Below are positions 1-64,000 of a stretch of DNA of 64,000 nt, one piece after another (the first letter of the stretch is position 1; each line of letters opens with the position of its first letter). The stretch is from Zygnema cylindricum (Eukaryota > Streptophyta > Zygnematophyceae > Zygnematales > Zygnemataceae). The DNA lies in the NCBI GenBank assembly GCA_037447655.1, contig JBBHKE010002834.1, positions 159,871-223,870 on the forward strand. Direction: 5' to 3'. The position numbers were made by a program, and so were the translations under genes. Under the pieces are notes generated by a model that worked only from the letters and a program-made list of their open reading frames with translations, was not told where the DNA came from and made no database searches.

Positions 1-75
1 TTCTATTTAAGGTATTAATGTCAAAATTTTGGGGTGCCGATATAGAGTTCATAACGCTAATAACGATTCGCGGTG
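1..75. repeat. Right end of a mariner-like MITE (cut by window edge)
   Basis: The sequence ends in a terminal motif (GATTCGCGGTG followed by TA at 76-77) that recurs as the right end of complete TIR elements at 49,262-49,478 and 56,188-57,501. The left end lies outside the window. Confidence 0.5.
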
Positions 76-611
76 TAGCTGTCGCTCAGTAAAAGCGAAA
101 TGAAGAGAAGAAAATACCAGGTGTTATTCACTTTTATTTTAATATTTCAAAATTTCCTTATTACTACCGTATATATGTTATAATGATGTTTTGTCCAAAT
201 TAGAAAGTCATGCCATATGAAGCCTACGGACCATATGTCCAATGTGCAGAAAACGAGGACATGTTCTTTACTTTCTTATTTTAATATTACCACGTACAGT
301 GAAATTAACTCGCATTTTACTGCTTAAAATCCAAATGAAACACATGTACGATATGACCTTATTTTCCGCACTTCAAAATTAGAATATAGACAATCAATGT
401 GATTTTTTAACAATAATTGCACCACTAATGTTGCAAAGTATATGCTGAAAGTATTGGAAGTCAGGTTTAAAAGGTTCTAAAAGGTTGTTAAAGGTTGCAA
501 AATAATTAATTCTGTAGAAATTTCTCTGACTCAGAAAATGATGGCGGGTGAAACGAGCTTTTACTTTCTTAAAACTCAAAATTTATCATCTCACGAGAAG
601 ATAAAAGGACG

Positions 612-765
612 CCCTCATTCTTCAGATGAGAGTTTTTTAGGATGAGATCTTTCGACGAGAGTTTTTTTGAGGGGTTTTTAAATGAAGAGTTTTTAGATGA
701 GGGTTTCTTGCATGAGGGTTTTTGAATGAGGCTTTTTTGGATGAGGGTTTTTCATGATAGTCTAA
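612..765. repeat. Degenerate minisatellite, unit about 15-20 bp
   Basis: A run of imperfect copies of a unit resembling GATGAGGGTTTTT, with spacing changing from copy to copy. Open frames crossing it on the minus strand give Pro/Lys/His-rich repeats that look like a by-product of the repeat, not a gene. Confidence 0.65.
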
Positions 766-1204
766 GAAAAGTTTATGAATGTAAATCTTACCTGTAAATA
801 AAATCTCTTTATTTCCTGACTGGTCATATTGTCCAATCTTTGTCCCATATTCTCTCCTCCAAGGGTAGCCACAGCGATGGCCTGTCCAATAGACCCATTT
901 ATTCAATTATTTGGAAAACCAGAGGAAACCATTGAATATTTCAATGAACATGTGTGCAAACAGGAAAAAGGAAAAATGACATTCAATAGATTTATTCGTT
1001 ACTGCATGACTTCAAAATAGAAAATTCTGCTATTAATGTATCCACATTCATTAATGTGGGAGAGAATACCTGAGTTTCTCCTCTTGTGAAAAGAACACTT
1101 CCGTGTACTCGAGGCAACAATCCACAGGAGCTGCTAATAGGACGAATATCTCGTGGACCGCGACCATCACTCCTCTTACCCTCCTGAACATAAAAAAAAC
1201 AAGC

Positions 1205-1289
1205 GACATAAGAGAGGGAAAGTGGGAGAGTCAGAGAGAGGGACAGAGAGGGAAAACGAGAGAGAGAGAGAGGAAGAGAGAGAGAAGGG

Positions 1290-1349
<60 letters not shown>

Positions 1350-1358
1350 GAGAGAGAG
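1205..1358. repeat. (GA)n purine-rich microsatellite
   Basis: Almost pure GA/GGGA repeat. Arg/Glu-only frames through it are artefacts. The flank at about 1,360-1,500 resembles the interior of the mariner-like element at 56,915-57,050 (shared pattern around ATTTCGACTCTAT), so the microsatellite probably lies within or beside a copy of that element. Confidence 0.8.
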
Positions 1359-1528
1359 TCGCCTTAAATTTCGACTCTATCACATTAAATAGAGTACGTA
1401 ATTCTAAATTATCCTTTATACTAATTAAGGAAAGGTTTTATTAACGTCTAATAATTCTAATATACTGTCGTTTGAAATAGTGTGAGGTACGGTCGGTGTC
1501 TGACTGTAGAGATTGTAGTGATGCGTTA

Positions 1529-2276
1529 GGGTGACGTTCCATTAGGCGGTCCCAGTACATGTACGGACAAGTCTACTAGCAGCGTTTACTGGAAGTCCGC
1601 TCCATTGTGTCGGCCTAGTAACAAATTCTACTCAATTATGATTGGCGCCACGTAGGTTAGAGTCCAGATTCTAAAAATCTTGAAAAAAATCTACAAACGT
1701 AATATCTGTACGAAATTTCTGTACCACCGGAGGTTATTAATGATTCGTACATAAAGTTTTTGGCTAGGTTTTGATTTTCAAAATGGATAGTCAAAATTTC
1801 GAAACGGAATGGCAAAAGACGCGACAAACCTTGAAGGTCGCGGCAAACGTTGAATGTCGGTGGATGTTAGACAAAGCGTGCGAGGATATTTTCACCTGAC
1901 CTGCATTCAACGTGGCAGGAGGCACATGGCATGTACGTGGCATGTACGACGTGCAAGCCTGTGATCGCTTGTACAACGTAGATATTTTTAAGCTTTTCAC
2001 GTGTACCAATGGAAATCATCTAGTGGGCCCCAACTCTCCTCGGCGAGGAGAGTTGGGGCCCACTAGATGATGTGCTCGATTGCTTCGCGGATCTCAAAAT
2101 GTGAAACATCCAACGGTCAGGAATTACGCCTACATCATTGGAGCTTCCCGACAGCTTTCCAGTAACGATGTTTCGTCTGACAAAAAAAATTGTTTGGTAC
2201 GTCTCTGTACGGCACTGTACGAAAACGTACGGCGTCCAGTAACGAACCCCACTTTTCGTATAATGGAACATCACCC
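1529..2276. mobile_element. PIF/Harbinger-like MITE with TTA target duplication
   Basis: The left terminus GGGTGACGTTCCATTA (from 1,529) is the inverted complement, with one change, of the right terminus ending at 2,276. Both ends are flanked by TTA (1,526-1,528 and 2,277-2,279), the target duplication usual for PIF/Harbinger transposons. It is 748 bp long and has no transposase frame, so it is non-autonomous. Related termini recur at 14,590, 15,419 and 17,532. It contains the perfect hairpin at 2,015-2,071. Confidence 0.75.
2015..2071. repeat. Perfect 27-bp inverted repeat with 3-nt loop
   Basis: The arms 2,015-2,041 and 2,045-2,071 are exact reverse complements around the spacer GGC. A transcript would form a 27-bp stem without mismatch. 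It lies inside the MITE at 1,529-2,276 and is unrelated to that element's TIRs. Confidence 0.9.
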
Positions 2277-2524
2277 TTAGTAACAGATTCACGGTACAGT
2301 GTACGGTTAACGAGGCGTGATGTGACGCGATCGCACGCGCCAAAATTAAAAGAACAATAATGTACGTAAGATATATGTATGAGTATCAAATTATAAAATA
2401 CTTAATATAAAAGTAATACTTATATAATTTTAATACATAGTTGTTCAAATCGCGCGATTTTTTCCTTTTTTCCGATTAAAACGTATAATTCGTGACTTTT
2501 GAATAAATCGGAAAAAAACGCGAT

Positions 2525-2700
2525 GTACTTTCTGTCCGGTAAATTGAACGGAGAATTGACGGAAATTGTACGGTATGTACAGTAACTGTACGGTTTGGTA
2601 CCCAAAAAGCACGGAATTTAACTAAAAGATACGTTGCACTTCGTAGTACTTTCTGTCCGGTAAACTGAACAGAAATTTAACGGGAAACGTACGGAATTGT
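2525..2700. repeat. Two diverged copies of a short repeat rich in GTACGG
   Basis: A segment beginning GTACTTTCTGTCCGGTAAA occurs at about 2,525 and again at about 2,645, roughly 119 bp apart and diverged. The surrounding 2,280-2,950 is dense in GTACGG motifs like many TIR-element interiors here. I see no gene in 2,280-3,070. Confidence 0.5.
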
Positions 2701-3097
2701 ACCAACATTGTACGGACTATGACGAAAAAAGACGAGAACTATACGGAAAATGTACAAACTGCGGGATATGTAAAATTTATTTTTGTTTATATGTACGGAA
2801 TAGTACGGACGAAAATTCATTAACGATTTTTAAGATTTTTTCAAAAGGTTCAATGCGTTTGTTACGTATAATTTGTTGCGATAAAATCGTTCGCACTAAA
2901 CGCCGTGAACAACTATGCTTTAATACTTATATAAATAATAAAAAATAACAATAATATTAATTTAATTTAATTATTAATAATTATTTCACGTGTGTCCGTA
3001 CCAAGCCATCGTATTTCATCCGTACAGAAACATATAATTTTTACTAGGTGACCGCTCGAGACTCCCAAACAAAATGGGACGCTTAAAAAAAAAAAAA

Positions 3098-3410
3098 TGG
3101 ACGCTCCTCCCTCTCTCCCTCTCTCCCTCTCTCCCTCCCTCTCCTTCCCTCTCCCTCCCTCTCCCTCCCTCCCAACATGCATTTATTTTACAATTTAACA
3201 TCAGATTATTTCCGAGTAAAATTTGAGGGAGTTGTTTTTCTTTATTTCCCATTTACCCCTTTTTTCGAGGTCTCTCCTCCTTTTTTATTTAAGCTTTTGT
3301 GGTCCCCTTTTTTCTTTTCCTCTTTCTTCTCTTCTCTCATTTTATTTATAATTATAATTTTCCTCCTCTTTTCTCTCTTTTCTCCTTTTTTTTCTCTTTT
3401 TTTTCCCTTT
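3098..3410. repeat. Pyrimidine-rich low-complexity tract bordering the bacterial block
   Basis: CTCCCT repeats (about 3,098-3,175), then 3,290-3,410 with long T and CT runs on the plus strand. It ends directly where recognisable bacterial coding sequence begins, so the insertion boundary sits at a poly-pyrimidine tract. Confidence 0.7.
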
Positions 3411-3411
3411 T

Positions 3412-3821
3412 GATATTCGAAAAAGAATTGAGGATAACCCTTGGATAAAAAAAGCCTTAGTGAAAAGAAAGTTACCGGACACGTTATCTGTAACGATTAC
3501 TGAGCGAACGCCAATTGCTATTTGGCAATTTAAGCAAAAATTGTATTTAATTGATGAAGAAGGTAATCGAATCAGCTCAAAAAATGTAGAAAACTTTGGA
3601 GATTTAATACACGTTGTGGGCCAGGATGCAAATGTCTATACTCATAGTCTTTGTGAAGATTTAGAGAAGCATCCTTCTTTGGCAAAAAAAGTTGTTTCTG
3701 CTGTACGTCATGGTCAAAGAAGATGGGATCTAAATCTGAACAGAAAATAAACGTTAAAATGCCGGAAAAGGGCTTTCAAGAGGCTTATGATTATCTAAAA
3801 TCATTAAACAAAAAAGGCAAA
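3412..3821 (+). pseudogene. ftsQ: ftsQ fragment, Rickettsiaceae-like (cell division protein FtsQ)
   Basis: The translation from 3,412 reads as the periplasmic part of FtsQ, the bitopic divisome protein that links FtsB/FtsL to the rest of the septation machinery. It includes the POTRA/beta region with TERTPIAIWQ and LYLIDEEGNRIS. The N-terminal cytoplasmic and membrane segments are missing. The frame stops at 3,748-3,750, but homologous sequence (beginning INVKMPEKGF) continues in another frame from about 3,747, so a single-base shift broke the gene. The match ends near 3,821, short of a natural C-terminus, at the junction with an oppositely oriented gene piece. Bacterial ftsQ normally precedes ftsA, which is absent. 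Family assignment is by recognition; the genus is inferred. Confidence 0.8.
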
Positions 3822-3823
3822 GT

Positions 3824-4192
3824 TGTTGTTTCTCATATTGTCTGCTTTGGACATATTAAAACATGAAGACAGGTTGATATCTATTAACTGATGCAAGTGT
3901 AATATATTCATTTTGTGCATCATAGAATCACGTATAATACCGGCATTGTTAATTAGTACATATACATGTTTTCCTGCATCTTTTATAATTGCAGCAATAT
4001 TCTTTTTACATTCTTCAAAATCTGCTACGTTCCAAGGTCTAACTTTGATCTTATGCTTTTTAGAGAATTCTTCTGCAAGTTGATGATTTTGCTCGAAATT
4101 TGCTATATCCTCGTATCCATTCTCTTTTAAAGCAACTGAAATTGCTGCGCTAATACCCCTTGTTCCACCTGTAATAACAGCTACTTTACAGC
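3824..4192 (-). pseudogene. phbB: Acetoacetyl-CoA reductase-like SDR fragment (phbB-like)
   Basis: The minus strand holds an uninterrupted frame of about 120 codons with no start or stop of its own. It opens with the Rossmann motif VAVITGGTRGIS, where the last Gly of the usual TGxxxGIG is Ser, and later has NNAG followed by IIRDSMMHKM, the classic SDR cofactor-loop pattern. The family reduces acetoacetyl-CoA or acyl-ACP with NAD(P)H. The piece stops before the catalytic Ser-Tyr-x-x-x-Lys region, so it cannot be active. It is fused tail to tail with the ftsQ piece and head to head with the M48 piece. The open frame may reflect its shortness. It could also be a fabG-type reductase; phbB-like is my best reading. 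Confidence 0.75.
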
Positions 4193-4193
4193 T

Positions 4194-4951
4194 AAAATCT
4201 TTGTAATAAATGATGAAACTCCAAATGCTTTTACTGTAGGTGGCTCAATAGTTTTTATTCATAGTGGTTTAATAACAAAATTTCTTGATCTGGATGTGCT
4301 GCGAAGAGTAGCAGCTCATGAAATCGGTCATATATTAGGGCAGCATAAAAGTAGAAGACAGGAAGTGATAGACAATTATAGATTACTTGCTATGGGTAGC
4401 GCAGTACTAGGTCTTGCTACGGCTATAGGTAGTGGATCTCCGGGTATTGCTGTTATGATGGCAAGGAGTCATGTTGCTAAAAGATCAGTCCAGGCATATT
4501 CGAGAACCTTTGAATCTAGTGCTGACCAGATGGCTTTAAAATTGCTTGAAAAAGGCATCACAGTAGTATAGGCATGATCAATTTTTTGAGAAAACAAGAA
4601 TTGATTCAAGGAGCGATTTAGTTAATCCTTATGAACAAACACATCCGCTAAGCCAGGAAAGATTAGTTGTGTTAAAAAACTATAATAAAAAGTCGAAATT
4701 TCATACAAGCCAAAATAATAAAGAGATAATAGACAGGTTTCGTAGAGCCTCAGTAAAATTAGCAGCTTATACGAGAGAGCTAAATATACTGCCGCAATGT
4801 GACTATCAGGAAGGGATAGACGAACTTAACCTCTATACCAAGGCTATAAAATGTTTTAGAACCGGTAATTTTAATAATGCTTTAAAAAATATCGATGTGT
4901 TATTAAAGCAACACCCTAATGACCCTTATTATCATGAGGTAAAAGCTCATT
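4194..4951 (+). pseudogene. M48-family metalloprotease with C-terminal TPR-like part, frameshifted
   Basis: From 4,194 the frame encodes the M48 core: NAFTVGGS, the zinc motif HEIGH at 4,317-4,331, and the third-ligand region ESSADQMA (about 4,513-4,536). A hydrophobic glycine-rich stretch lies between them. This resembles BepA-type periplasmic proteases that process or degrade outer-membrane proteins. The first frame stops near 4,571. Homologous sequence resumes in another frame from about 4,585 (RIDSRSDLVNPYEQTHPLS) and runs through a TPR-like helical part to poly-T at 4,952. The piece therefore has one frameshift, lacks the N-terminal signal region and is truncated at the C-terminus. It is a remnant of bacterial, Rickettsiales-like origin. 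Confidence 0.75.
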
Positions 4952-4966
4952 TTTTTTTTTTTTCCA
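4952..4966. repeat. Poly-T junction between two bacterial fragments
   Basis: A 15-base T run separates the M48/TPR piece from a short leader reading into virB10. The roughly 18 bases before the virB10 start could be the last codons of virB9, which precedes virB10 in Rickettsiales; they are too short to prove it. The run marks either a join or slippage. Confidence 0.5.
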
Positions 4967-4990
4967 ATACCCAAAAAAAGCTAGGTAATT

Positions 4991-5557
4991 ATGGCTAAAG
5001 AGAATAACATTGCAGAACCAGAAAAAGTTCAAACCGATCTTCCCGAAGTTGAGCAAGAATTATCTAAAGTAGCAACGAATCCAAAACAGAGCATAATAAT
5101 TTTGGTTGTGGTTGCTGTGGTTTTTCTCTATTTATTCTTTAACTTATTTGTCGGTTCTGGAGATACTCCAAAACAGACTTCCAATCCGATCCCTGATAAT
5201 GTTGTAAAACCAGTTCAGATTCCTGTTTGTACTACTATTCCGGCTATACCAGCTCCTCCTACTCCTCGAAAACTAGAAGACCCGACATTACCTCCTCCTC
5301 CTCCAGTACCAGCTACTCAAGATGTGATGCCTCCGTCGCTCTTATCTCAAGATAAAACACCTTTGCCGATGCCGGAGAGTTCTAAGGATGTTAATTTGTC
5401 ACCTGCTAATCCAACCCTTCCGCTTGATATAAGATCTCAAAGTGATGAAGCAAAGAAAAAGATAGAAGCAAAAAAAAAATCAACAATACTTTTAATTGCT
5501 GGAGCTCCAAAACCTAAAACACCACAACAGGTAGAACAAGAGACCGATTTTAAGCAT
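4991..5557 (+). pseudogene. virB10: virB10 N-terminal half (type IV secretion), interrupted by a TRIM
   Basis: The frame starts at ATG 4,991 (MAKENN...). It has a short charged cytoplasmic segment, one strong transmembrane helix at residues 34-54 and a proline-rich periplasmic linker at about residues 65-125. This is the VirB10/TrbI architecture: VirB10 spans inner and outer membranes and couples ATP energy to the secretion channel. The frame runs to residue 189 and then enters the LTR of the retroelement at 5,558, where it meets a stop. Skipping 5,558-6,404 (element plus one copy of its duplicated target) continues in frame into the conserved domain at 6,405. The gene was therefore open at this site when the element landed. 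Confidence 0.88.
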
Positions 5558-5804
5558 TGTTGAGGATCGGCAATATTCATCATATCGCATGGGCGCCAAA
5601 GTGAAAACTTTGGTTAAATGGCCAAGCCGGGGATCAAACCCGGTACCTTGTGTTAGACATACACTAGCTCTACCAACTGAGCTACCCGGCCGATTGTGCA
5701 TGCAAGCGCCTGAAACCGAATTTACGGCAATGAACGGCGTACTGGCGGACCAGCATTTACTGCGATACACACGTGTGGAGTCCGAAGTGGACATTCCTCC
5801 AACA
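5558..5804 (-). repeat. TRIM LTR-A (3' copy)
   Basis: 247 bp, TGTTG...CAACA, with imperfect inverted ends. It carries a tRNA-like segment at 5,619-5,691. It differs from the partner LTR at 6,154-6,399 by a handful of mostly transition changes. Confidence 0.85.
5619..5691 (-). other. tRNA-like sequence in TRIM LTR-A (diverged copy)
   Basis: Same cloverleaf-capable segment as at 6,214-6,286, with extra substitutions in the T-arm (including the box B region). Not counted as a functional tRNA gene. Confidence 0.7.
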
Positions 5805-5865
5805 CGCCCCCTCACGATGTACTCCATCTCGTGCGGCTTGCCAACGCCCCCTAGCTCTGATACCA

Positions 5866-6087
5866 TGTTAAGATTCGTAGAATCGGGGGATAGAATGGAC
5901 GATCCGAATAAAGGGATTGATGAGCCGGCCAGGATTTGAAACTGGGACCTTTCACTTTAGCTGCGAACGCACTACCACTGTGCCACCAGCTCACATGTTA
6001 CGGTGGTGGGTCCAATTTTATATAGGTTTTAGTGTGGTTTACACCACAATTCCGGATACTGAGCTGTACATTTTTTGTACGTCAACA
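5866..6087 (-). repeat. TRIM LTR-B, a second LTR type in the middle of the element
   Basis: 222 bp, TGTTGACG...CTTAACA on the minus strand. It is flanked on the upstream side by GAAGGGGGG (polypurine tract) and on the downstream side by TGGTATCAGAGC (primer site), as expected for a genuine LTR. Its sequence is unlike LTR-A except at the very ends, yet it carries its own tRNA-like segment at a comparable position. Confidence 0.75.
5922..5992 (-). other. tRNA-like cloverleaf in LTR-B
   Basis: Minus strand: acceptor GAGCTGG/CCGGCTC (7 pairs, one G-U), D-stem GCAC/GTGC, a 5-bp anticodon stem TTCGC/GTGAA, and T-arm CCAG...CTGG around TTTCAAATC. Box A-like TGGCACAGTGG and box B-like AGTTTCAAATCC match internal Pol III promoter elements. 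Position 33 is not U, so a decoding role is unlikely. Confidence 0.7.
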
Positions 6088-6153
6088 CCCCCCTTCGAGA
6101 GGTAGCCGGTCATAATAGTCCATATAAACCTGGTCCCCCTGGCTTTGACACCA

Positions 6154-6399
6154 TGTTAAGATCGGCGATATTCATCATATCGCATGGGCGCCAAAGTGAA
6201 AACTTTGGTTAAATGGCCAAGCCGTGGATCGAACCCGGGACCTTGTGTTAGACATACACTAGCTCTACCAACTGAGCTACCCGGCCGATTGTGCATGCAA
6301 GCGCCTGAAACCGAATTTACAGCAATGAACGGCGCACTGGCGGACCAGCATTTACTGCGATACACACGTGTGGAGTCCGAAGTGGACATTCCTCCAACA
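6154..6399 (-). repeat. TRIM LTR-A' (5' copy)
   Basis: 246 bp. It is directly followed, in element sense, by the primer site at 6,141-6,153. It contains the better-preserved tRNA-like segment at 6,214-6,286. Confidence 0.85.
6214..6286 (-). other. tRNA-like cloverleaf in LTR-A', anticodon position GTC
   Basis: Minus strand: acceptor GGCCGGG/CTTGGCC (7 pairs with two G-U), D-stem GCTC/GAGC, anticodon stem with four of five pairs and loop ATGTCTA (U33, anticodon GTC), variable AGGTC, T-stem CCGGG/CCCGG around TTCGATC (one change in this copy; intact at 8,882-8,954), and discriminator A. Box A (TAGCTCAGTTGG) and box B (GGTTCGATCC) are near consensus. Its body does not resemble the plant tRNA-Asp I know and it is embedded in an LTR, so I call it tRNA-like. 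Confidence 0.8.
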
Positions 6400-6975
6400 A
6401 GCACAGGGGTGATATGCACCTTATTCTTGGTAAGGGGGAAATGCTGGATGCAATTATTGAGTCTGCATTCAACACAGATTTTGGGGGAGAAATTCGGGCT
6501 ATTATAAGTAGAGATGTTTATTCCGAATGGGGACGTAATATACTTATACCTAAAGGCTCAACAGTGGTTGGTACATATAATACTGGGACTAATGGAGCTT
6601 ACGGCCCCGTTGCAATTGAATGGACAAGAACAGATTTGCCAACGAGGTATACCATAAATTTTGGTGGTACAGGGATGGATAATCTCGGTAGGAAAGGACA
6701 ACAAGGAAGAGTAGACAACAAGTTTAAAGAACGTTTCAGCAATGTTGTGTTAAAATCAACATTTAATATTGCCCTTGCAAGCACCCTGGATTCCATAGTA
6801 AAACCGGTGGAAAGCTTTGTCTTCTTCGACTCAAGCAGCTGCAGTCTCTGCGGCTTTGACCAGCACTACGAGTATTTCTACTCAAGTAGGGCTTACTAAT
6901 ACTCAGAAATTTACGCAAATTTGTGCTGCTTTGACCAGCACTACGAGTATTTCTACTCAAGTAGGGCTTACTAAT
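6400..6975 (+). pseudogene. virB10: virB10 C-terminal domain, copy 1 (truncated)
   Basis: Continues the frame of 4,991-5,557 after the TRIM. It encodes the conserved VirB10/TrbI beta-domain (start HLILGKGEMLDAIIESA, then ISRDVYSEWGRNILIPKGS, then NFGGTGMDNLGRKG), which in the family forms the outer-membrane part of the secretion channel. The frame shifts near 6,812 into a Thr/Ala/Ser-rich repeat region read in a neighbouring frame. Similarity to the second copy ends at about 6,975, where retroelement sequence begins. It is nearly identical to 9,068-9,640 (one coding change seen, Val versus Ile), so the duplication is much younger than the transfer. Confidence 0.85.
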
Positions 6976-6979
6976 AGTC

Positions 6980-8037
6980 TGTCAAAGTTTCTGTTCAGCC
7001 ATCGGTATTTGTGGAAGCTTCCTCTCTTGATTTGTTCTACGATGACTACTGCTGCATCTTCTTCATCTTCAGTACCAGCACTTGTCTCAGAACAACACAA
7101 TCACCCTTGTGAAGGCAAGACTCCCTTGAGTCGATAGCAAAAAGAACCTCTGAATTTGCTCCCTTGTGCAGTAATTTATGGAGGGTCAAAGTTGACCTTT
7201 TGTTCAGAAGCTCTCTAGGAGAGAGGGTCCTATCTACCAATTTTTCTAAGTCCTATCTCTCTCACAAACTGTATATATTGGTGTACAGCACCAATCATAT
7301 TACAGTGCTGTACATAAAAGTACAGCCGCTGGTGTACTTTTTGTACGAAAATTGTACGACATGGCCTAAAAGTCGACACATGTCATATCCGGATTCGGTG
7401 CCGTAATCCCCGGAGATACCGCGATCCAACATAATTTCGCCACGTGTCATCTGGTGTGGCGATGACCATAAACCTCCGAGAATCTCTTCCGCGATCTCGG
7501 CTTTCTTCCGGCCGTCCGATTAAATGCATATTTCAATCGGAGCCGTCATAAACACATGTGCGGTATTTTTTTCGTAAAAGAAACAAAATGCGCGGTACTT
7601 GTTTCTTCTCTTTACCGAAATTTGTATGTTTACATAATGGGATCTATGTTACCGTAAACATCCGTCGCTAAATGAATTTTCCTACGTGGTAACATATAAA
7701 TACAAATAAAACGAAATAGTATGTATCGAAACTTCTAGACTTAATGGCTAAGGCTACCGGCTACCGGCGCTTTGACGGTCGGTAGGTACCAGGATCAAAT
7801 CCTGTCACCGACATACATCTTTTAGTAAATAAACCTTCCTATCTATTAGTTAACTAATCTATTTCCCGTAAACCTTTGGATAGCCTAGGTAGCCATGGCT
7901 CTAGCTTCCTCTCCAACTTCTCAGTGACTGCAACAAGTGTGGGAGTTTGAGAGAGAAGTTAGAGGCAGACTTCCTTGGCTTATTTCTATATTCCAATTTA
8001 AACCAAGAAAATAATAAAATAACCATTGACTTTTACA
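6980..8037 (-). mobile_element. Copia LTR of the C2 family without its internal region
   Basis: The block from about 7,100 onward aligns with the C2 LTR at 24,868-25,910: shared GGCAAGACTCCCTTGAG, GTAGCCATGGCTCTAGC and the CCGGCTACCGGCG core. In element sense it begins TGTAAAAG at 8,037. The other end is less certain (about 6,980, TG). No matching target duplication is visible, so it may be a recombined end, not a clean solo LTR. Confidence 0.65.
7738..7815 (+). other. tRNA-like module in C2-type LTR (antisense to the element)
   Basis: GGCTACCGGCTACCGGCG followed about 30 bp later by GATCAAATCC, resembling an anticodon arm and box B. The same module occurs at 25,614-25,690. Degenerate. Confidence 0.45.
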
Positions 8038-8252
8038 CAAGGGGCATTGGCTTTTATAAAAAAACATATCCATCATACACGCACTAAGTATAGTGATATC
8101 CAATTTCACTTCACTCGTGATAAGATTCTTGATGGCACCGTTTCCTCCTCTCATTGTGCCACAGGCTCTCAACTCGCTGATATTCTCACCAACGCTTTCC
8201 CTCACCCTTATTTCATCATCACATTTTTCATGCTGGTCTTCGTGATTTACCA
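8038..8252 (+). pseudogene. Copia RNase H C-terminal fragment
   Basis: The frame beginning ALAFIKKHIHHTRTKYSDIQFHF matches the end of Ty1/copia RNase H, where host elements have HxRTKHIDIxxHFVRE, followed by a QLADILTNAF-type tail (usually QxADxxTK). Only the last 60 or so residues remain. It is cut on the left by the C2-type LTR. It belongs to a copia family different from C1, C2 and C5. Confidence 0.75.
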
Positions 8253-8271
8253 TGTTTTAATCAAGGGGGGG

Positions 8272-8820
8272 TGTTGAAATTCCATAAAGCATTCTTCACT
8301 ATTTACTCGCTACGCTTTTGGTCTTGTACTACGGTTTAGCGATTTGTATTTTATTTTAGCGAATTGTACATACTTTTGTTAGAGTTGATGATTCTTACGT
8401 AGGAATCTTCATTTTAACTTTGATTCCTTTTAGCATACCTAGATGTACCTTCTTAAGTTACGCCTGGATCAGTTGTTCCTTCTTAGAGCTTTTTTGGCTT
8501 CTCTGTAAAGCCTTTTCGACTACCCTTTATTTTGTCTTACTATAAGACTCCCTTCTGTCTGTGTGTAAATTAATCAAAATCAAAGACACTCAAAACGACA
8601 AACCTCTCACTTGTTCTCTTGTTTATCGTCACTCTCTCTTGTCTTTATTTATCTTGGACTTTTCTTTTCTTTTGGCCTCTCTTTGCTGTTTTGTCTTTTA
8701 GCTTTCTTGGCCTTTAATGACCACATTCAATATATGTCTCCCCCTCTCCTTATTCCTCTCCTCTCCCCTTGTTTTTTTTCTCCCTCTCTTTGCACTCTCT
8801 ATCTTCATCTCCCTCTTCTC
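8272..8820 (+). repeat. Start of the 3' LTR of that copia fragment
   Basis: A polypurine tract (AAGGGGGGG) at 8,264-8,271 is followed by TGTTGAAATTCC, the usual copia 3' LTR junction. The sequence runs about 550 bp with CT-rich stretches and meets a TRIM LTR at 8,821 without a recognisable CA end, so it is probably truncated. Confidence 0.6.
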
Positions 8821-9067
8821 TGTTGAGGATCGGCGATTTTCTATATATCGCATGGGCGCCAAAGTGAAAACTTTGGTTAAATGGCCAAGCCGGGGATCGA
8901 ACCCGGGACCTTGTGTTAGACATACACTAGCTCTACCAACTGAGCTACCCGGCCGATTGTGCATGCAAGCGCCTGAAACCGAATTTACAGCAATGAACGG
9001 CGCACTGGCGGACCAGCATTTACTGCGATACACACGTGTGGAGTCCGAAGTGGACATTCCTCCAACA
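8821..9067 (-). repeat. TRIM LTR-A, third copy, upstream of the second virB10 fragment
   Basis: Nearly identical to LTR-A' (6,154-6,399) except for about the first 30 bp, which differ clearly (TCTATATATCGC in place of CATCATATCGC). Its right flank is the same AGCAC + virB10 as at 6,400. Its left flank is copia LTR, not AGCAT. The breakpoint of the duplication therefore lies in or at this LTR. Confidence 0.85.
8882..8954 (-). other. tRNA-like cloverleaf in TRIM LTR, third copy
   Basis: The best-preserved of the three LTR-A copies: T-stem CCGGG/CCCGG intact, box B GGTTCGATCCC. Same GTC anticodon-loop position. Confidence 0.75.
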
Positions 9068-9520
9068 AGCACAGGGGTGATATGCACCTTATTCTTGGTA
9101 AGGGGGAAATGCTGGATGCAATTATTGAGTCTGCATTCAACACAGATTTTGGGGGAGAAATTCGGGCTATTATAAGTAGAGATGTTTATTCCGAATGGGG
9201 ACGTAATATACTTATACCTAAAGGCTCAACAGTGGTTGGTACATATAATACTGGGACTAATGGAGCTTACGGCCCCATTGCAATTGAATGGACAAGAACA
9301 GATTTGCCAACGAGGTATACCATAAATTTTGGTGGTACAGGGATGGATAATCTCGGTAGGAAAGGACAACAAGGAAGAGTAGACAACAAGTTTAAAGAAC
9401 GTTTCAGCAATGTTGTGTTAAAATCAACATTTAATATTGCCCTTGCAAGCACCCTGGATTCCATAGTAAAACCGGTGGAAAGCTTTGTCTTCTTCGACTC
9501 AAGCAGCTGCAGTCTCTGCG

Positions 9521-9666
9521 GCTTTGACCAGCACTACGAGTATTTCTACTCAAGTAGGGCTTACTAATACTCAGAAATTTACGCAAATTTGTGCTGCTTT
9601 GACCAGCACTACGAGTATTTCTACTCAAGTAGGGCTTACTAATACTCAGAAATTTACGCAAATTTG
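9521..9666 (+). repeat. 75-bp tandem repeat inside virB10, about 2 copies
   Basis: GCTTTGACCAGCACTACGAG recurs at 9,521 and 9,596; the second unit is slightly incomplete. Copy 1 of the gene (6,853 onward) shows the same repeat until it is cut. Confidence 0.85.
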
Positions 9667-9816
9667 TACAACTGTACCTACTGCTATAGCAGATAAAACC
9701 TCAACTCTTTATACTTCTATAAATACAGCTTGTACTACTATACCAGTCCAGATGCTCAGAAACAGAAACTTGCTGCTCTTGTTAGTGCTATCACTACTGC
9801 CTATATTACGGCTTCA

Positions 9817-9924
9817 CAGACAAGTACTGCAAGTACTACTCCATTTCAGACGCAGACAAGTACTGCAAGTACTACTCCATTTCAGACGCAGACAAGTACT
9901 GCAAGTACTACTCCATTTCAGACG
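9817..9924 (+). repeat. 36-bp tandem repeat inside virB10, 3 copies
   Basis: A unit starting CAGACAAGTACTGC repeats at 9,817, 9,853 and 9,889 and encodes QTSTASTTPFQT-like dodecapeptides. It is a multiple of three, so frame-neutral. It lies in the non-conserved linker before the last VirB10 strand. Confidence 0.9.
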
Positions 9925-10088
9925 CAAACATCTACTCAGGCATTTAAGGACATTACCGATGTTGCGAAAGAGTTATTGGAAAAACAGAAATTTGATCCAA
10001 CAATTTCTATAGACCAGGGAACTTTAATCAAGATTTATGTGAACAAAGATTATAAATTTCCTAAAGCAGCAATTAAGAATATAATGAA

Positions 10089-10271
10089 ATGAGGTTTGCA
10101 GCACTAGAAACATATCTATTACCCTTCAAAAATATATTTGCCAAAGAAGGGGTAATGATAAATAAACCAGGAAAGGTTTGGGTTGAAAAAGCCGGAGATC
10201 TTAGAATGGAATCATTACCTGAGATAGATATAGATTATTTATTAGGTCTTGGTAGGTTGAATAAAAAGTAA
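10089..10271 (+). pseudogene. virB11: virB11 N-terminal fragment
   Basis: ATG at 10,089 overlaps the virB10 stop by 4 bases (ATGA), the tight spacing expected in the bacterial virB10-virB11 operon. The product starts MRFAALETYLLPFKNIF and includes MINKPGKVWVEKAGD, the N-terminal domain of the VirB11 hexameric ATPase that powers type IV secretion. Homology stops at about GLGRL (10,258), after which the frame ends by chance at 10,271. The Walker A and other ATPase motifs are absent. This is the right edge of the bacterial block; A/T-rich sequence and a (TA)n tract follow. Confidence 0.85.
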
Positions 10272-10297
10272 AGTAATAAAAAATTAATATTCAAAAC

Positions 10298-10300
<3 letters not shown>

Positions 10301-10384
<84 letters not shown>
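10301..10384. repeat. (TA)n microsatellite
   Basis: An uninterrupted TA repeat of about 84 bp immediately right of the bacterial block. It may mark the repair junction or be later expansion. 10,385-10,800 is A/T-rich with no gene I recognise. Confidence 0.95.
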
Positions 10385-10388
<4 letters not shown>

Positions 10389-10814
10389 GCTTATAATTGA
10401 TTAATTCTTCGCAATCCACGGAAAATTTTGATAAATTGACCACATTAGGAACCCTAAATTTTGCAGACAGAAGTTGGGTACTTTTCATTTTTTGCTTTTT
10501 CAATTTTCATTTATATATATATTTTTTTTCTTCTTCTTTTTTCATTTTGATATTTTTTTTATTTCTTTCTTCCTTTATATATATATATAATATTATAATT
10601 AAAAACAAAAATCAGAAATTCATCCACACTATTTCCGGTGTCTCACCTCAGCGGAAGCCCCCCTCACATAACTGATAAAAGCAGCGATACTTTCTTTCCG
10701 GATTTGGAATCCGATCCACTCTCGATCTCTCCAAAAGGTACGATGTAATGGCGGCTCCAGAAACTCGGCCTTTCTTTTCGAATTAGATTTCAATATGTTT
10801 TCTAAACCGGCTGT

Positions 10815-10945
10815 GAAAAAGAGAGAGGGAGAGAGAGAGGGAGGAGGGAGGAGGGAGGGAGGAAGGTGAAAGGGAGGGAGAGAGGGTGAGAGAGAAGAGG
10901 GAAGGTGAGAGAGAGGGAAGAGAGTGAGGGAGGGAGGGAGAGATG
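10815..10945. repeat. GA-rich purine tract
   Basis: GAGAGGGAGGG-type repeat. Pro/Ser/Leu-rich minus-strand frames here are artefacts. 10,946-11,780 shows no gene; 11,531 begins with GGGTACGTCCCCATGT, like the TIR at 56,216, but I found no partner end nearby. Confidence 0.8.
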
Positions 10946-11781
10946 TCCGAGGGAAATCCGTTTTCACCTGCTGGAGGTGCTAGAGGTAAGAAAGGGGGAG
11001 GACGTTTCGTCAAAAGTACAAATGAGTTTTAAGCTTAAGTTTTTTTACGTTCTATTATAGATGATTTTGATTGGCTATTCGTTTATGGGTTATCATTTTC
11101 AAAAAATTAGTAACAGTTTCAAAAATTTAGTAACAGTACGGATCATTCATTTGCAATACGAGTTCATGTTTCTTCAGTGGGAATTCTGCATTCAGAAAAG
11201 GGTTTCCGGAAAAGAAGATGAGTTACGACAGTTGTCAAGTTTTAACGCACTTGACCGTATGTTTTGTTCGTCGCTACGCTCCAAAAAGTATATTTTGTAG
11301 TGTTGTGTATCGGTGAAAAACTTATCGCGATAACATCGATACCGATAGTTATCGGTTATATAAAGGTCGGAGGTCCCGCTATATCGGTCCGAGAACAACA
11401 AATTCCATATCGGCGATAACTTTAAAAATATATAGTACGCATTTTATTGTACCTTATTATATACTGTATTATACTATTTACATTATATAGCGTGGCATGC
11501 CACGTATACGAATCTGTTCCGTAACTATATAACTAAGGGTACGTCCCCATGTAATCGGTACTTTGATAAAGTATTTTGGACTATAGTGAAGATTCGCCGT
11601 ACTACTTTGAAGAGCGTCCCAATGTGCGAAAATGAAATCAGAACTTTGACATGTGACGGTTGTAGACGTAGGTACAACTTGTGACGATTGAAGGCGACTG
11701 CGAAACTTCCGACGATTGGTGACGCCAACAAAAATAGCGACAGTGGTAGACGTCTAGATTTTTATGATTTCTTCTAAAACC

Positions 11782-12661
11782 TCACACTATGTTTAGTTCT
11801 ATGTAACATAGCTCTAACCATCTCTTGAAGAGTCTTGTTTTTTCTTTCAGCAACTCTATTTGAATCAGGTGAGTAAGCAGCCGTAAATTGTTGCTTAATC
11901 CCTTTTCTTGACAAAAGCTTTTAAAAGCAACAAATTTTCCTTCATTATCTGATCTTACTGCTTTTAACTTTCTATCCGTTTCTTTCTCAGCCATTACAAC
12001 AGATTCTCGAAACTTATATAACGCTTCTGACTTATGTTTCAATAAATATACCCAACTCTTTTGACTATAATCATCCACAATAACAAAAATATACTTATGT
12101 CCTCCTATAATTACTGGTTTGACATCTCCACATAAGTCTACATGAACAAGCTGAAGTGGAGCACTAGCTCTATACTTCACATCTTTTACAGGATGAGGTT
12201 TTCTAATCTGTTTCCCTTTGCTACAACCATTACAACTTTGAACCTTCTCTCCTTGCTACAACCATTACAACTTTGAACCTTCTCTCCTGATACACACTCT
12301 AGTCCTCTTACTGCTGCACTTTTCATCATTTTTTTTATATATGACTCAGAAGTATGACAAAGTCTATGATGCCATAAACTTAGATCTCTTCTTTCAGAAC
12401 TTACAGCATTAATTGAAATTACTGATTTCTGATTGTCTTGTGGTCCAATCCATTTTAACTTACTTTGCATACAATCAGTTACATAACCTTCTCCAAATTG
12501 ATTTCCTTCTCTATCTTGGAATACTATTTTTCCATTTTCAAATGAGGTTACTTTACCACCATTCATTTGTATTTGTGGAACACTAACAAGGTTTACAACT
12601 CCATCAAGAAAATACAAAGTATTGGTCAAATTCACTTTCTTTACAACAACTTGACCATTCA
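11782..12661 (-). pseudogene. Copia element C0: GAG-pre-integrase and integrase core (partial)
   Basis: The minus strand encodes a GAG-pre-integrase zinc region (LSLWHHRLCH ... CNGCSKE) preceded by NLVSVPQI, then after a short duplication and frame change the integrase core with the first Asp in VHVDLCGD and the second in RSDNEGKF. The third catalytic residue region is cut off at the left end and the rest of pol is absent. A 40-bp stretch around the zinc region is tandemly duplicated (12,209-12,288). Integrase would insert the cDNA; here the gene is broken and partial. Confidence 0.8.
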
Positions 12662-12830
12662 TATTCTTAACAGATAAATCTTATCTGACATTTCCCACTG
12701 TATCTATCGGGACAACATGTCCACTAGCAACCGTAATAATTTTAGGAACTATAAGTTTTTTGAAATCTGTAAACAAACTAAGATCACTACAAACATGATG
12801 AGTTGCACCTCAATTAAATCTTTATAACTT
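12662..12830 (-). pseudogene. Copia C0 protease remnant
   Basis: Between Gag and integrase the minus strand reads GATHHVCSDLSLF, the sequence that follows the catalytic DS/DT of copia proteases. The catalytic Asp-Ser position itself is disrupted by a stop. Aspartic protease of the polyprotein, inactive here. Confidence 0.65.
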
Positions 12831-12834
12831 TGAT

Positions 12835-14134
12835 TATAACTTTGACTCCCAAAATTTGCAGAATTGACAACAAAATTTCTATCTTCTTTCATCATCATAG
12901 AAAAGTTTAGAGACTTATCGCCTTGATCGTCATTAAAATCTGAATAGTGGGTTTGATGTCCTCTTCCACGTGATTGTCCAAATCTTCCACCACCTCGTCC
13001 TCGTTGTCTAATTCGACCGCGTCCTCTTTCCGAGGAGTAAGATGATCTTCCTCCATTTCGTTGAAAACACGGAGCACTAACATGTCCCCATTTCCTACAA
13101 ATATTCCGTTGCTTTTCCCTATCTAGACAGTTAGTAGCCATATGTCCTTCCTTATTACACTTATAACAAAAAACATGACTTAGATCACCTTGATCGTTAT
13201 AACCTCTTCCAAAACTTGAATGCTGAGAATTATTTCTACCCCCACTTGATTTAAACCTTCCTCTACCTCCAAGACCACGTAGAGAATATACCGCCACGTA
13301 AAGAATATACCTCAAACGTGTCAGTGAGGTTTACATTACTATTTCCAAATCCTCTACCATCTTTCTCTTTACTTTTCTCTACACCTTTTAGAAGATTAAT
13401 AGCACAATCAAAGGTAGGTTTCTCTGTAGATTTTATGACTTCGATTGTGACATAAAAGCTAGATGGTAATCCATTTAGAAACACAAATACTTTTTCATCC
13501 TCAGGTGGAAATATTCCTGCGCTATTCAACTACTCTATCAAAACATTAAATCTTTTTAGAGCATCATCAATCGACTCATTACTCTTCATCCAAAACTGAA
13601 TAAAGTCCTGAATTACATGATTAGACTTAGTTGCGAATCCTTTCTCATACAAATTTTGTAGATGAGTCCAACAAGCATGAGCTGTATCATGAGTTAACAT
13701 ATGCTCATGAACCGCACTACTACTACTCTGAAGTAAAACAGTCATAGCTGCCATATCTTTAACATCCCACTTGTTCGTTCTTTTTGCATCTAATGGTCTT
13801 TTCTCTTCTCCTGTAAGTATTTTCCACAATTTCTATGAGTAAAGGTTCCTTGAATATATCTCTTCCATACAGGATAATTATTTCCATTAAGCATGATAGT
13901 CTTGGAAGACACCTTATAATCTGACTCTTCATCTGAACACGACTCATCATCATCATAAAAATGAGCTTTGATTTTGGCCTTTTTGACTTTATTTTTGGAA
14001 CTCTCATCATCTCAATTGCCCCCAAAGTTAGGAGTTTTACCAAAATATTGTCCTTCTCTTTTTGCCTTGAGAAATTCGTAAAGTTCCTCCATAGTCGCTG
14101 GATCAAACTGAATTGTGAGACTCTCGTTCGCCAT
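12835..14134 (-). pseudogene. Copia C0 Gag (UBN2/DUF4219-like) with CCHC zinc knuckle
   Basis: ATG at 14,134 (minus) begins MANESLTIQF. The capsid region includes NNYPVWKRY, then ACWTHLQNLYEKG, FIQFWMKSNESIDDALKRF and FLNGLPSSF, the usual order of copia Gag. A nucleocapsid CCHC motif, CYKCNKEGHMATNC, lies at about 13,136-13,180, in an Arg/Gly-rich tail, with a second C-x-WGH-x-C-like motif after it. Several stops and frame changes (about 13,530, 13,830, 14,013) break it. It binds the element RNA and forms particles. This family is clearly different from C1/C2/C5. Confidence 0.8.
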
Positions 14135-14271
14135 TGATAACTTCTCCGATTCTCCAACTCCAAAACTGACTTCAATGTCTTCTTTTTTGCTGAGTATTCC
14201 TCCACCATAACTTATAAACTTTCAATTCTTAATCAATTCTTAACTCAAATATAAGTGGAATGAACACTGCT

Positions 14272-14287
14272 CACATACCAATTGAAA
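14272..14287 (-). other. Probable primer-binding site of C0
   Basis: The minus strand reads TTGGTATGTGAGCAG, about 10 of 12 like the initiator-Met site TGGTATCAGAGC, 140 bp upstream of the C0 gag start. The LTR that should precede it (14,288 rightward) is not delimited by a partner. Confidence 0.5.
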
Positions 14288-14589
14288 GGAATAAGAGACA
14301 ATTCGAATGCGCTCAAAAATACTTTTAATGCGGAAGCGATATTAAAATATAAACCAACATTTCAACACATTAAAATCTCATAGTCCAAGATAGAGGCAAA
14401 TTCAACACTCAATAAAATAAACTCATATTAACTCAATCCTTAAACTTTACACTTCTTTTAACTCATTCTTACTTAATTCACTCTTAACTTAATTCCTAAT
14501 CGTATACTATCCAACTCACACGATGGCTTTTTAACTTAGCCACGGAAATAATCTAGAACACTATTTTTAGAAGTGTCTAAATGTACTTA

Positions 14590-15303
14590 GGGTGAAGTTC
14601 CATGAGATGTTTCTGTAATCGTACCGCCAACTCTACAGACCGGGTCCATTTAGTCGAAGTTCCTTCACGTAGAGTTTGTAAACCACGTGTTCTAAATTGA
14701 TTGGCGCTACGCAAGTTACGATCCGATAGTGAGAATCTTTCAGATTTTTAGCATCGACAAACTAACTTCAAATCTTCACTTGCGTACCATGTACCTGCGT
14801 ACTTCGACAAAACTTTTATACTTTTTGCAGACGCCATTCTCAACGCCAACTCATATTTTTGGGCTTCTGTTTTCGAACATAACGAAAGTCCTTTGAGAGA
14901 AATAGTGTGACGAACAAAAGTTAGCGAAAATAGCGTGACGAAGGGATGTTACGAAATTTCGTTTTTATTTTCGGTTTTATTTCGGAAAGCCCGTGTCATG
15001 TGCAAATCTTAAGCTTTTTCGTTGGTTTTACATAATGACACGTAGCTTAAGTGTCCACCCTTTTCTGTGTATGCCAACCCATCTGGTCGAGGTGGGTTAA
15101 GTCTAACAGAAAAAATTGAAGCGAACTCATTGCAGATGAACATCCGACGGCCAATATTACCTCCAAGTCCTCCGGAGAGTATCGCCAAGATTTTTTGTGT
15201 AATGTTGGTTTTCGTATAAAAACAGAATAGGCGGTACAATCTGGTACGGAGAGTCGTGGATTTCTGTTGGAAACGCCACTTTTCGCTTGATGGAACTTCA
15301 CCC
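14590..15303. mobile_element. PIF/Harbinger-like MITE
   Basis: GGGTGAAGTTCCAT at 14,590 is an exact inverted copy of the right end at 15,303. TTA lies on the left (14,587-14,589); the right flank is AAT, so the target duplication is not preserved. The interior is shared with 16,920-17,532 (e.g. CAACTCAT, TTCGAACA and the AACACGTAGCTT region), showing one family. Confidence 0.7.
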
Positions 15304-15418
15304 AATCTCTTGGCGCGAAATTTCGTACGCTCGTGATGTAGATTAACTTTCCGCCAAAATGTACTTTCATTTTAAAATATTATTGTTTTTAAATGTACGG
15401 GAATATGACATTTATTAT

Positions 15419-17532
15419 GGGTGAAGTTCCATCAGACGTTTTTGTAATCGTACGACCAACTCTACAAACCGGGTTGATTCAGGGTAACCTTCCTTCAGGC
15501 ATTCCCAGTAATCGTACGAACACGTTTTCTGGCAGTAATATTTGTAACACCCCTCTATCACGTCGTGCCACCCTTCCATCAGGTCGTGACAGTGAAGCTA
15601 AAATTGTTGACGTGTTAGATTACGAATGGTACCACGTAGGATCCTGTTGAGCCGCCTGAAAATAATCATCATTTCGAAAAGGAAAAAAATGCAACAGCGC
15701 ATGTGTACGGGCAGACGCCGATTATAATATCTTAGTAGCGTCACGCTAATGTATAATCTGAACGTTCTTAGGGTTGTCGTCGTACCAACGGCCACGAAAA
15801 CCGTTGCAAAATTAATGTTTGTACAAATGCCGAAGAATGTACCATTTGTACCCTGGTTGTTCAATACGCGCGTTTTTTCCCTTTTTTCTAGTTTCTACGT
15901 ATTGTACGTGACTTTTCAATAATACGCAATAAAACGTCTATTGTGAACTGAAACAAGCATTTTACAGAAACTAATAAACAAAATACTGTAACTGCTAATT
16001 TTTTACAAAAATTGTACGGTAGTTTACAAAAAGATTCAATGCACGTATCCGTACTTTTTGTTCAGTAAACCGAACAGAATGTACATGGAATGTACGGGAG
16101 AATATCGTGACGTCTACAAATATTTCTAAAATGAGACGTTGCGGCGTCACACTATTTGAGCACCGTGAGTTCAAATTGTGTACGTGCGTCTTCTTCAAAT
16201 TTCGAAAAGAAGCCGTCATTATTACTTAAACAATTGAACTCGAAAAATCACATAAGCCGCCATTAATCTCAAACTTCTACATAATACTAGGGATGTCACC
16301 CATGAAGAGAATGTGATATAATGGGAAGAAGAGGAAGGGGAGGTTAAGGAAGACGATTCAGATGAAGACATGATAGAATTCTATGTAGGGGAAGAAGATT
16401 TAGAGTAAAAATAGTTAAAGGACATATATGTATTTTTTTTTTGTTCTAATGAGATTTTTTTTGTTTTTCTTATCAATGTGTTACGTCGTGCAATGTTGAA
16501 TGATGAAAAATGTAATCTGCATATGGCATGAACTTTGTTTTTTTTAAGTTGCATGCTCTCGAAGAGGTAGAGAGAGAAGGCCATGGCTGCCTGTCTGTGA
16601 AGAACAAACAATTTTATTATGACAAAAATGAAGTACTTGGGGCGTTTGCGTCGAAAAATAAAAATCGAACGGTGGTAATTTTCGTCAAGAAGTCTGGAGA
16701 ATCTCAACAAATATTCGATAAACAACTTTTGTATATATAAAAAAAAAACAGTACGGCTTAGTACGGAAAGGTACTTTCTCCGGTAAACAACCCCACTTTT
16801 CGCCAGATGGAAGGTTACCCTGAGGGTGGACTTCCATTAGGCGTCTCAGTGATCGTACGGAATATTTTAGTGAAGGGCGTGCCTTCCATTAGGTCGCGAT
16901 AGTAATCATTTTTTTGTTTGCGTGGCTCATTCTGGTTGGTAACAAATAGGTTAATATTAGATGCTTAACTTCGAATCTTCACTTGCTTACCATATACATG
17001 GGTACGAAGTAATCATACGACATAAATTTTATACTTTTTGCAGACGCTAGTCTGTACGCCAACTCATTTTTTAGGGTTTATGTTTTCGAACAGAATAAAA
17101 GTCCTTTTGGAGAAACAGTGTGACAAACAAAAGTTACTGAAAATAGAGCGACGAAGGAATGTTACGAAACTTCGTTTTTATATTCTGTTATATTTTGGAA
17201 ATCGCGTGTCATGTGCAAATCTTTTGATTTTTCATTGGTTTTACATCATAACACGTAGCTTGATCGTCCAACGTGTCACGATTTTTTTTTTTATGTATTT
17301 GCCAACCCACCTCTTTGAGGTGGGTTGACTGTTATAGAGAAAAATGAAGCGATACCCTCACAGATGAAACATCCGACGGTCAGTATTACCTCCCAAAACT
17401 TCAAAGAGTATCGGCAATATTTTTTGTAAAATGTTTTTTGTATAAAAACAAAATAAGCGGTACGGTTTGGTACCGAAAGTCGCGGATTTTTGTTAAACTA
17501 CCCCACTTTTCGTCTGATGGAACGTCACCCTA
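15419..17532. mobile_element. PIF-like MITE, split by later insertions
   Basis: The left end GGGTGAAGTTCCATCAGACG (15,419) pairs with the right end at 17,532 at 19 of 20 positions. The first 60 bp and the last 610 bp align with the complete relative at 14,590-15,303. The material in between is foreign: a second TIR element at 15,482-16,820 and the left ends of two others. Confidence 0.6.
15482..16820. mobile_element. TIR element nested in the MITE
   Basis: GGGTAACCTTCC at 15,482 and its exact inverse ending at 16,820; the adjoining bases CA/TG extend the inverted match. It contains an acidic minus/plus-strand stretch and a 70-codon plus frame (16,528-16,740) that I cannot identify. No transposase motif is visible. 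Confidence 0.55.
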
Positions 17533-20107
17533 ACACTACTAACGATATTTCGTACCCTCGATCGTACACGAGTATTAATACTCGTACGCTCGAACGCAAA
17601 TTAATTTAATAGAGTATATAAAATACATGTTCTATTTTTCCAACTTATATCGTGAATCGCTATTAGTGTTCAAAAATAATTCGATTGAAGGAACAATTAG
17701 TGTTTTTAACCCGATTTAATGTTTAAAGGCCTAATGCCAACAAACAAATAACTCTAATTTATACACCTAACACTAATTTATACATCTAACACTAATTTCG
17801 TTTGCGTTCCTATAGTGTAGCCGCTATAGGTTGTGTTCACATAGTCGACGTTTGAACATGTGAGAACAAGTTGGCGTTATGTTTTCCTGTCTTTATTATT
17901 GTATTCAAATTTTAGGGTGCTTTCTCGTGACAACACCACTTTTTTTTCTCGTCTCGACATCGTTATTAAACACTTTTTTTTGTAGGTTTGTACTTAAAAA
18001 CATAAAAGAATAGTATGGACTGGCATATTTTATACAACACACTATTTCGAAATTGCCTAAATATAGTCATTGGCATTAATTACGCCATAAATATATTAGC
18101 ATAAAGAAAAAAATGTAATTATTAATTATATTTTGGGTTCGTTGGTCAGATTTTTGGGAGCGCCTTATTAATGTTAATGACAATAATAGTAATTCACGGT
18201 GTATTTTTGTTTCCAAACAAACAATTTCAAGTATTTATTATTTTGTTTTCATTATTTGTTCTTTGTCTTTTATAATTTTGTCTTTCCATTGATGTCATAT
18301 TGTTTTTTAGTTATTTCTTCTCTTAGTTTTTTAGTTTTTACTTCCGAACTTATGTTGCATTGTTTTTATTATTAACTTATTATTTGCCCATGTTTTTATA
18401 TATTTATATTTATATTTTTTATCAAGACAATAACATATTTTTTTTGTTTTATTTTTGTTAAACGAAATTGTGTTTGTACACGCATGTTGTGTTACATATT
18501 ATAAAGTGCGTTTTGTTTATTTGTTTTGGTGTATATAGATGAAAGTTTGTTTGCCAATATATAATTAAAAATTTTAATAAATTAATATAATTGTTTAATT
18601 TGTTTTTCAAAGTGGAATATATTGCCTTTACTGTTTGTTAAAAATAATGTTTATTTTATTTTTTTTTACAAATTGTTTATTATAATTATCATTCAACGTT
18701 CGTTTTTGTTTAATGGTTTCTTATGGTTACCTTCAATTTGGTATGTACGCACTAATTGTAGATGTAAATGGTTTGCGTTTTGTTTGTTTAATAATGGCAT
18801 TTCATCTTTTTTAAATGAATAATTACAAATGTATTACGTTTACACGACAATTTAAATTACTAGAGTGTAATTGTGAAACATATTATATACAATGTAAAAC
18901 AAAAAAAATATATAAAACGATTAATATCCACTGTTTGAAGTTAAAATTTTCAATCGTTCATTTCGAGGTATGTCAAAAGAATAGAAATGAAGCGTATAAC
19001 TAATTATTAGATTTTGTGTGTTTTTTTCAAATGCTTTTCTACATTACAAATATTGCTTAAATTTATTACAAAATTACGTACGTAATGAATGTATATGTAT
19101 AAACATAGGTGTGTGTGCATTAATTTATATCGTATATAGTGTATATAATATGTTATATATATCCTATTATATCATTTATATTATATCCTATTATTTAATG
19201 TTATATTATGTTATATTGTAAAGAATATTAAAATGTTGTATAAATTTAACGAGAGATTAATTTAACTCGACTATGTAGACTAATAAACAAACTGATTAAA
19301 ATCATATAATCGATAGTGAGGATTAGATGACCTAAGTGGTGAACTGTCATAAAATTAAAATCGTATCGGCGATGGGGTCGAAGTAATAAGGTATCGACAA
19401 TTTTTTGTTTTTTTAGTGTTTTATTCCATTTTTTTTAAGGGGTGAAATAATTGGTTGTTTTTACATAAAATTGAAGCACTTTAGAAAAATGGAAGCACTT
19501 TAACATCTGCCGTTGTTGAACGGCCTATTTATCTGGTTGCGTCCTCCCACGAGATGTAGAACACCGCTAGCTAAGACAGGGATACTTGGCTTGGTGGCGT
19601 CATCGCGGGCCAATTCGAAATGTGTCGAACCGGCCTCCACGGGAGTCTCCGCGGGGTTTTCTTGCGGTCGGCGTTACCCTCTTTGACCCTCCGTGGATCT
19701 CTTCGTTTCGACCGGTACCGGCCGTCTACTGTCCGCGCGAAGCAGTATACCCCCAGGGTGGCTGCAAATCCGCCGTAATCACCCCGTCACGCTCCCACCA
19801 TCAAAGTTTGCCGCCGCCTTTTTGTCGTTGCCTTTTGAATTTTTGGGTAGTTCATTTAATGCCCCCATGTACGAGTCATTAATTACCTCCGCTGGTACAG
19901 ATATTACCTCCACTCTTACAGATATTGCGTTCAGACTTTGCATTGTAAGATTCTTTCAAGATTTGAGGCATCAATTATTAACCTATGTGTTACCCACCAG
20001 AATGAGCCACTCAAAAGAAAAATGGTTTACTCACGCGACCTAATGGAAGGCAAGCCTTTCAATAAAATTTTCCCTACAATTACTGAGACGCCTAATGGAA
20101 GTCCACC
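16824..20107. mobile_element. Larger TIR element (about 3.3 kb), TIR about 26 bp
   Basis: GGTGGACTTCCATTAGGCGT from 16,825 is an inverted match to the end at 20,107, continuing through CTCAGT. A second TIR pair lies just inside (16,875 / 20,056; GCCTTCCATTAGGTCGCG). The interior is very A/T-rich (17,540-19,560) with no recognisable transposase, followed by a GC-richer stretch at 19,590-19,860 whose frames I do not recognise. Confidence 0.55.
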
Positions 20108-20112
20108 GTAAG

Positions 20113-21113
20113 TGTTGAAACCACTAGATTTAAGGGAGGTATTTTATAGGTCTTAATAAGTTACATTAGCTAAAAGAAAAAGCATAGGCAACCTGCCTCC
20201 ACCTTCTCTCTCTAGCCCCCATACACCTTGCAGTCCCTGAAGGAGAGAGAGAGCGGAGGAGCCATGGCTGCCTTAGCTCCTTAGGCAGAGCTAAAAAGTG
20301 ACCTAAGTCACTCTCAACCAAAAAGGTTGATTCCGGTAGGACTCGAACCTCCGACCGGCAGGGCGAGGCGTAGCCGTCTGTCCTTACTAGTCTATCGTAG
20401 TAGTCCGTTAACATACATGGGGTGTGATTTCTATTTAAACAATAACTAGAACATTAATCTTGTTAACGGAATTACTAATAGACGACATAGAAACTAGTTG
20501 GATTTTATAGTACGCACGAACCAAATGTACCGGACATTTGTTTTTGAACGGGGAGCATTAAAAGCCGGTTTGGATCAGACGGCCCGCATCATCGCCGAGA
20601 TCCCGAAATAGCCGCCTTGTCGGTTTTCGCACGTAACATGACCTATCGACACGTGGCAAGATATATTTGGGAAGCAAGAATCCCTGGGAGCATGAGGACG
20701 AGTTCGAATGAGACTGGCGTCCACTCCATGGCCTTGTCGTACACAAGTCGTACAGAAAGTACATCGGTCGTAGTACCTTCATGTACTGTACAGTCTTTTG
20801 ATTGGTTCGTACATCAGTAGATAAGGGTTGTGAGAGGGGTTTAGGAATTAGAGGATTGAGGAGGTACCCGCCTCTCTCCCAATATGCTTGTATATGTATT
20901 GACATCTTTGCCACTTGATAATTAATCTCCTGGTTGGGCGTTTTCACTGATTCTTTTTGTTTTGGACTCAAAGGAGTCTAGACTGCACAGGGGTGCAGTT
21001 AGATTGTGTATTTATCACCTTGGGTGGCAGTTGCTTTAGTTGAAAGTGGGTTAGTGAAAAACTACCTAGAGGCTTCCTCAATTTTGGTCCATAATGGGGG
21101 ACACAGAATTGGA
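20113..21113 (+). repeat. 5' LTR of copia element C1
   Basis: Begins TGTTGAAACC at 20,113, homologous along its length to the C5 LTRs (40,707 and 47,217) and C2 LTR. The end is set at 21,113 by alignment with C5, whose right LTR end is confirmed by a target duplication. This places the gag ATG (21,094) inside the LTR. The sequence after the end, CTATGGGCCTACC, resembles the complement of the initiator-Met anticodon arm. Confidence 0.7.
20330..20412 (-). other. tRNA-like module in C1 LTR (antisense)
   Basis: The minus strand has GGAGGTTCGAGTCC, a perfect box B, preceded at tRNA-like distance by GACGGCTACGCC. Same module in both C5 LTRs. A full cloverleaf is not evident. Confidence 0.5.
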
Positions 21114-22186
21114 AGCTATGGGCCTACCCTCTAGGGTGCCCATATTCAACGGATCTGGGTTTATTTATTGGGAAGCCATGATGAGAGGGGCATTGTGTAA
21201 AAAACGATACTGGGGTATTGTTAGTGGACAAGTGAAACGTCCATCTCAGCGAACTCCAAGGTTTGAATGAGTGAGGTTTTCTGCAGCAGCATCTACTCCA
21301 ACGGAGGAGACTGATGATGCGGAAAGCCGTGTGTCCGAAAAAGGGAAGGAGACACCTCTTACTCCCATTCCCACGGCACCAGGAGCGGTGGCCGTGAATA
21401 CCAAGGAAAACGACATTCAGGTGTGGGAGTACACCAACATGAATGCCAAGCATTTCATTCTGAGGCACCTTACTCAAGCCTTGGCGACCTCTAATCTTCA
21501 CATCTTCAAAGCTGAGGAGCTATGGATGAACTTAGTCGAGATCTATAGAGTTGGTACCATTCAAGAGCTCGAGCTAGCTGAGCAAAGGCTTACCAGTTAT
21601 ACTTACAAGGAAGGGAAGATGTTAGACTACTGCAATGATCTCTCTTGTCTGTACATGGAGATGGAAAGTGGCGGATGGACAGGCACTACGAAGATGAAAG
21701 TTAACACCCTCATCATGAAGTTGCCTGATGAGTATAAAAACATAGTGTACCGAGTAAAGAAATGGATGATAGTTCTTGGAAGTGGAGCACCGTGGTGCGA
21801 ATGATACTCGTGCAGGAGAACACTATTGAGATCCGTAGAGGAGGAAAGAGCGTTCAAGCTCTAGCTGCCGGAACAGAACGGTGGAGGAAGGATCCAAAGA
21901 AACCGTACAATAGCTTCAAAGGGAAGAAGGACCAATATGGAGAGCCTACGGCTCCAAAGGGTGTTTGCCATTTTTGCAAAAAGCCGAGACACTTCATAGC
22001 TAATTGCATCAAGCTGTCGGAGCTGAGGCTTCAAGAAAACCGTGGAGGGGGTACTTCCGGATGGAAGAAGAAAGCACTTGTGGTCACATGAGTGACAAGA
22101 GAGACCGAAGAGGACAAGTCTTCTGAGGAGGAGGATGGGGAGCTCCTTCTTGATGAAAATCTAGAGGAAGAGATCCCTCGGAAGTA
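21094..22186 (+). pseudogene. Copia C1 Gag with CCHC knuckle
   Basis: ATG 21,094 starts MGDTELEAMGLPSRVPIFNGSGF. A stop at 21,268 interrupts an otherwise continuous frame that goes on with the capsid domain (MNAKHFILRHLTQAL ... YKEGKMLDYCNDLSCLYMEMES ... MKLPDEYKNIVYRV). The frame shifts near 21,757 and continues with SSWKWSTVVRMIL and the zinc knuckle CHFCKKPRHFIANC (about 21,966-22,007), then an acidic tail. Gag forms the particle and packages RNA. Translation begins within the LTR-defined region, which is unusual. Broken by at least one stop and one frameshift. Confidence 0.8.
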
Positions 22187-22189
22187 GAA

Positions 22190-24867
22190 GTGTGCCCTTG
22201 GAGCCATTCGAGGATCTCCATAGAAATGATAGATCATCGACTCAAGTGCATCCATGCATATGTGTTTTGACAAGCACCTCTTCACTAAGCGAAGAAATAT
22301 CCCTACTGTAGAAAAAAAGAATGGGGATGGAAGAGTAGTTACCACAGATCTAGTGGGCTCAGTAGATCTGAAAGTCTTAGTAGAGGGTAAGACTTCTATT
22401 CTCACCTTCTCAGATGTGCTCTACATTCCTCCTGAGTTAAAATCTTTTGCATACTTTTGTATTAGATCACAAGGATTTTGATAGCTTCACAAAAAAAGGA
22501 GTCTTTACAGCTAAGTACGGAGATGAAGTCTACTTCACAGCTGATAAAAGTAGCCAAGGAATATTTAGGCTTAACCTGAGTAATTAAAAGAATAGTGCTT
22601 ACTATGGTGGTGTCCCGAGCTTGATGATCTGAATAAGCGGTTCGGGCATGTGCATTTTGATAGGTTGAGGGAAATAAAGAAGCTCGGTGTGGTAGAAGGC
22701 ATTCAGTTTGGGGATAATGAAATGATGGATGATTGTAGTGGTTGTGCCGAAGGTAAGGCTCACGGACTTCCCTTTCCCAAAACTGCCACATATAGAGGTG
22801 AGAAATACTAGATCTGGTCCACACATATATCTGGGGGCTAGCTAGAGTACCTTTGCTTGGGGGGAAGAGGTATATGCTGAAAATTACTGATGATTGGTCC
22901 AGGTATTCCAGGGTCTACTTCTTAAAAACAAAGTCTAAAACACCAAAGTACTTTAAAGAATACAAAGCCTAGAGTGAAAAGCTACATGGAACCCCTAATA
23001 AGCGAATAAGGAGTGGTAATGGGGGGGAGTATACCTCTAACCAGTTTAAGGAATACCTGAGCGATGAGGGATTTCAGCATCAGAAAATTGTACTGTATAA
23101 TCTAGAACAAAATGGAGTAGCTAGGAGGTTAAACCGGACTTTGGGAGAAAGTGTATGCAGTATGTTGGCAGATAAGAAAATAGGAAGAAGATTTTGGGCA
23201 GAAGCCATGAACTATGCTAACTACATTAAGAATAAAGTCCTCACTACAGCTGTCAAAGGAATGACACCTTATGAGAGATGGGTTGGAAGGAAATCGAATA
23301 TTTCTCACTTAAGAGTATTCGGTAGTCAAGTTTAGAGTCTTGATACAGATAAGAAAAACTAGAAACTAGATGTTAAATGGAAACCTGGATATTTTGTGGG
23401 ATATGATGAGGATGTCAAGGGATATATAGTCTATAACTTAGCTAAACAAGATATCATTCTGGTAAAGCATCTAGTTGTCATGGATGAAGGGAAGTCTTTT
23501 GATCCCTTCAAATACACTAAGAAAATCAGAATCAGTTTAGAGTTCGAGAGTGAGGAGGACTTAGATCTTCTCAAAAGGGACACTAGTGGAAACGTGATTG
23601 CAGATTCAAGGGAGATTAAAGATGGGGGAGATATCTCAGAATCCCCTCATGTTTCTACACACTCTGAAGAGAGAGCGGAAGAGGAGCCAGAAGTTGCTTC
23701 CATGGATAGGGGAGATGAAGAGACACAGCGGAGAAATCCAAGACTTCCCACCATTCCAGCTACAGACTTTGAGGGAGGACAGAGGAGCAGCAAACGACTA
23801 CAAGAAAAACAGGCTGCTCACAAGGTAACAAAGCTATCCCACCCAAATGATCCTCAGTCATACTTAGAGGCAACGGACAGTCCGGAGAGAGATAGATGGG
23901 TCAAAGACATAAATGATGAGATGGCTTCAATTATGGAGGCTAATACTTAGGAGATGGTGGACTGTCCTCCAGACAGAAAACCTATCGGGTGCAAATGGGT
24001 ATTTAAATTGAAACTAAACCCTGGTAATACCATTGAGAGATATAAGTCTCGGTTGGTAGGAAAGGGATTCACCCAAAAGGAGGGGATAGATTACGAGGAG
24101 ACTTTTGCTCTGATGGTTCGGTTACCATCTGTAAGGATTCTCCTTAGTCTAGCAGCAGCGCAAGACATGGAAATTCACCAAATGGATATCAAGACCGCTT
24201 TCCTCAACGGTGAACTAGAGGAAGAAATCTTTATAAGACAACTAGAGGGGTTTATAGAGGAAGGAGAAGAGAACAAAATCTGCAAGCTCATAAAGTCTTT
24301 ATATGGACTGAAGCAGGCTCCTAGACAATGGAACAAGAAATTAGATGAGTTTCTCAACGGGCTGGGATATATTCGGATCAGTTGTGACCATTCTATTTAT
24401 ATGTTTGAGAATGAGAATAGAGTGATTTTTATTGCAATTTATGTGGATGATTTGTTGGTGTTAAGTAAATCTTTAGAGAAGATCAATAAGTTAAAGAAAG
24501 ATTTTAAAAACATATTTGACATGAAGGATTTAGGAGAGGCTAAGTATATTTTTGGGATTCAAATGGAAAGAGATAGAGGGAAAAGAATAATTAGACTTAC
24601 TCAAAAGGAAGCTATCGGAAATATGCTTGAGAAATTTCAGATTGAAAAGGCAAACAGTTGTACCACTCCCATGGACTTGAAGAAAGTAACTGATGGGAGT
24701 GTAGAAGGAGGAGTGATAATATTAGATGATCAGATGAGTCTAGAAGAGAGACAGTTTATGAAGTCTATTCTTTAGAGACAGGTGGTAGGAAGTTTCATTA
24801 ACTCTATGAATTGTACTAGGCCGAACATAGCAACAGCAGTTGGAGTCCTTAGTAGGAGTCTTAATTG
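22190..24867 (+). pseudogene. Copia C1 Pol: protease, integrase, reverse transcriptase
   Basis: In order: protease with IIDSSASMHMC (the usual Gly after DS is Ser); GAG-pre-integrase (DRLREIKKLGVVEG ... DCSGCAEGKAH); integrase with many stops and its C-terminal part (FWAEAMNYANYIKN, HLRVFGSQ); linker; then a long RT frame 23,954-24,775 with IGCKWVFKLK, MDIKTAFLNGELEEEI, YGLKQAPRQWNKKLDEF and the catalytic YVDDLL. The RT fingers/palm are intact apart from single stops at 23,950 and 24,775. The frame ends at GVLSRSLN (24,866), where the C2 LTR begins in the opposite direction. RNase H and the 3' LTR are missing. Confidence 0.85.
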
Positions 24868-25910
24868 AAACTCTAAAACCACCATAAGTCCTCAGAGTGG
24901 ACAGCTTCCAAGAAGCCTCTAGGATAACCCTGACCCCTTTGTGTTTCAGCAAAAACAACTGCCACCCTGGCAGACGATAACTCTAACCACCTTCATCCCT
25001 ATAAAGGCAAGACTCCCTTGAGTCGATAGCAAAAAGAACCTCTGAATTTGCTCCCTTGTGCAGTAATTTATGGAGGGTCAAAGTTGACCTTTTGTACAAA
25101 AGCTCTCTTGGAGAGAGGGTCCTATCTCCTAATTTTTCTAAAACCTATTTCTCTCACAGACTCTTTCTACTGATGTACGGAGCCAATCAGATTACTCCTC
25201 CGTACACAAAAGTACAGCTGCCGTTGTACTTTCTGTACGAACATTGTACGACATGGCCTTAATATCAACACGTGGTATATCCGGATTTGCTCCCTTAATC
25301 CTCGGAAATGCCGCGATCCAATGTCATTTCGCCACGTGTCATCCGATGTGGCAATGATAAAAAACCGCCGAAATTCTCTTCTGCGATCTCGGCGTTTAAT
25401 TTCGGCCGTCCGATTAAATTCACATTTAATCGTAGCCGTAATAAATACATGCGCGATATTTGTTTCGGTAAAAAAAAAAATGCGCGGTATTCGTTTCTTA
25501 TCCGTACCGTAATCTGTACTTCTACATTATTGGATCTATGTCTCTCGTAAAACTATTTCAGTTAAATGTTTAATTAATTAACAAACCCTACTTTACGTAA
25601 CATTATCTTTAGGGTTAACGGTTAGAGCTACCGGCTACCGGCGGTTTATCAGTCGGTAGGTTCCAAGTTCAAATCCTGGGGATGGTACATATATTTTAGT
25701 AAACATATTCTTAATTATAAATTAACTTATATTTATATCCCGTAAACCCCTGGATTGCCTAGGTAGCCATGGCTCTAGCTTCCTCTCCAATTTCTCAATG
25801 ATTGTGACAAGTTTGAGAGTTGCGAGAGAAGTTAGAGGTAGACTCCCTCGGCTTTTTTCTTGTTTCTATTCAGACCTAGAAAATACTTTAAAAGACCATT
25901 AATTTCTACA
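24868..25910 (-). repeat. 3' LTR of copia element C2
   Basis: In element sense it starts TGTAGAAATTAATGG right after the polypurine tract AAAGGGAG (25,911-25,918) and ends ...GAGTTTCA at 24,868, directly against truncated C1. Homologous to the C1 and C5 LTRs in arrangement (CTAGAGGCTTC near the end) and to the free LTR at 6,980-8,037. Confidence 0.75.
25614..25692 (+). other. tRNA-like module in C2 LTR (antisense)
   Basis: AACGGTTAGAGC (D-arm-like), ACCGGCTACCGGCGG and AGTTCAAATCC (box B) at tRNA-like spacing; the outer ends TATC.../...GATGGTA pair partly. On the strand opposite to the element. Confidence 0.5.
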
Positions 25911-25923
25911 CTCCCTTTATTTT

Positions 25924-27393
25924 CTAGTCAATCTTTAATTTCAGACCACACTTCTCCCTGCAGAAAATTAGCTTAGGGGAAGGCACAGGTTTGGTCATCA
26001 TATCTGCTACCATCTCACTATCTGGTCGGTACTTTAAATTGATTATTTTGTTTTCTACTTTCTCTCTAACAAATGTGAGTCTAATGTCCATGTGTTTCCC
26101 TTTAAAATGATGTTTAGGATTGGCAGAAATAGCGATTGCTGCCTGATTATCACAAAATATTTTCTGCACACCACTCTTAAGATGACCAAGCTCACCAAGC
26201 ATAGACTTCACCCACATCAATTCTTTTACAGCAGAGCAAGAGGCCATATACTCATCCTCCATGGTGGACTGAGCAATAACTTTTTGTTGTTTGCTACTCC
26301 AATAGCAAGCCCCATCACCTACATATAATACATATCCAGAAGTGCGTCTCTTCATCAGAGCATCACCATAATTGGCATCACTCTAAGTAGTGATGTTAGT
26401 ATTCTCCCCACCCAAATGCAACCATAGATCCCTAGTTCCTATCAAATATCTAAGGACTCTCTTAGCTGCCTCCCAATCCCACTTAGTGGGAACATTTAGA
26501 CTTCTACTCAGCACTTCTACAGTTGCAGCTTAATCCGGCAAGGTACAATTCATAAAATAGATCAAACTTCCCACTACTTGCTTGTAAAGAATAGTCTGCA
26601 TGAACTTCTGTTCTTCATGAGATAATTCCTCGTCTAAGACTATGACTCCTTCTTCCTCACTCCCCTCACTTCCCTTCTTCAATTCCATTTGAGTTGTACA
26701 ACTATTAGCTTTATCCATTTGAAATTTTTCAAGCATGTTTCCGATTGCTTCTTTTAGAGTCAATTTTATAATTTTTCTTTTTCGGTCTCTCTCTATTTGA
26801 ATTCCCAAAATATATTTTGATTCCCCCATATCCTTCATTTCAAATCTCCCCTTAAGATTGGTTTTCAGTTTATTAATTTTTTCCATTGATTTACTTAAAA
26901 CAAGCAAATCATCAACTTTAATTGCAATAAATATAAAACCTTCCTCATCTTCGAAAACATAGATTGAGTGATCTGAGCTAATCTCGATATATCCTAGACC
27001 GGTAAGAAACTCATCAAGCTTCTTATTCCACTGTCGATGTGCGTGTTTCAAACCATAAAGAGATTTAATCAGCCGGCATACCTTACACTCCTCTCCTTCT
27101 TCCACAAACCCTTCGGGTTGTCGCATGAAGATCTCCTCTTCCAATTCTCCATGCAAAAAGGTTATCTTGATGTCCATCTGGTGCACTTTCATGACTACCG
27201 TTGCTGCCAGGCTGAGAAGTATGCGGACGGAGGGAAATCTGACCACCGGGGCAAAGGTTTCCTCATAGTCAATTCCCTCCTTTTGTGTAAATCCCTTTGC
27301 CACTAGTCGGGCCTTGTAGCGCTCGATTGTGTTATCTTGGTTCAGTTTTAATTTGAAAACCCACTTACAACTGATTGGTTTTCAGTTAGGTGG
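25924..27393 (-). pseudogene. Copia C2 reverse transcriptase and RNase H
   Basis: On the minus strand RT (from about 27,390 down to 26,530) has FTQKEGIDYEETFAPVVRF, MDIKITFLHGELEEEI and the catalytic box as IKVDDLL, i.e. the usual Tyr is Lys. It ends in a stop after FMNCTLPD. RNase H follows (26,355-25,924) with SGYVLYVGDGACYWSS, KQQKVIAQSTMEDEYMASC, DNQAAIAI and HMDIRLTFVREKV, ending at the natural C-terminus KLKID just before the polypurine tract. Catalytic D/E/D positions of RNase H are present. Best preserved copia Pol end in the window. Confidence 0.85.
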
Positions 27394-28750
27394 ACAATCC
27401 ACCAGCTCCCAAGTATCTGCTGCCATAATTAAGGCCATCTCCTCATTGATGGTTGTCTTCCACTGATTTCTTTCTGGACAAGTCATCCCCTCTCCATAAG
27501 TTTGTGGTTCATCTTGATGAGATAGTTTAGTTACCTTGTAATTAACGTGTTTTTTCTTGCAATCTTTTGCTACTTCTCCTCCCCCCCTCAAAATCTGAGG
27601 CCGGAATAGATGGTTCTCGTGGATTCTTTCGAACAATCTCGGCTTCTCCCCTATCCCTTGATTCCTAATCAATTTCCACCACCTCTTCCGCTTCGGGTAG
27701 AGTTGTCACTGGAGTTTCTGCAGCCGAGTCCTTTTCGTTCTGATTTGTACCTGCAAGAATGTCATTTTCTCTAAAACTTGGATAGTAAGGAAGCTCAAAG
27801 TCATCGGAATTTTCTGACTCAAATCTGATTTTTACAGACTTTGTATACTTGAAGGGATCCAAAGACTTTCGTTCATCCATAACTACTATATGCTTTACTA
27901 AGATTATATTTCCCTTTTTAGATCGTAAACTCTATATCCTTTAACATCCTCATCATATCCTAATAAGTATCCCGATTTTCCTTTAAGATCTAGCTTCCAA
28001 TTAGACCGATCTATATCTAGACTGAATACTTGACTGCCGAAAACCTTTAACTGAGATATGTTTAGTTTGCGGCGTGTCCATGTCTTATAAGGTGTTTGAT
28101 CTTTTATAGCTGAAGTAAGAACTCTAATTTTGAGGTAATTAGCACAGTTCATTGCTTCTGCCCAAAACCTTTTTCCTATCTTTTTATCTGACAACATACT
28201 TCGAGCAGTATCACTTAGTGTTCTATTTAACCTTTTAGCTATCCCATTCTGTTTCGGGTTTTCTGGTTTTCTGGAACTGTCTTTTGGTGTCGGACTCCAT
28301 CTTCCCTCAGAAAATCCTCAAACTGGTTAGAAGTATACTCCCCACCATTGTCACTCGTTACTCTCTTGATTGGAGTTTCATGGAGTTTTTCGCTCCATGC
28401 TTTATATTGTCTAAATCAATCCCGAGATTTTGACTTCTTTTTCAAAAAATACACTCGAGAATACTGAGACCAATCATCAGTGATAGTCATCATAAATCTC
28501 TTCCCCCCCCGGTGAGGGCACTTTAGTTGTTCCCCAAATATCTGTGTGTACTTGATCTAGAATTTTTTCTCCCTTATACGTGGTTGTTTTAGGAAAGGGT
28601 AATCTGTGTGTTTTACTTTGAGCACATCCACTACAATCACTTTTATTATCACTCTCACTCAACTTAATCCCTTCCACCACTCCCATCTTTTTCATCTCTC
28701 TTAACTTGTCTAGATTCACATGCCCAAGCCTCTTATGCCACATCATAATA
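27394..28750 (-). pseudogene. Copia C2 integrase and linker
   Basis: Minus strand: GAG-pre-integrase MMWHKRLGHVNLDKLREMKKM and CSGCAQSKTHRLPFPK (HHCC zinc), the start of the core LDQVHTDIWG, then stops and frame changes (28,200-28,480), the C-terminal part MLSDKKIGKRFWAEAMN ... KVFGSQVFSLD and a variable acidic linker to RT. The DDE core is read only in pieces. The integrase would insert the cDNA. Confidence 0.8.
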
Positions 28751-30063
28751 TCATAAACACCAGCATAATAAGTTTATTCTTTCATTACTTAAAACCAGCC
28801 TAAACATCCCATGGCTACCTTTCTTAGCAATGAAATAGACATCCTCCTCAAAACTAGTAGTAAAGACTCCTTCCCCAGTGCTAGTAAAAAATCCCTTATC
28901 ATCTAATACAGATGTAGAGATGAGGTTTTTGTTCAGCTCCGAAATAAACAATACATCAGAGAATGCTACTATGGATGTCTTTCCTTCTACTAACACTTTC
29001 AAATCTACCGATCCTACAAGAGTAGTGGTGACTATCCTCCCATCCGCGTACTCTATCTCTATGGTGCGAATCTTTCTTATCTTACAGAACAGGTGCCTAT
29101 CCTTACACATGTGCATGGAGGCACCTGAATCTACAATCCAGCCTGCTTTACCTTTCAATCCATCGTAAGCATATTTCTGCCTTCGTGGAATTTCGACCTA
29201 ACTCCTCATCTAAAACGAGCTCATCGTCCTCGTCCTCGGATTCCGCCTCATGTACCTGTGTCACAAGGGCCTTTTTCTTTCCCCTCGGGGTACTACCAGT
29301 GTGCCCCTCTTTTAACCGAAGCTCGGTTAACTTAGTGCACTGTGCCATATAGTGCCCAGGTTTCTTACAAAAATGACATAAACCTTTGGGAGCCCTTGGT
29401 CCGAACTCGTCGGTCTGATTTTTCTGCTCCCTCCCCCCATAGTTTCCGACCGGTTTCCGAGAAACCTTGTTCCTCCAATCGGTCACAGTTGTCAAGGCTT
29501 GGCCACTCTTTCCTCCCCTTTGGATCTCAATCGTATTCTCCCGAACGAGAATCATCCCTACCACTGAGTTTTATATCCACCTTGAGTCCGGCAAGTCCTA
29601 CACACGGTTGACTATGTTTTCGAACTCATCGGGTAATTTCATCAGTAATCAGTTAACTTTTTCTTTTTCACTAAAATCTTTCCCCGCACTCTCTAGCTCC
29701 ATGAAGAGTGTAGCAAGCTCATTGCAAAAATCCAACATCTTCCCCCCTTTGTATACATACTCCTTAACTTTTTGATCAGCCAACTGTTGTTGCTAAATCG
29801 TACCACTTCGGTACATCTCTATGAGAGCCATCCAAAGATCGGATGCCCTTTCTACCTGCAAATGAGGACATGCAAGTCCTTAAGTGAGATGGCGTAGGAT
29901 GAAGTGCTTTGCCGCCATATTGTTGAAGTCCTTGGTTTTTGTATCATTCTCCTCGTTCCTCGGAATAGGTGACATGAATGCCGAACCAGTTGCTTTAGGT
30001 GTGGTCGCCTCCTTCTCTTTTCCTTGACATCTTGGATTTAAAGGAGGCAGATTTTATGGCCAC
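28751..30063 (-). pseudogene. Copia C2 Gag and protease
   Basis: Minus strand: Gag in several frames from about 30,060, with the zinc knuckle CHFCKKPGHYMAQC (29,331-29,372) and an acidic tail. Next comes the protease with intact WIVDSGASMHMC (about 29,110-29,145), followed by KTSIVAFSDVLFI and LVLSNERI. The protease catalytic DSG is intact, unlike C1 (DSS) and C5 (HSG). The 5' LTR and the first Gag codons are missing: the sequence joins C3, in opposite orientation, at about 30,064-30,073. Confidence 0.8.
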
Positions 30064-30072
30064 CATTCCATA

Positions 30073-30714
30073 GCGACAAATTGTTGGGAGCCTCATCTAC
30101 TTCATGAACTGCACAAGGTCGGACATTGCGATAGCAGCTGGTGTGTTGAGTCGGAGTTTACAGAATCCGAGAAAAACTGATTGGGAAGCAGCAAAGAGGG
30201 TTCTTCATTACCTTACAAGATCACGGAATCTCCAACTTGCTCTCGCTGGAGATGAAGTAAAAATTCAGACTTGGAGCGATGCTAGCTACGGAGACATGCC
30301 AAGCGGCTGTTCCACAACCGGATTCACTTTGAAGATTGGAAGTGGAACATGGTGCTAGAGCAGCAAGCTTCAAAAGGTAACAGCTCAGTGTACAATGGAG
30401 GCAGAAAAATATGGCAGCGAGCAGAGCAGTTAACGAGTTACTATGGGTGAAGTCTATCCTTCAAGAGTTTCATTTTATGCAATCCGGACCTCAAATAGTG
30501 TGGTGTGACAACAAAGCAGCTATTGCGATTGCATCCAACTCGAGACATCACTTCCAAAAGCAAACACATTGATATCAAGCTGCATTTTGTAAGAGAGAAG
30601 GTGATGAACAAAATTTTAAATCTGAGTTATCTTCCTGATGAGAAGATGGTAGCAAAAATGATGACTAAGCCTTTACCTGCACCTAAGTTGAAGTTTTGTA
30701 GGGAGGAATGTTGA
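30073..30714 (+). pseudogene. Copia C3: end of RT and RNase H
   Basis: Starts inside the RT/RNase H connection (RQIVGSLIYFMNCTRSDIA), continues DWEAAKRVLHYL, TWSDASYGDMPSGCSTTGF, then stops and frame changes around 30,358-30,500, and ends HIDIKLHFVREKVMNKILNL ... KFCREEC. A separate family from C1/C2 judging by sequence. Only the last fifth of Pol remains. Confidence 0.8.
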
Positions 30715-30756
30715 CTCAGTGGCTGAGAGAGTCTAAAGGTTTAGGGGATTGTTGTT

Positions 30757-31684
30757 CTGGAAACCTTGAGTCCTCTCTAAATCTTGCAGCTATGTTGCCA
30801 TGTTGCGCTAATCTGACATCGAAGTTGGAAATCTTGAGTACTCTACGCTTGTTGATATGCTGTTATGCTCCAGTGATTTGATATCGCAGCTGCTCTGCTC
30901 TAATATCACAGCTACGCTGACAGTCACAGCAGTCTTAACAGTCACATCAAAGTCATAGCAGCTATAGCAGTCTGCGCAAGGAAGGTGTTCCGAACATTAG
31001 TCTGTTTGTGTGAAAATTAATTGACGAGGACGTAATTTAGTGAGTATGTAACTCCAAAGGGAGTACACAATTTTGGAGCACTTCAGGCACACGTGTCGGT
31101 CCGTAAGGAAGTCAGGATTGATTTTTCCAGACAAACAAGTACAGTTTCATTTGGAGACCGAAGCTACACGTGGAGGTTCAACTTCGGTGATAAAAGAGTA
31201 AGTGGAAAGCGGACGGAGTGCGCCGTCATTTCAGCGGACAAACTTTAACCGAGTACTATTTTATTTCTAGCGGGTGTTTGATTGGTGTAAATGTCTGTGT
31301 CCATTCGACAGTGGGATCTTTATTGATGAAGAGTAGTGTACCAATCGATCACGGTAGTTTTATTACGGCGTGATCAGCTGTAGGCTCACTTGTATATATA
31401 GGACTTAGATTATTTTAGGAAAGTAGGATTTGTGTAGATGGAAAACTGCGAAGCTGTTTTTTGAGTGTTTTTGAATTGTAAGATCATTGTGATATTTAGG
31501 CAGACCGTTGTGAAATTCTACATGTTGTTTCCTTGGTTTATATTCTATATTGTGACAAATTTGCAAACTTAGTGTGTATCTAGTTTGCTTGGAACTTCAT
31601 TGTGAAACTGGTCTTTTGTGGGATTTCGTGAGAGTTTCCTCTTTGTATATTTGATTTTCATGGCAACTGCTGGTGCTTGTTGAT
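30757..31684 (+). repeat. 3' LTR of C3 (right end approximate)
   Basis: Begins TGTTGTTCTGGAAACC after TTTAGGGGAT (polypurine tract). The start and several inner stretches match, in inverse orientation, the solo LTR at 42,810-43,954. The right end is set near an ATGGCAACTGCTGG that parallels the ATG close to the end of that solo LTR. It then abuts gypsy gag. Confidence 0.6.
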
Positions 31685-33004
31685 CTTCTTCAGTGGAACC
31701 TGCTGCCTCAAATCGACACAAATTTCTATGGGAGTCCAGGTGTTACAGGCCTACCAGAAATTTTCTATCAACCGGCTATTCCGAAAGTCCTTGATCTCAA
31801 CGGCGATGTTATTACAGCTGCAGCTGCGGAAATACCGCAACCGTTCGCTATAGTCCCACGATCTAAAATCCCAGAACGACCAGCAGTGACAATCCCTTTA
31901 TTGGATCCGCTCTTAGTCATGTTTGAAATGTTGCAAGCGGAATGCTGTAAGTAAAACCCTTACCAAGTTCGATAGATGATGAACTTTGAACGGAAGTCAA
32001 GAGAGACTGCCCATGCCATGCGTGCTCGTATGGAAGCTCTTAGTGAAGCATTGCCAAACTTAATGTCGGATGCTGAAGCTGTCCAGAAATTTGTAGGGCA
32101 GTTTTCGAGTCAGTCAAAGAAATTTATCCAGAGTCGCCTGACTCAAACCTATGGCTTGAAGTTCACTTTCGACCAAGCGGCCCAACATGCCGTGGAATAC
32201 GAAATGCAAAATTTATGGTGGGAAGCCCATTATTTGCCTAAAGCGGTCCCGAAAGAACCGATTGTTCCACCATGGAACAATCCTCGTTTTAGCAATTGTC
32301 CTCCTAAAGTCCCAGCAATGGGAACCCCACCTGTTGCTCCCGGAAACAGATTATGTTTTCGATGTGGGAAGACGCGGCATGATGCCTGAATGTGTCCAGA
32401 CAAAACCGCTACCTATACCCATTGCAAACAAACCCGATATTATGTCCAACGTTGTCATATAAAGAACATGGAATTTTCCTATCATAGCGAAATGAAGAGT
32501 GGTGGCATTCCCACTCGATCTGCAAAACTGGTTCAACCATTTAAGGAACCGAAAAAGGACACCACTCCACCTAAAGTATCACAAAGAGAGGGAGAGCTTT
32601 TGGAAATGCAAGAGCAAATGGCGGCCATGATGAAGGAACAATTCGTAGCCTTCATGACTCAAATTAAGCCCCAATTTACAGGCATGGCTCGCACCGTTGT
32701 ACACATGCCCACGTTGGCAAGTCAAATCTTAGAAGATTCCACCGTCCAACAACAAGAGGCTACGTTCGATAAAGGTTCGACCGATCACAGTCGTGATGGT
32801 AAAACTCCTAACACACGCATTCCTTTGTCATTTACTAAGGAACCTTCTCCTCCCTTGCTTGAAACTGCTTTAGCCATTGCGGCTAAAGCTCACAACATAG
32901 TGGATCGAACTATACATGAGGCACATCGCGTGAAAGAACGCTTCTGCATTCTATCTAGTATGATTACTGACTCCCCAAAAATCACCTCTACCTCCAATAG
33001 TTGA
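31685..33004 (+). pseudogene. Ty3/gypsy Gag
   Basis: One frame with few stops: a capsid-like region (31,976 on: SRETAHAMRARMEALSEALP, SDAEAVQKFVGQF, FIQSRLTQTYG) and a nucleocapsid knuckle CFRCGKTRHDA-stop-MCPD (C-x2-C-x4-H-x4-C) whose internal stop at 32,387 probably replaced Trp. A basic and Gln-rich tail follows. The frame is the same as protease and methyltransferase downstream, so the element encoded one long polyprotein. The 5' LTR and leader are missing: the left side is the C3 LTR. Confidence 0.8.
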
Positions 33005-33787
33005 GCTGCAGCTGCTGCTCTAGAAGCACTTCAGCTGCACATAAATCTTGTCGCTATTCAACCTATTTCCATAGAAGAGCAAAATTCCCTCGATCCTCAC
33101 ATCAGTTTTTTGGGTAACGGGAAGGGTTCGTTGTTGATCAATGGTATAGCCCCTTCCCTTCCCCTCATAGATACACGTGTAAAGCCGGTGATATTGGGCT
33201 CTAGCTTTACACTCAATCTTGGTCTAACTCTTGACAAGCTTCAGCCCACTTTGACTCGCGTGTTACCATTAGCGGGTACAAATGAGCCGGTCTTAGGAAT
33301 CACTAAGGAACCGCTCGTTTTCAAGTTCTAGAACGGAACAGCCACGCACTTTGCAAAGATCTCGGTTCATGCTCTGGTCACTAAATGTAGTGACTATGAA
33401 TGCCTAGTGGGATAGGGTGTCATATTCGGTGTAGGGGGTGGAGTTGACATGCATGATCAAATATTTTCCTTTAGGCCCTATTACTACCCGGAACGCAAAA
33501 TTTTCATTCCACTAATTTCCGCTGGGAAACCCATGCCGGCCATGGCGCATTTGGCCCCTTTCATTTTTGCATTTTCAGGGAATTCTTTGGGGGCCGAAAT
33601 ATTCCATTCTTTGTCAGCTGAAGAAACTTTGCCTGTTAGTTTTTACTTGCCAGAAATTTTCAGTGACCCAGGATTTCTTATAGATGAGAGGGAATTTGAC
33701 AGCATATATAACCAAATCTTGTCAATTCCACTCTCTCCAAATTCTCCTCCAATCATAATCCTTACAAACTCTTCTGGGTTTTTTTGA
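33005..33787 (+). pseudogene. Ty3/gypsy aspartic protease region
   Basis: Same frame as Gag. LLINGIAPSLPLIDTRVKPVILG aligns with retroviral-type proteases where D-T/S-G is expected; here it reads DTR, with the Gly lost. ECLVG and GVDMHDQIFSFRPYYYPE follow, as typically seen after the protease in plant gypsy elements. Stops at 33,331 and 33,413 and the TGA at 33,785 break it. It would have cleaved the polyprotein; inactive as it stands. Confidence 0.7.
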
Positions 33788-33799
33788 ATTAATTGGAAT

Positions 33800-34996
33800 C
33801 CGGTCCAATTAAGACCTCATCCAAATGGATTGGTGATTTTAGACCTCTTCGCTGGAATCGACACTTCCTTCCTTTCATGCTTGCCGAATGGATTATTAAT
33901 TCGATTTTATTACTCGGTTGAGATTGATCCTTTAGCAAGGAAAACACAAATACATCATTGTAATCTGTTGCATTCCCAATACCTGCATCTGTTACCAAAA
34001 TCGACATATGAGCATATGCATACTACCCTCCCATAAGACATCAGGATTGTGGGCAACCATCACCTAATGGAGATTGGTCCAGTCAATCAAGTTTTTGGCG
34101 GATGGGAGTGCAAAAGAATGTCTCGGGCTGGGAAAGTTCTCGATTTAGCCGATCCCCACACCAAAATATTTTTTGAATTGGTTCGCATCCTTCATTTCCT
34201 TCAAACTTTAAAACATCCTATGGGATATATCTTGGAAAATGTTGCGGCCTATAATGATTCAACACCTACGGTCTTGGCTGATTATCAACGGATCGAACAA
34301 TTAATTGGTCTGCCTCGTATTATTGACGCCCCTCGCCATAGTTCGCTAGCGCACCGGGTTTGCTTCAAATAGACAAATGTGATTGATACTGGTGGACTCT
34401 GTGAGGCCAACATGTTAGTTCGTCATTCTCCTTCACACATTTGGGTTGCCCTTCTTCCTTTCCTTAAAGTGCAACTTTGCATTCAAAAGGATTGTCCCCC
34501 TACTTTCAATGTCAATGTCCCGGATCAACCTCTCAAGGTGCTTCCTACCTTAGTTTCTTACCCACATTCACATGCATTCTCTAATGACGGTCCTAGCATG
34601 CTCCGAAACATTCATACTGGTGAGCTCCAAGAGCCTACCCCTAGGGTACGAGAACACCTCATGCATTTCATTCCTGGCACTACAGCCGCTCTTGGTCTGA
34701 CAGAATGTCAAAGATGCACTTTATTAGGTTGTTTCATGGACCCTCAGTCTTTATCTTTGATTTTAGGTCTTAGGTTTGCAGTTGGTCGCCACTCTCAGGC
34801 ACATCCTTCTCAACCAGCTGGGGGGGGGGGATGCATCACTAAGAAAATCTTTCCGTCCCACTCTTTAAGGGACAACATCTCAATTTTTCCTCTTTCTTTC
34901 TCCAATTCCACCAATCCCGAGATCTTTATCTACGTTTCCTTAACCCTGGCCATATGTCCTGGTCTATTCCTGCATACGAGGCTGTCTAGTCTATGA
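33800..34996 (+). pseudogene. Cytosine-5 DNA methyltransferase domain within the gypsy polyprotein
   Basis: In the same frame as Gag-protease. Motif I reads LVILDLFAGIDTSF (33,826-33,867, family consensus DLFxGxG). Motif II is YYSVEIDPLARK with the SAM-binding Glu. The motif IV region GPVNQVFGGWECKRMSRAGK has Cys at 34,109-34,111, but the usual Pro before it is Glu. Motif VI is YILENVA (34,225-34,245). A later IIDAPRHSSLAHR (Ala-His-Arg at 34,349-34,357) is like the motif VIII region of DNMT3-type enzymes. It continues through a target-recognition-like part with HLMHFIPGTTAALGL. Stops at 34,037 (TAA) and 34,370 (TAG, probably from TGG) break it. The intact ancestor would transfer a methyl group from SAM to cytosine. 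The position between protease and RT shows it belongs to the retrotransposon, not to a host gene. Confidence 0.82.
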
Positions 34997-35876
34997 GTTT
35001 CATGCATAATCCACCTACCACGCATTCGACCGTTGCTTTTCCCACAGGCAGTTGGAATCATTTGGTTAATTGCCTTAAACAAACACGTGTGGCTTACGAG
35101 TTAGGTCAAACGCTTACCGCAGATGAGTAGTTGGCCTATGCACAAGCCATAGAAGCAATGACAATTGAGAATCCCAATACTCCTAAATGGAAATTCGGCA
35201 CCAATCTAACAAAGCTCAAACAAGATTTACTGAATGACGTAATCTTAAGGAATGTCGATGCCTTTGCTTTTTCTATGAACGATTTGGGCCGTCACACCAC
35301 TTATAAGATGTCGATAAATCTCAAAGATGACCACCTATATTTAAACCGAAACATCGTCAATCAAAAACTGAATACAAAACGGCAGACAAGCGATGTGTGG
35401 AACTAGAGGAAGTTGGCGTAATCTATCTGTCAGACTCCACATTTGCAACTCCCACCGTCATGCCTCGGAAAAAGGATTCCGAGGGTAATTTCACTAAACG
35501 TCGAATGTGTGGTGATTATCGTGAATTCAACGCTAGAACTGTTGAAGATCGTCATCCCATGCCTCTTGCTGAAGTTATATTTGATCACGTAGGGGGGGCG
35601 AAGTATTTTAGTATCCTTGACCTCCGTCAAAGATTCGACCATATTGAGATAGAGGAAAAAGACCGGCATAAAATTGCTTTTTGGGGTAGTGACGACCGAT
35701 GGGAATGGGTTGTAATGCCATTCGGCCTGAAAAACGCTCCAGCCGTATTTCAAACAGTCATGGACTCAGTCCTCGGGGTTTGTAAGTTTGCTAGGTGTTA
35801 CATCGATGACCTCATCATTGCCTCCGCTATTATCGAAGAGCACGCGGCTCACATCGAGTGGGTAATGACTGAATAA
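34997..35876 (+). pseudogene. Ty3/gypsy reverse transcriptase
   Basis: An N-terminal connector (35,131-35,402) leads to the RT palm in a second frame: IYLSDSTFATPTVMPRKKD, RRMCGDYREFNART, YFSILDLRQRF, then VVMPFGLKNAPAVFQTVMD and the catalytic box CYIDDLI at 35,796-35,816. The first catalytic Asp is in LDLRQRF (consensus LDLxSGY), so the palm residues are still there. Stop at 35,877 and frame changes at both ends. Confidence 0.85.
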
Positions 35877-36663
35877 AAAAGGGTTTGATTAAAGTGTCAT
35901 CCCTCAAAATGCGCCTATGGAGCCGAGGGAGTGCCTTACCTCGGCCATTTTATCTCGGCTGAGGGGATCACTCCTCTCGAAGTAAAGGTAGACGCAATCA
36001 GTAAATTGACGCTCCCACAGACCTCACAAGTCTGCGAGCCTTTCTCGGACTTGCAAATTATTATCGCAGGTTCGTATCTAATTTCACTGCCATCGCATCA
36101 CCGTTAAACGACCTTCTCAAGAAGGAAGTGGCCTTCATATGGGGTCCCGATCAGATTTTTGCATTTCAAAAATTAAAAACCGCCTTATCGAGCGCTCCGA
36201 TCCTCCGTCCTCCTAATCATATACTCATTTTTTTGTCTCAGACAGATTTTGGGAAACCCATGATTTTTGCCATTTTGACACAAAGAGAGTTGTGCGGAGA
36301 GGAATACGTAGTTTCTTACGCAAGCAGATGCAATAACCGTGCTGAATAAAATTATAGTAGTTATGAAGGGGAGTGCCTAGCCGCGGTTTGGGGAGTAGTT
36401 CACTTCCGCCATTATTTGTACGGAAAACCTTTCACACTCGTAACTGACCATTACCCCTTGCATAGGCTGATGACTAACGATACGCTTTTTGGGAAGCTAG
36501 CCCGATGGCCTTTAATTTTACAAGAATATGACGTTGAAGTAATTCATCGGTCCGGTCTATTTAGTCTAAAGGCGGACGGAATTTCCCGAAACCCTTTGCC
36601 CCGAATGACGGATAACAAAGTTTTGCAAGATTTTGACGATGACAATGTTCCCGCCATGTGAGT
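35877..36663 (+). pseudogene. Ty3/gypsy RNase H
   Basis: After broken connection sequence (YLGHFISAEGI-like, about 35,935-35,965; LDLRAFLGLANYYRRFV-like, about 36,020-36,075), the region reads FAFQKLKTALSSAPILRPP, then LSQTDFGK, YEGECLAAVWGVVHFRHYLYGKPFTLVTDH and LSLKADGISRNP-like end. Asp/Glu/Asp positions of gypsy RNase H are visible, with stops at 36,347 and frame shifts. It removes the RNA template in the cycle. Confidence 0.8.
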
Positions 36664-37980
36664 AGGTTATTATCTTACTTACAGTCTGGCCTCTATTCTA
36701 AATTCCCGTCCTGCCACAGATCCTTGGTGTGATGGGCCTCTCATTCTATCCTATCTTCCAAGATCTTCAAGCCCAACATGACCTCTGAAGAAGAAGACAA
36801 AGTGAAAAAGAGAGCCAAAAATTACCTCTGGCTCGGAGGATCTTTAGTTCGTTTGCTGGCGGACGAAAGCCATAGGCACGTCCCACAGCCTACCAAGCGT
36901 CTTTTTCTAATTGAGCACATTCACTCCGAGCTTGGTCACTACGGTACCAAGCAAACGTTAAGCCTAGTTCAGGCACGGTATTGGTGGTCAAGAATGCAAG
37001 CCGATGTTGCTACTATTCTACACAAGTGTGCCACCTACGACCATCTCCGAACTTCTTTCTCTTATTGACAGACTACTCTCGAACCTCTACCCATTAGAAG
37101 TTTATTTTATCGATGGTCGGTCAGTTTTGCCGGACCTTTTCCTATCTCACGTTGAAAAAACAATACATCATGATTATGATTGATTATTTCAGTAAGTGGG
37201 TAGAAGTCATAACTCTACCTCAGAAAACATCAACGTTAACCACTGCAAATTTTAAGGAACATGTTCTTATGAGATACGATGTCCTTGCCGAGGTCCTTAC
37301 GGATCAAGGTACAAATTTCGGGGAGAATTTCAAGAGATGCTTGATGAGGCCCTCATTGATCACCGTCATACTAATCGCGATCACCCTCAAGACGATGGTT
37401 TGGCTGAACTGGCAGTCCAGACATTTAAGGGTGCCTTGCGTAAGCATTGCTTAGAGAAACACATTTTGGTTTGGGACGAGTCCCTTGGCTAAATTACCAT
37501 GGGATATCGCATGTCAGTTCAAGCTAATCTGGCTAACTTCAGCCCGTATTATATTTTATTTGGGCGACAACCTTTGCTCGGTCGTAATATTCAGAAAGCT
37601 GCAAGCTTTCCGTTTCCACTGATGTCTGACACTATTTTTTTTGAAGAACTCACTCGTCGTGCCTTGCTTTTTGCCCATAAAATGCCCATGGCTTTTGATA
37701 ATCTGCAGATTGCTCAACATCATGACACACTCCGGTTTGCCACCACTCAAAGCGGCAGTTACAAGCCCCAACAGAAGCCATATCTGGTGGGAGACTATGT
37801 TTATCTTCGCAGGCAATCTTTTGACACCTAGGACACGGATGTTTTTGCACACATCCTACGGATTATTGAGTAGGATCCAAACGGAATGTTGGGATTACAA
37901 GGAGCCGATATGCGGATGTTCCAAGAGCACTTCAAGAATCGTGCCCCATGTTATTTACCAGATTTGTTGCAGGATATGGA
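36664..37980 (+). pseudogene. Ty3/gypsy integrase
   Basis: Zinc-binding N-domain with H-x3-H and a C-x2-C remnant: LIEHIHSELGHYGTKQTLSLVQARYWW ... LHKCATYDH (the second Cys is lost). The core follows in another frame: MIDYFSKWVEV (first Asp) and VLTDQGTNFGENF (second Asp); the Glu region is frameshifted. Then FSPYYILFGRQPLLG and VGDYVYLRRQ, leading with stops at 37,829 and 37,871 into a C-terminal extension (DPNGMLGLQGADMRMFQEHFKNRAPC) in the frame of the PHD finger. Confidence 0.8.
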
Positions 37981-38014
37981 TCCTATGCGGATACTGATTA
38001 CGGAGGCGACAACA

Positions 38015-38191
38015 TGTACCTTTTGTCATTGATCGGACGGGGAAACTACCATGTTTCTTTATGATCATTGCAATCAGGGGTTTCACATGGAGTATTTGGT
38101 GCCCCCATTGATGGCGGTTCCGGATGGTCACTGGTTTTACCACGGATGATGCGAGCTTCCGGTCGTGTTGGCCAGCTCCTCTGCCGGCTAA
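38015..38191 (+). pseudogene. PHD finger at the C-terminus of gypsy integrase
   Basis: CTFCH-stop-SDGETTMFLYDHCNQGFHMEYLVPPL ... DGHWFYHG-stop-C. The spacing equals the C4HC3 PHD pattern; three zinc-ligand Cys positions are Tyr (TAT/TAC for TGT/TGC) and two stops are TGA. The hydrophobic core FHME-x-LVPPL and the W before the last Cys pair are canonical. PHD fingers read histone H3 tails or related features. In frame with the integrase extension; stop TAA 38,189-38,191 directly before the polypurine tract, so this is the end of Pol. Confidence 0.8.
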
Positions 38192-38205
38192 AGAGTTGGG
38201 GGGGA

Positions 38206-39912
38206 GAATAAACCAACCTAACTATACTCAGCTAAGTCGATGACCTTTTTTTTTCTTCCACCTTGCCTGTTGTTGTATTTTTCCATTTTCACTTTTATGT
38301 CTTATATCAATCACAATATCTTGTTATCATTTTGGTTTAAGTGGAGCATATCCCATGATATTGCATGCATCCTCACGTTATCGGACACATGCACGACGGC
38401 TATTATGGTGCATGTCGTCGGCCAATTTCTTTGTTTATATTTAGGGATTAGAAAGGGCAGCTGCCACACTAATTCGTATTTGGGTATTATTTGGGTTTTA
38501 CAGAGACCGTACATACCCACATTTCGCTTTCGCGTCAACCGTACAATTTTTACATTGCCGTACGCGTCGTCCGTACGTATTCATTTTTGGCCGTAACATG
38601 CGCCGACGATAAGTTGACCATACGACTCAGAATTCCCGGATTTTCTGTCGACGACGACTTCGACTGTACGACATACATTCTCCCGTGATTTCCGCCGACG
38701 GTGGATTTATTCATTTTGCGTCGTCCGTACCATATATATTCTGTGCGATTTTCGCCGACGGTGAATTCAAATTTTCACTTCGACCATACGACTTCTCTTT
38801 TCCAGAATTCCCGCGATCGTAAAGTGGACCGTACCTGGGGTCCTACTGTACCTGTGGTCCTATCGTACAAACTTTTATTCCCTTGGATCCCGGCCGACAA
38901 CAAATGTTAATCATTTCGCGTGAAGTATTTTCTCGGCTGTCGACGTCGAGTATGCGATTTTTGTAACATCACATCTGGACCGTTGACGCAAGTGATAGAC
39001 AAATCGGATGTCACTTTTGACGAAGCAACGTGATTGGAACATTTAAATTCATGTTCTATTTGGAGTTTCACGCGTTCAAAAGTAGATAGGAAGGGTTTTA
39101 ATCCGTAGGTTATAGATTTTGTAACGTAAGGCATAGGATTCGGCCTCCTATTGGCTAAATCAAACTAAACGCAAATACTTACATAGCACGCTGTACTCTT
39201 ATTGGCTTGTTTTTGTTAGGCGTAGGCCTTGTTACTTAGTTGATTTTATATCATTTCCTGCACACAATTTTCAAGTGCAGGATTTATATATTTTTTAGTA
39301 TTCGAGATTTTCTGCAACCATTTTTTTCCTTGTAAAATTGTCCGGACAGCTTAGAGGCGATTTTCTGCCTTAGCGTGAAGCGTCTAGTTTCTATTACATT
39401 ATCAATCTCTTGTAAAGCCTTACATTTTAATCTATACGGCTTCGGCCAAGACCTACACAGTTTCCCTTCAACTCTTTTCTTCCGTTTCAGTGGATTTCGA
39501 TCGAGTTCACACAACACAAACTTCTTTTCCCGAATGCGGCTGAATCTTAATTATTGTGGAGATTTCATGTTGGGAATATTGTTGTGTTGTTTTGATTGCT
39601 TGTAACTTTGTATTTTTTTTTAGCTGGCTTGTGTGCATCTTTTGAGTTTGGTTATCTCAAACCTCATAAGTATCGGGCATAATGTCATTTTCAGTTTTTG
39701 TTTATCTTTCTCGGTTGTTTATGCTTTGATTTATTCTCTTTAAGGCTAAATTCAGATTTTCTCCAATAAGATAACTCATGCAAGGAATATAAATAGACCG
39801 TGGAGCCTAGTGGCCATCCATCGGCTTAGTATTCTTGCACTTGAAAATTGTGTTCTCTTTTGCTTTCTCTATTGTTTTTTAAATTTCAATTTCAGTTTTC
39901 TTATATTATAAA

Positions 39913-39949
<37 letters not shown>

Positions 39950-40090
39950 TAAATTTTTTAATTACCATTTGCTTGTTAGTTGACGTTATAATCTCATTGG
40001 CTAATTTTCGGCCAATAATATACTACACTAACTTAAGTATTTGGTTTTTATTTCTTTCGCTCTCTTTGCTGATGTAAGGGGCACCTTTTT
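38206..40090 (+). repeat. 3' LTR region of the gypsy element
   Basis: GGGGGGGAGA (polypurine tract, about 38,197-38,206) is followed by AATAAACCAACC and a long non-coding stretch with many CGTACG/GTACGG motifs. A TATA-like ATATAAATAG lies at about 39,788 with a CT-rich leader after it. A (TA)n run lies at 39,915-39,946. The right edge is approximate. No TG/CA ends can be assigned safely. Confidence 0.55.
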
Positions 40091-40147
40091 CTCACATTGG
40101 GACCTAACTCGTAAAAGAGTGGAGTGAGTAGAGCGGATCCGTTCTTG

Positions 40148-40345
40148 AAAATTAATAAACCGACCAAACATAACCAGCTAAGTGGTTGACCTTTTTTTTT
40201 CTTCCACCTTGCATGTTGTTGTATTTATCCATTTTCACTTTTATGTCTTACATCAATCACAATGTCTTGTTATCATTTGGGTTTAAGTGGAGCATAGCTG
40301 ATGATATTGCATGCATCCTCACGTTATTGGACACATGCACAACAC
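40148..40345 (+). repeat. Second copy of the gypsy LTR start
   Basis: About 200 bp beginning AATAAACCGACC is a close direct copy of 38,207-38,405 (shared TGACCTTTTTTTT, TCTTCCACCTTGC, GGGTTTAAGTGGAGCATA). It ends abruptly at 40,345. 40,346-40,706 holds nothing I recognise apart from A/T-rich sequence. Confidence 0.75.
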
Positions 40346-40706
40346 CTAATGGAATTCTACCCTAAGTCGTTTTTCACATTAATATTGCCCATTTGTTTCG
40401 AACTAATGAATCACCATTTTGGTTCAAAATCAAACCGAAATGTTATCAAAATACCACTTATAAATCTCGCAATGGTCATGGTGTGAATATTCATTTTTGA
40501 AATAACTCCTTTTATTCATTTATTTCGTATCCCACTCACAAAATTCATGTTATATAAACGCATGGTTATTGTCGTTCTACAATGGATCTCTTCGGCTACT
40601 CTAATGCTAAACAAAAAAAACTTATGTTTATTTACGGAATATGTAAACAACTCGGGCGTTCTTGCAACAAGACAAATGGTACTGTACAAACAAACGCGTC
40701 AGACAC

Positions 40707-41738
40707 TGTTGAAATTATTAGATTTATATGGTATTTTCTAGGTCTAAATAATTCAGTACAAATAGGTAAAGTAAAAGATGGACAGCCTGTCTCCACCTCC
40801 TCTCTCTACCCACCATACTTGTTGTAGTCACTGAGGGATAGAGAGGGTGCTTTAGCCATGACTGTCCTAGCTTAGCAGGCAGGACTAAAGAGTGACTTAT
40901 ATCACTCTCAACAAAAGGTTGAGTCCGGCAAGACCCAAACCTCTGACCAGTAGAGCGCGGCGTAGCCGTTAGCTCTAATCACTTTGTCGTAGAAGTCCAT
41001 TAGGATAGGTTTGATAATTATTTAAATGGTGTTTAGACCATGAATTCGATTAACACAATAACAAACAAAAGAACATAGAACCAAGTGTTATATAATGCAA
41101 ACATTATCTCGCACAAAACAAATGAATCAGACATCTGTTTCGACGGCAAACATTTAATATCGGATTTAATCCGACGGCGGACATTTAATATCAATTTCAT
41201 TCGACGGCATATATCACTGCCGAAATCACGGAATGGTCACTTTGGCAGTTTTGACGCGACATGACGTGGCGCCACGTGGAGGGATGACATTTGGTCGCAA
41301 GAATTCCGTGGAACATAATGACGAGTTTAAACTGGACACACGTCCACTCAATGGCCTTGCCATACACAGGCCGTACAGAAAGTACATCGGTCGTAGTACC
41401 TTTTCTATACCCTACAATCATTTGATTGGTACGTATGTCAGTAGATAGGATTTGTGAGAGGGGTTTAGGACTTAGAGAATTTGTAAGGAAGTGACCTCTC
41501 TCCCTTTGAGAGTTTGTATAAACATGGCATCTTTGCCACCTCATAATTTATCGCCTGGTTGGGCGTTTTCAGAGATTCTTTTTCCTACGCACTTAAGAGA
41601 GTCCATGCTGCATAGGGGCAAAGTCAAATAGTCAACGTGTTTTCTTGGGTAGCATTGGTTGCCATTGAAAGTGGGTAAGTTAATAACTATCTAGAGGCTT
41701 CCTAAATTTTGTAGTCCAATAGAGGACACATAATTGCA
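40707..41738 (+). repeat. 5' LTR of C5
   Basis: TGTTGAAATT...AATTGCA, about 1,032 bp; direct repeat of 47,217-48,223. The downstream sequence (41,741-41,753) TTGTGGGCCCACC matches the complement of the plant initiator-Met anticodon arm (GTTATGGGCCCACC) except one base, so it is the likely half-tRNA primer site. Confidence 0.8.
40912..40995 (-). other. tRNA-like module in C5 5' LTR (antisense)
   Basis: Minus strand GTGATTAGAGC, then CGGCTACGCCGCG and AGAGGTTTGGGTC (degenerate box B). Better kept in the 3' LTR. Confidence 0.45.
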
Positions 41739-42809
41739 AGTTGTGGGCCCACCCTCTAGGGTGCCCATCTTCAATGGATCTGGATTTATCTATTTCGAAG
41801 CCATGATGACAGGGGCTTTGTGTGAAAAACGATACAGGGTATTGTTTGTGGACAAGTGAAACGTCCACCCTAGGGAACACCACCGAGATTTGGTGGAATA
41901 AGGTTTTCTGTAGCAACATCTGCCGCAGCAGAGGAGGCAGCTGATAGGGACAACAGTGTGTCCAAAAAGGTGTAAGAAAAGGAGATACCTCGTACTCCTA
42001 TTGGTCCAATTCCCACGACACCCAGAGCGGCGATCGTGAAGACGGTGGAGACCGACACTCAAATGTGGGAAGACACCAACATGGCTGCCAAGAACTTTAT
42101 CAAGAGACACCTCACACAAGCTTTGAGAACTCCTCACCTTCACGTTTAGAAGGCTGAGGGGTTGTGGGTGAGTTTGATAGAGATCTATAGAGCTGGTACA
42201 ATTCAGGAGCTCCAGTTAGCAAAACAAAAGTTGGGAAATCATACTTACAAAGGGGGAAAGATGTTAAACTACTGTAATGATCTTTCTTGTTTTTATATGG
42301 AGATGGAGAGTGCCGGATAGACAAGTATAATGGAGATGAAGGTTAACACTCTCATCATGAAGTTACCTTACGAATATAAAAATATAGTGTACCGAGTACA
42401 AGAAATGACTAATAGTTGATGGAAGTGGAATACAGTGGTCCGCATGATACTTTTGCAGGAGAACACGATTGAGATCAAGAAAGGCGAAAAGAGCGTTCAA
42501 GCTCTAGCCGCCGGAAGGGACATGTGGAGACCGGACCCGAAAAAGCCATACAAAAGAGAAAGAGTTCAACCTGGAGAACCGAGGCCCCCTAAGGGCCTAT
42601 GTCATTTTTGCAAAAAGTCGGGACACTTTATCGGGGATTGTGTTAAGCTGTTGGAGCAGAGGCTCCAAGAAAACCAGAGAGAGGGTTTTTTCCAAAGGGA
42701 ATAAAAACGCACTTTTGGTCACAAAGGTGACAAGAGAAACCGAGGAGGAGTCCTATAAGGAGGACGGGGAGATTCTTCTTGACGAGAGTCTAGAGGAGAA
42801 GGAGATCCC
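41739..42809 (+). pseudogene. Copia C5 Gag
   Basis: Fragments of the same Gag as C1: PSRVPIFNGSGFIYFEA near 41,750, many stops through 42,430, then MVRMILLQENTIEIKKGEKSVQALAAG and the knuckle CHFCKKSGHFIGDC (42,602-42,643), an acidic tail, and the break by the solo LTR at 42,810. The position equivalent to the C1 gag ATG (21,094) reads ATA here, so the start codon is lost in the 5' LTR copy, while the 3' LTR copy still reads ATG (about 48,204). Confidence 0.75.
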
Positions 42810-43954
42810 TGTTGTTCATAGCCATTTTCAGCCATGAATGTACCTTCAGAAGCACCACAGACTACCCCAAAACAGCCTCCTTTGATTCCACTCAGAATTC
42901 TACAAAAAAACCAAACCAAGCTGAAAATACCCAACCAGATATTTCCTTGGCCACTAAGTATTCCCGCCAATTTTCATATAACAATACCAAACCGAATAAT
43001 CACAACACTCAGTCAAAGTTACAAAAAAACAGCCTGCCAGAACTTTGATTAATATGACCAACCTCACAATGAAGTCCCAAGCAAATCATACACACAATAG
43101 GTCTGAAAAAAAGCCACAATAATTCTAACACAAGTAGGAACACACGTGCAACATTTCAGACAATTGTGCAAATTAAACTGAGAGCAATTCTCAGATGAAA
43201 ATCCCAAAAAAAAAACATAAACAGTTTCTGTCCAAAAAGTTCGTAAGTCTCAAAAATGACCTAGTCCTACAAATATACACTACAACTTACTACTAGCTGT
43301 ACGGAGGCATACCAACCGTACGTAATCAATCAACTACCTCTATTAATGTGAGTGTACCTGAAACCTACACTAAATAATTATTACACAGGACAAAACATCT
43401 TTAAATATTTACAAGTCTTACTAATTCCGTCAAACGAATCGGGACCGTCCAAAATAATTATCTTGTGATGGACGCGATTTCGCGTCCCTCACCAAACTGA
43501 CGGCGCCGCCGTCCGTAGCTCTTTTTCCGCATAAATGATGTCATGTCACACGGTCACATAATCACTTGACGAACTGATGCCACCTCACCAAAATTAATCC
43601 GTACAGGTGGCGTCCTTTTCACTCAATACCTCTCACGCAACTTTCAGTTTGAATCCGTTTCGTCATCATTATGATTTCTACTTGCATTGTACCATTCAAC
43701 AACATTCCAAATCGGATCGCTTCGCGATCCGGCGTACATTTGAAGTACATTTGTTCGCGCCACTCAAATAGATCCGTACGTCTCAATACACTTAGTGTCG
43801 AGTACACAAGCTGCTATGGTTGCGCTGTGACCAGCGCAGCATGGCAGCAAAAATATCTTTCTCACACACGCTGCTATTGTTGCGGTGTAACCAGCGTAGC
43901 ATACCAACATAGCAATGTGATATAGAGAGGACTAAAGGTTTCCAAAAACCAACA
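42810..43954 (-). mobile_element. Solo LTR of a C3-related copia, inserted in C5
   Basis: 1,145 bp with ends TGTTG...CAACA and a perfect 5-bp target duplication ATCCC (42,805-42,809 and 43,955-43,959). In element sense its start resembles the C3 LTR (30,757). It splits the C5 Gag tail from the protease; C1 has the uninterrupted sequence across the same site. The solo form implies LTR-LTR recombination after insertion. Near its right end (element sense) an ATG opens MAENGYEQQ, resembling a Gag start. Confidence 0.88.
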
Positions 43955-43959
43955 ATCCC

Positions 43960-45492
43960 TAGAAGATAGAAGTGCGCCCTTGGAGCTATTCTGGAAGCTC
44001 CACAGGAATGATGGATGATCCACTCAGGTGAATCCATGCATATGTGTCGTGACAAAGACCTTTTTAGTAAGCTAAGGAAAATCCCTATGGGGATGGGAGA
44101 GTTGTTACTACAGATCTACTAGGATCAGTAGATCCGAAAGTTTTAGTGGAGGGTAAGACTTATATTCTCACTTTTGCAGATGTACTTTATATTCCTCAGC
44201 TGAGTAAAAGGTTTGATTCTACATTGTGTAAGATGACAAAGGATATGATACCTTCACTAGAAACGGAGTCTTTACAGTATGGGGATAAAGTTTACTTCAC
44301 TGTAGATAAGGGTAGCAAAGGAATGTTTAGGCTTAACCTAAGTAATGAAAAGAATAATGCTATCTATGTTGGTGTCCCAAAATTGATGATTTGGCATAAA
44401 GGGTTAGGGAATATGCATTTTGATAGGTTGAGGGAAATGAACAAGCTTGGTGTAGTAGAAGGCATTCAGTTCACTGATAATGAAATGGTGGATGATTGTA
44501 GTGGTTATGCCCTAGGTAAAGCTCACAGACTTCCTTTTCCTAAAGTTGCCACATATAGAGGTGAAAAGGTACTAGATTTGATCCTCACAGATATCTAGGG
44601 ACCAATAAGGATACCCTTAGTTGGAGGGAAAAGATATTTGTTGACAATTACTGATGATTGGTCTAGGTACTCTAGAGTTTACTTCCTAAAAACAAAGTTT
44701 GAAACACTAACTTACTTCAAAGAATACAAAACCTGAAGTGAGAAGTTGCATGGAACCCCCATTAAGAGAATAAGAAGCGATAATGGGGGAGAATATACCT
44801 CTAAACAATTTGAGGAAAACTTAAGAGATGAGGGAGTTTAAACCCTGAAAATTATACCACATAATTCGGAACAAAATGGGGTAGCAAAGAGGCTAAACCG
44901 AACACTAGGAGATAGTGTATACAGTATGTTAGCCGACAAGAAAATAGGAAAGAGATTTTGGGCAGAAGCCATGAACTATGCTAACTACATTAGAAATAGA
45001 GTCCTTACATCAACAATCAAAGGTACGACGCCTCATGAGAGATGGGTTGGAAGGAAACCAGATATCTCTCACCTTAAAGTATTTGGTAGCCAAGTTTACA
45101 GTCTAGATACGGATAAGAAAAACTGGAAACTTCACGCTAAGGGAAAACTTGGATATTTTGTGGGATATGATAAGGATGTCAAGGGATATACAGTCTATGA
45201 CTTAGCAAAGCAAGATCTCATTATGGTCAAACACCTAGTTGTCATGGATGAAGGAAAGTCAATTGACCCCTTCAAACATAGTAAGAAGATAAGAATCAGG
45301 TTTGAGTTAGAGAGTGAGGAGAACTCTGTTTTTCCCGAAAAAGACATGAGTGAGACCGTGATTGCAGATTCATGGGAGATCCAAGATACAGGAGAGCTAC
45401 CAGATACCTCACATATTCCCATGGACTTCGAGGAGACAGAAAAGGAGGTCCGGAACCATCTTCCATTGATAAGGGAGCTAATGAGACAATAA
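43960..45492 (+). pseudogene. Copia C5 protease and integrase
   Basis: The protease reads IHSGESMHMC at about 44,018-44,047: catalytic Asp is His and the following Ala is Glu. Then KTYILTFADVLYIPQLS, the GAG-pre-integrase zinc part (IWHKGLGNMHFDRLREMNK ... DCSGYALGKAH, one Cys lost), and the core with ILTDI, ITDDWSRYSRVYF, RSDNGGEYTS and EQNGVAKRLNRTLG: the three acidic residues are present despite stops at 44,596, 44,734 and 44,839. The C-terminal part FWAEAMNYANYIRNRV, HLKVFGSQVYSLD is well kept. Confidence 0.83.
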
Positions 45493-47153
45493 GAAGAAAC
45501 TCTAGACTTCCCTCAATTCCAGCATCAAAATTTGAAGGGGGGAGAAAGAGAAGCAAAAGGATAGAAGAGAAACAGGTTGCTCATAAGGTAACTAAGCTAT
45601 CTCATCCTGATGAGCCTCATTCATACTTCGAGGTAGTGAACAGTCCAGAAAAGGACAGATGGATAAGAGCCATAAATGATGAGATGGCATCCATCATGGA
45701 AGCAAATACTTCGGAACTAGCGGATTGCCCTCCACACAAAAAACCTATTGGCGGTAAATGGGTTTTTAAACTAAATCTAAACCCTGATAATACGATTGAA
45801 GGATATAAGGCTTGCTTGGTGGCAAAGGGGTTCACCCAAAATGGTGGGATTGACTATGAGGAGACAATTGCCCAAGTTGTTTGTTTCCCATCAGTAAGGA
45901 TTCTCCTCAATCTAGCCGCAGGGGAAAACATGGAGATACATCAAATGGACATTAAGACCACCTTCCTCAACGGTGAGTTAGAGGAAGAAATCTTCATGAG
46001 GCAAGCGGAGGGGTTTGTGGAGAATGGGGAAGAGAGCAAATGGTGCATGCTCATAAAGTCCTTATATGGACTTAAGTAGGCTCCCCAAAAATGGAATGAG
46101 AAACTAGATGAGTTTTTTACTGGTCTAGGAAATATCACGATCAACTCTGACCATTCTATCTATATGTTTGAAGATGTTGATAGTGTGATCTTCATTGCAA
46201 TTTATTTGGATGATCTGCTGGTGTTAAGTAAGTCTTTGGAAGAGCTCAATAAGTTGAAGAAAGATCTTAGAAGCAAATATGACATGAAAAATTGAGGAGA
46301 GGCAAGCTATATTTTGGGAATTCAAATGGAAAGAGATAGGGGGAAAATAATCATAAGTCTCACTCAAAAAGAAACAATAGGAAATATGTTTGAGAAATTC
46401 CAAATAGAGAAAGATAACAGTTATACCACTCCCATAAACTTGAAAAAAGTAAGTGATGGGAGTGTAGAAGGAGGATTGATAATCTTAGATGATCAAATGA
46501 GTCCAGAGGAGAGAGAGTTTATTAAGTCTACTCCTTACAGACAGGTCCTAGGAAGTTTTATCTAATTTATGAACTATATAACGCCGGACATAGCGGCAGC
46601 AGTAGGAGTCCTTTGTAGGAGTCTTAACGATCCTAAAAAGAGAGATTGGGAGGCAGCCAAGAGAGTCATGAAATATTTGGTTGGAACCAGATAATTATGG
46701 TTACATTTGGGAGGGGAGCACATTGATATCACCACTTGGAGTGATGCCAGTTATGGGGATGCACCTATGAGAAGATACACTTTTGGATATGTTTTGTATG
46801 TGGGGGAACGTGCTTGTTGTTGGAGCAGTAAGCAACAAAAAATGGTTGCTCAGTCTACTATCGAGGCTGAGTATATGGCCTCTTGTTCTGCTGTAAAGGG
46901 ATTAATGTGGGTGAAGACATTATTGCAAGAATTGGGATATATGAAGGAGGGAGTGCATGAAGTCTTTTGCGTTAATCAAGCTGCAATTGCAATTGCTGCC
47001 AATCCAAAACACCATTTCAGAGCAAAACATATAGACATAAGATTGAGCTTCGTGAGAGAAAGAGTTGAAAATAAAATTATGAATCCTGTGTATAGACATG
47101 ATGAAGAAATGGTAGCTGACATGATGACCAATCCTCTGCCTTCTCCTAATTAA
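45493..47153 (+). pseudogene. Copia C5 reverse transcriptase and RNase H
   Basis: After a frame change around 45,480 the linker and RT run on: IGGKWVFKLN, FTQNGGIDYEETIAQ, MDIKTTFLNGELEEEI, LIKSLYGLK-stop-AP, catalytic YLDDLL (46,203-46,220). RNase H: TWSDASYGDAPM, CCWSSKQQKMVAQSTIEAEYMAS, VNQAAIAIAANPKHH (Asp of DNQ replaced by Val), HIDIRLSFVRERV, ending LPSPN at 47,153. Single stops at 46,077, 46,293, 46,563 and 46,692 are mostly the kind made by C-to-T or G-to-A changes. Confidence 0.85.
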
Positions 47154-47216
47154 AATATTGTCAGGAAAAATGTGGATTAAAAGAAAAAATAAAATTAGAC
47201 TAGAATATAAGGGGAG

Positions 47217-48223
47217 TGTTGAAATAATTTTTATTATATGGTATTTTCTAGGTCTAAATAGTTCAGTACAAATAGGTAAAAAAAAAGGCGGACAACCTGT
47301 CTCCACCTCCTCTCTCTACCCACCATACTTGCTGTAGTCACCTAGGGATAGAGAGGCTGGTTTAGCCATGGCTGTCCTAGCTTAGCAAACAAGACTAAAG
47401 TGTGACTTGTGTCACACTCAACAAAAGGTTGAGTCCAGCAAAACTCGAACCTCTGACCGGTAGAGCGCGGCGTAGCCCTTAGCTCTAACCAGTTTGTCGT
47501 AGAAGTCCGCTAGGATGCATTAGGTTGATATTTATTAAAACCGTGTTAAGACCATGAATTAGATCAACGGAATAACTAACAAAAGAACATGGAACCAAGT
47601 GTTTTATAGTGCAAACATTATCTCGCACGAAACAAATGAATCAGACATTTGTTTCGACGAAAGACATTTAATATCAAATTTAATCCGACGGCATATATCA
47701 CTGCCGAAATCACGGAATGGTCACTTTGGCGGTTTTTGACGCGGCATGACGTGGCGCCACGTGGAGGGATAACATTTGGTCGCAAGAATTCCGGGGAACA
47801 TGATGACGAGTTAAAAGTGGACACGCGTCCACTCAATGGCCTTGTCGTACACAGGCCGTACAGCAAGTACATCGGCCGTAGTACCTTTTGTGTACCCTAC
47901 AGTCATTTGATTGGTATGTATGTCAGTAGATAGGATATGTGAGAGGGGTTTAGGACTTAGAGAATTTGGTAGGAAGTGACCTCTCTCACTTTGAGAGTTT
48001 GTATAAACTTGGCATCTTTGCCACCTCATATTTTATCCCCTGGTTCGGCGTTTTCAGAGATTCTTTTTCCTACGGACTCTAAGGAGTCCATGCTGCATAG
48101 AGGTGCAGTCAGATAGTCAGCGTGTTTTCTTGGGCAGCAATGGTTGCCATTGAAAGTGGGTTAGTTAATAACTATCTAGAGGCTTCTTGAATTTTGTAGT
48201 CCAATGGAGGACACATAATTGCA
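47217..48223 (+). repeat. 3' LTR of C5
   Basis: Follows the polypurine tract AAGGGGAG (47,209-47,216). Direct repeat of the 5' LTR; ends ATAATTGCA. It contains the Gag start context CCAATGGAGGACACATAATTG (48,201-48,221), which in C1 is coding. Contains the antisense tRNA-like module at 47,430-47,520. Confidence 0.85.
47428..47518 (-). other. tRNA-like module in C5 3' LTR (antisense)
   Basis: Minus strand ACTGGTTAGAGC (D-arm-like), GGGCTACGCCGCGCTC, and AGAGGTTCGAGTTT (box B close to GGTTCGANTCC) at tRNA spacing. Confidence 0.5.
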
Positions 48224-48228
48224 GACGC

Positions 48229-49261
48229 AAGTCTCTTTACACTAATTGTGAACACGCTAGGAATTAAATGGTTCCTACAACAAGTGCCCTAATAGATTGC
48301 AAATCCATAAGCACGGATATTAACATCGGATTTGAGGACAAAAAATTTGATTGAAAGCAGGGATTTCTATGCAATAAAGAGAGTATTAGTGGGGAATTTT
48401 TCAATGAAAGTCGTTAATATTTCAGCTGCTTATAACATTTTAAGAACATTTCATGCTTTTGTGGAACATAAATATTCAAAATGTTGTTTCATGAAGGTGT
48501 TCCGCTTCCACCGCCGAGCTTTTAATTTTTGACCTAACAATCGTTTTGGAAGCCAATTAATTTCCCCGCCTCTTGCGGTTTTAAGGTATAAGGGCGGTTC
48601 TTCCGTATCCAAAACAATACCTTTTTACCACATGTTAAGTTTTTGAAGAGTGGTTAATAGACAAGGATTTCCAAAGTTTAGGATCATTGGCCATAATTTT
48701 GTGTCGCTAAAAAGTTAGCTTTGGAGGCCTTCCCTGTTGCAGATTAATGATTTGAAGGGACGTTTTCTCCGCCGTACACATTTTGTACCATTGTTAGCCT
48801 CTTGACAGTGTGGCATTATGATTTAAAATCCAACTTGCTTTTGAGACCATTGCCATCAACCGATCGAAGTTTGTATTTCTAAGAATAGTGCGAGAGTTAT
48901 ATATGAAAATGAGATCAATTTCGGTTTAAATTCTCAATGCTTTTAGAACCCTACGAATAAGAAAATATCATTTTTCTTCTGTATTGATGGAATGAGGGTA
49001 ACAAATGGCATGGCTTGCCGATTATTTGCTTGTACTGTACGAAAATGATGCAACAACTTTAGAATTTTGAAACGCTAATTTGTTCCTTGGTCATCTTTGC
49101 TAAAATCCTTTCCTAAGAGACAACTTCATTAATTAACTTTAGAGCTTGAGATTGACCTTTCTAGTATGCCAAAGATCATTTCCACTATTAAAAGATCGAC
49201 ATTCAAATTTTATACAAATACTTATATATTATAGCTGAACTACTTTTCCATTTGAGGAGTA
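48229..49261. other. No gene recognised
   Basis: A/T-rich sequence between C5 and the MITE at 49,262; short frames only, none with a motif I recognise. Confidence 0.5.
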
Positions 49262-49478
49262 CACCGTGCATCGCTATTACTGTTAATAATTATTTCACCA
49301 CTTAAAACATCTTTTCTCCGTGCACATTTGTCCGCTTTTCAATTTGAGACCGCCAATCGGAAGCTAGGAATTTTACCTTTCAGTCGCAACAGTCAGGTCG
49401 ATAGCCCGACATTTGTGTACGGAGAAAATTTGTTTAAAGAGATGAAAAAAACATTAACAGTAATAGCGATTCACGGTG
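49262..49478. mobile_element. Mariner-like MITE, 217 bp, TA target duplication
   Basis: The TIR CACCGTGCATCGCTATTA, extended to 26 bp, matches its inverse at the right end at 25 of 26 positions; TA flanks both ends (49,260-49,261; 49,479-49,480). No coding capacity. Same TIR family as 56,188-57,501 and 62,740-63,032. Confidence 0.85.
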
Positions 49479-49480
49479 TA

Positions 49481-51357
49481 CTTTCAAGAATTGTGATGTC
49501 TTCCCCTTTATCTCCCCATATCGATGTTATTGGAATAGTTGGCTCCACTAAATGGAACTATTGCGGGGATTTTCTCTAAGACTCTTTCACACGAAGATCT
49601 ATAGTTGGATATTTAGAAGTATTACAAGAATGAAGTTACTCCTCAATTTTAACTTCGCGGCTTGTAATTGCTGTAAGAGAGAAACTACATTTTGCACTTC
49701 TTTTAGAGTGCCAGCAGTTGATCTTCTCCCTCGGTATTGCTGATCCCTGATGGTTCATCTCAGTTGAAATATTTGACTCGGGCCATAATATAAGGCCGTG
49801 AATCGATCAGAAATTCCCAAATTGATAACGAAGAAACCCGCGACGCTTCTATATTTTTTCACCAAATACAGTAGCTAGAGATTTCTTTAACGAAAACTAT
49901 ACAAAAAATTGGAATTTCTACCTCGCAAAGTAAATGCGCGACTACCAATTCACAAAAAATAATAAAACAATCCTCAATTCCTGGTGTCTATATAAAGGGC
50001 TTCCTTTACCACAACAAACTAAAATGAAGTACTTATGGTTTTTTATATCCGTAGGCGGGTCTATTGTAATTGAGGTGAAGGCCCCATCACTTGGTCATCC
50101 GTCCATTCTCTTTGCCAAATACTGATTCCGATTGAGAATAGTCAATTATATACAGGGTTTTAGAGGGCTAACAAATGTGGATTAAACTCCACACTAATTA
50201 CGATGTTGTGTAAGAAAATGTGGATCAATCTATTTGCTTACAAGGCGAATTCCCTGTAGGTGGTCAATTTTTGGACTAACTAGTGAGATTTCTGTTTGCA
50301 AAAAAGCAAATTCGTCTTAGGTGGTAAATGCTTGGACTACTTAATTTAAACCCAATATTTCAATATGAAAAATCTAAAATGCAGATTAGTTGGTTCGAAA
50401 GGTGAATATCCAAAAGTGAGTACTGTACGGAAAATGATGCGAACATGATATGAACAGTGAAGTGAGAGCCAGAAGTGTACGGATTTATAAAATACGATCG
50501 AGGTACAAAAGTGGTAAAACAAAATAAAAGAATTTAGCCACAAAAATTATATATTTGTGTGAGTACAAATGGGGCTCACTTTATCGCATCAACTAATCGG
50601 GCTTGAGAAAGGAGGGCTACTCAAATATCTTAGGGAGATGGGTTTGTGGAATTGGGTCACAAATTTTAGAGTTTCTCTAGGGTTTTCGAGTATTTAAGGA
50701 TTTATAGGGTATATTAGGCGTTTTTAAGGGGTTTTCCTTCCTTTTGAGTGCTCTCACTTGGGATAATAAAGAGTAAGTAAAAAAAAGAAAAAAAAAAGGA
50801 AAGCATAGGACAAAGAAAAAAAAAGAGAATAGAAAAAATAGAAAAAAACCATTGATTATGTATCAATGTTCCTCCTGCGTTTTTTTTATTTATGCAATGG
50901 GTGGTCAATCGATAAACTGTCTCATTCCAGTTAAAACAAAGTTATGAAAAAAAAGAAAAAAAAACAGAAAAGGTTAGAATTAAGATAATGACTCATTTAA
51001 CATATGGATCAATGTTTATAACACTAATTAAGCCAGAGTGTGCAATTTTTTTTTTTAAATTTCTTGCTTGGTCCTTTTTTTATTCTTCTATATTATTTAG
51101 TAGTCTGTCATATCACATAAAATCTGGTATATTAAATAGTTCAACCTATTGAAATCATGAGCAGTTTATGCAATTCACATCCAATTCAAATGCAAATTCA
51201 TTTGATATTTTTTGTAATTCGTATAATATTACGTTTCGGTAATTATCAAATGTAAAGTTCATTACTACAAAAAACCAGGATCAGGAAATTGAGAGTCCAA
51301 AAAAAAAAACCAAAAAAAGGAAAGAAAACTATACTAAACTGAAAAAATATAAATAGA
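49481..51357. other. No gene recognised
   Basis: A/T-rich sequence with poly-A/GAAAA stretches at 50,770-50,970 and 51,290-51,350. It lies 3' of the LRR gene, which is on the minus strand, so 51,200-51,357 may hold its 3' UTR. Confidence 0.5.
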
Positions 51358-53750
51358 TCACTTTTTAACACATTCGGAAGCCGGACGTTGGACCCCATTA
51401 TAGCAACTAAGAGTGGCATTTGGCAAAGTAAAACAATTCAATCCGAGTAAAACGCTACAAAAATTCATATTTTGCCTCCCTAATTTTGGTGTTCCCGAGA
51501 GAAAATTTGATGAAACGTCAACGTAAAGCTCCCTTTGGCCCTGAAATTGAATCTGAAGAAAACCGTTTAACATATTATTTCGCAAATACAGTCGAGTTAT
51601 ATTCACAAGGGACCCAATCGAGCTCGGGATCGAACCGTTAATTTGGTTATTGGATAAATCCAAAACTTGAAGTTTGGTCAAATTACTGATTTCCGGTGGA
51701 ATAGTACCCGAAAATTGATTCCGATTAAGTTTCAATTTTTTTAAAGCCGTCAAATTTCCGATACTTTGCAAAACTCTACCCGAAAAATCATTTCCGGAGA
51801 AATCCAATTCCTGTAGATTTACCAATTGTCCTATAGTGGAGGGAATATTCGAACTGAAATAATTATCGGAAAGATCCAATTTTAAAAGAGTAGTGAGATT
51901 ACCAATGGAGGGAGACAATGCTCCCACTAAACCCATGTCGGGTAATATTAAGCCCACCAGATTTCGAAAACTATCGCACTCGATTCCCGGCCAAAAGCAC
52001 CATTTCCCCATTTTATTTACGGCTTCCCACGATTCCAAAACACCATTAGGATCAACTAAGATTCCTTTTTTGAAATCTAGTAGAGCCTTGAGGACAGGGC
52101 TTTGGACCGAAGGAGGAGGAGAGGGAGGAGGAGGAGAGGGAGGAGGACGAGGAGGTGATCGAGGCTGAGGAGTGGGAGGCAATGGAGGACGGATAAGTGG
52201 AGGAGGCCCGCGAGGGCGAGGAGGGAGAGGAGGTGGAGGAGGCTGACAGGGATTGAGAAGCGGGGGAGGGAGGGAGAGTTTTGGGGGGGGTGGAGATAGT
52301 TTGGGAACCCCCGAACATGTGAAATTGGATTTTGGAGTACCGTTATCGCAAGTGCAAAAAGCTCCTGTCGCGTTTATTGAACAAAGCCCAAATCCTGTCT
52401 CCCCCAACCCCTCTTTGGTTCAGTCTGGTTTTAATTTTAAAGATTTGGGGGGTAAACAAGAGGGCAAAAAAAAAAAAAAAATTACAGAGCAGTTAAAATG
52501 CTGAATAAAGCTTAAGGTTCTGGATAAAAACGGAGGTTAAACGATAACTCTGGTGTCAAAAACAAAAAATTGTTGAGGTTCATGGTTTTCACGTATGAGT
52601 CATTTGAAGTCTCATACTCTGAGAGATTAAGTACTTTTGTTCGAGTTAAAAACGAGCACACATATATCTCAATCAAATGAATTTCATAATTCTAAAAATG
52701 TACGAAAACATGAAGGTTCCAAAATATTCATATAAGAATTATCCTTAGAATCAAACTGATAGATGAATTCGATCATATCTCAGTCTATATATTTAGCAAA
52801 TCTTTGTGATGATAAAATGTAGAAATAGTAACAAAAAAATATAAAATCATACCTGAACAAGGTCCTCCCTTTTGAAATAAGTCGCAAAAATTGGAGCATT
52901 CTGCGGAATCTTTTTGACCCTCTTCTGGGCAATCGGTCGGCGGAAACGAATTCCCAAAAACACAATTGTTCGAAATATAAGCGCAAATTGGTGTAGTTCC
53001 AGAAGTAATAATTACAGGTCCCGTAATATAATTGAAAGTAAAATCCAAAATTGGATAAGCCGTAGATGTAAAATTCAATGTGACTGATCCCGTGAAAAAG
53101 TTGTTTTTCGCGGAAAAAGCGGTGAGATTTGCAAGTTTTGCAAAAGAATTTGGAATTCTTCCTACGAATCCGTTGTTTGATAAGTCTAAAGATGCAAGAC
53201 TAGTCATATCTCCAATTGAAGACGGTAATGTTCCAGTAAAAGAAAATCCGTTATTTGATAAGTCTAAAGATACGAGACTAGTCATATTTCCAATTGAAGA
53301 CGGTATTGTTCCTTTCAAAAAATTATTTGATATTACTAAATTCGTTAATTTTTTCATGTTTCCGATTTCCGGTGGAATAGGGCCTTCGAGCGCATTAAAT
53401 GACAAATCTATCGACGTTAGATTTTTCAAGTTCATGATTTTTGTTGGAATGGATCCCGAAAACCAATGCCTTTGTAAATTTATGTATTCAAGACTTTGTA
53501 AATTCCCAAAAGATGGAGAAATCTCCCCTCTAAGACCATAAACATCTCTATTTGTAGTAGCCCAATAAGGGGTAGGCACGAAACTAAGACCTACGACTCG
53601 CCCAAAAGCATTACATGCAACTCCAATAAATTCATCACAATTTGTATTAGAAACCACCCAAGTTGAAAGAAAAGGCCCCGTATTTCCTTCAAAAGTTTCA
53701 ATATTTTTTATAAACCGCTTTATGACCAATAAGGTTCCGCGATCCTCCGT
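51358..53750 (-). CDS. LRR protein with Cys-rich and Pro-rich middle (two exons seen)
   Basis: Exon 1 (about 53,750-52,853) has the LRR N-cap (FLSTWVVSNTNCDEFIGVACN) and plant-type LRRs of 24 residues (LKNLTSIDLSFNALEGPIPPEI, NNFLKGTIPSSIGN...), then a Cys-rich segment. It ends TCAG|GTATG, a good donor. Exon 2 begins after CAAAG at 52,412; the splice keeps the phase and joins two halves of one Cys-rich motif (CSNFCDLF... and GFGLCSINATGAFCTCDNG). A proline-rich stretch of about 80 residues follows, then a second LRR N-cap (ALLDFKKGILVDPNGVLESWE) and five or so LRRs, ending at TGA 51,358. No kinase domain. No ATG precedes exon 1 in frame, so a first exon with the signal peptide is probably upstream. 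Likely a secreted or wall-associated LRR protein; the family is uncertain. Confidence 0.72.
52413..52852 (-). other. Intron of the LRR gene (predicted)
   Basis: Starts GTATGATTTT, ends ...AACCAAAG after a T-rich tract; 440 bp. The nearer CAG acceptor 9 bases upstream would bring in a TGA, so the CAAAG site is preferred. Intron phase 1 fits both exons. Confidence 0.65.
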
Positions 53751-53799
53751 GTTAATTTTTTGTCCGTATGTGCAAAGAGAACAACAAACAGGAGAGGAG

Positions 53800-54330
53800 G
53801 ATCAGTGCGGATTTGGGAGCCATGGGGAGAGGGAAGGGGGGTGGGTGGAAGAGGGGACGGGATGGGAGGGGAAGGGAGGAGAGAGGAGGGGAGGGCAGGG
53901 GAGGGCAGGGGAGGGGAGGGGAGGGGAGGGGAGGGGGGGGGAGAAAGGGAGGGGAGGAGAGGGGGGGGGAGAAAGGGAGGGGAGGGGAGGGGATAGGAGG
54001 GTAGTGAAGAGGATAAGGTAGAGTGAGAGAGGAAAAGGGGAAGAGGGGAAAATGAGGGGAGGAAATGGCAGATGTTGATGAAGGAAGGGAAGGATTTGGA
54101 AAGAGGGAGAAGGTGGGGAGAGTTGAGAGGGAAGGCAGAAATGGAGGCGGTTTGGGGAAAATAAAGGGGATCGGAAGGTAGAAGAGAAGTTAAGGAAAAC
54201 AGAAGAGGAGAGAGGGAGAGAGGGACATTGAAAGGCTGGGAAAAAGGGGGAAAAGAGAAAGAGAGGGAAAATGAAAGGGAAAGTGTTAGGTGATGAGGAG
54301 GGGGAGAGAGGGAACCGTACAATTCAGTCT
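53800..54330. repeat. Strand-asymmetric purine tract upstream of the LRR gene
   Basis: The plus strand is almost only G and A for about 500 bp, with GGGGA tandem units at 53,870-53,995. On the coding (minus) strand it is a pyrimidine tract just before exon 1, so it could be promoter, 5' UTR or intron. Ser/Pro/Leu-rich and Arg/Glu/Gly-rich frames in it are artefacts. Confidence 0.8.
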
Positions 54331-56187
54331 ATTTAACAGTTTGTATGCCAATCATTCTTTCTTTTTTTTTTTCTTTTCCTTCGATGTGGCTGGAGAGTGG
54401 AATTTGTGGCTCCACAGTAGTTTAGGCAATTTTCACTCCGTTACGATTGTCACATATGTTTGACTTTTAGGGATGAGTAATTGTTTAAACTTTAAAGCTT
54501 GTCGTTTCCGACGGGAGGCTTAGCTTTTCGGGTCTGAAATCGTGACAAAATGCAATGTATTTGTTCCGCCGTACGAGTTTTTTGAGTTTTTCGCCGACTC
54601 CACAAAGTATGGTGAGCTGTAAGCTTGCGACACACTAAATACGGATGTGTTCGGTTTGGATCGTCGACGTCATTTACGCTTGGCTGTAAGCCTACAAAAC
54701 GACAAAGAAACGTGATCCTCCAGCGGCTGTGTCCAGCCTGTTTGTGACAACATTTCCGTACATATTTGTACAGTACCGTAGCACCCTGAAGGATAGCAGT
54801 ACGGTAACCGTACTTTGGTCGTGTGTGCAATCGCTACGACTGGAAAAGTAAGATAAGCTACAGTCCGCGGTCGGCGTAGAAAAAAAACCGTACACGTCGT
54901 CGTGTTGCAAGTCCGGTATCCGTACGGCTGCGCACCTCTCACGAAAGCGAATGACGGGATGACGCCAGCGGAGTTGAATTTCGTTTTCCCGACGGAACTT
55001 ACGATGCGTCCACTTTTTCTCAGAATAAGTACAATGTGCCGTACTGTAATTTCCAGATGGTTTACGACTTCACCCTCACCAATAAAGTTTTCCACTATCT
55101 ACGGGCTGACAGCTGTACGGACATGTCGGCTGGCACCACGCGGCAAAAAGCCAAAAACTCCTGCATAGTCGATGTTTTCAGATGTGGTTCCTAAAAAGTC
55201 GTACGGAAATCTGTACCTTTGGACGTTTGTGCTGCTGACAGTATCTACCATGCCGACCATGAGAGATAGTACAGCTGGCATCTGGCTCAAAACTCGATAG
55301 CCCTTTAATACCCCGTCGTGGACACGTCACTGTGAAACAGTAGGATTTTCGGGGATCATCTTGGCCGTACGATTCTGGATGACTATTTCATTTTTTTTTG
55401 TATGTAAGCGCTCAGCTCTCCGCACGAAGCGACCGCTTATTTGCGAAAAAATACGGCATCTTTTATCCGCCGTCCGATCTTCCACAGGACAGCTGGACGC
55501 TATCCTTGGTCTTCCGAAGATCCACTTTTCGCTACCCATTGGTGGAGCGTTAAAATTCCAAGAACTGACTGCTGACGTAATTTACACGTGTGAGTGAGGG
55601 CATCCTCGGAAGCAAATTTGAGATTTCAATATTTGTCGTTTTCGTCAGGTTGTTCACGATTCACAAACTCCCCAGTTGCCGTTAGCTGGATGCCTACGTG
55701 GCAGTTTCAACAAGGATGACGCTTGTCGTTCTTTCCGTACAAAAATGTTTCCAAACCAGAGGGGATACAAACCCGCGAAGCAATTCACACACTCTTTCTT
55801 GAAAAAACTATCCAAGAAACCGGGACACTACAGTCCAAAACCTCCTTCAGACACATTTGTCTTTTTTGGTTGGGATTTTGCCTGAAGTTTAGAGTAGAGG
55901 TCCTTGACAGCATGGATCCTGGATTTTAAGCACACGACAGCTGGCAAACCAGTGGATAAGATGACGGCATCTCGCGTACGCCGGAGAAACAAGAGTGACA
56001 GATAGCATTTGTACAAACAAAATCCTTTGTCTTTTTATCACGTTGTCTTTTTGTTTCTTTTCGGCTGTCCAGATCTGACTCTTTTGGTCCACACTCGACC
56101 ACACTAGAAACTGGAGCATCAAGGAAAAAAAGTTGATCAGTTGTCCAAAGCGTAAACCGTACGGTTTACGTGTACTGTAGTTAACTA

Positions 56188-57501
56188 CACCGCGAATCGT
56201 AATTAGAGTAAATTAGGGCGTGTCCCCATGTGTTCAAGTAAGGGTTTTTTTCCGTCGTTTACACAGAAAATGGGACTCCTTACTTGAAAATATTACGCCG
56301 TACGAAAAATGGGCAAAACTCAAATACATTTTGCGTCATCTTGGAACTTGAAAGGTACGACGATTTGGCAGTATTATCATCGCGACCCACTTCCACGTCA
56401 TCTTGACACTTGCAATGAAATCAAATCGCGACCTGCTTTTAATCAAAATACTACCCTATTGACGAATAGAAATCTTGGGTTGCACGCGTCAAAAGTTTTC
56501 ATTTGTTTTTTTGCAGTTGGGAGAATACACGAAAAAAAAAATGTTTGTCCGTTTGCGTATGTTGTCCACTTGTGGGCGTCTACAAATGTCATTTTGTACA
56601 CGTAGGCGATTGCTTATGTCGTTCACGTGTGGGCGTCAACAAATGACAGTTGGCGTGGACAGTTGTCCCAGTATGTCAAGAGCTCTTTGCGGCGTACAAA
56701 TGTCCGCAGTTTGTTCCGAGATCGTTGGCGCCTACAAATGTCAGCAGTTTGGGTTTCGCAAGTATTGGCGACGTGTACAACTGCCACATATTCAAAATAA
56801 TGAACGCGCAAGTAAAGATTCACATAGGCACACTTTGAAAAGTACACCGTAAAATCAGCGCTAAATTCCAAAATAACGTTTCAAAATATCGGTTACATGG
56901 GGACACGCCCTTACTCTAATTCGGTCGCTCGAAATTTCGACTCTATGACATCAAATAGAGTAAATGATTCTAATTTTTTCATTATTCTAATTTAGGTATG
57001 TTTAATTAGCGTAACAGAATTGTAATATAGGTTCGTTTTAAATAGTGTTGAGTACGGACGACGTTCGACCGTGCAAAACTGTACTTTTTAAAGTAAAAAA
57101 GTACAAATAATGATTTAATACAATCCCGCTCGCACGTGAAATCGGACTAAGCGAAAAATCAATCACATCGAAAAAAAGCCGTTCGCATAACTCTCGTCCG
57201 TCGACAGCATCGTCGTCAGTGTGAACATTAACTGACATTCAGCGCGACAAGTAATACTAGCGTCATAATGACGTCAAAACTATACGGACTGACAGATTTT
57301 GTACGTCAACGTAATTTAGTGTTTATAATTTCAGCGCGGATATTTATTGCCGACATAACCCAATATAGAGTACTTAAATAAATTAGAGTAAACTTCGACT
57401 GTGAAAAAGTTCTATCACATAAATTAGAGTTCATTACTCTAATTGTTTTTTTTGGTTTTTTTACTCTAATTTTTTCATTACTCTAATTACGATTCGCGGT
57501 G
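56188..57501. mobile_element. Mariner-like TIR element, TA target duplication
   Basis: CACCGCGAATCGTAATTAGAG at the left and its inverse at the right, TA on both sides (56,186-56,187; 57,502-57,503). The interior has repeated TAGAGT/ACTCTAAT motifs; no transposase recognised. It carries another element at 56,216-56,910, so without it the body is about 620 bp. Confidence 0.8.
56216..56910. mobile_element. PIF/Harbinger-like element, TTA target duplication
   Basis: GGGCGTGTCCCCATGT at 56,216 and its exact inverse ending 56,910, flanked by TTA (56,213-56,215; 56,911-56,913). 695 bp, non-coding apart from chance frames. It inserted 28 bp inside the mariner-like element. Confidence 0.85.
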
Positions 57502-58319
57502 TAGTTAATGAGCAATATCTTTTGAATTACGAAAACCTCCAAATCTAACGAAGATTTTATTTCCAGCAACGCGATGGTTAGACCATCTCGGCACAAAGCA
57601 TAATTGAAATCATAGTTCAAAAGTAGGTGACCGTACGCCCATACAATATGCCTATTGTACGCAAAACATACAATATGGCCTTAAGACCCATATTGTATTG
57701 GCCGCAAAATGAAATAAAATAGGGGCAGGGTTGAGTTGCACATCGATCGATAGAGAATTAAACGACATGTCTAAAGTTTGAAAAAAAGTCGGACAAAAAC
57801 AAATATTTCTGTGAGTTTTGAGGGACTTTTTATTTAAACCGCCAGATTCGGACGATCGGACGGTCTCTGATCAAAGTAGGCGATTTTAAAAAGATCACAT
57901 GAAAATCCCATAACACAACTTACGAAAGGACAATCTGTCATATTAGCGTCTTCAATTTTGAGGGCCACACTAAATAGAGCCTCAAATTGACCAACCAGGC
58001 AGTATGGGACGAAAAAAAAATACCCCACTGCCAATAATATAAGTCTCCGTACAACATCTGATAAGTCGTACACAAATTGTACATTCACACGGTCGAAACG
58101 CGGCTGTCGGACGAATATGTGCGAGCGGGATTTTTTACGACCTGGTTTTTTTTCCTTTTTAGAACGCACATTCTCATGCGTCCGCGGTTCTAAAACTAAT
58201 TTATTGTACTTTTTAACTTAAACAGGTACATTTATGTACGGTCTTAAACTGACCGTACACCACTCTATTTAAGAGACAACGTACTGAAAATAACCCTAAA
58301 TAGAATAAAGAAAAAAATA

Positions 58320-58401
58320 GAATGAACTACGCTAATGGAGAATAAAAAGCAAAAAAGCGGGACGGAATTAGTGTACACAACGCTAATAACGATTGGCGGT
58401 G
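58320..58401. repeat. Right end of another mariner-like element
   Basis: AACGCTAATAACGATTGGCGGTG followed by TA (58,402-58,403) is the family TIR (positions 58,379-58,401). No left partner was found in 57,504-58,320, which otherwise holds nothing I recognise. Confidence 0.5.
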
Positions 58402-58554
58402 TACTGCTAAAGTTTTAATGGAACGTAACTTGTACGGTGGTAATTTGAATTTTTTGGTACGGCTGCAGATTTTTCCCTTTTTTTCCAAGTTACAAAGGAA
58501 AACGACAGAAAATAACTGTAACTTTAGCACATGGGAAAGTGCCCTAAGCTACGC

Positions 58555-59990
58555 GATCGGCGGGGAAGTAAAACCTTACACGTCGTCGTGTTGCAAGTCC
58601 GCTATCCGTACGGCTGCGCACCTCGCAAGAAAGCGAATGACGGGATGAAGTCAGCGGAGTTGAGTTTCGTTTAACCGACGGAACCTACGAAGCGTCCACT
58701 TTTTCTCAAAAAAAGTGCAATGTTGCGTACTGTACTTTCCAGATGGTTTACGACTTCACCCTCACCAATAAAGTCTTCCACCTTCTAGGGGCTGACAGCT
58801 GTATGGATATGTCGGCTGGCTACTCCCGGCAAAAACTCTTGCAAAGTCGATGTTTTCGGATGTGTTCCAAAAAGTCATACGAAAAGCTGTACCTTTGGAC
58901 GTTTGTGCTGCTGACAGCATCTACCACGCCGACCAATGAGAGATAGAACAGCTGGCATCTGGCTCAAAACTTGATGGCCCTTTAATACCCCGTCGTGGAC
59001 ACGTCACTATGAAACAGTAATATTATTGGTTGATCATCTTTGCTGTACGATTATGCAAGACTATTTCAGTATTCTGTACGGAGGTGCTCAGATCTCCGCA
59101 CGAAGCGACCGGTTATTTGCTAAAAAAAACGGCATCTATCCGCCGTCGATCATCCACAGGAGGACAGCTGGACGCTATCATTGGTCTTCCGAAGATCCAC
59201 TTTTCGCTTACGATTGGTGGAGCTATAAAATTCCAAGAGCTGTCAGATGACGTATTTTACACTTGTGAGTGAGGGCATCCTCAGAAGTAATTTTGAGATT
59301 TCAATATTTGTCGTTTTGGTCAGGTTGTTCACGACTCACAAACTCCCCAGTTGCCGTTAGCTAGTTGCCTACGTGATAGTTTCAACAAGGATGACGCTTG
59401 TCGTATTTTCCGTACAAATCTATATTTCCAAACCAGAGGGATACAAAACCGCGAAGCAACGCTTGCTTGAAAAAACTATCCAAGAAACCAGGGCACTAAA
59501 GACCAAAACGTCCTTCCGACACATTTGTCTTTTTTGGTTGGGATCTTGCCTGAAAGTATAGAGTAGAGGTCCTTGACAGCCTGGATATCTGATTTCTTGG
59601 AGTTGAGGACAAGCATACTGACAGCTGTCAATCCAGTGGATAAGATGACAGCATCTCGCCACGCCGGAGAAACAAGAGTGAAAGCTAGCATTTGTACAAA
59701 CGAAATCCTTTTGTCTTTTTATCACGTTGTCTTTTTGTTTGTTTTAGGCCGTCCAGATCTGACTCTTTTTGGTCCACACTCGACTACAAGAGAAAGTGGA
59801 GAATTTTGTCGGTAAGGAAAAAAAATTGATCGGTTGTCCCGCTGGAAGACAGAGCGTAAACCGTACTGTTTACGTGTACTGTAATTAATTGAGCAATATC
59901 TTTGAATTTCGGAAACTTCCAAATCTAAAGAAGATTTTATTTCCAGCAACGCGATGGCTACACCATCTCGGCACAAACCATAATTGAAAT
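58555..59990. repeat. Dispersed repeat, copy 2 (empty site for the nested elements)
   Basis: Aligns with copy 1 at 54,846. At the place where copy 1 holds the mariner-like element, copy 2 reads straight from ACTGTAATTAA into TTGAGCAATATC (about 59,878-59,900). Confidence 0.75.
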
Positions 59991-61173
59991 GTACGAATGT
60001 TGACGACAGTAAAGGTTCGAGTTGAAAATCCGTACGGAATTCAACCATAATAACCAAACTGAAGAGCCGAGCGGTAACTCGCGCGTCGGACGATTACACA
60101 TTTGATTATAAGTTTATAACAAAAGGGAATTGACCATCGCAATGACTATTTTGGGGGTGCGCGCACTCAGTTAGGTCACCTTGCCAAAGATTGTACGGTA
60201 GTACAATTGCGTTTAGATTTGACAGGTAATCCGTCGAAAAGCTTTGACTTGCAAGAGATCTTAACAACCGTTTAAAATTAACAGCCGTGTGAATTGTTGA
60301 TCAGCTTTTGACGGTCGACGTTCACAAACCCGGCAAAATTTAACCGGTTGTTACAATATCTTTTAAGTCAAACTTGTCCAACGGATTGATTATTAAATCT
60401 AAACTCAACGGTACTATATTTAACTTGTACCAATCTGTACTGAAAACGTACAATCTTTGACAATGTGACGTAAGTGACTGCGTGCAACCAAAATAATCAC
60501 TTGATAATCAAATCCCTAACAATAACTTACCATTGATTCATACCACGCCAAAAATGCAATATTTACCATATGCCATATGTAGTTTGTGATTCCTTGTAGC
60601 TTCCTAATAAGTCAAAAGCAGCTTTGTGCTAAAGATACTAAATGTCTGGGTCTTAAGAAGCATTTTTATTTTGAAATGACAAAAATGAAAACATTATGTA
60701 AAGGTTGGTAGCAAATCAGGCGAATTTGAGAAATTTGTCTATTTCCAACTTTCTTTACTATTTATGACTGGATTTGTCCATCATATTCGATTTTTACTTG
60801 ATGATAAAACCTGATATTTATATCGAGCCAGGAATATTAAGGACCTAAAAATATATATATAATCGATTCTTTTAATTTTTCTACATAGATGAATTCCTTG
60901 TTTGATGGTCGACGTAGGTTGAGAAGACACCGTTCATTCATGACCTTAAATCTTCTATTTAGGAATTGCGCTAAATGTAACAATACCTAAAAAAAATTGA
61001 GAAATCTAAGTATACGTAAGAGTAGTATTTAATGCTTCCATCTCCTTTTTTTTACTTTTATTAAGCACATTTCCTAGAACCATTACATTGAATTCCCCAA
61101 AATTCATTCTTTATAAATCCCAATGTGAGACCCAATCTGAAGTTTTAGTAGTACATATAAGATCGTACGATCA
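59991..61173. other. No gene recognised
   Basis: A/T-rich sequence with no motif, repeat or convincing frame that I can name. Confidence 0.45.
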
Positions 61174-61452
61174 TTGCATTTCTTTATGGCTACAAGAGGG
61201 AGAGGTCCCAGGGTTTTCACACGTTACTTACGGATGGCTAAAAAGGGTATGAACAGAAGAAGGAGAGGGAATTTGAAAGCCATTTTTAGAAGGGGAGGGA
61301 GGTTAAGGGGGGGCCAAGGCGAAGGTGCTGTCCCCGTCACGGGGTTTTTATCAGCAGCTAAGTTCGTTTTTTTTTTAGGATCCACCCAACACTTTTGTTG
61401 GTTTAGACATTTTTTTTACCAACACGACAAAAGCATTTATGTTAGTTATTGA
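61174..61452 (+). CDS. Unidentified small basic ORF
   Basis: ATG 61,186 opens MATRGRGPRVFTRYLRMAKKGMNRRRRGN, strongly basic, followed by a Gly/Arg stretch and a hydrophobic tail, stop at 61,450-61,452. The N-terminus looks like a nucleic-acid-binding or organelle-targeting peptide, but I recognise no family. A possible donor (CGAAG|GTGCTG, about 61,320) would make it a first exon. Could be chance. Confidence 0.2.
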   Translation: MHFFMATRGRGPRVFTRYLRMAKKGMNRRRRGNLKAIFRRGGRLRGGQGEGAVPVTGFLSAAKFVFFLGSTQHFCWFRHFFYQHDKSIYVSY

Positions 61453-62327
61453 AAGTACAAATAGAATCCCGATTATTCTTTTAACACTAATTCAGCACCA
61501 CTAAATCTTGACCCTCGAACCTAGAAACAAATCAATAATTCTATGTTTTTCCTTTACGCTAATATGGGTACCGTTTGTCAAATACTCTAGTTTGGACTGT
61601 TTATAAAAAATGTACTTTATGAAATGTGTGTCTATACTAAAACTGCTCAGTACTTCGTACAATTGTATACACAAAAAAAAAAAAATGTCAACACGGGAAA
61701 TTGAGTGCATCGACACGAAAAAGCGCACTCAAAATTTTTTTTCAGTAAAAAAGATTGGGGGAAATCGCACAAACCTGTTCTGACATAATTGGATGTCGAC
61801 AACGTGAACACAAAATTTATCGGCTACAATATGGGGATTTATATCCCATATTTGGGGGAAGGGGTGGTTACATGGGAGCTTTTACTCCACGGATCCCGAA
61901 GAGTTTCCAATAAAAACGTCGTCCCCCGACAAAAAACCGTTTTAAAACAAAAAGGAAAAAATAAAAGAACAGTAGAAACAACAGAAATTTAACAACTGAA
62001 AGAAAAAGATTTACAAATTCCCATATCATTAAGCGGAGAAAACACAAAAAAAAATGCAAAACAAGCTGCAAGAAACAGAAAAACAAAAAAAAAATAGAGT
62101 AGAAAATTTATGAAAATAAAAACAATCAAAAGAGGAATATTGATGACACAGAACAAATGGACCCACCTCCTTATCCCTTACAAAAAAAACTAAAGCCACC
62201 CACAATAAATACTGTTGACCACAAAAACCTCGGAATTTAAACTCGAAAAACCTTGAAAATCCAGAAAACCTTAAAAACCCTAAAAATCGAAAAAATACCT
62301 CAATGAACCTCAAACGATTAAACGGAG

Positions 62328-62500
62328 GCAGGGAGGAAGGAGGGAGAGAGGGAGGAAGAGAGGGAGGGAGGGAGGGAGGGAGGGAGGGTGGGAGGGAGGG
62401 TGGGAGGGATAGAAGGAGGGAGGGCGAGAGGGGTAAAGGGGGAAAGGGGGAAAGGTGGAGGGAGAGAAAGAAGAACGGATGGATGGAGGGAGGTAAACTA
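62328..62500. repeat. GGGA/GGGAGG purine tract
   Basis: (GGGA)n-type repeat on the plus strand; Gly/Arg/Glu frames here are artefacts. 61,453-62,327 shows no recognised gene. Confidence 0.85.
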
Positions 62501-62739
62501 CATTTAGCGTTTGTTTTGTATTCATTACGCATGTTATTAGTTGTACGCTTTATTTCATGTGATTTATATTGCAACCACGCTTTATTTCGTTCAATTCGTA
62601 ATGTTCTGTGGCAGTATTCATTTCTTTCGTTCGACTCTTACTGTTGAGCGCTTTTCGATCCATCGCCTTGTGTTGGTAAAGTTTGTAAATATGTTTTGTA
62701 AATTTTGCGGAATGTACCTTTTCCTTCCAGTGTTCACTA

Positions 62740-63032
62740 CACCGTGTATCTCTATTAGTGTCACTACACCGTGTATATCTATTAGTGTCACTATAGTGTA
62801 TCACTATTAGTGTTAATGATTTCTTCCGACTCTTGAAACATCCTTTCTCCTTACACACTTGTCATATCTTCATTTTAAGACCGCCAGCGGGAAGCGGAGA
62901 ATCTTATCTTTAAATGGCAACCGTCAAATCCACTTCTGACATTTGTCTATAGAGAAAATATGACATGTGTATACAGAGAAAAGATGTTTTAAGTGGCAAA
63001 AAACAAAATATCACTAATAGCGATTCACCTTG
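62740..63032. mobile_element. Mariner-like MITE with reiterated left end
   Basis: CACCGTGTATCTCTATTAGTG at the left, GCGATTCACCTTG at the right, TA on both sides (62,738-62,739; 63,033-63,034). The left terminus is repeated three times in about 75 bp, unlike the copies at 49,262 and 56,188. The interior resembles the 49,262 element (GACCGCCA-type segment). Confidence 0.75.
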
Positions 63033-63106
63033 TAGTGTAATGTGAATATGATGCTAAGAAGTATACTGGCTTTATTATAAAGCGCGGTGGTGAACCATCT
63101 AAGTCC

Positions 63107-63430
63107 ATGGGAACAAAAAGAGGCACCAATATTAAAATGAAAACTATAGGTGGAGAGAAGCAAACAAGAAAGATAAGCAAGGCAAGATTACAAAACCCAC
63201 AAAAAAATGATAATTACAAACAAAGACATTCAGTACCCGAAAACTTGTTGTTTGTTCAATCGCTACACCAAGAGAAGTTATACAAGTTACACGATCGAGG
63301 GGAGTTCGTCATGGTGGACGAGAATCTACCGAACGCGACTAAAATATCTTTGTTGAATATATCTTATCATGCTCCCTTTTCCTCCCCTTCACCTTCGTGG
63401 TTTCCTGCGCTTACGGGGTTTAGGTGTTAA
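63107..63430 (+). CDS. Unidentified ORF, Lys-rich
   Basis: ATG 63,107 begins MGTKRGTNIKMKTIGGEKQTRKISK and runs 107 codons to TAA 63,428-63,430 with KLHDRGEFVMVDENLP and a hydrophobic end. No family recognised. No intron signals could be assigned; it could be an exon or chance. Confidence 0.2.
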   Translation: MGTKRGTNIKMKTIGGEKQTRKISKARLQNPQKNDNYKQRHSVPENLLFVQSLHQEKLYKLHDRGEFVMVDENLPNATKISLLNISYHAPFSSPSPSWFPALTGFRC

Positions 63431-64000
63431 AACTTACTGTACATATTGTACAATGTGATAGTACTTGTACAAATTTGACATTCAGATTGCACGCTTTCAT
63501 AATCTTTGATAGTTTTTAATATCTAAAAACAAGCTTAAGTGGTACCACTCAAAATAAAGCAATACACTTTAAAAATATTCGACCTTTTAAAATATATCAC
63601 AACCAACCTACGTGGCATCACAATTAGTAAGACATACATACAAGAGCTTACGAGATATAAGAGATATAACTCTCACACTCTTTTTATCCTGTTGTTGCCC
63701 AAACAGATCGGTAGGGAATCAAAGTGAGGCCCACTAACGCCATTTTCCCTCGATTCAGATGATATGTCATGCTACGTAGGTGGAGGAGTAAACGACAGTG
63801 CAGGAGACCAAACAAGTTTTTTCTGCTTTCCACCCACGGTGACAACGTTAGCCACAGTCTCCTCACAGAATACACGACTACCTCGATAGCAACCGAGCTT
63901 TGATACCTATTCTGATGATAGCTAACAATACTTTTAGGTGCCAAATCATTCACACAATGCAAACTTGACAAAAGACTTGCACCAGTAAAAAATAATCACA
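63431..64000. other. No gene recognised at the right edge
   Basis: Mixed sequence; a minus-strand frame of 95 codons (63,684-63,971) has no recognised motif. Confidence 0.4.

Follow-up and report, generated by a model that had tools for sequence, protein, structure and literature searches.

Decaying 'Candidatus Megaira'-type DNA associated with a host TIR transposon family at several loci of the Zygnema cylindricum genome

In a 64,000-nucleotide stretch of the Zygnema cylindricum genome (assembly GCA_037447655.1, contig JBBHKE010002834.1, positions 159,871 to 223,870; hereafter the window), we find a block of DNA from a Megaira-type donor, made of two separate segments. The same outer edges occur at three loci of the host genome, and two further loci share the right edge. 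The reading we favor, with a probability of roughly three in four, is that this is a Pack-TIR-like element carrying endosymbiont DNA, which arose from a single capture, was copied to several loci and is now decaying.

The initial annotation had placed a block of Rickettsiaceae-like genes at 3412..10260; the block stands, and its edges are refined to 3411 and 10263. It holds decayed ftsQ, phbB, M48 protease and virB9(end)-virB10-virB11(start) sequences, and Pfam and NCBIfam profiles bear out the similarities proposed for ftsQ, a phbB-like SDR, M48, virB10 and virB11. The ftsQ fragment (3411..3820, + strand; residues about 103–236 of 263) matches Pfam FtsQ POTRA (5.7e-10) and FtsQ C-terminal (6.6e-06). 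The phbB (acetoacetyl-CoA reductase) fragment (3818..4188, − strand) matches Pfam adh_short (1.5e-19) and, under the curated cut-off, NCBIfam AcAcCoA_reduct (7.1e-29), and the frameshifted M48 metalloprotease fragment (4194..4949, + strand) matches Pfam Peptidase_M48 (2.9e-16). Beyond a T-rich filler (4950..4961) lie the virB9 end and the first part of virB10 (4962..5556, + strand). A 577-bp stretch of virB10 occurs twice, with 1 difference between the copies: the first comprises the middle of the gene (6399..6976, + strand), and the second continues from the middle to the end of virB10 (9067..10092, + strand), with expanded minisatellites and frame breaks. Both match Pfam TrbI/VirB10 (4e-25 and 7.1e-25). 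The virB11 start (10089..10263, + strand; 60 aa) matches NCBIfam VirB11 (1.3e-16) and shares with virB10 the 4-base ATGA overlap seen earlier, which we locate at 10089–10092 and find likewise in the Megaira genome.

The closest relative found is 'Candidatus Megaira' of the alga Mesostigma viride (CP084576), and the other near relatives are Rickettsiaceae or Rickettsiales bins, in agreement with the Rickettsiaceae-like origin first suggested. Best matches other than Rickettsiales, which had been named as evidence against that origin, were looked for, and there were none. At 8 loci, coding similarity is nearest to Rickettsiaceae. FtsQ has 64 matches (top 93%), and all those that name an organism are Rickettsiaceae; M48 has 62 (top 90%), whose organism-named members are Rickettsiaceae down to 62% identity, while two further matches at 34–37% identity are not. 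A tree was built for virB10 only. At the DNA level, identity to CP084576 is 95.9% for 3411–3820 (donor 362704–363114), 92.6% for 3818–4188 (364497–364873), 93.0% for 4194–4949 (365194–365951) and 96.6% for 4962–5556 (1294432–1295026). The duplicated virB10 stretches show 91.9% (6399–6924) and 92.1% (9067–9592), and 9593–10263, which is cut at donor position 1296097, shows 82.0% with repeat-length gaps. The pieces thus derive from two CP084576 stretches about 928 kb apart, and the T-rich filler lies where they meet (365.95 kb to 1294.43 kb). A search of a viral collection gave no match. A protein search with one LRR ORF gave, among the best 120 of 1166 matches, identities of 28–49% to land plants, bacteria and unnamed sources. 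A 5-mer scan of the window could not tell bacterial DNA from DNA that is simply AT-rich; in its best region outside the block (18.0–19.2 kb), no gene-like frames were seen by eye.

The block had also been described as bordered and interrupted by retroelements, and within virB10 there is indeed a miniature LTR element (5555..6399, − strand), Helenus-like and multicopy in the host, in which we read by eye three LTRs and two short internal regions. As a possible 5-bp target duplication, its borders read AGCAT and AGCAC, compared with AGCAA in the donor (4 of 5 bases agree). A lone LTR of the same kind lies at 8821..9067 (− strand). Between it and the first virB10 copy is host repetitive DNA (6977..8820), which separates the duplicated virB10 stretches and of which 7101–8038 resembles 24993–25911 of the window at 78.5%. 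ARAGORN reports a tRNA-like sequence in each LTR, and only 8882–8954 reaches the Rfam tRNA gathering score. A candidate PBS and a candidate PPT were read by eye between the LTRs of the 5555–6399 element, and its PBS presumably matches tRNA-iMet. The likeness to Helenus consists of the tRNA-like sequence inside the LTRs and the short, non-autonomous form; the element here differs in having three LTRs and two kinds of tRNA-like sequence, and the sole plant Helenus family given in the available part of PMC10886601 is from Selaginella, with 120-bp LTRs.

In the host genome (352.8 Mb), the composite occurs with equal outer edges (donor 362704 and 1296097) on C2124, which contains the window, and on C923 and C2570. 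With the same right edge, C728 carries 1295353–1296097 at its contig start and C1183 carries 1295869–1296097. These five loci are a lower bound on copy number. The phbB-M48 join is identical in the three larger copies, all of which also have the T-rich filler, at varying length. The ftsQ-phbB join is a 1.38-kb deletion, present in the window and C2570 copies and absent from C923.

Outside the bacterial DNA are host arms. In the window the left arm spans 2918..3410, of which 2993–3410 is common to C923 and C2570 and 2918–2992 to C2570 only, and no TIR was found to its left. The right arm (10264..11298) is interrupted by a 290-bp insertion at 10312–10601, and its last 142 bp and the TIR are missing. 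The right arm is assigned to a TIR transposon family, the left arm via its TIR only. The 45-bp TIR forms the left end in C923 and the right end in C2570, C728 and C1183. The right arm has at least 65 matches in the genome (40 scored of 1668 candidates), and at least 18 contigs carry an inverted second TIR no more than about 0.6 kb away; past its first ~48 bases, the left arm was not found at the 12 right-arm loci checked. Matches of 8 bases to the TIR elsewhere were set aside as chance. An exact 3-bp target duplication was seen in 5 of the 7 payload-free copies examined and none exact in the other 2. Among payload copies, TAT occurs to the left at C923 and to the right at C2570, which are two different loci. 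The 300-bp right flanks beyond the TIR in C2570, C728 and C1183 show only chance-level matches to one another, placing the same payload in different genomic contexts.

These unrelated flanks bear on the strongest alternative, which we nonetheless consider unlikely: that one ordinary nuclear insert, comparable to numts or nuclear Wolbachia inserts, lay beside a TIR element and was spread by segmental duplication only, or that the assembly contains diverged haplotypes. The outer flanks of the window locus and C2570 are collinear over 14–21 kb (150003–150225, 153186–154817 and others), as this alternative would have it, and segmental duplication therefore accounts for part of the copying. The window copy is also a mosaic, sharing 20 sites with C2570 and 0 with C923 in ftsQ-M48, and 18 with C923 and 1 with C2570 in virB. 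Moreover, a pair of TIRs was not seen on any payload copy. The window copy lacks both, for which reason we rejected a tidy transposon reading of this copy; to the right of C923 the assembly has a gap, the C728 contig begins within the payload, no left TIR is present in the C2570 DNA examined, and at C1183 other repeats take over after 230 bp of payload. Against duplication alone, homology at C2570, C728 and C1183 ends at the TIR, and the left edge of C923 is likewise the TIR.

The window copy has on its right an intact repeat that we call X (11530..11770), an observation we counted against the transposon-unit reading. Next to the TIR at C923 is the left half of X, and next to that at C2570 the right half; since the two flanks are halves of one repeat, both may stem from one insertion.

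That symbiont reads were co-assembled with host contigs seems very improbable to us, even though such symbionts inhabit algae, algal read sets have yielded assemblies of them (available part of PMC9098888) and N gaps lie near two loci. The window has no N run, the host multicopy element sits within virB10, the same unnatural joins recur on three contigs, two further contigs share the right edge, and the copies show neutral decay. The element inside virB10 and the recurrence of the joins on other large contigs likewise uphold the transfer from bacterium to host nucleus that the initial annotation had proposed.

We scored how the copies differ from the donor at 3025 columns, leaving out gapped columns, 8 columns of differing copy states and the virB10 minisatellite columns between aligned blocks. 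The 86 differences common to the three copies fall 16/12/58 on codon positions (p = 1.5e-10); with this third-position bias, they are largely bacterial. Differences unique to one copy (124; 45/40/39, p = 0.78) are neutral decay after copying, and the 42 found in two copies are distributed similarly (16/14/12, p = 0.75). The insert therefore shows relaxed selection after transfer, and the evenness of the private changes together with the bias of the common ones points to one capture, then copying, then decay. When polarised with an outgroup, 19 virB changes fall on the stem that the copies share, at 8/3/8, as if some decay preceded copying; lacking third-position bias, they led us to drop the idea that copying came soon after capture. 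No methylation mark was seen, as 2 of the 25 C-to-T or G-to-A changes in the insert are at CpG. That the genes were retained for host function is scarcely credible: open stretches persist in parts, but every bacterial piece is truncated, ftsQ, M48 and virB10 are also frameshifted, and private changes are even across codon positions.

On the Pack-TIR-like reading, DNA of a Megaira-type endosymbiont would have entered the host nucleus, where two fragments from distant places on its chromosome would have been joined via the T-rich filler. The composite would then have come to lie between the arms of a host TIR transposon whose insertion generates 3-bp target duplications, and transposition would have carried the unit to at least five loci, with segmental duplication and exchange between copies also contributing at the window locus and C2570. 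The copies no longer have a coding function, and the one in the window has received host retroelements. We infer that capture happened during break repair and that transposase drove the copying, and we lean towards a host DNA transposon having multiplied the Megaira DNA, with break repair in a TIR element taking up two fragments and repeated jumps following. If so, bacterial symbiont DNA turned into a transposon family in its own right, and endosymbiont DNA can spread through a nucleus as transposon cargo rather than patch by patch. The copies would also serve as a natural clock of one transfer, layering bacterial changes, a common stem, private neutral changes and host insertions, and the insert would record an association of a plant-type host with Megaira.

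Nuclear Wolbachia inserts in insects are likewise decaying endosymbiont DNA in host chromosomes and are multicopy in some hosts; here the host is plant-type, the donor Megaira and the unit TIR-bounded. Rickettsial insertions are known in algal nuclei (Volvox), and in the literature searched we found none that a transposon had amplified. A 9-kb rickettsial insertion lies in the nuclear genome of Volvox carteri EVE (Kawafune 2015, PMC4324946). As the available part of that paper describes it, its donor is also a Rickettsiaceae endosymbiont of green algae, and it too consists of truncated pieces from separate places, including an ftsQ piece, with host multicopy elements inserted. It is one region of scaffold 6, whereas the DNA described here lies at several loci with TIR-family arms, and the gene content (virB, M48, phbB) differs. 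Similar to Pack-TIR and Pack-MULE elements, as far as the available part of PMC8277862 characterises them, the composite has TIR arms around captured DNA and is multicopy with differing flanks. It differs from them in that the payload is endosymbiont rather than host DNA, that both TIRs are not seen on one copy, and that the payload measures about 3–5 kb, compared with the 224-bp median given there for animal Pack-TIR elements.

Profile searches recognised DNA for ftsQ, phbB, an M48 protease, virB10 and virB11 at 3412-10260, all present as the initial annotation had proposed, and all decayed. The Rickettsiales affinity that it assigned to them was borne out: of the eight genome loci found for the middle of virB10, seven have Megaira, Rickettsia, Rickettsiaceae or Rickettsiales in their titles and the eighth has Alphaproteobacteria. 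At 89% in the protein, CP084576, the 'Ca. Megaira' from Mesostigma viride, is the top match; next come a MAG from a lake at 88% and a bin labelled 'Rickettsia sp.' at 82%. In a nine-row protein tree, both window virB10 copies group with the Megaira genome (L002), the sequence used below as virB outgroup (L001) and L003 at 100/100 support. The virB9-virB10 start is identical to CP084576 at 575 of 595 DNA positions; judged from sequence, CP084576 is itself ruled out as the donor strain.

On the CP084576 chromosome, taken as the donor for coordinates, the ftsQ, phbB and M48 pieces correspond to 362705-363114, 364497-364873 and 365194-365951, in the order and orientation of the window; two intervening stretches are absent from the window, and where ftsQ meets phbB the two pieces overlap by 3 bases. 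The virB part corresponds to 1294432-1296097, about 928 kb away, and a run of T connects the two segments. According to the available part of PMC4324946, symbionts of this kind carry ftsQ within a roughly 10-kb stretch ending at phbB, a layout with which the ORFs of the donor region (L027) agree under the gene names assigned in this analysis.

All or part of this composite, the payload, occupies at least five loci. The VirB10 domain was searched for in the assembly to which the window belongs (352,776,454 bases, 2689 contigs); of five matches, two lie in the window and one each on contigs C923, C2570 and C728. Aligned to the donor, the C923 copy (204462-209032) retains 1.38 kb that the window lost, a deletion the C2570 copy (441871-445136) has in common with the window. 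The outer edges, 362704 and 1296097, are identical in these three; the C728 copy starts inside virB10 and ends at 1296097, and on C1183 the payload is present as its final 230 bp, beyond which other repeats follow. Filler length aside, the phbB-M48 and M48-virB9 joins match in three copies and the ftsQ-phbB join in two. The longer donor stretch kept on C923 (204462-206607, L022) covers an entire plsC-like ORF, and the M48 piece on C2570 has a 67-bp tandem duplication (442957-443084, L024).

Payload copies share host sequence on both sides. The left host arm of C923 and the right host arms of C2570 and C728 terminate in the same 45-bp inverted repeat (TIR), as does the right arm of C1183, with 41 of 45 bases. 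The right arm with its TIR end is a genome-wide family of at least 65 matches (40 of 1668 candidates scored). Most of these stop at the same terminal base, and on at least 18 contigs a second, inverted TIR lies within about 0.6 kb; an exact 3-bp target duplication was found in five of the seven short two-ended copies examined, of 18. Such short members (L044-L050 and right-arm places) span 443-634 bp. The first 36 bases past virB11 were seen in payload copies only, in C2570 and C1183 alone among scored matches and, by local comparison, in the window, C923 and C728. The right flanks beyond the TIR at C2570, C728 and C1183 are mutually unrelated. Given the shared arms, TIR ends, family and unrelated flanks, payload plus arms looks like a transposon carrying captured DNA.

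This reading has limits. In none of the payload copies were both TIRs seen, and a check of 12 right-arm loci did not find the left arm, TIR excepted. Outside flanks are common to C2570 and the window locus, which means that segmental duplication was also at work. Repeat X (window 11530-11770) lies to the left of the C923 copy and to the right of the C2570 copy; next to the window copy it is intact.

We compared the three copies with CP084576 over 3025 gap-free columns. The 86 differences common to all three (codon positions 16/12/58) bear the mark of purifying selection, and much of this set therefore arose in bacteria; the 124 confined to one copy (45/40/39) and the 42 in two copies (16/14/12) look neutral and arose in the nucleus. 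Polarised with L001, for virB only, the 32 common virB differences comprise 19 on the copies' stem (8/3/8), eight on the donor's side (0/1/7) and five undecided (0/0/5). Judging by its 8/3/8 pattern, the stem probably includes some nuclear decay that preceded copying; taken on its own, this favours a single capture. With the same outgroup, the window copy alone has 58 changes of its own (21/18/19) versus 13 donor changes (1/2/10; Fisher p=0.005). Among the two-copy sites in ftsQ-M48, the partner of the window is C2570 at 20 and C923 at none; in virB it is C923 at 18 and C2570 at one. By this switch of partner, the window copy is a mosaic.

A retroelement does interrupt the bacterial block, as had been noted: virB10 contains an 845-bp Helenus-like miniature LTR element (5555-6399). 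Its at least 78 matches (40 of 1109 candidates scored) are spread over many contigs, which makes it a host element. The LTRs of this element agree with one another at 97-98% and contain tRNA-like sequences (ARAGORN). The available part of PMC10886601 names no plant other than Selaginella. A 577-bp part of virB10 plus one LTR is present twice, with more host repeat between the duplicates; the single difference within the 577 bp indicates either a much more recent event or a duplication made in assembly.

Elsewhere in the window, decayed retrotransposon frames of copia-type look lie on both strands at 11782-14208, 21271-24775, 25924-29564 and 44146-47153 (Pfam on four ORFs), and further frames of retrotransposons lie at 31976-35876, one of which has a reverse transcriptase of RVT_1 type. 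Leucine-rich-repeat ORFs occupy 51358-53729, one with a proline-rich stretch; a protein search with one of them gave distant relatives only, among the matches listed. A near-perfect 57-bp palindrome (98%) lies at 2015-2071.

Among the matches listed from openly licensed literature, we found no endosymbiont DNA borne by a transposon. Already published are a rickettsial insertion in Volvox carteri (PMC4324946) and Pack-TIRs with host DNA as cargo (PMC8277862).
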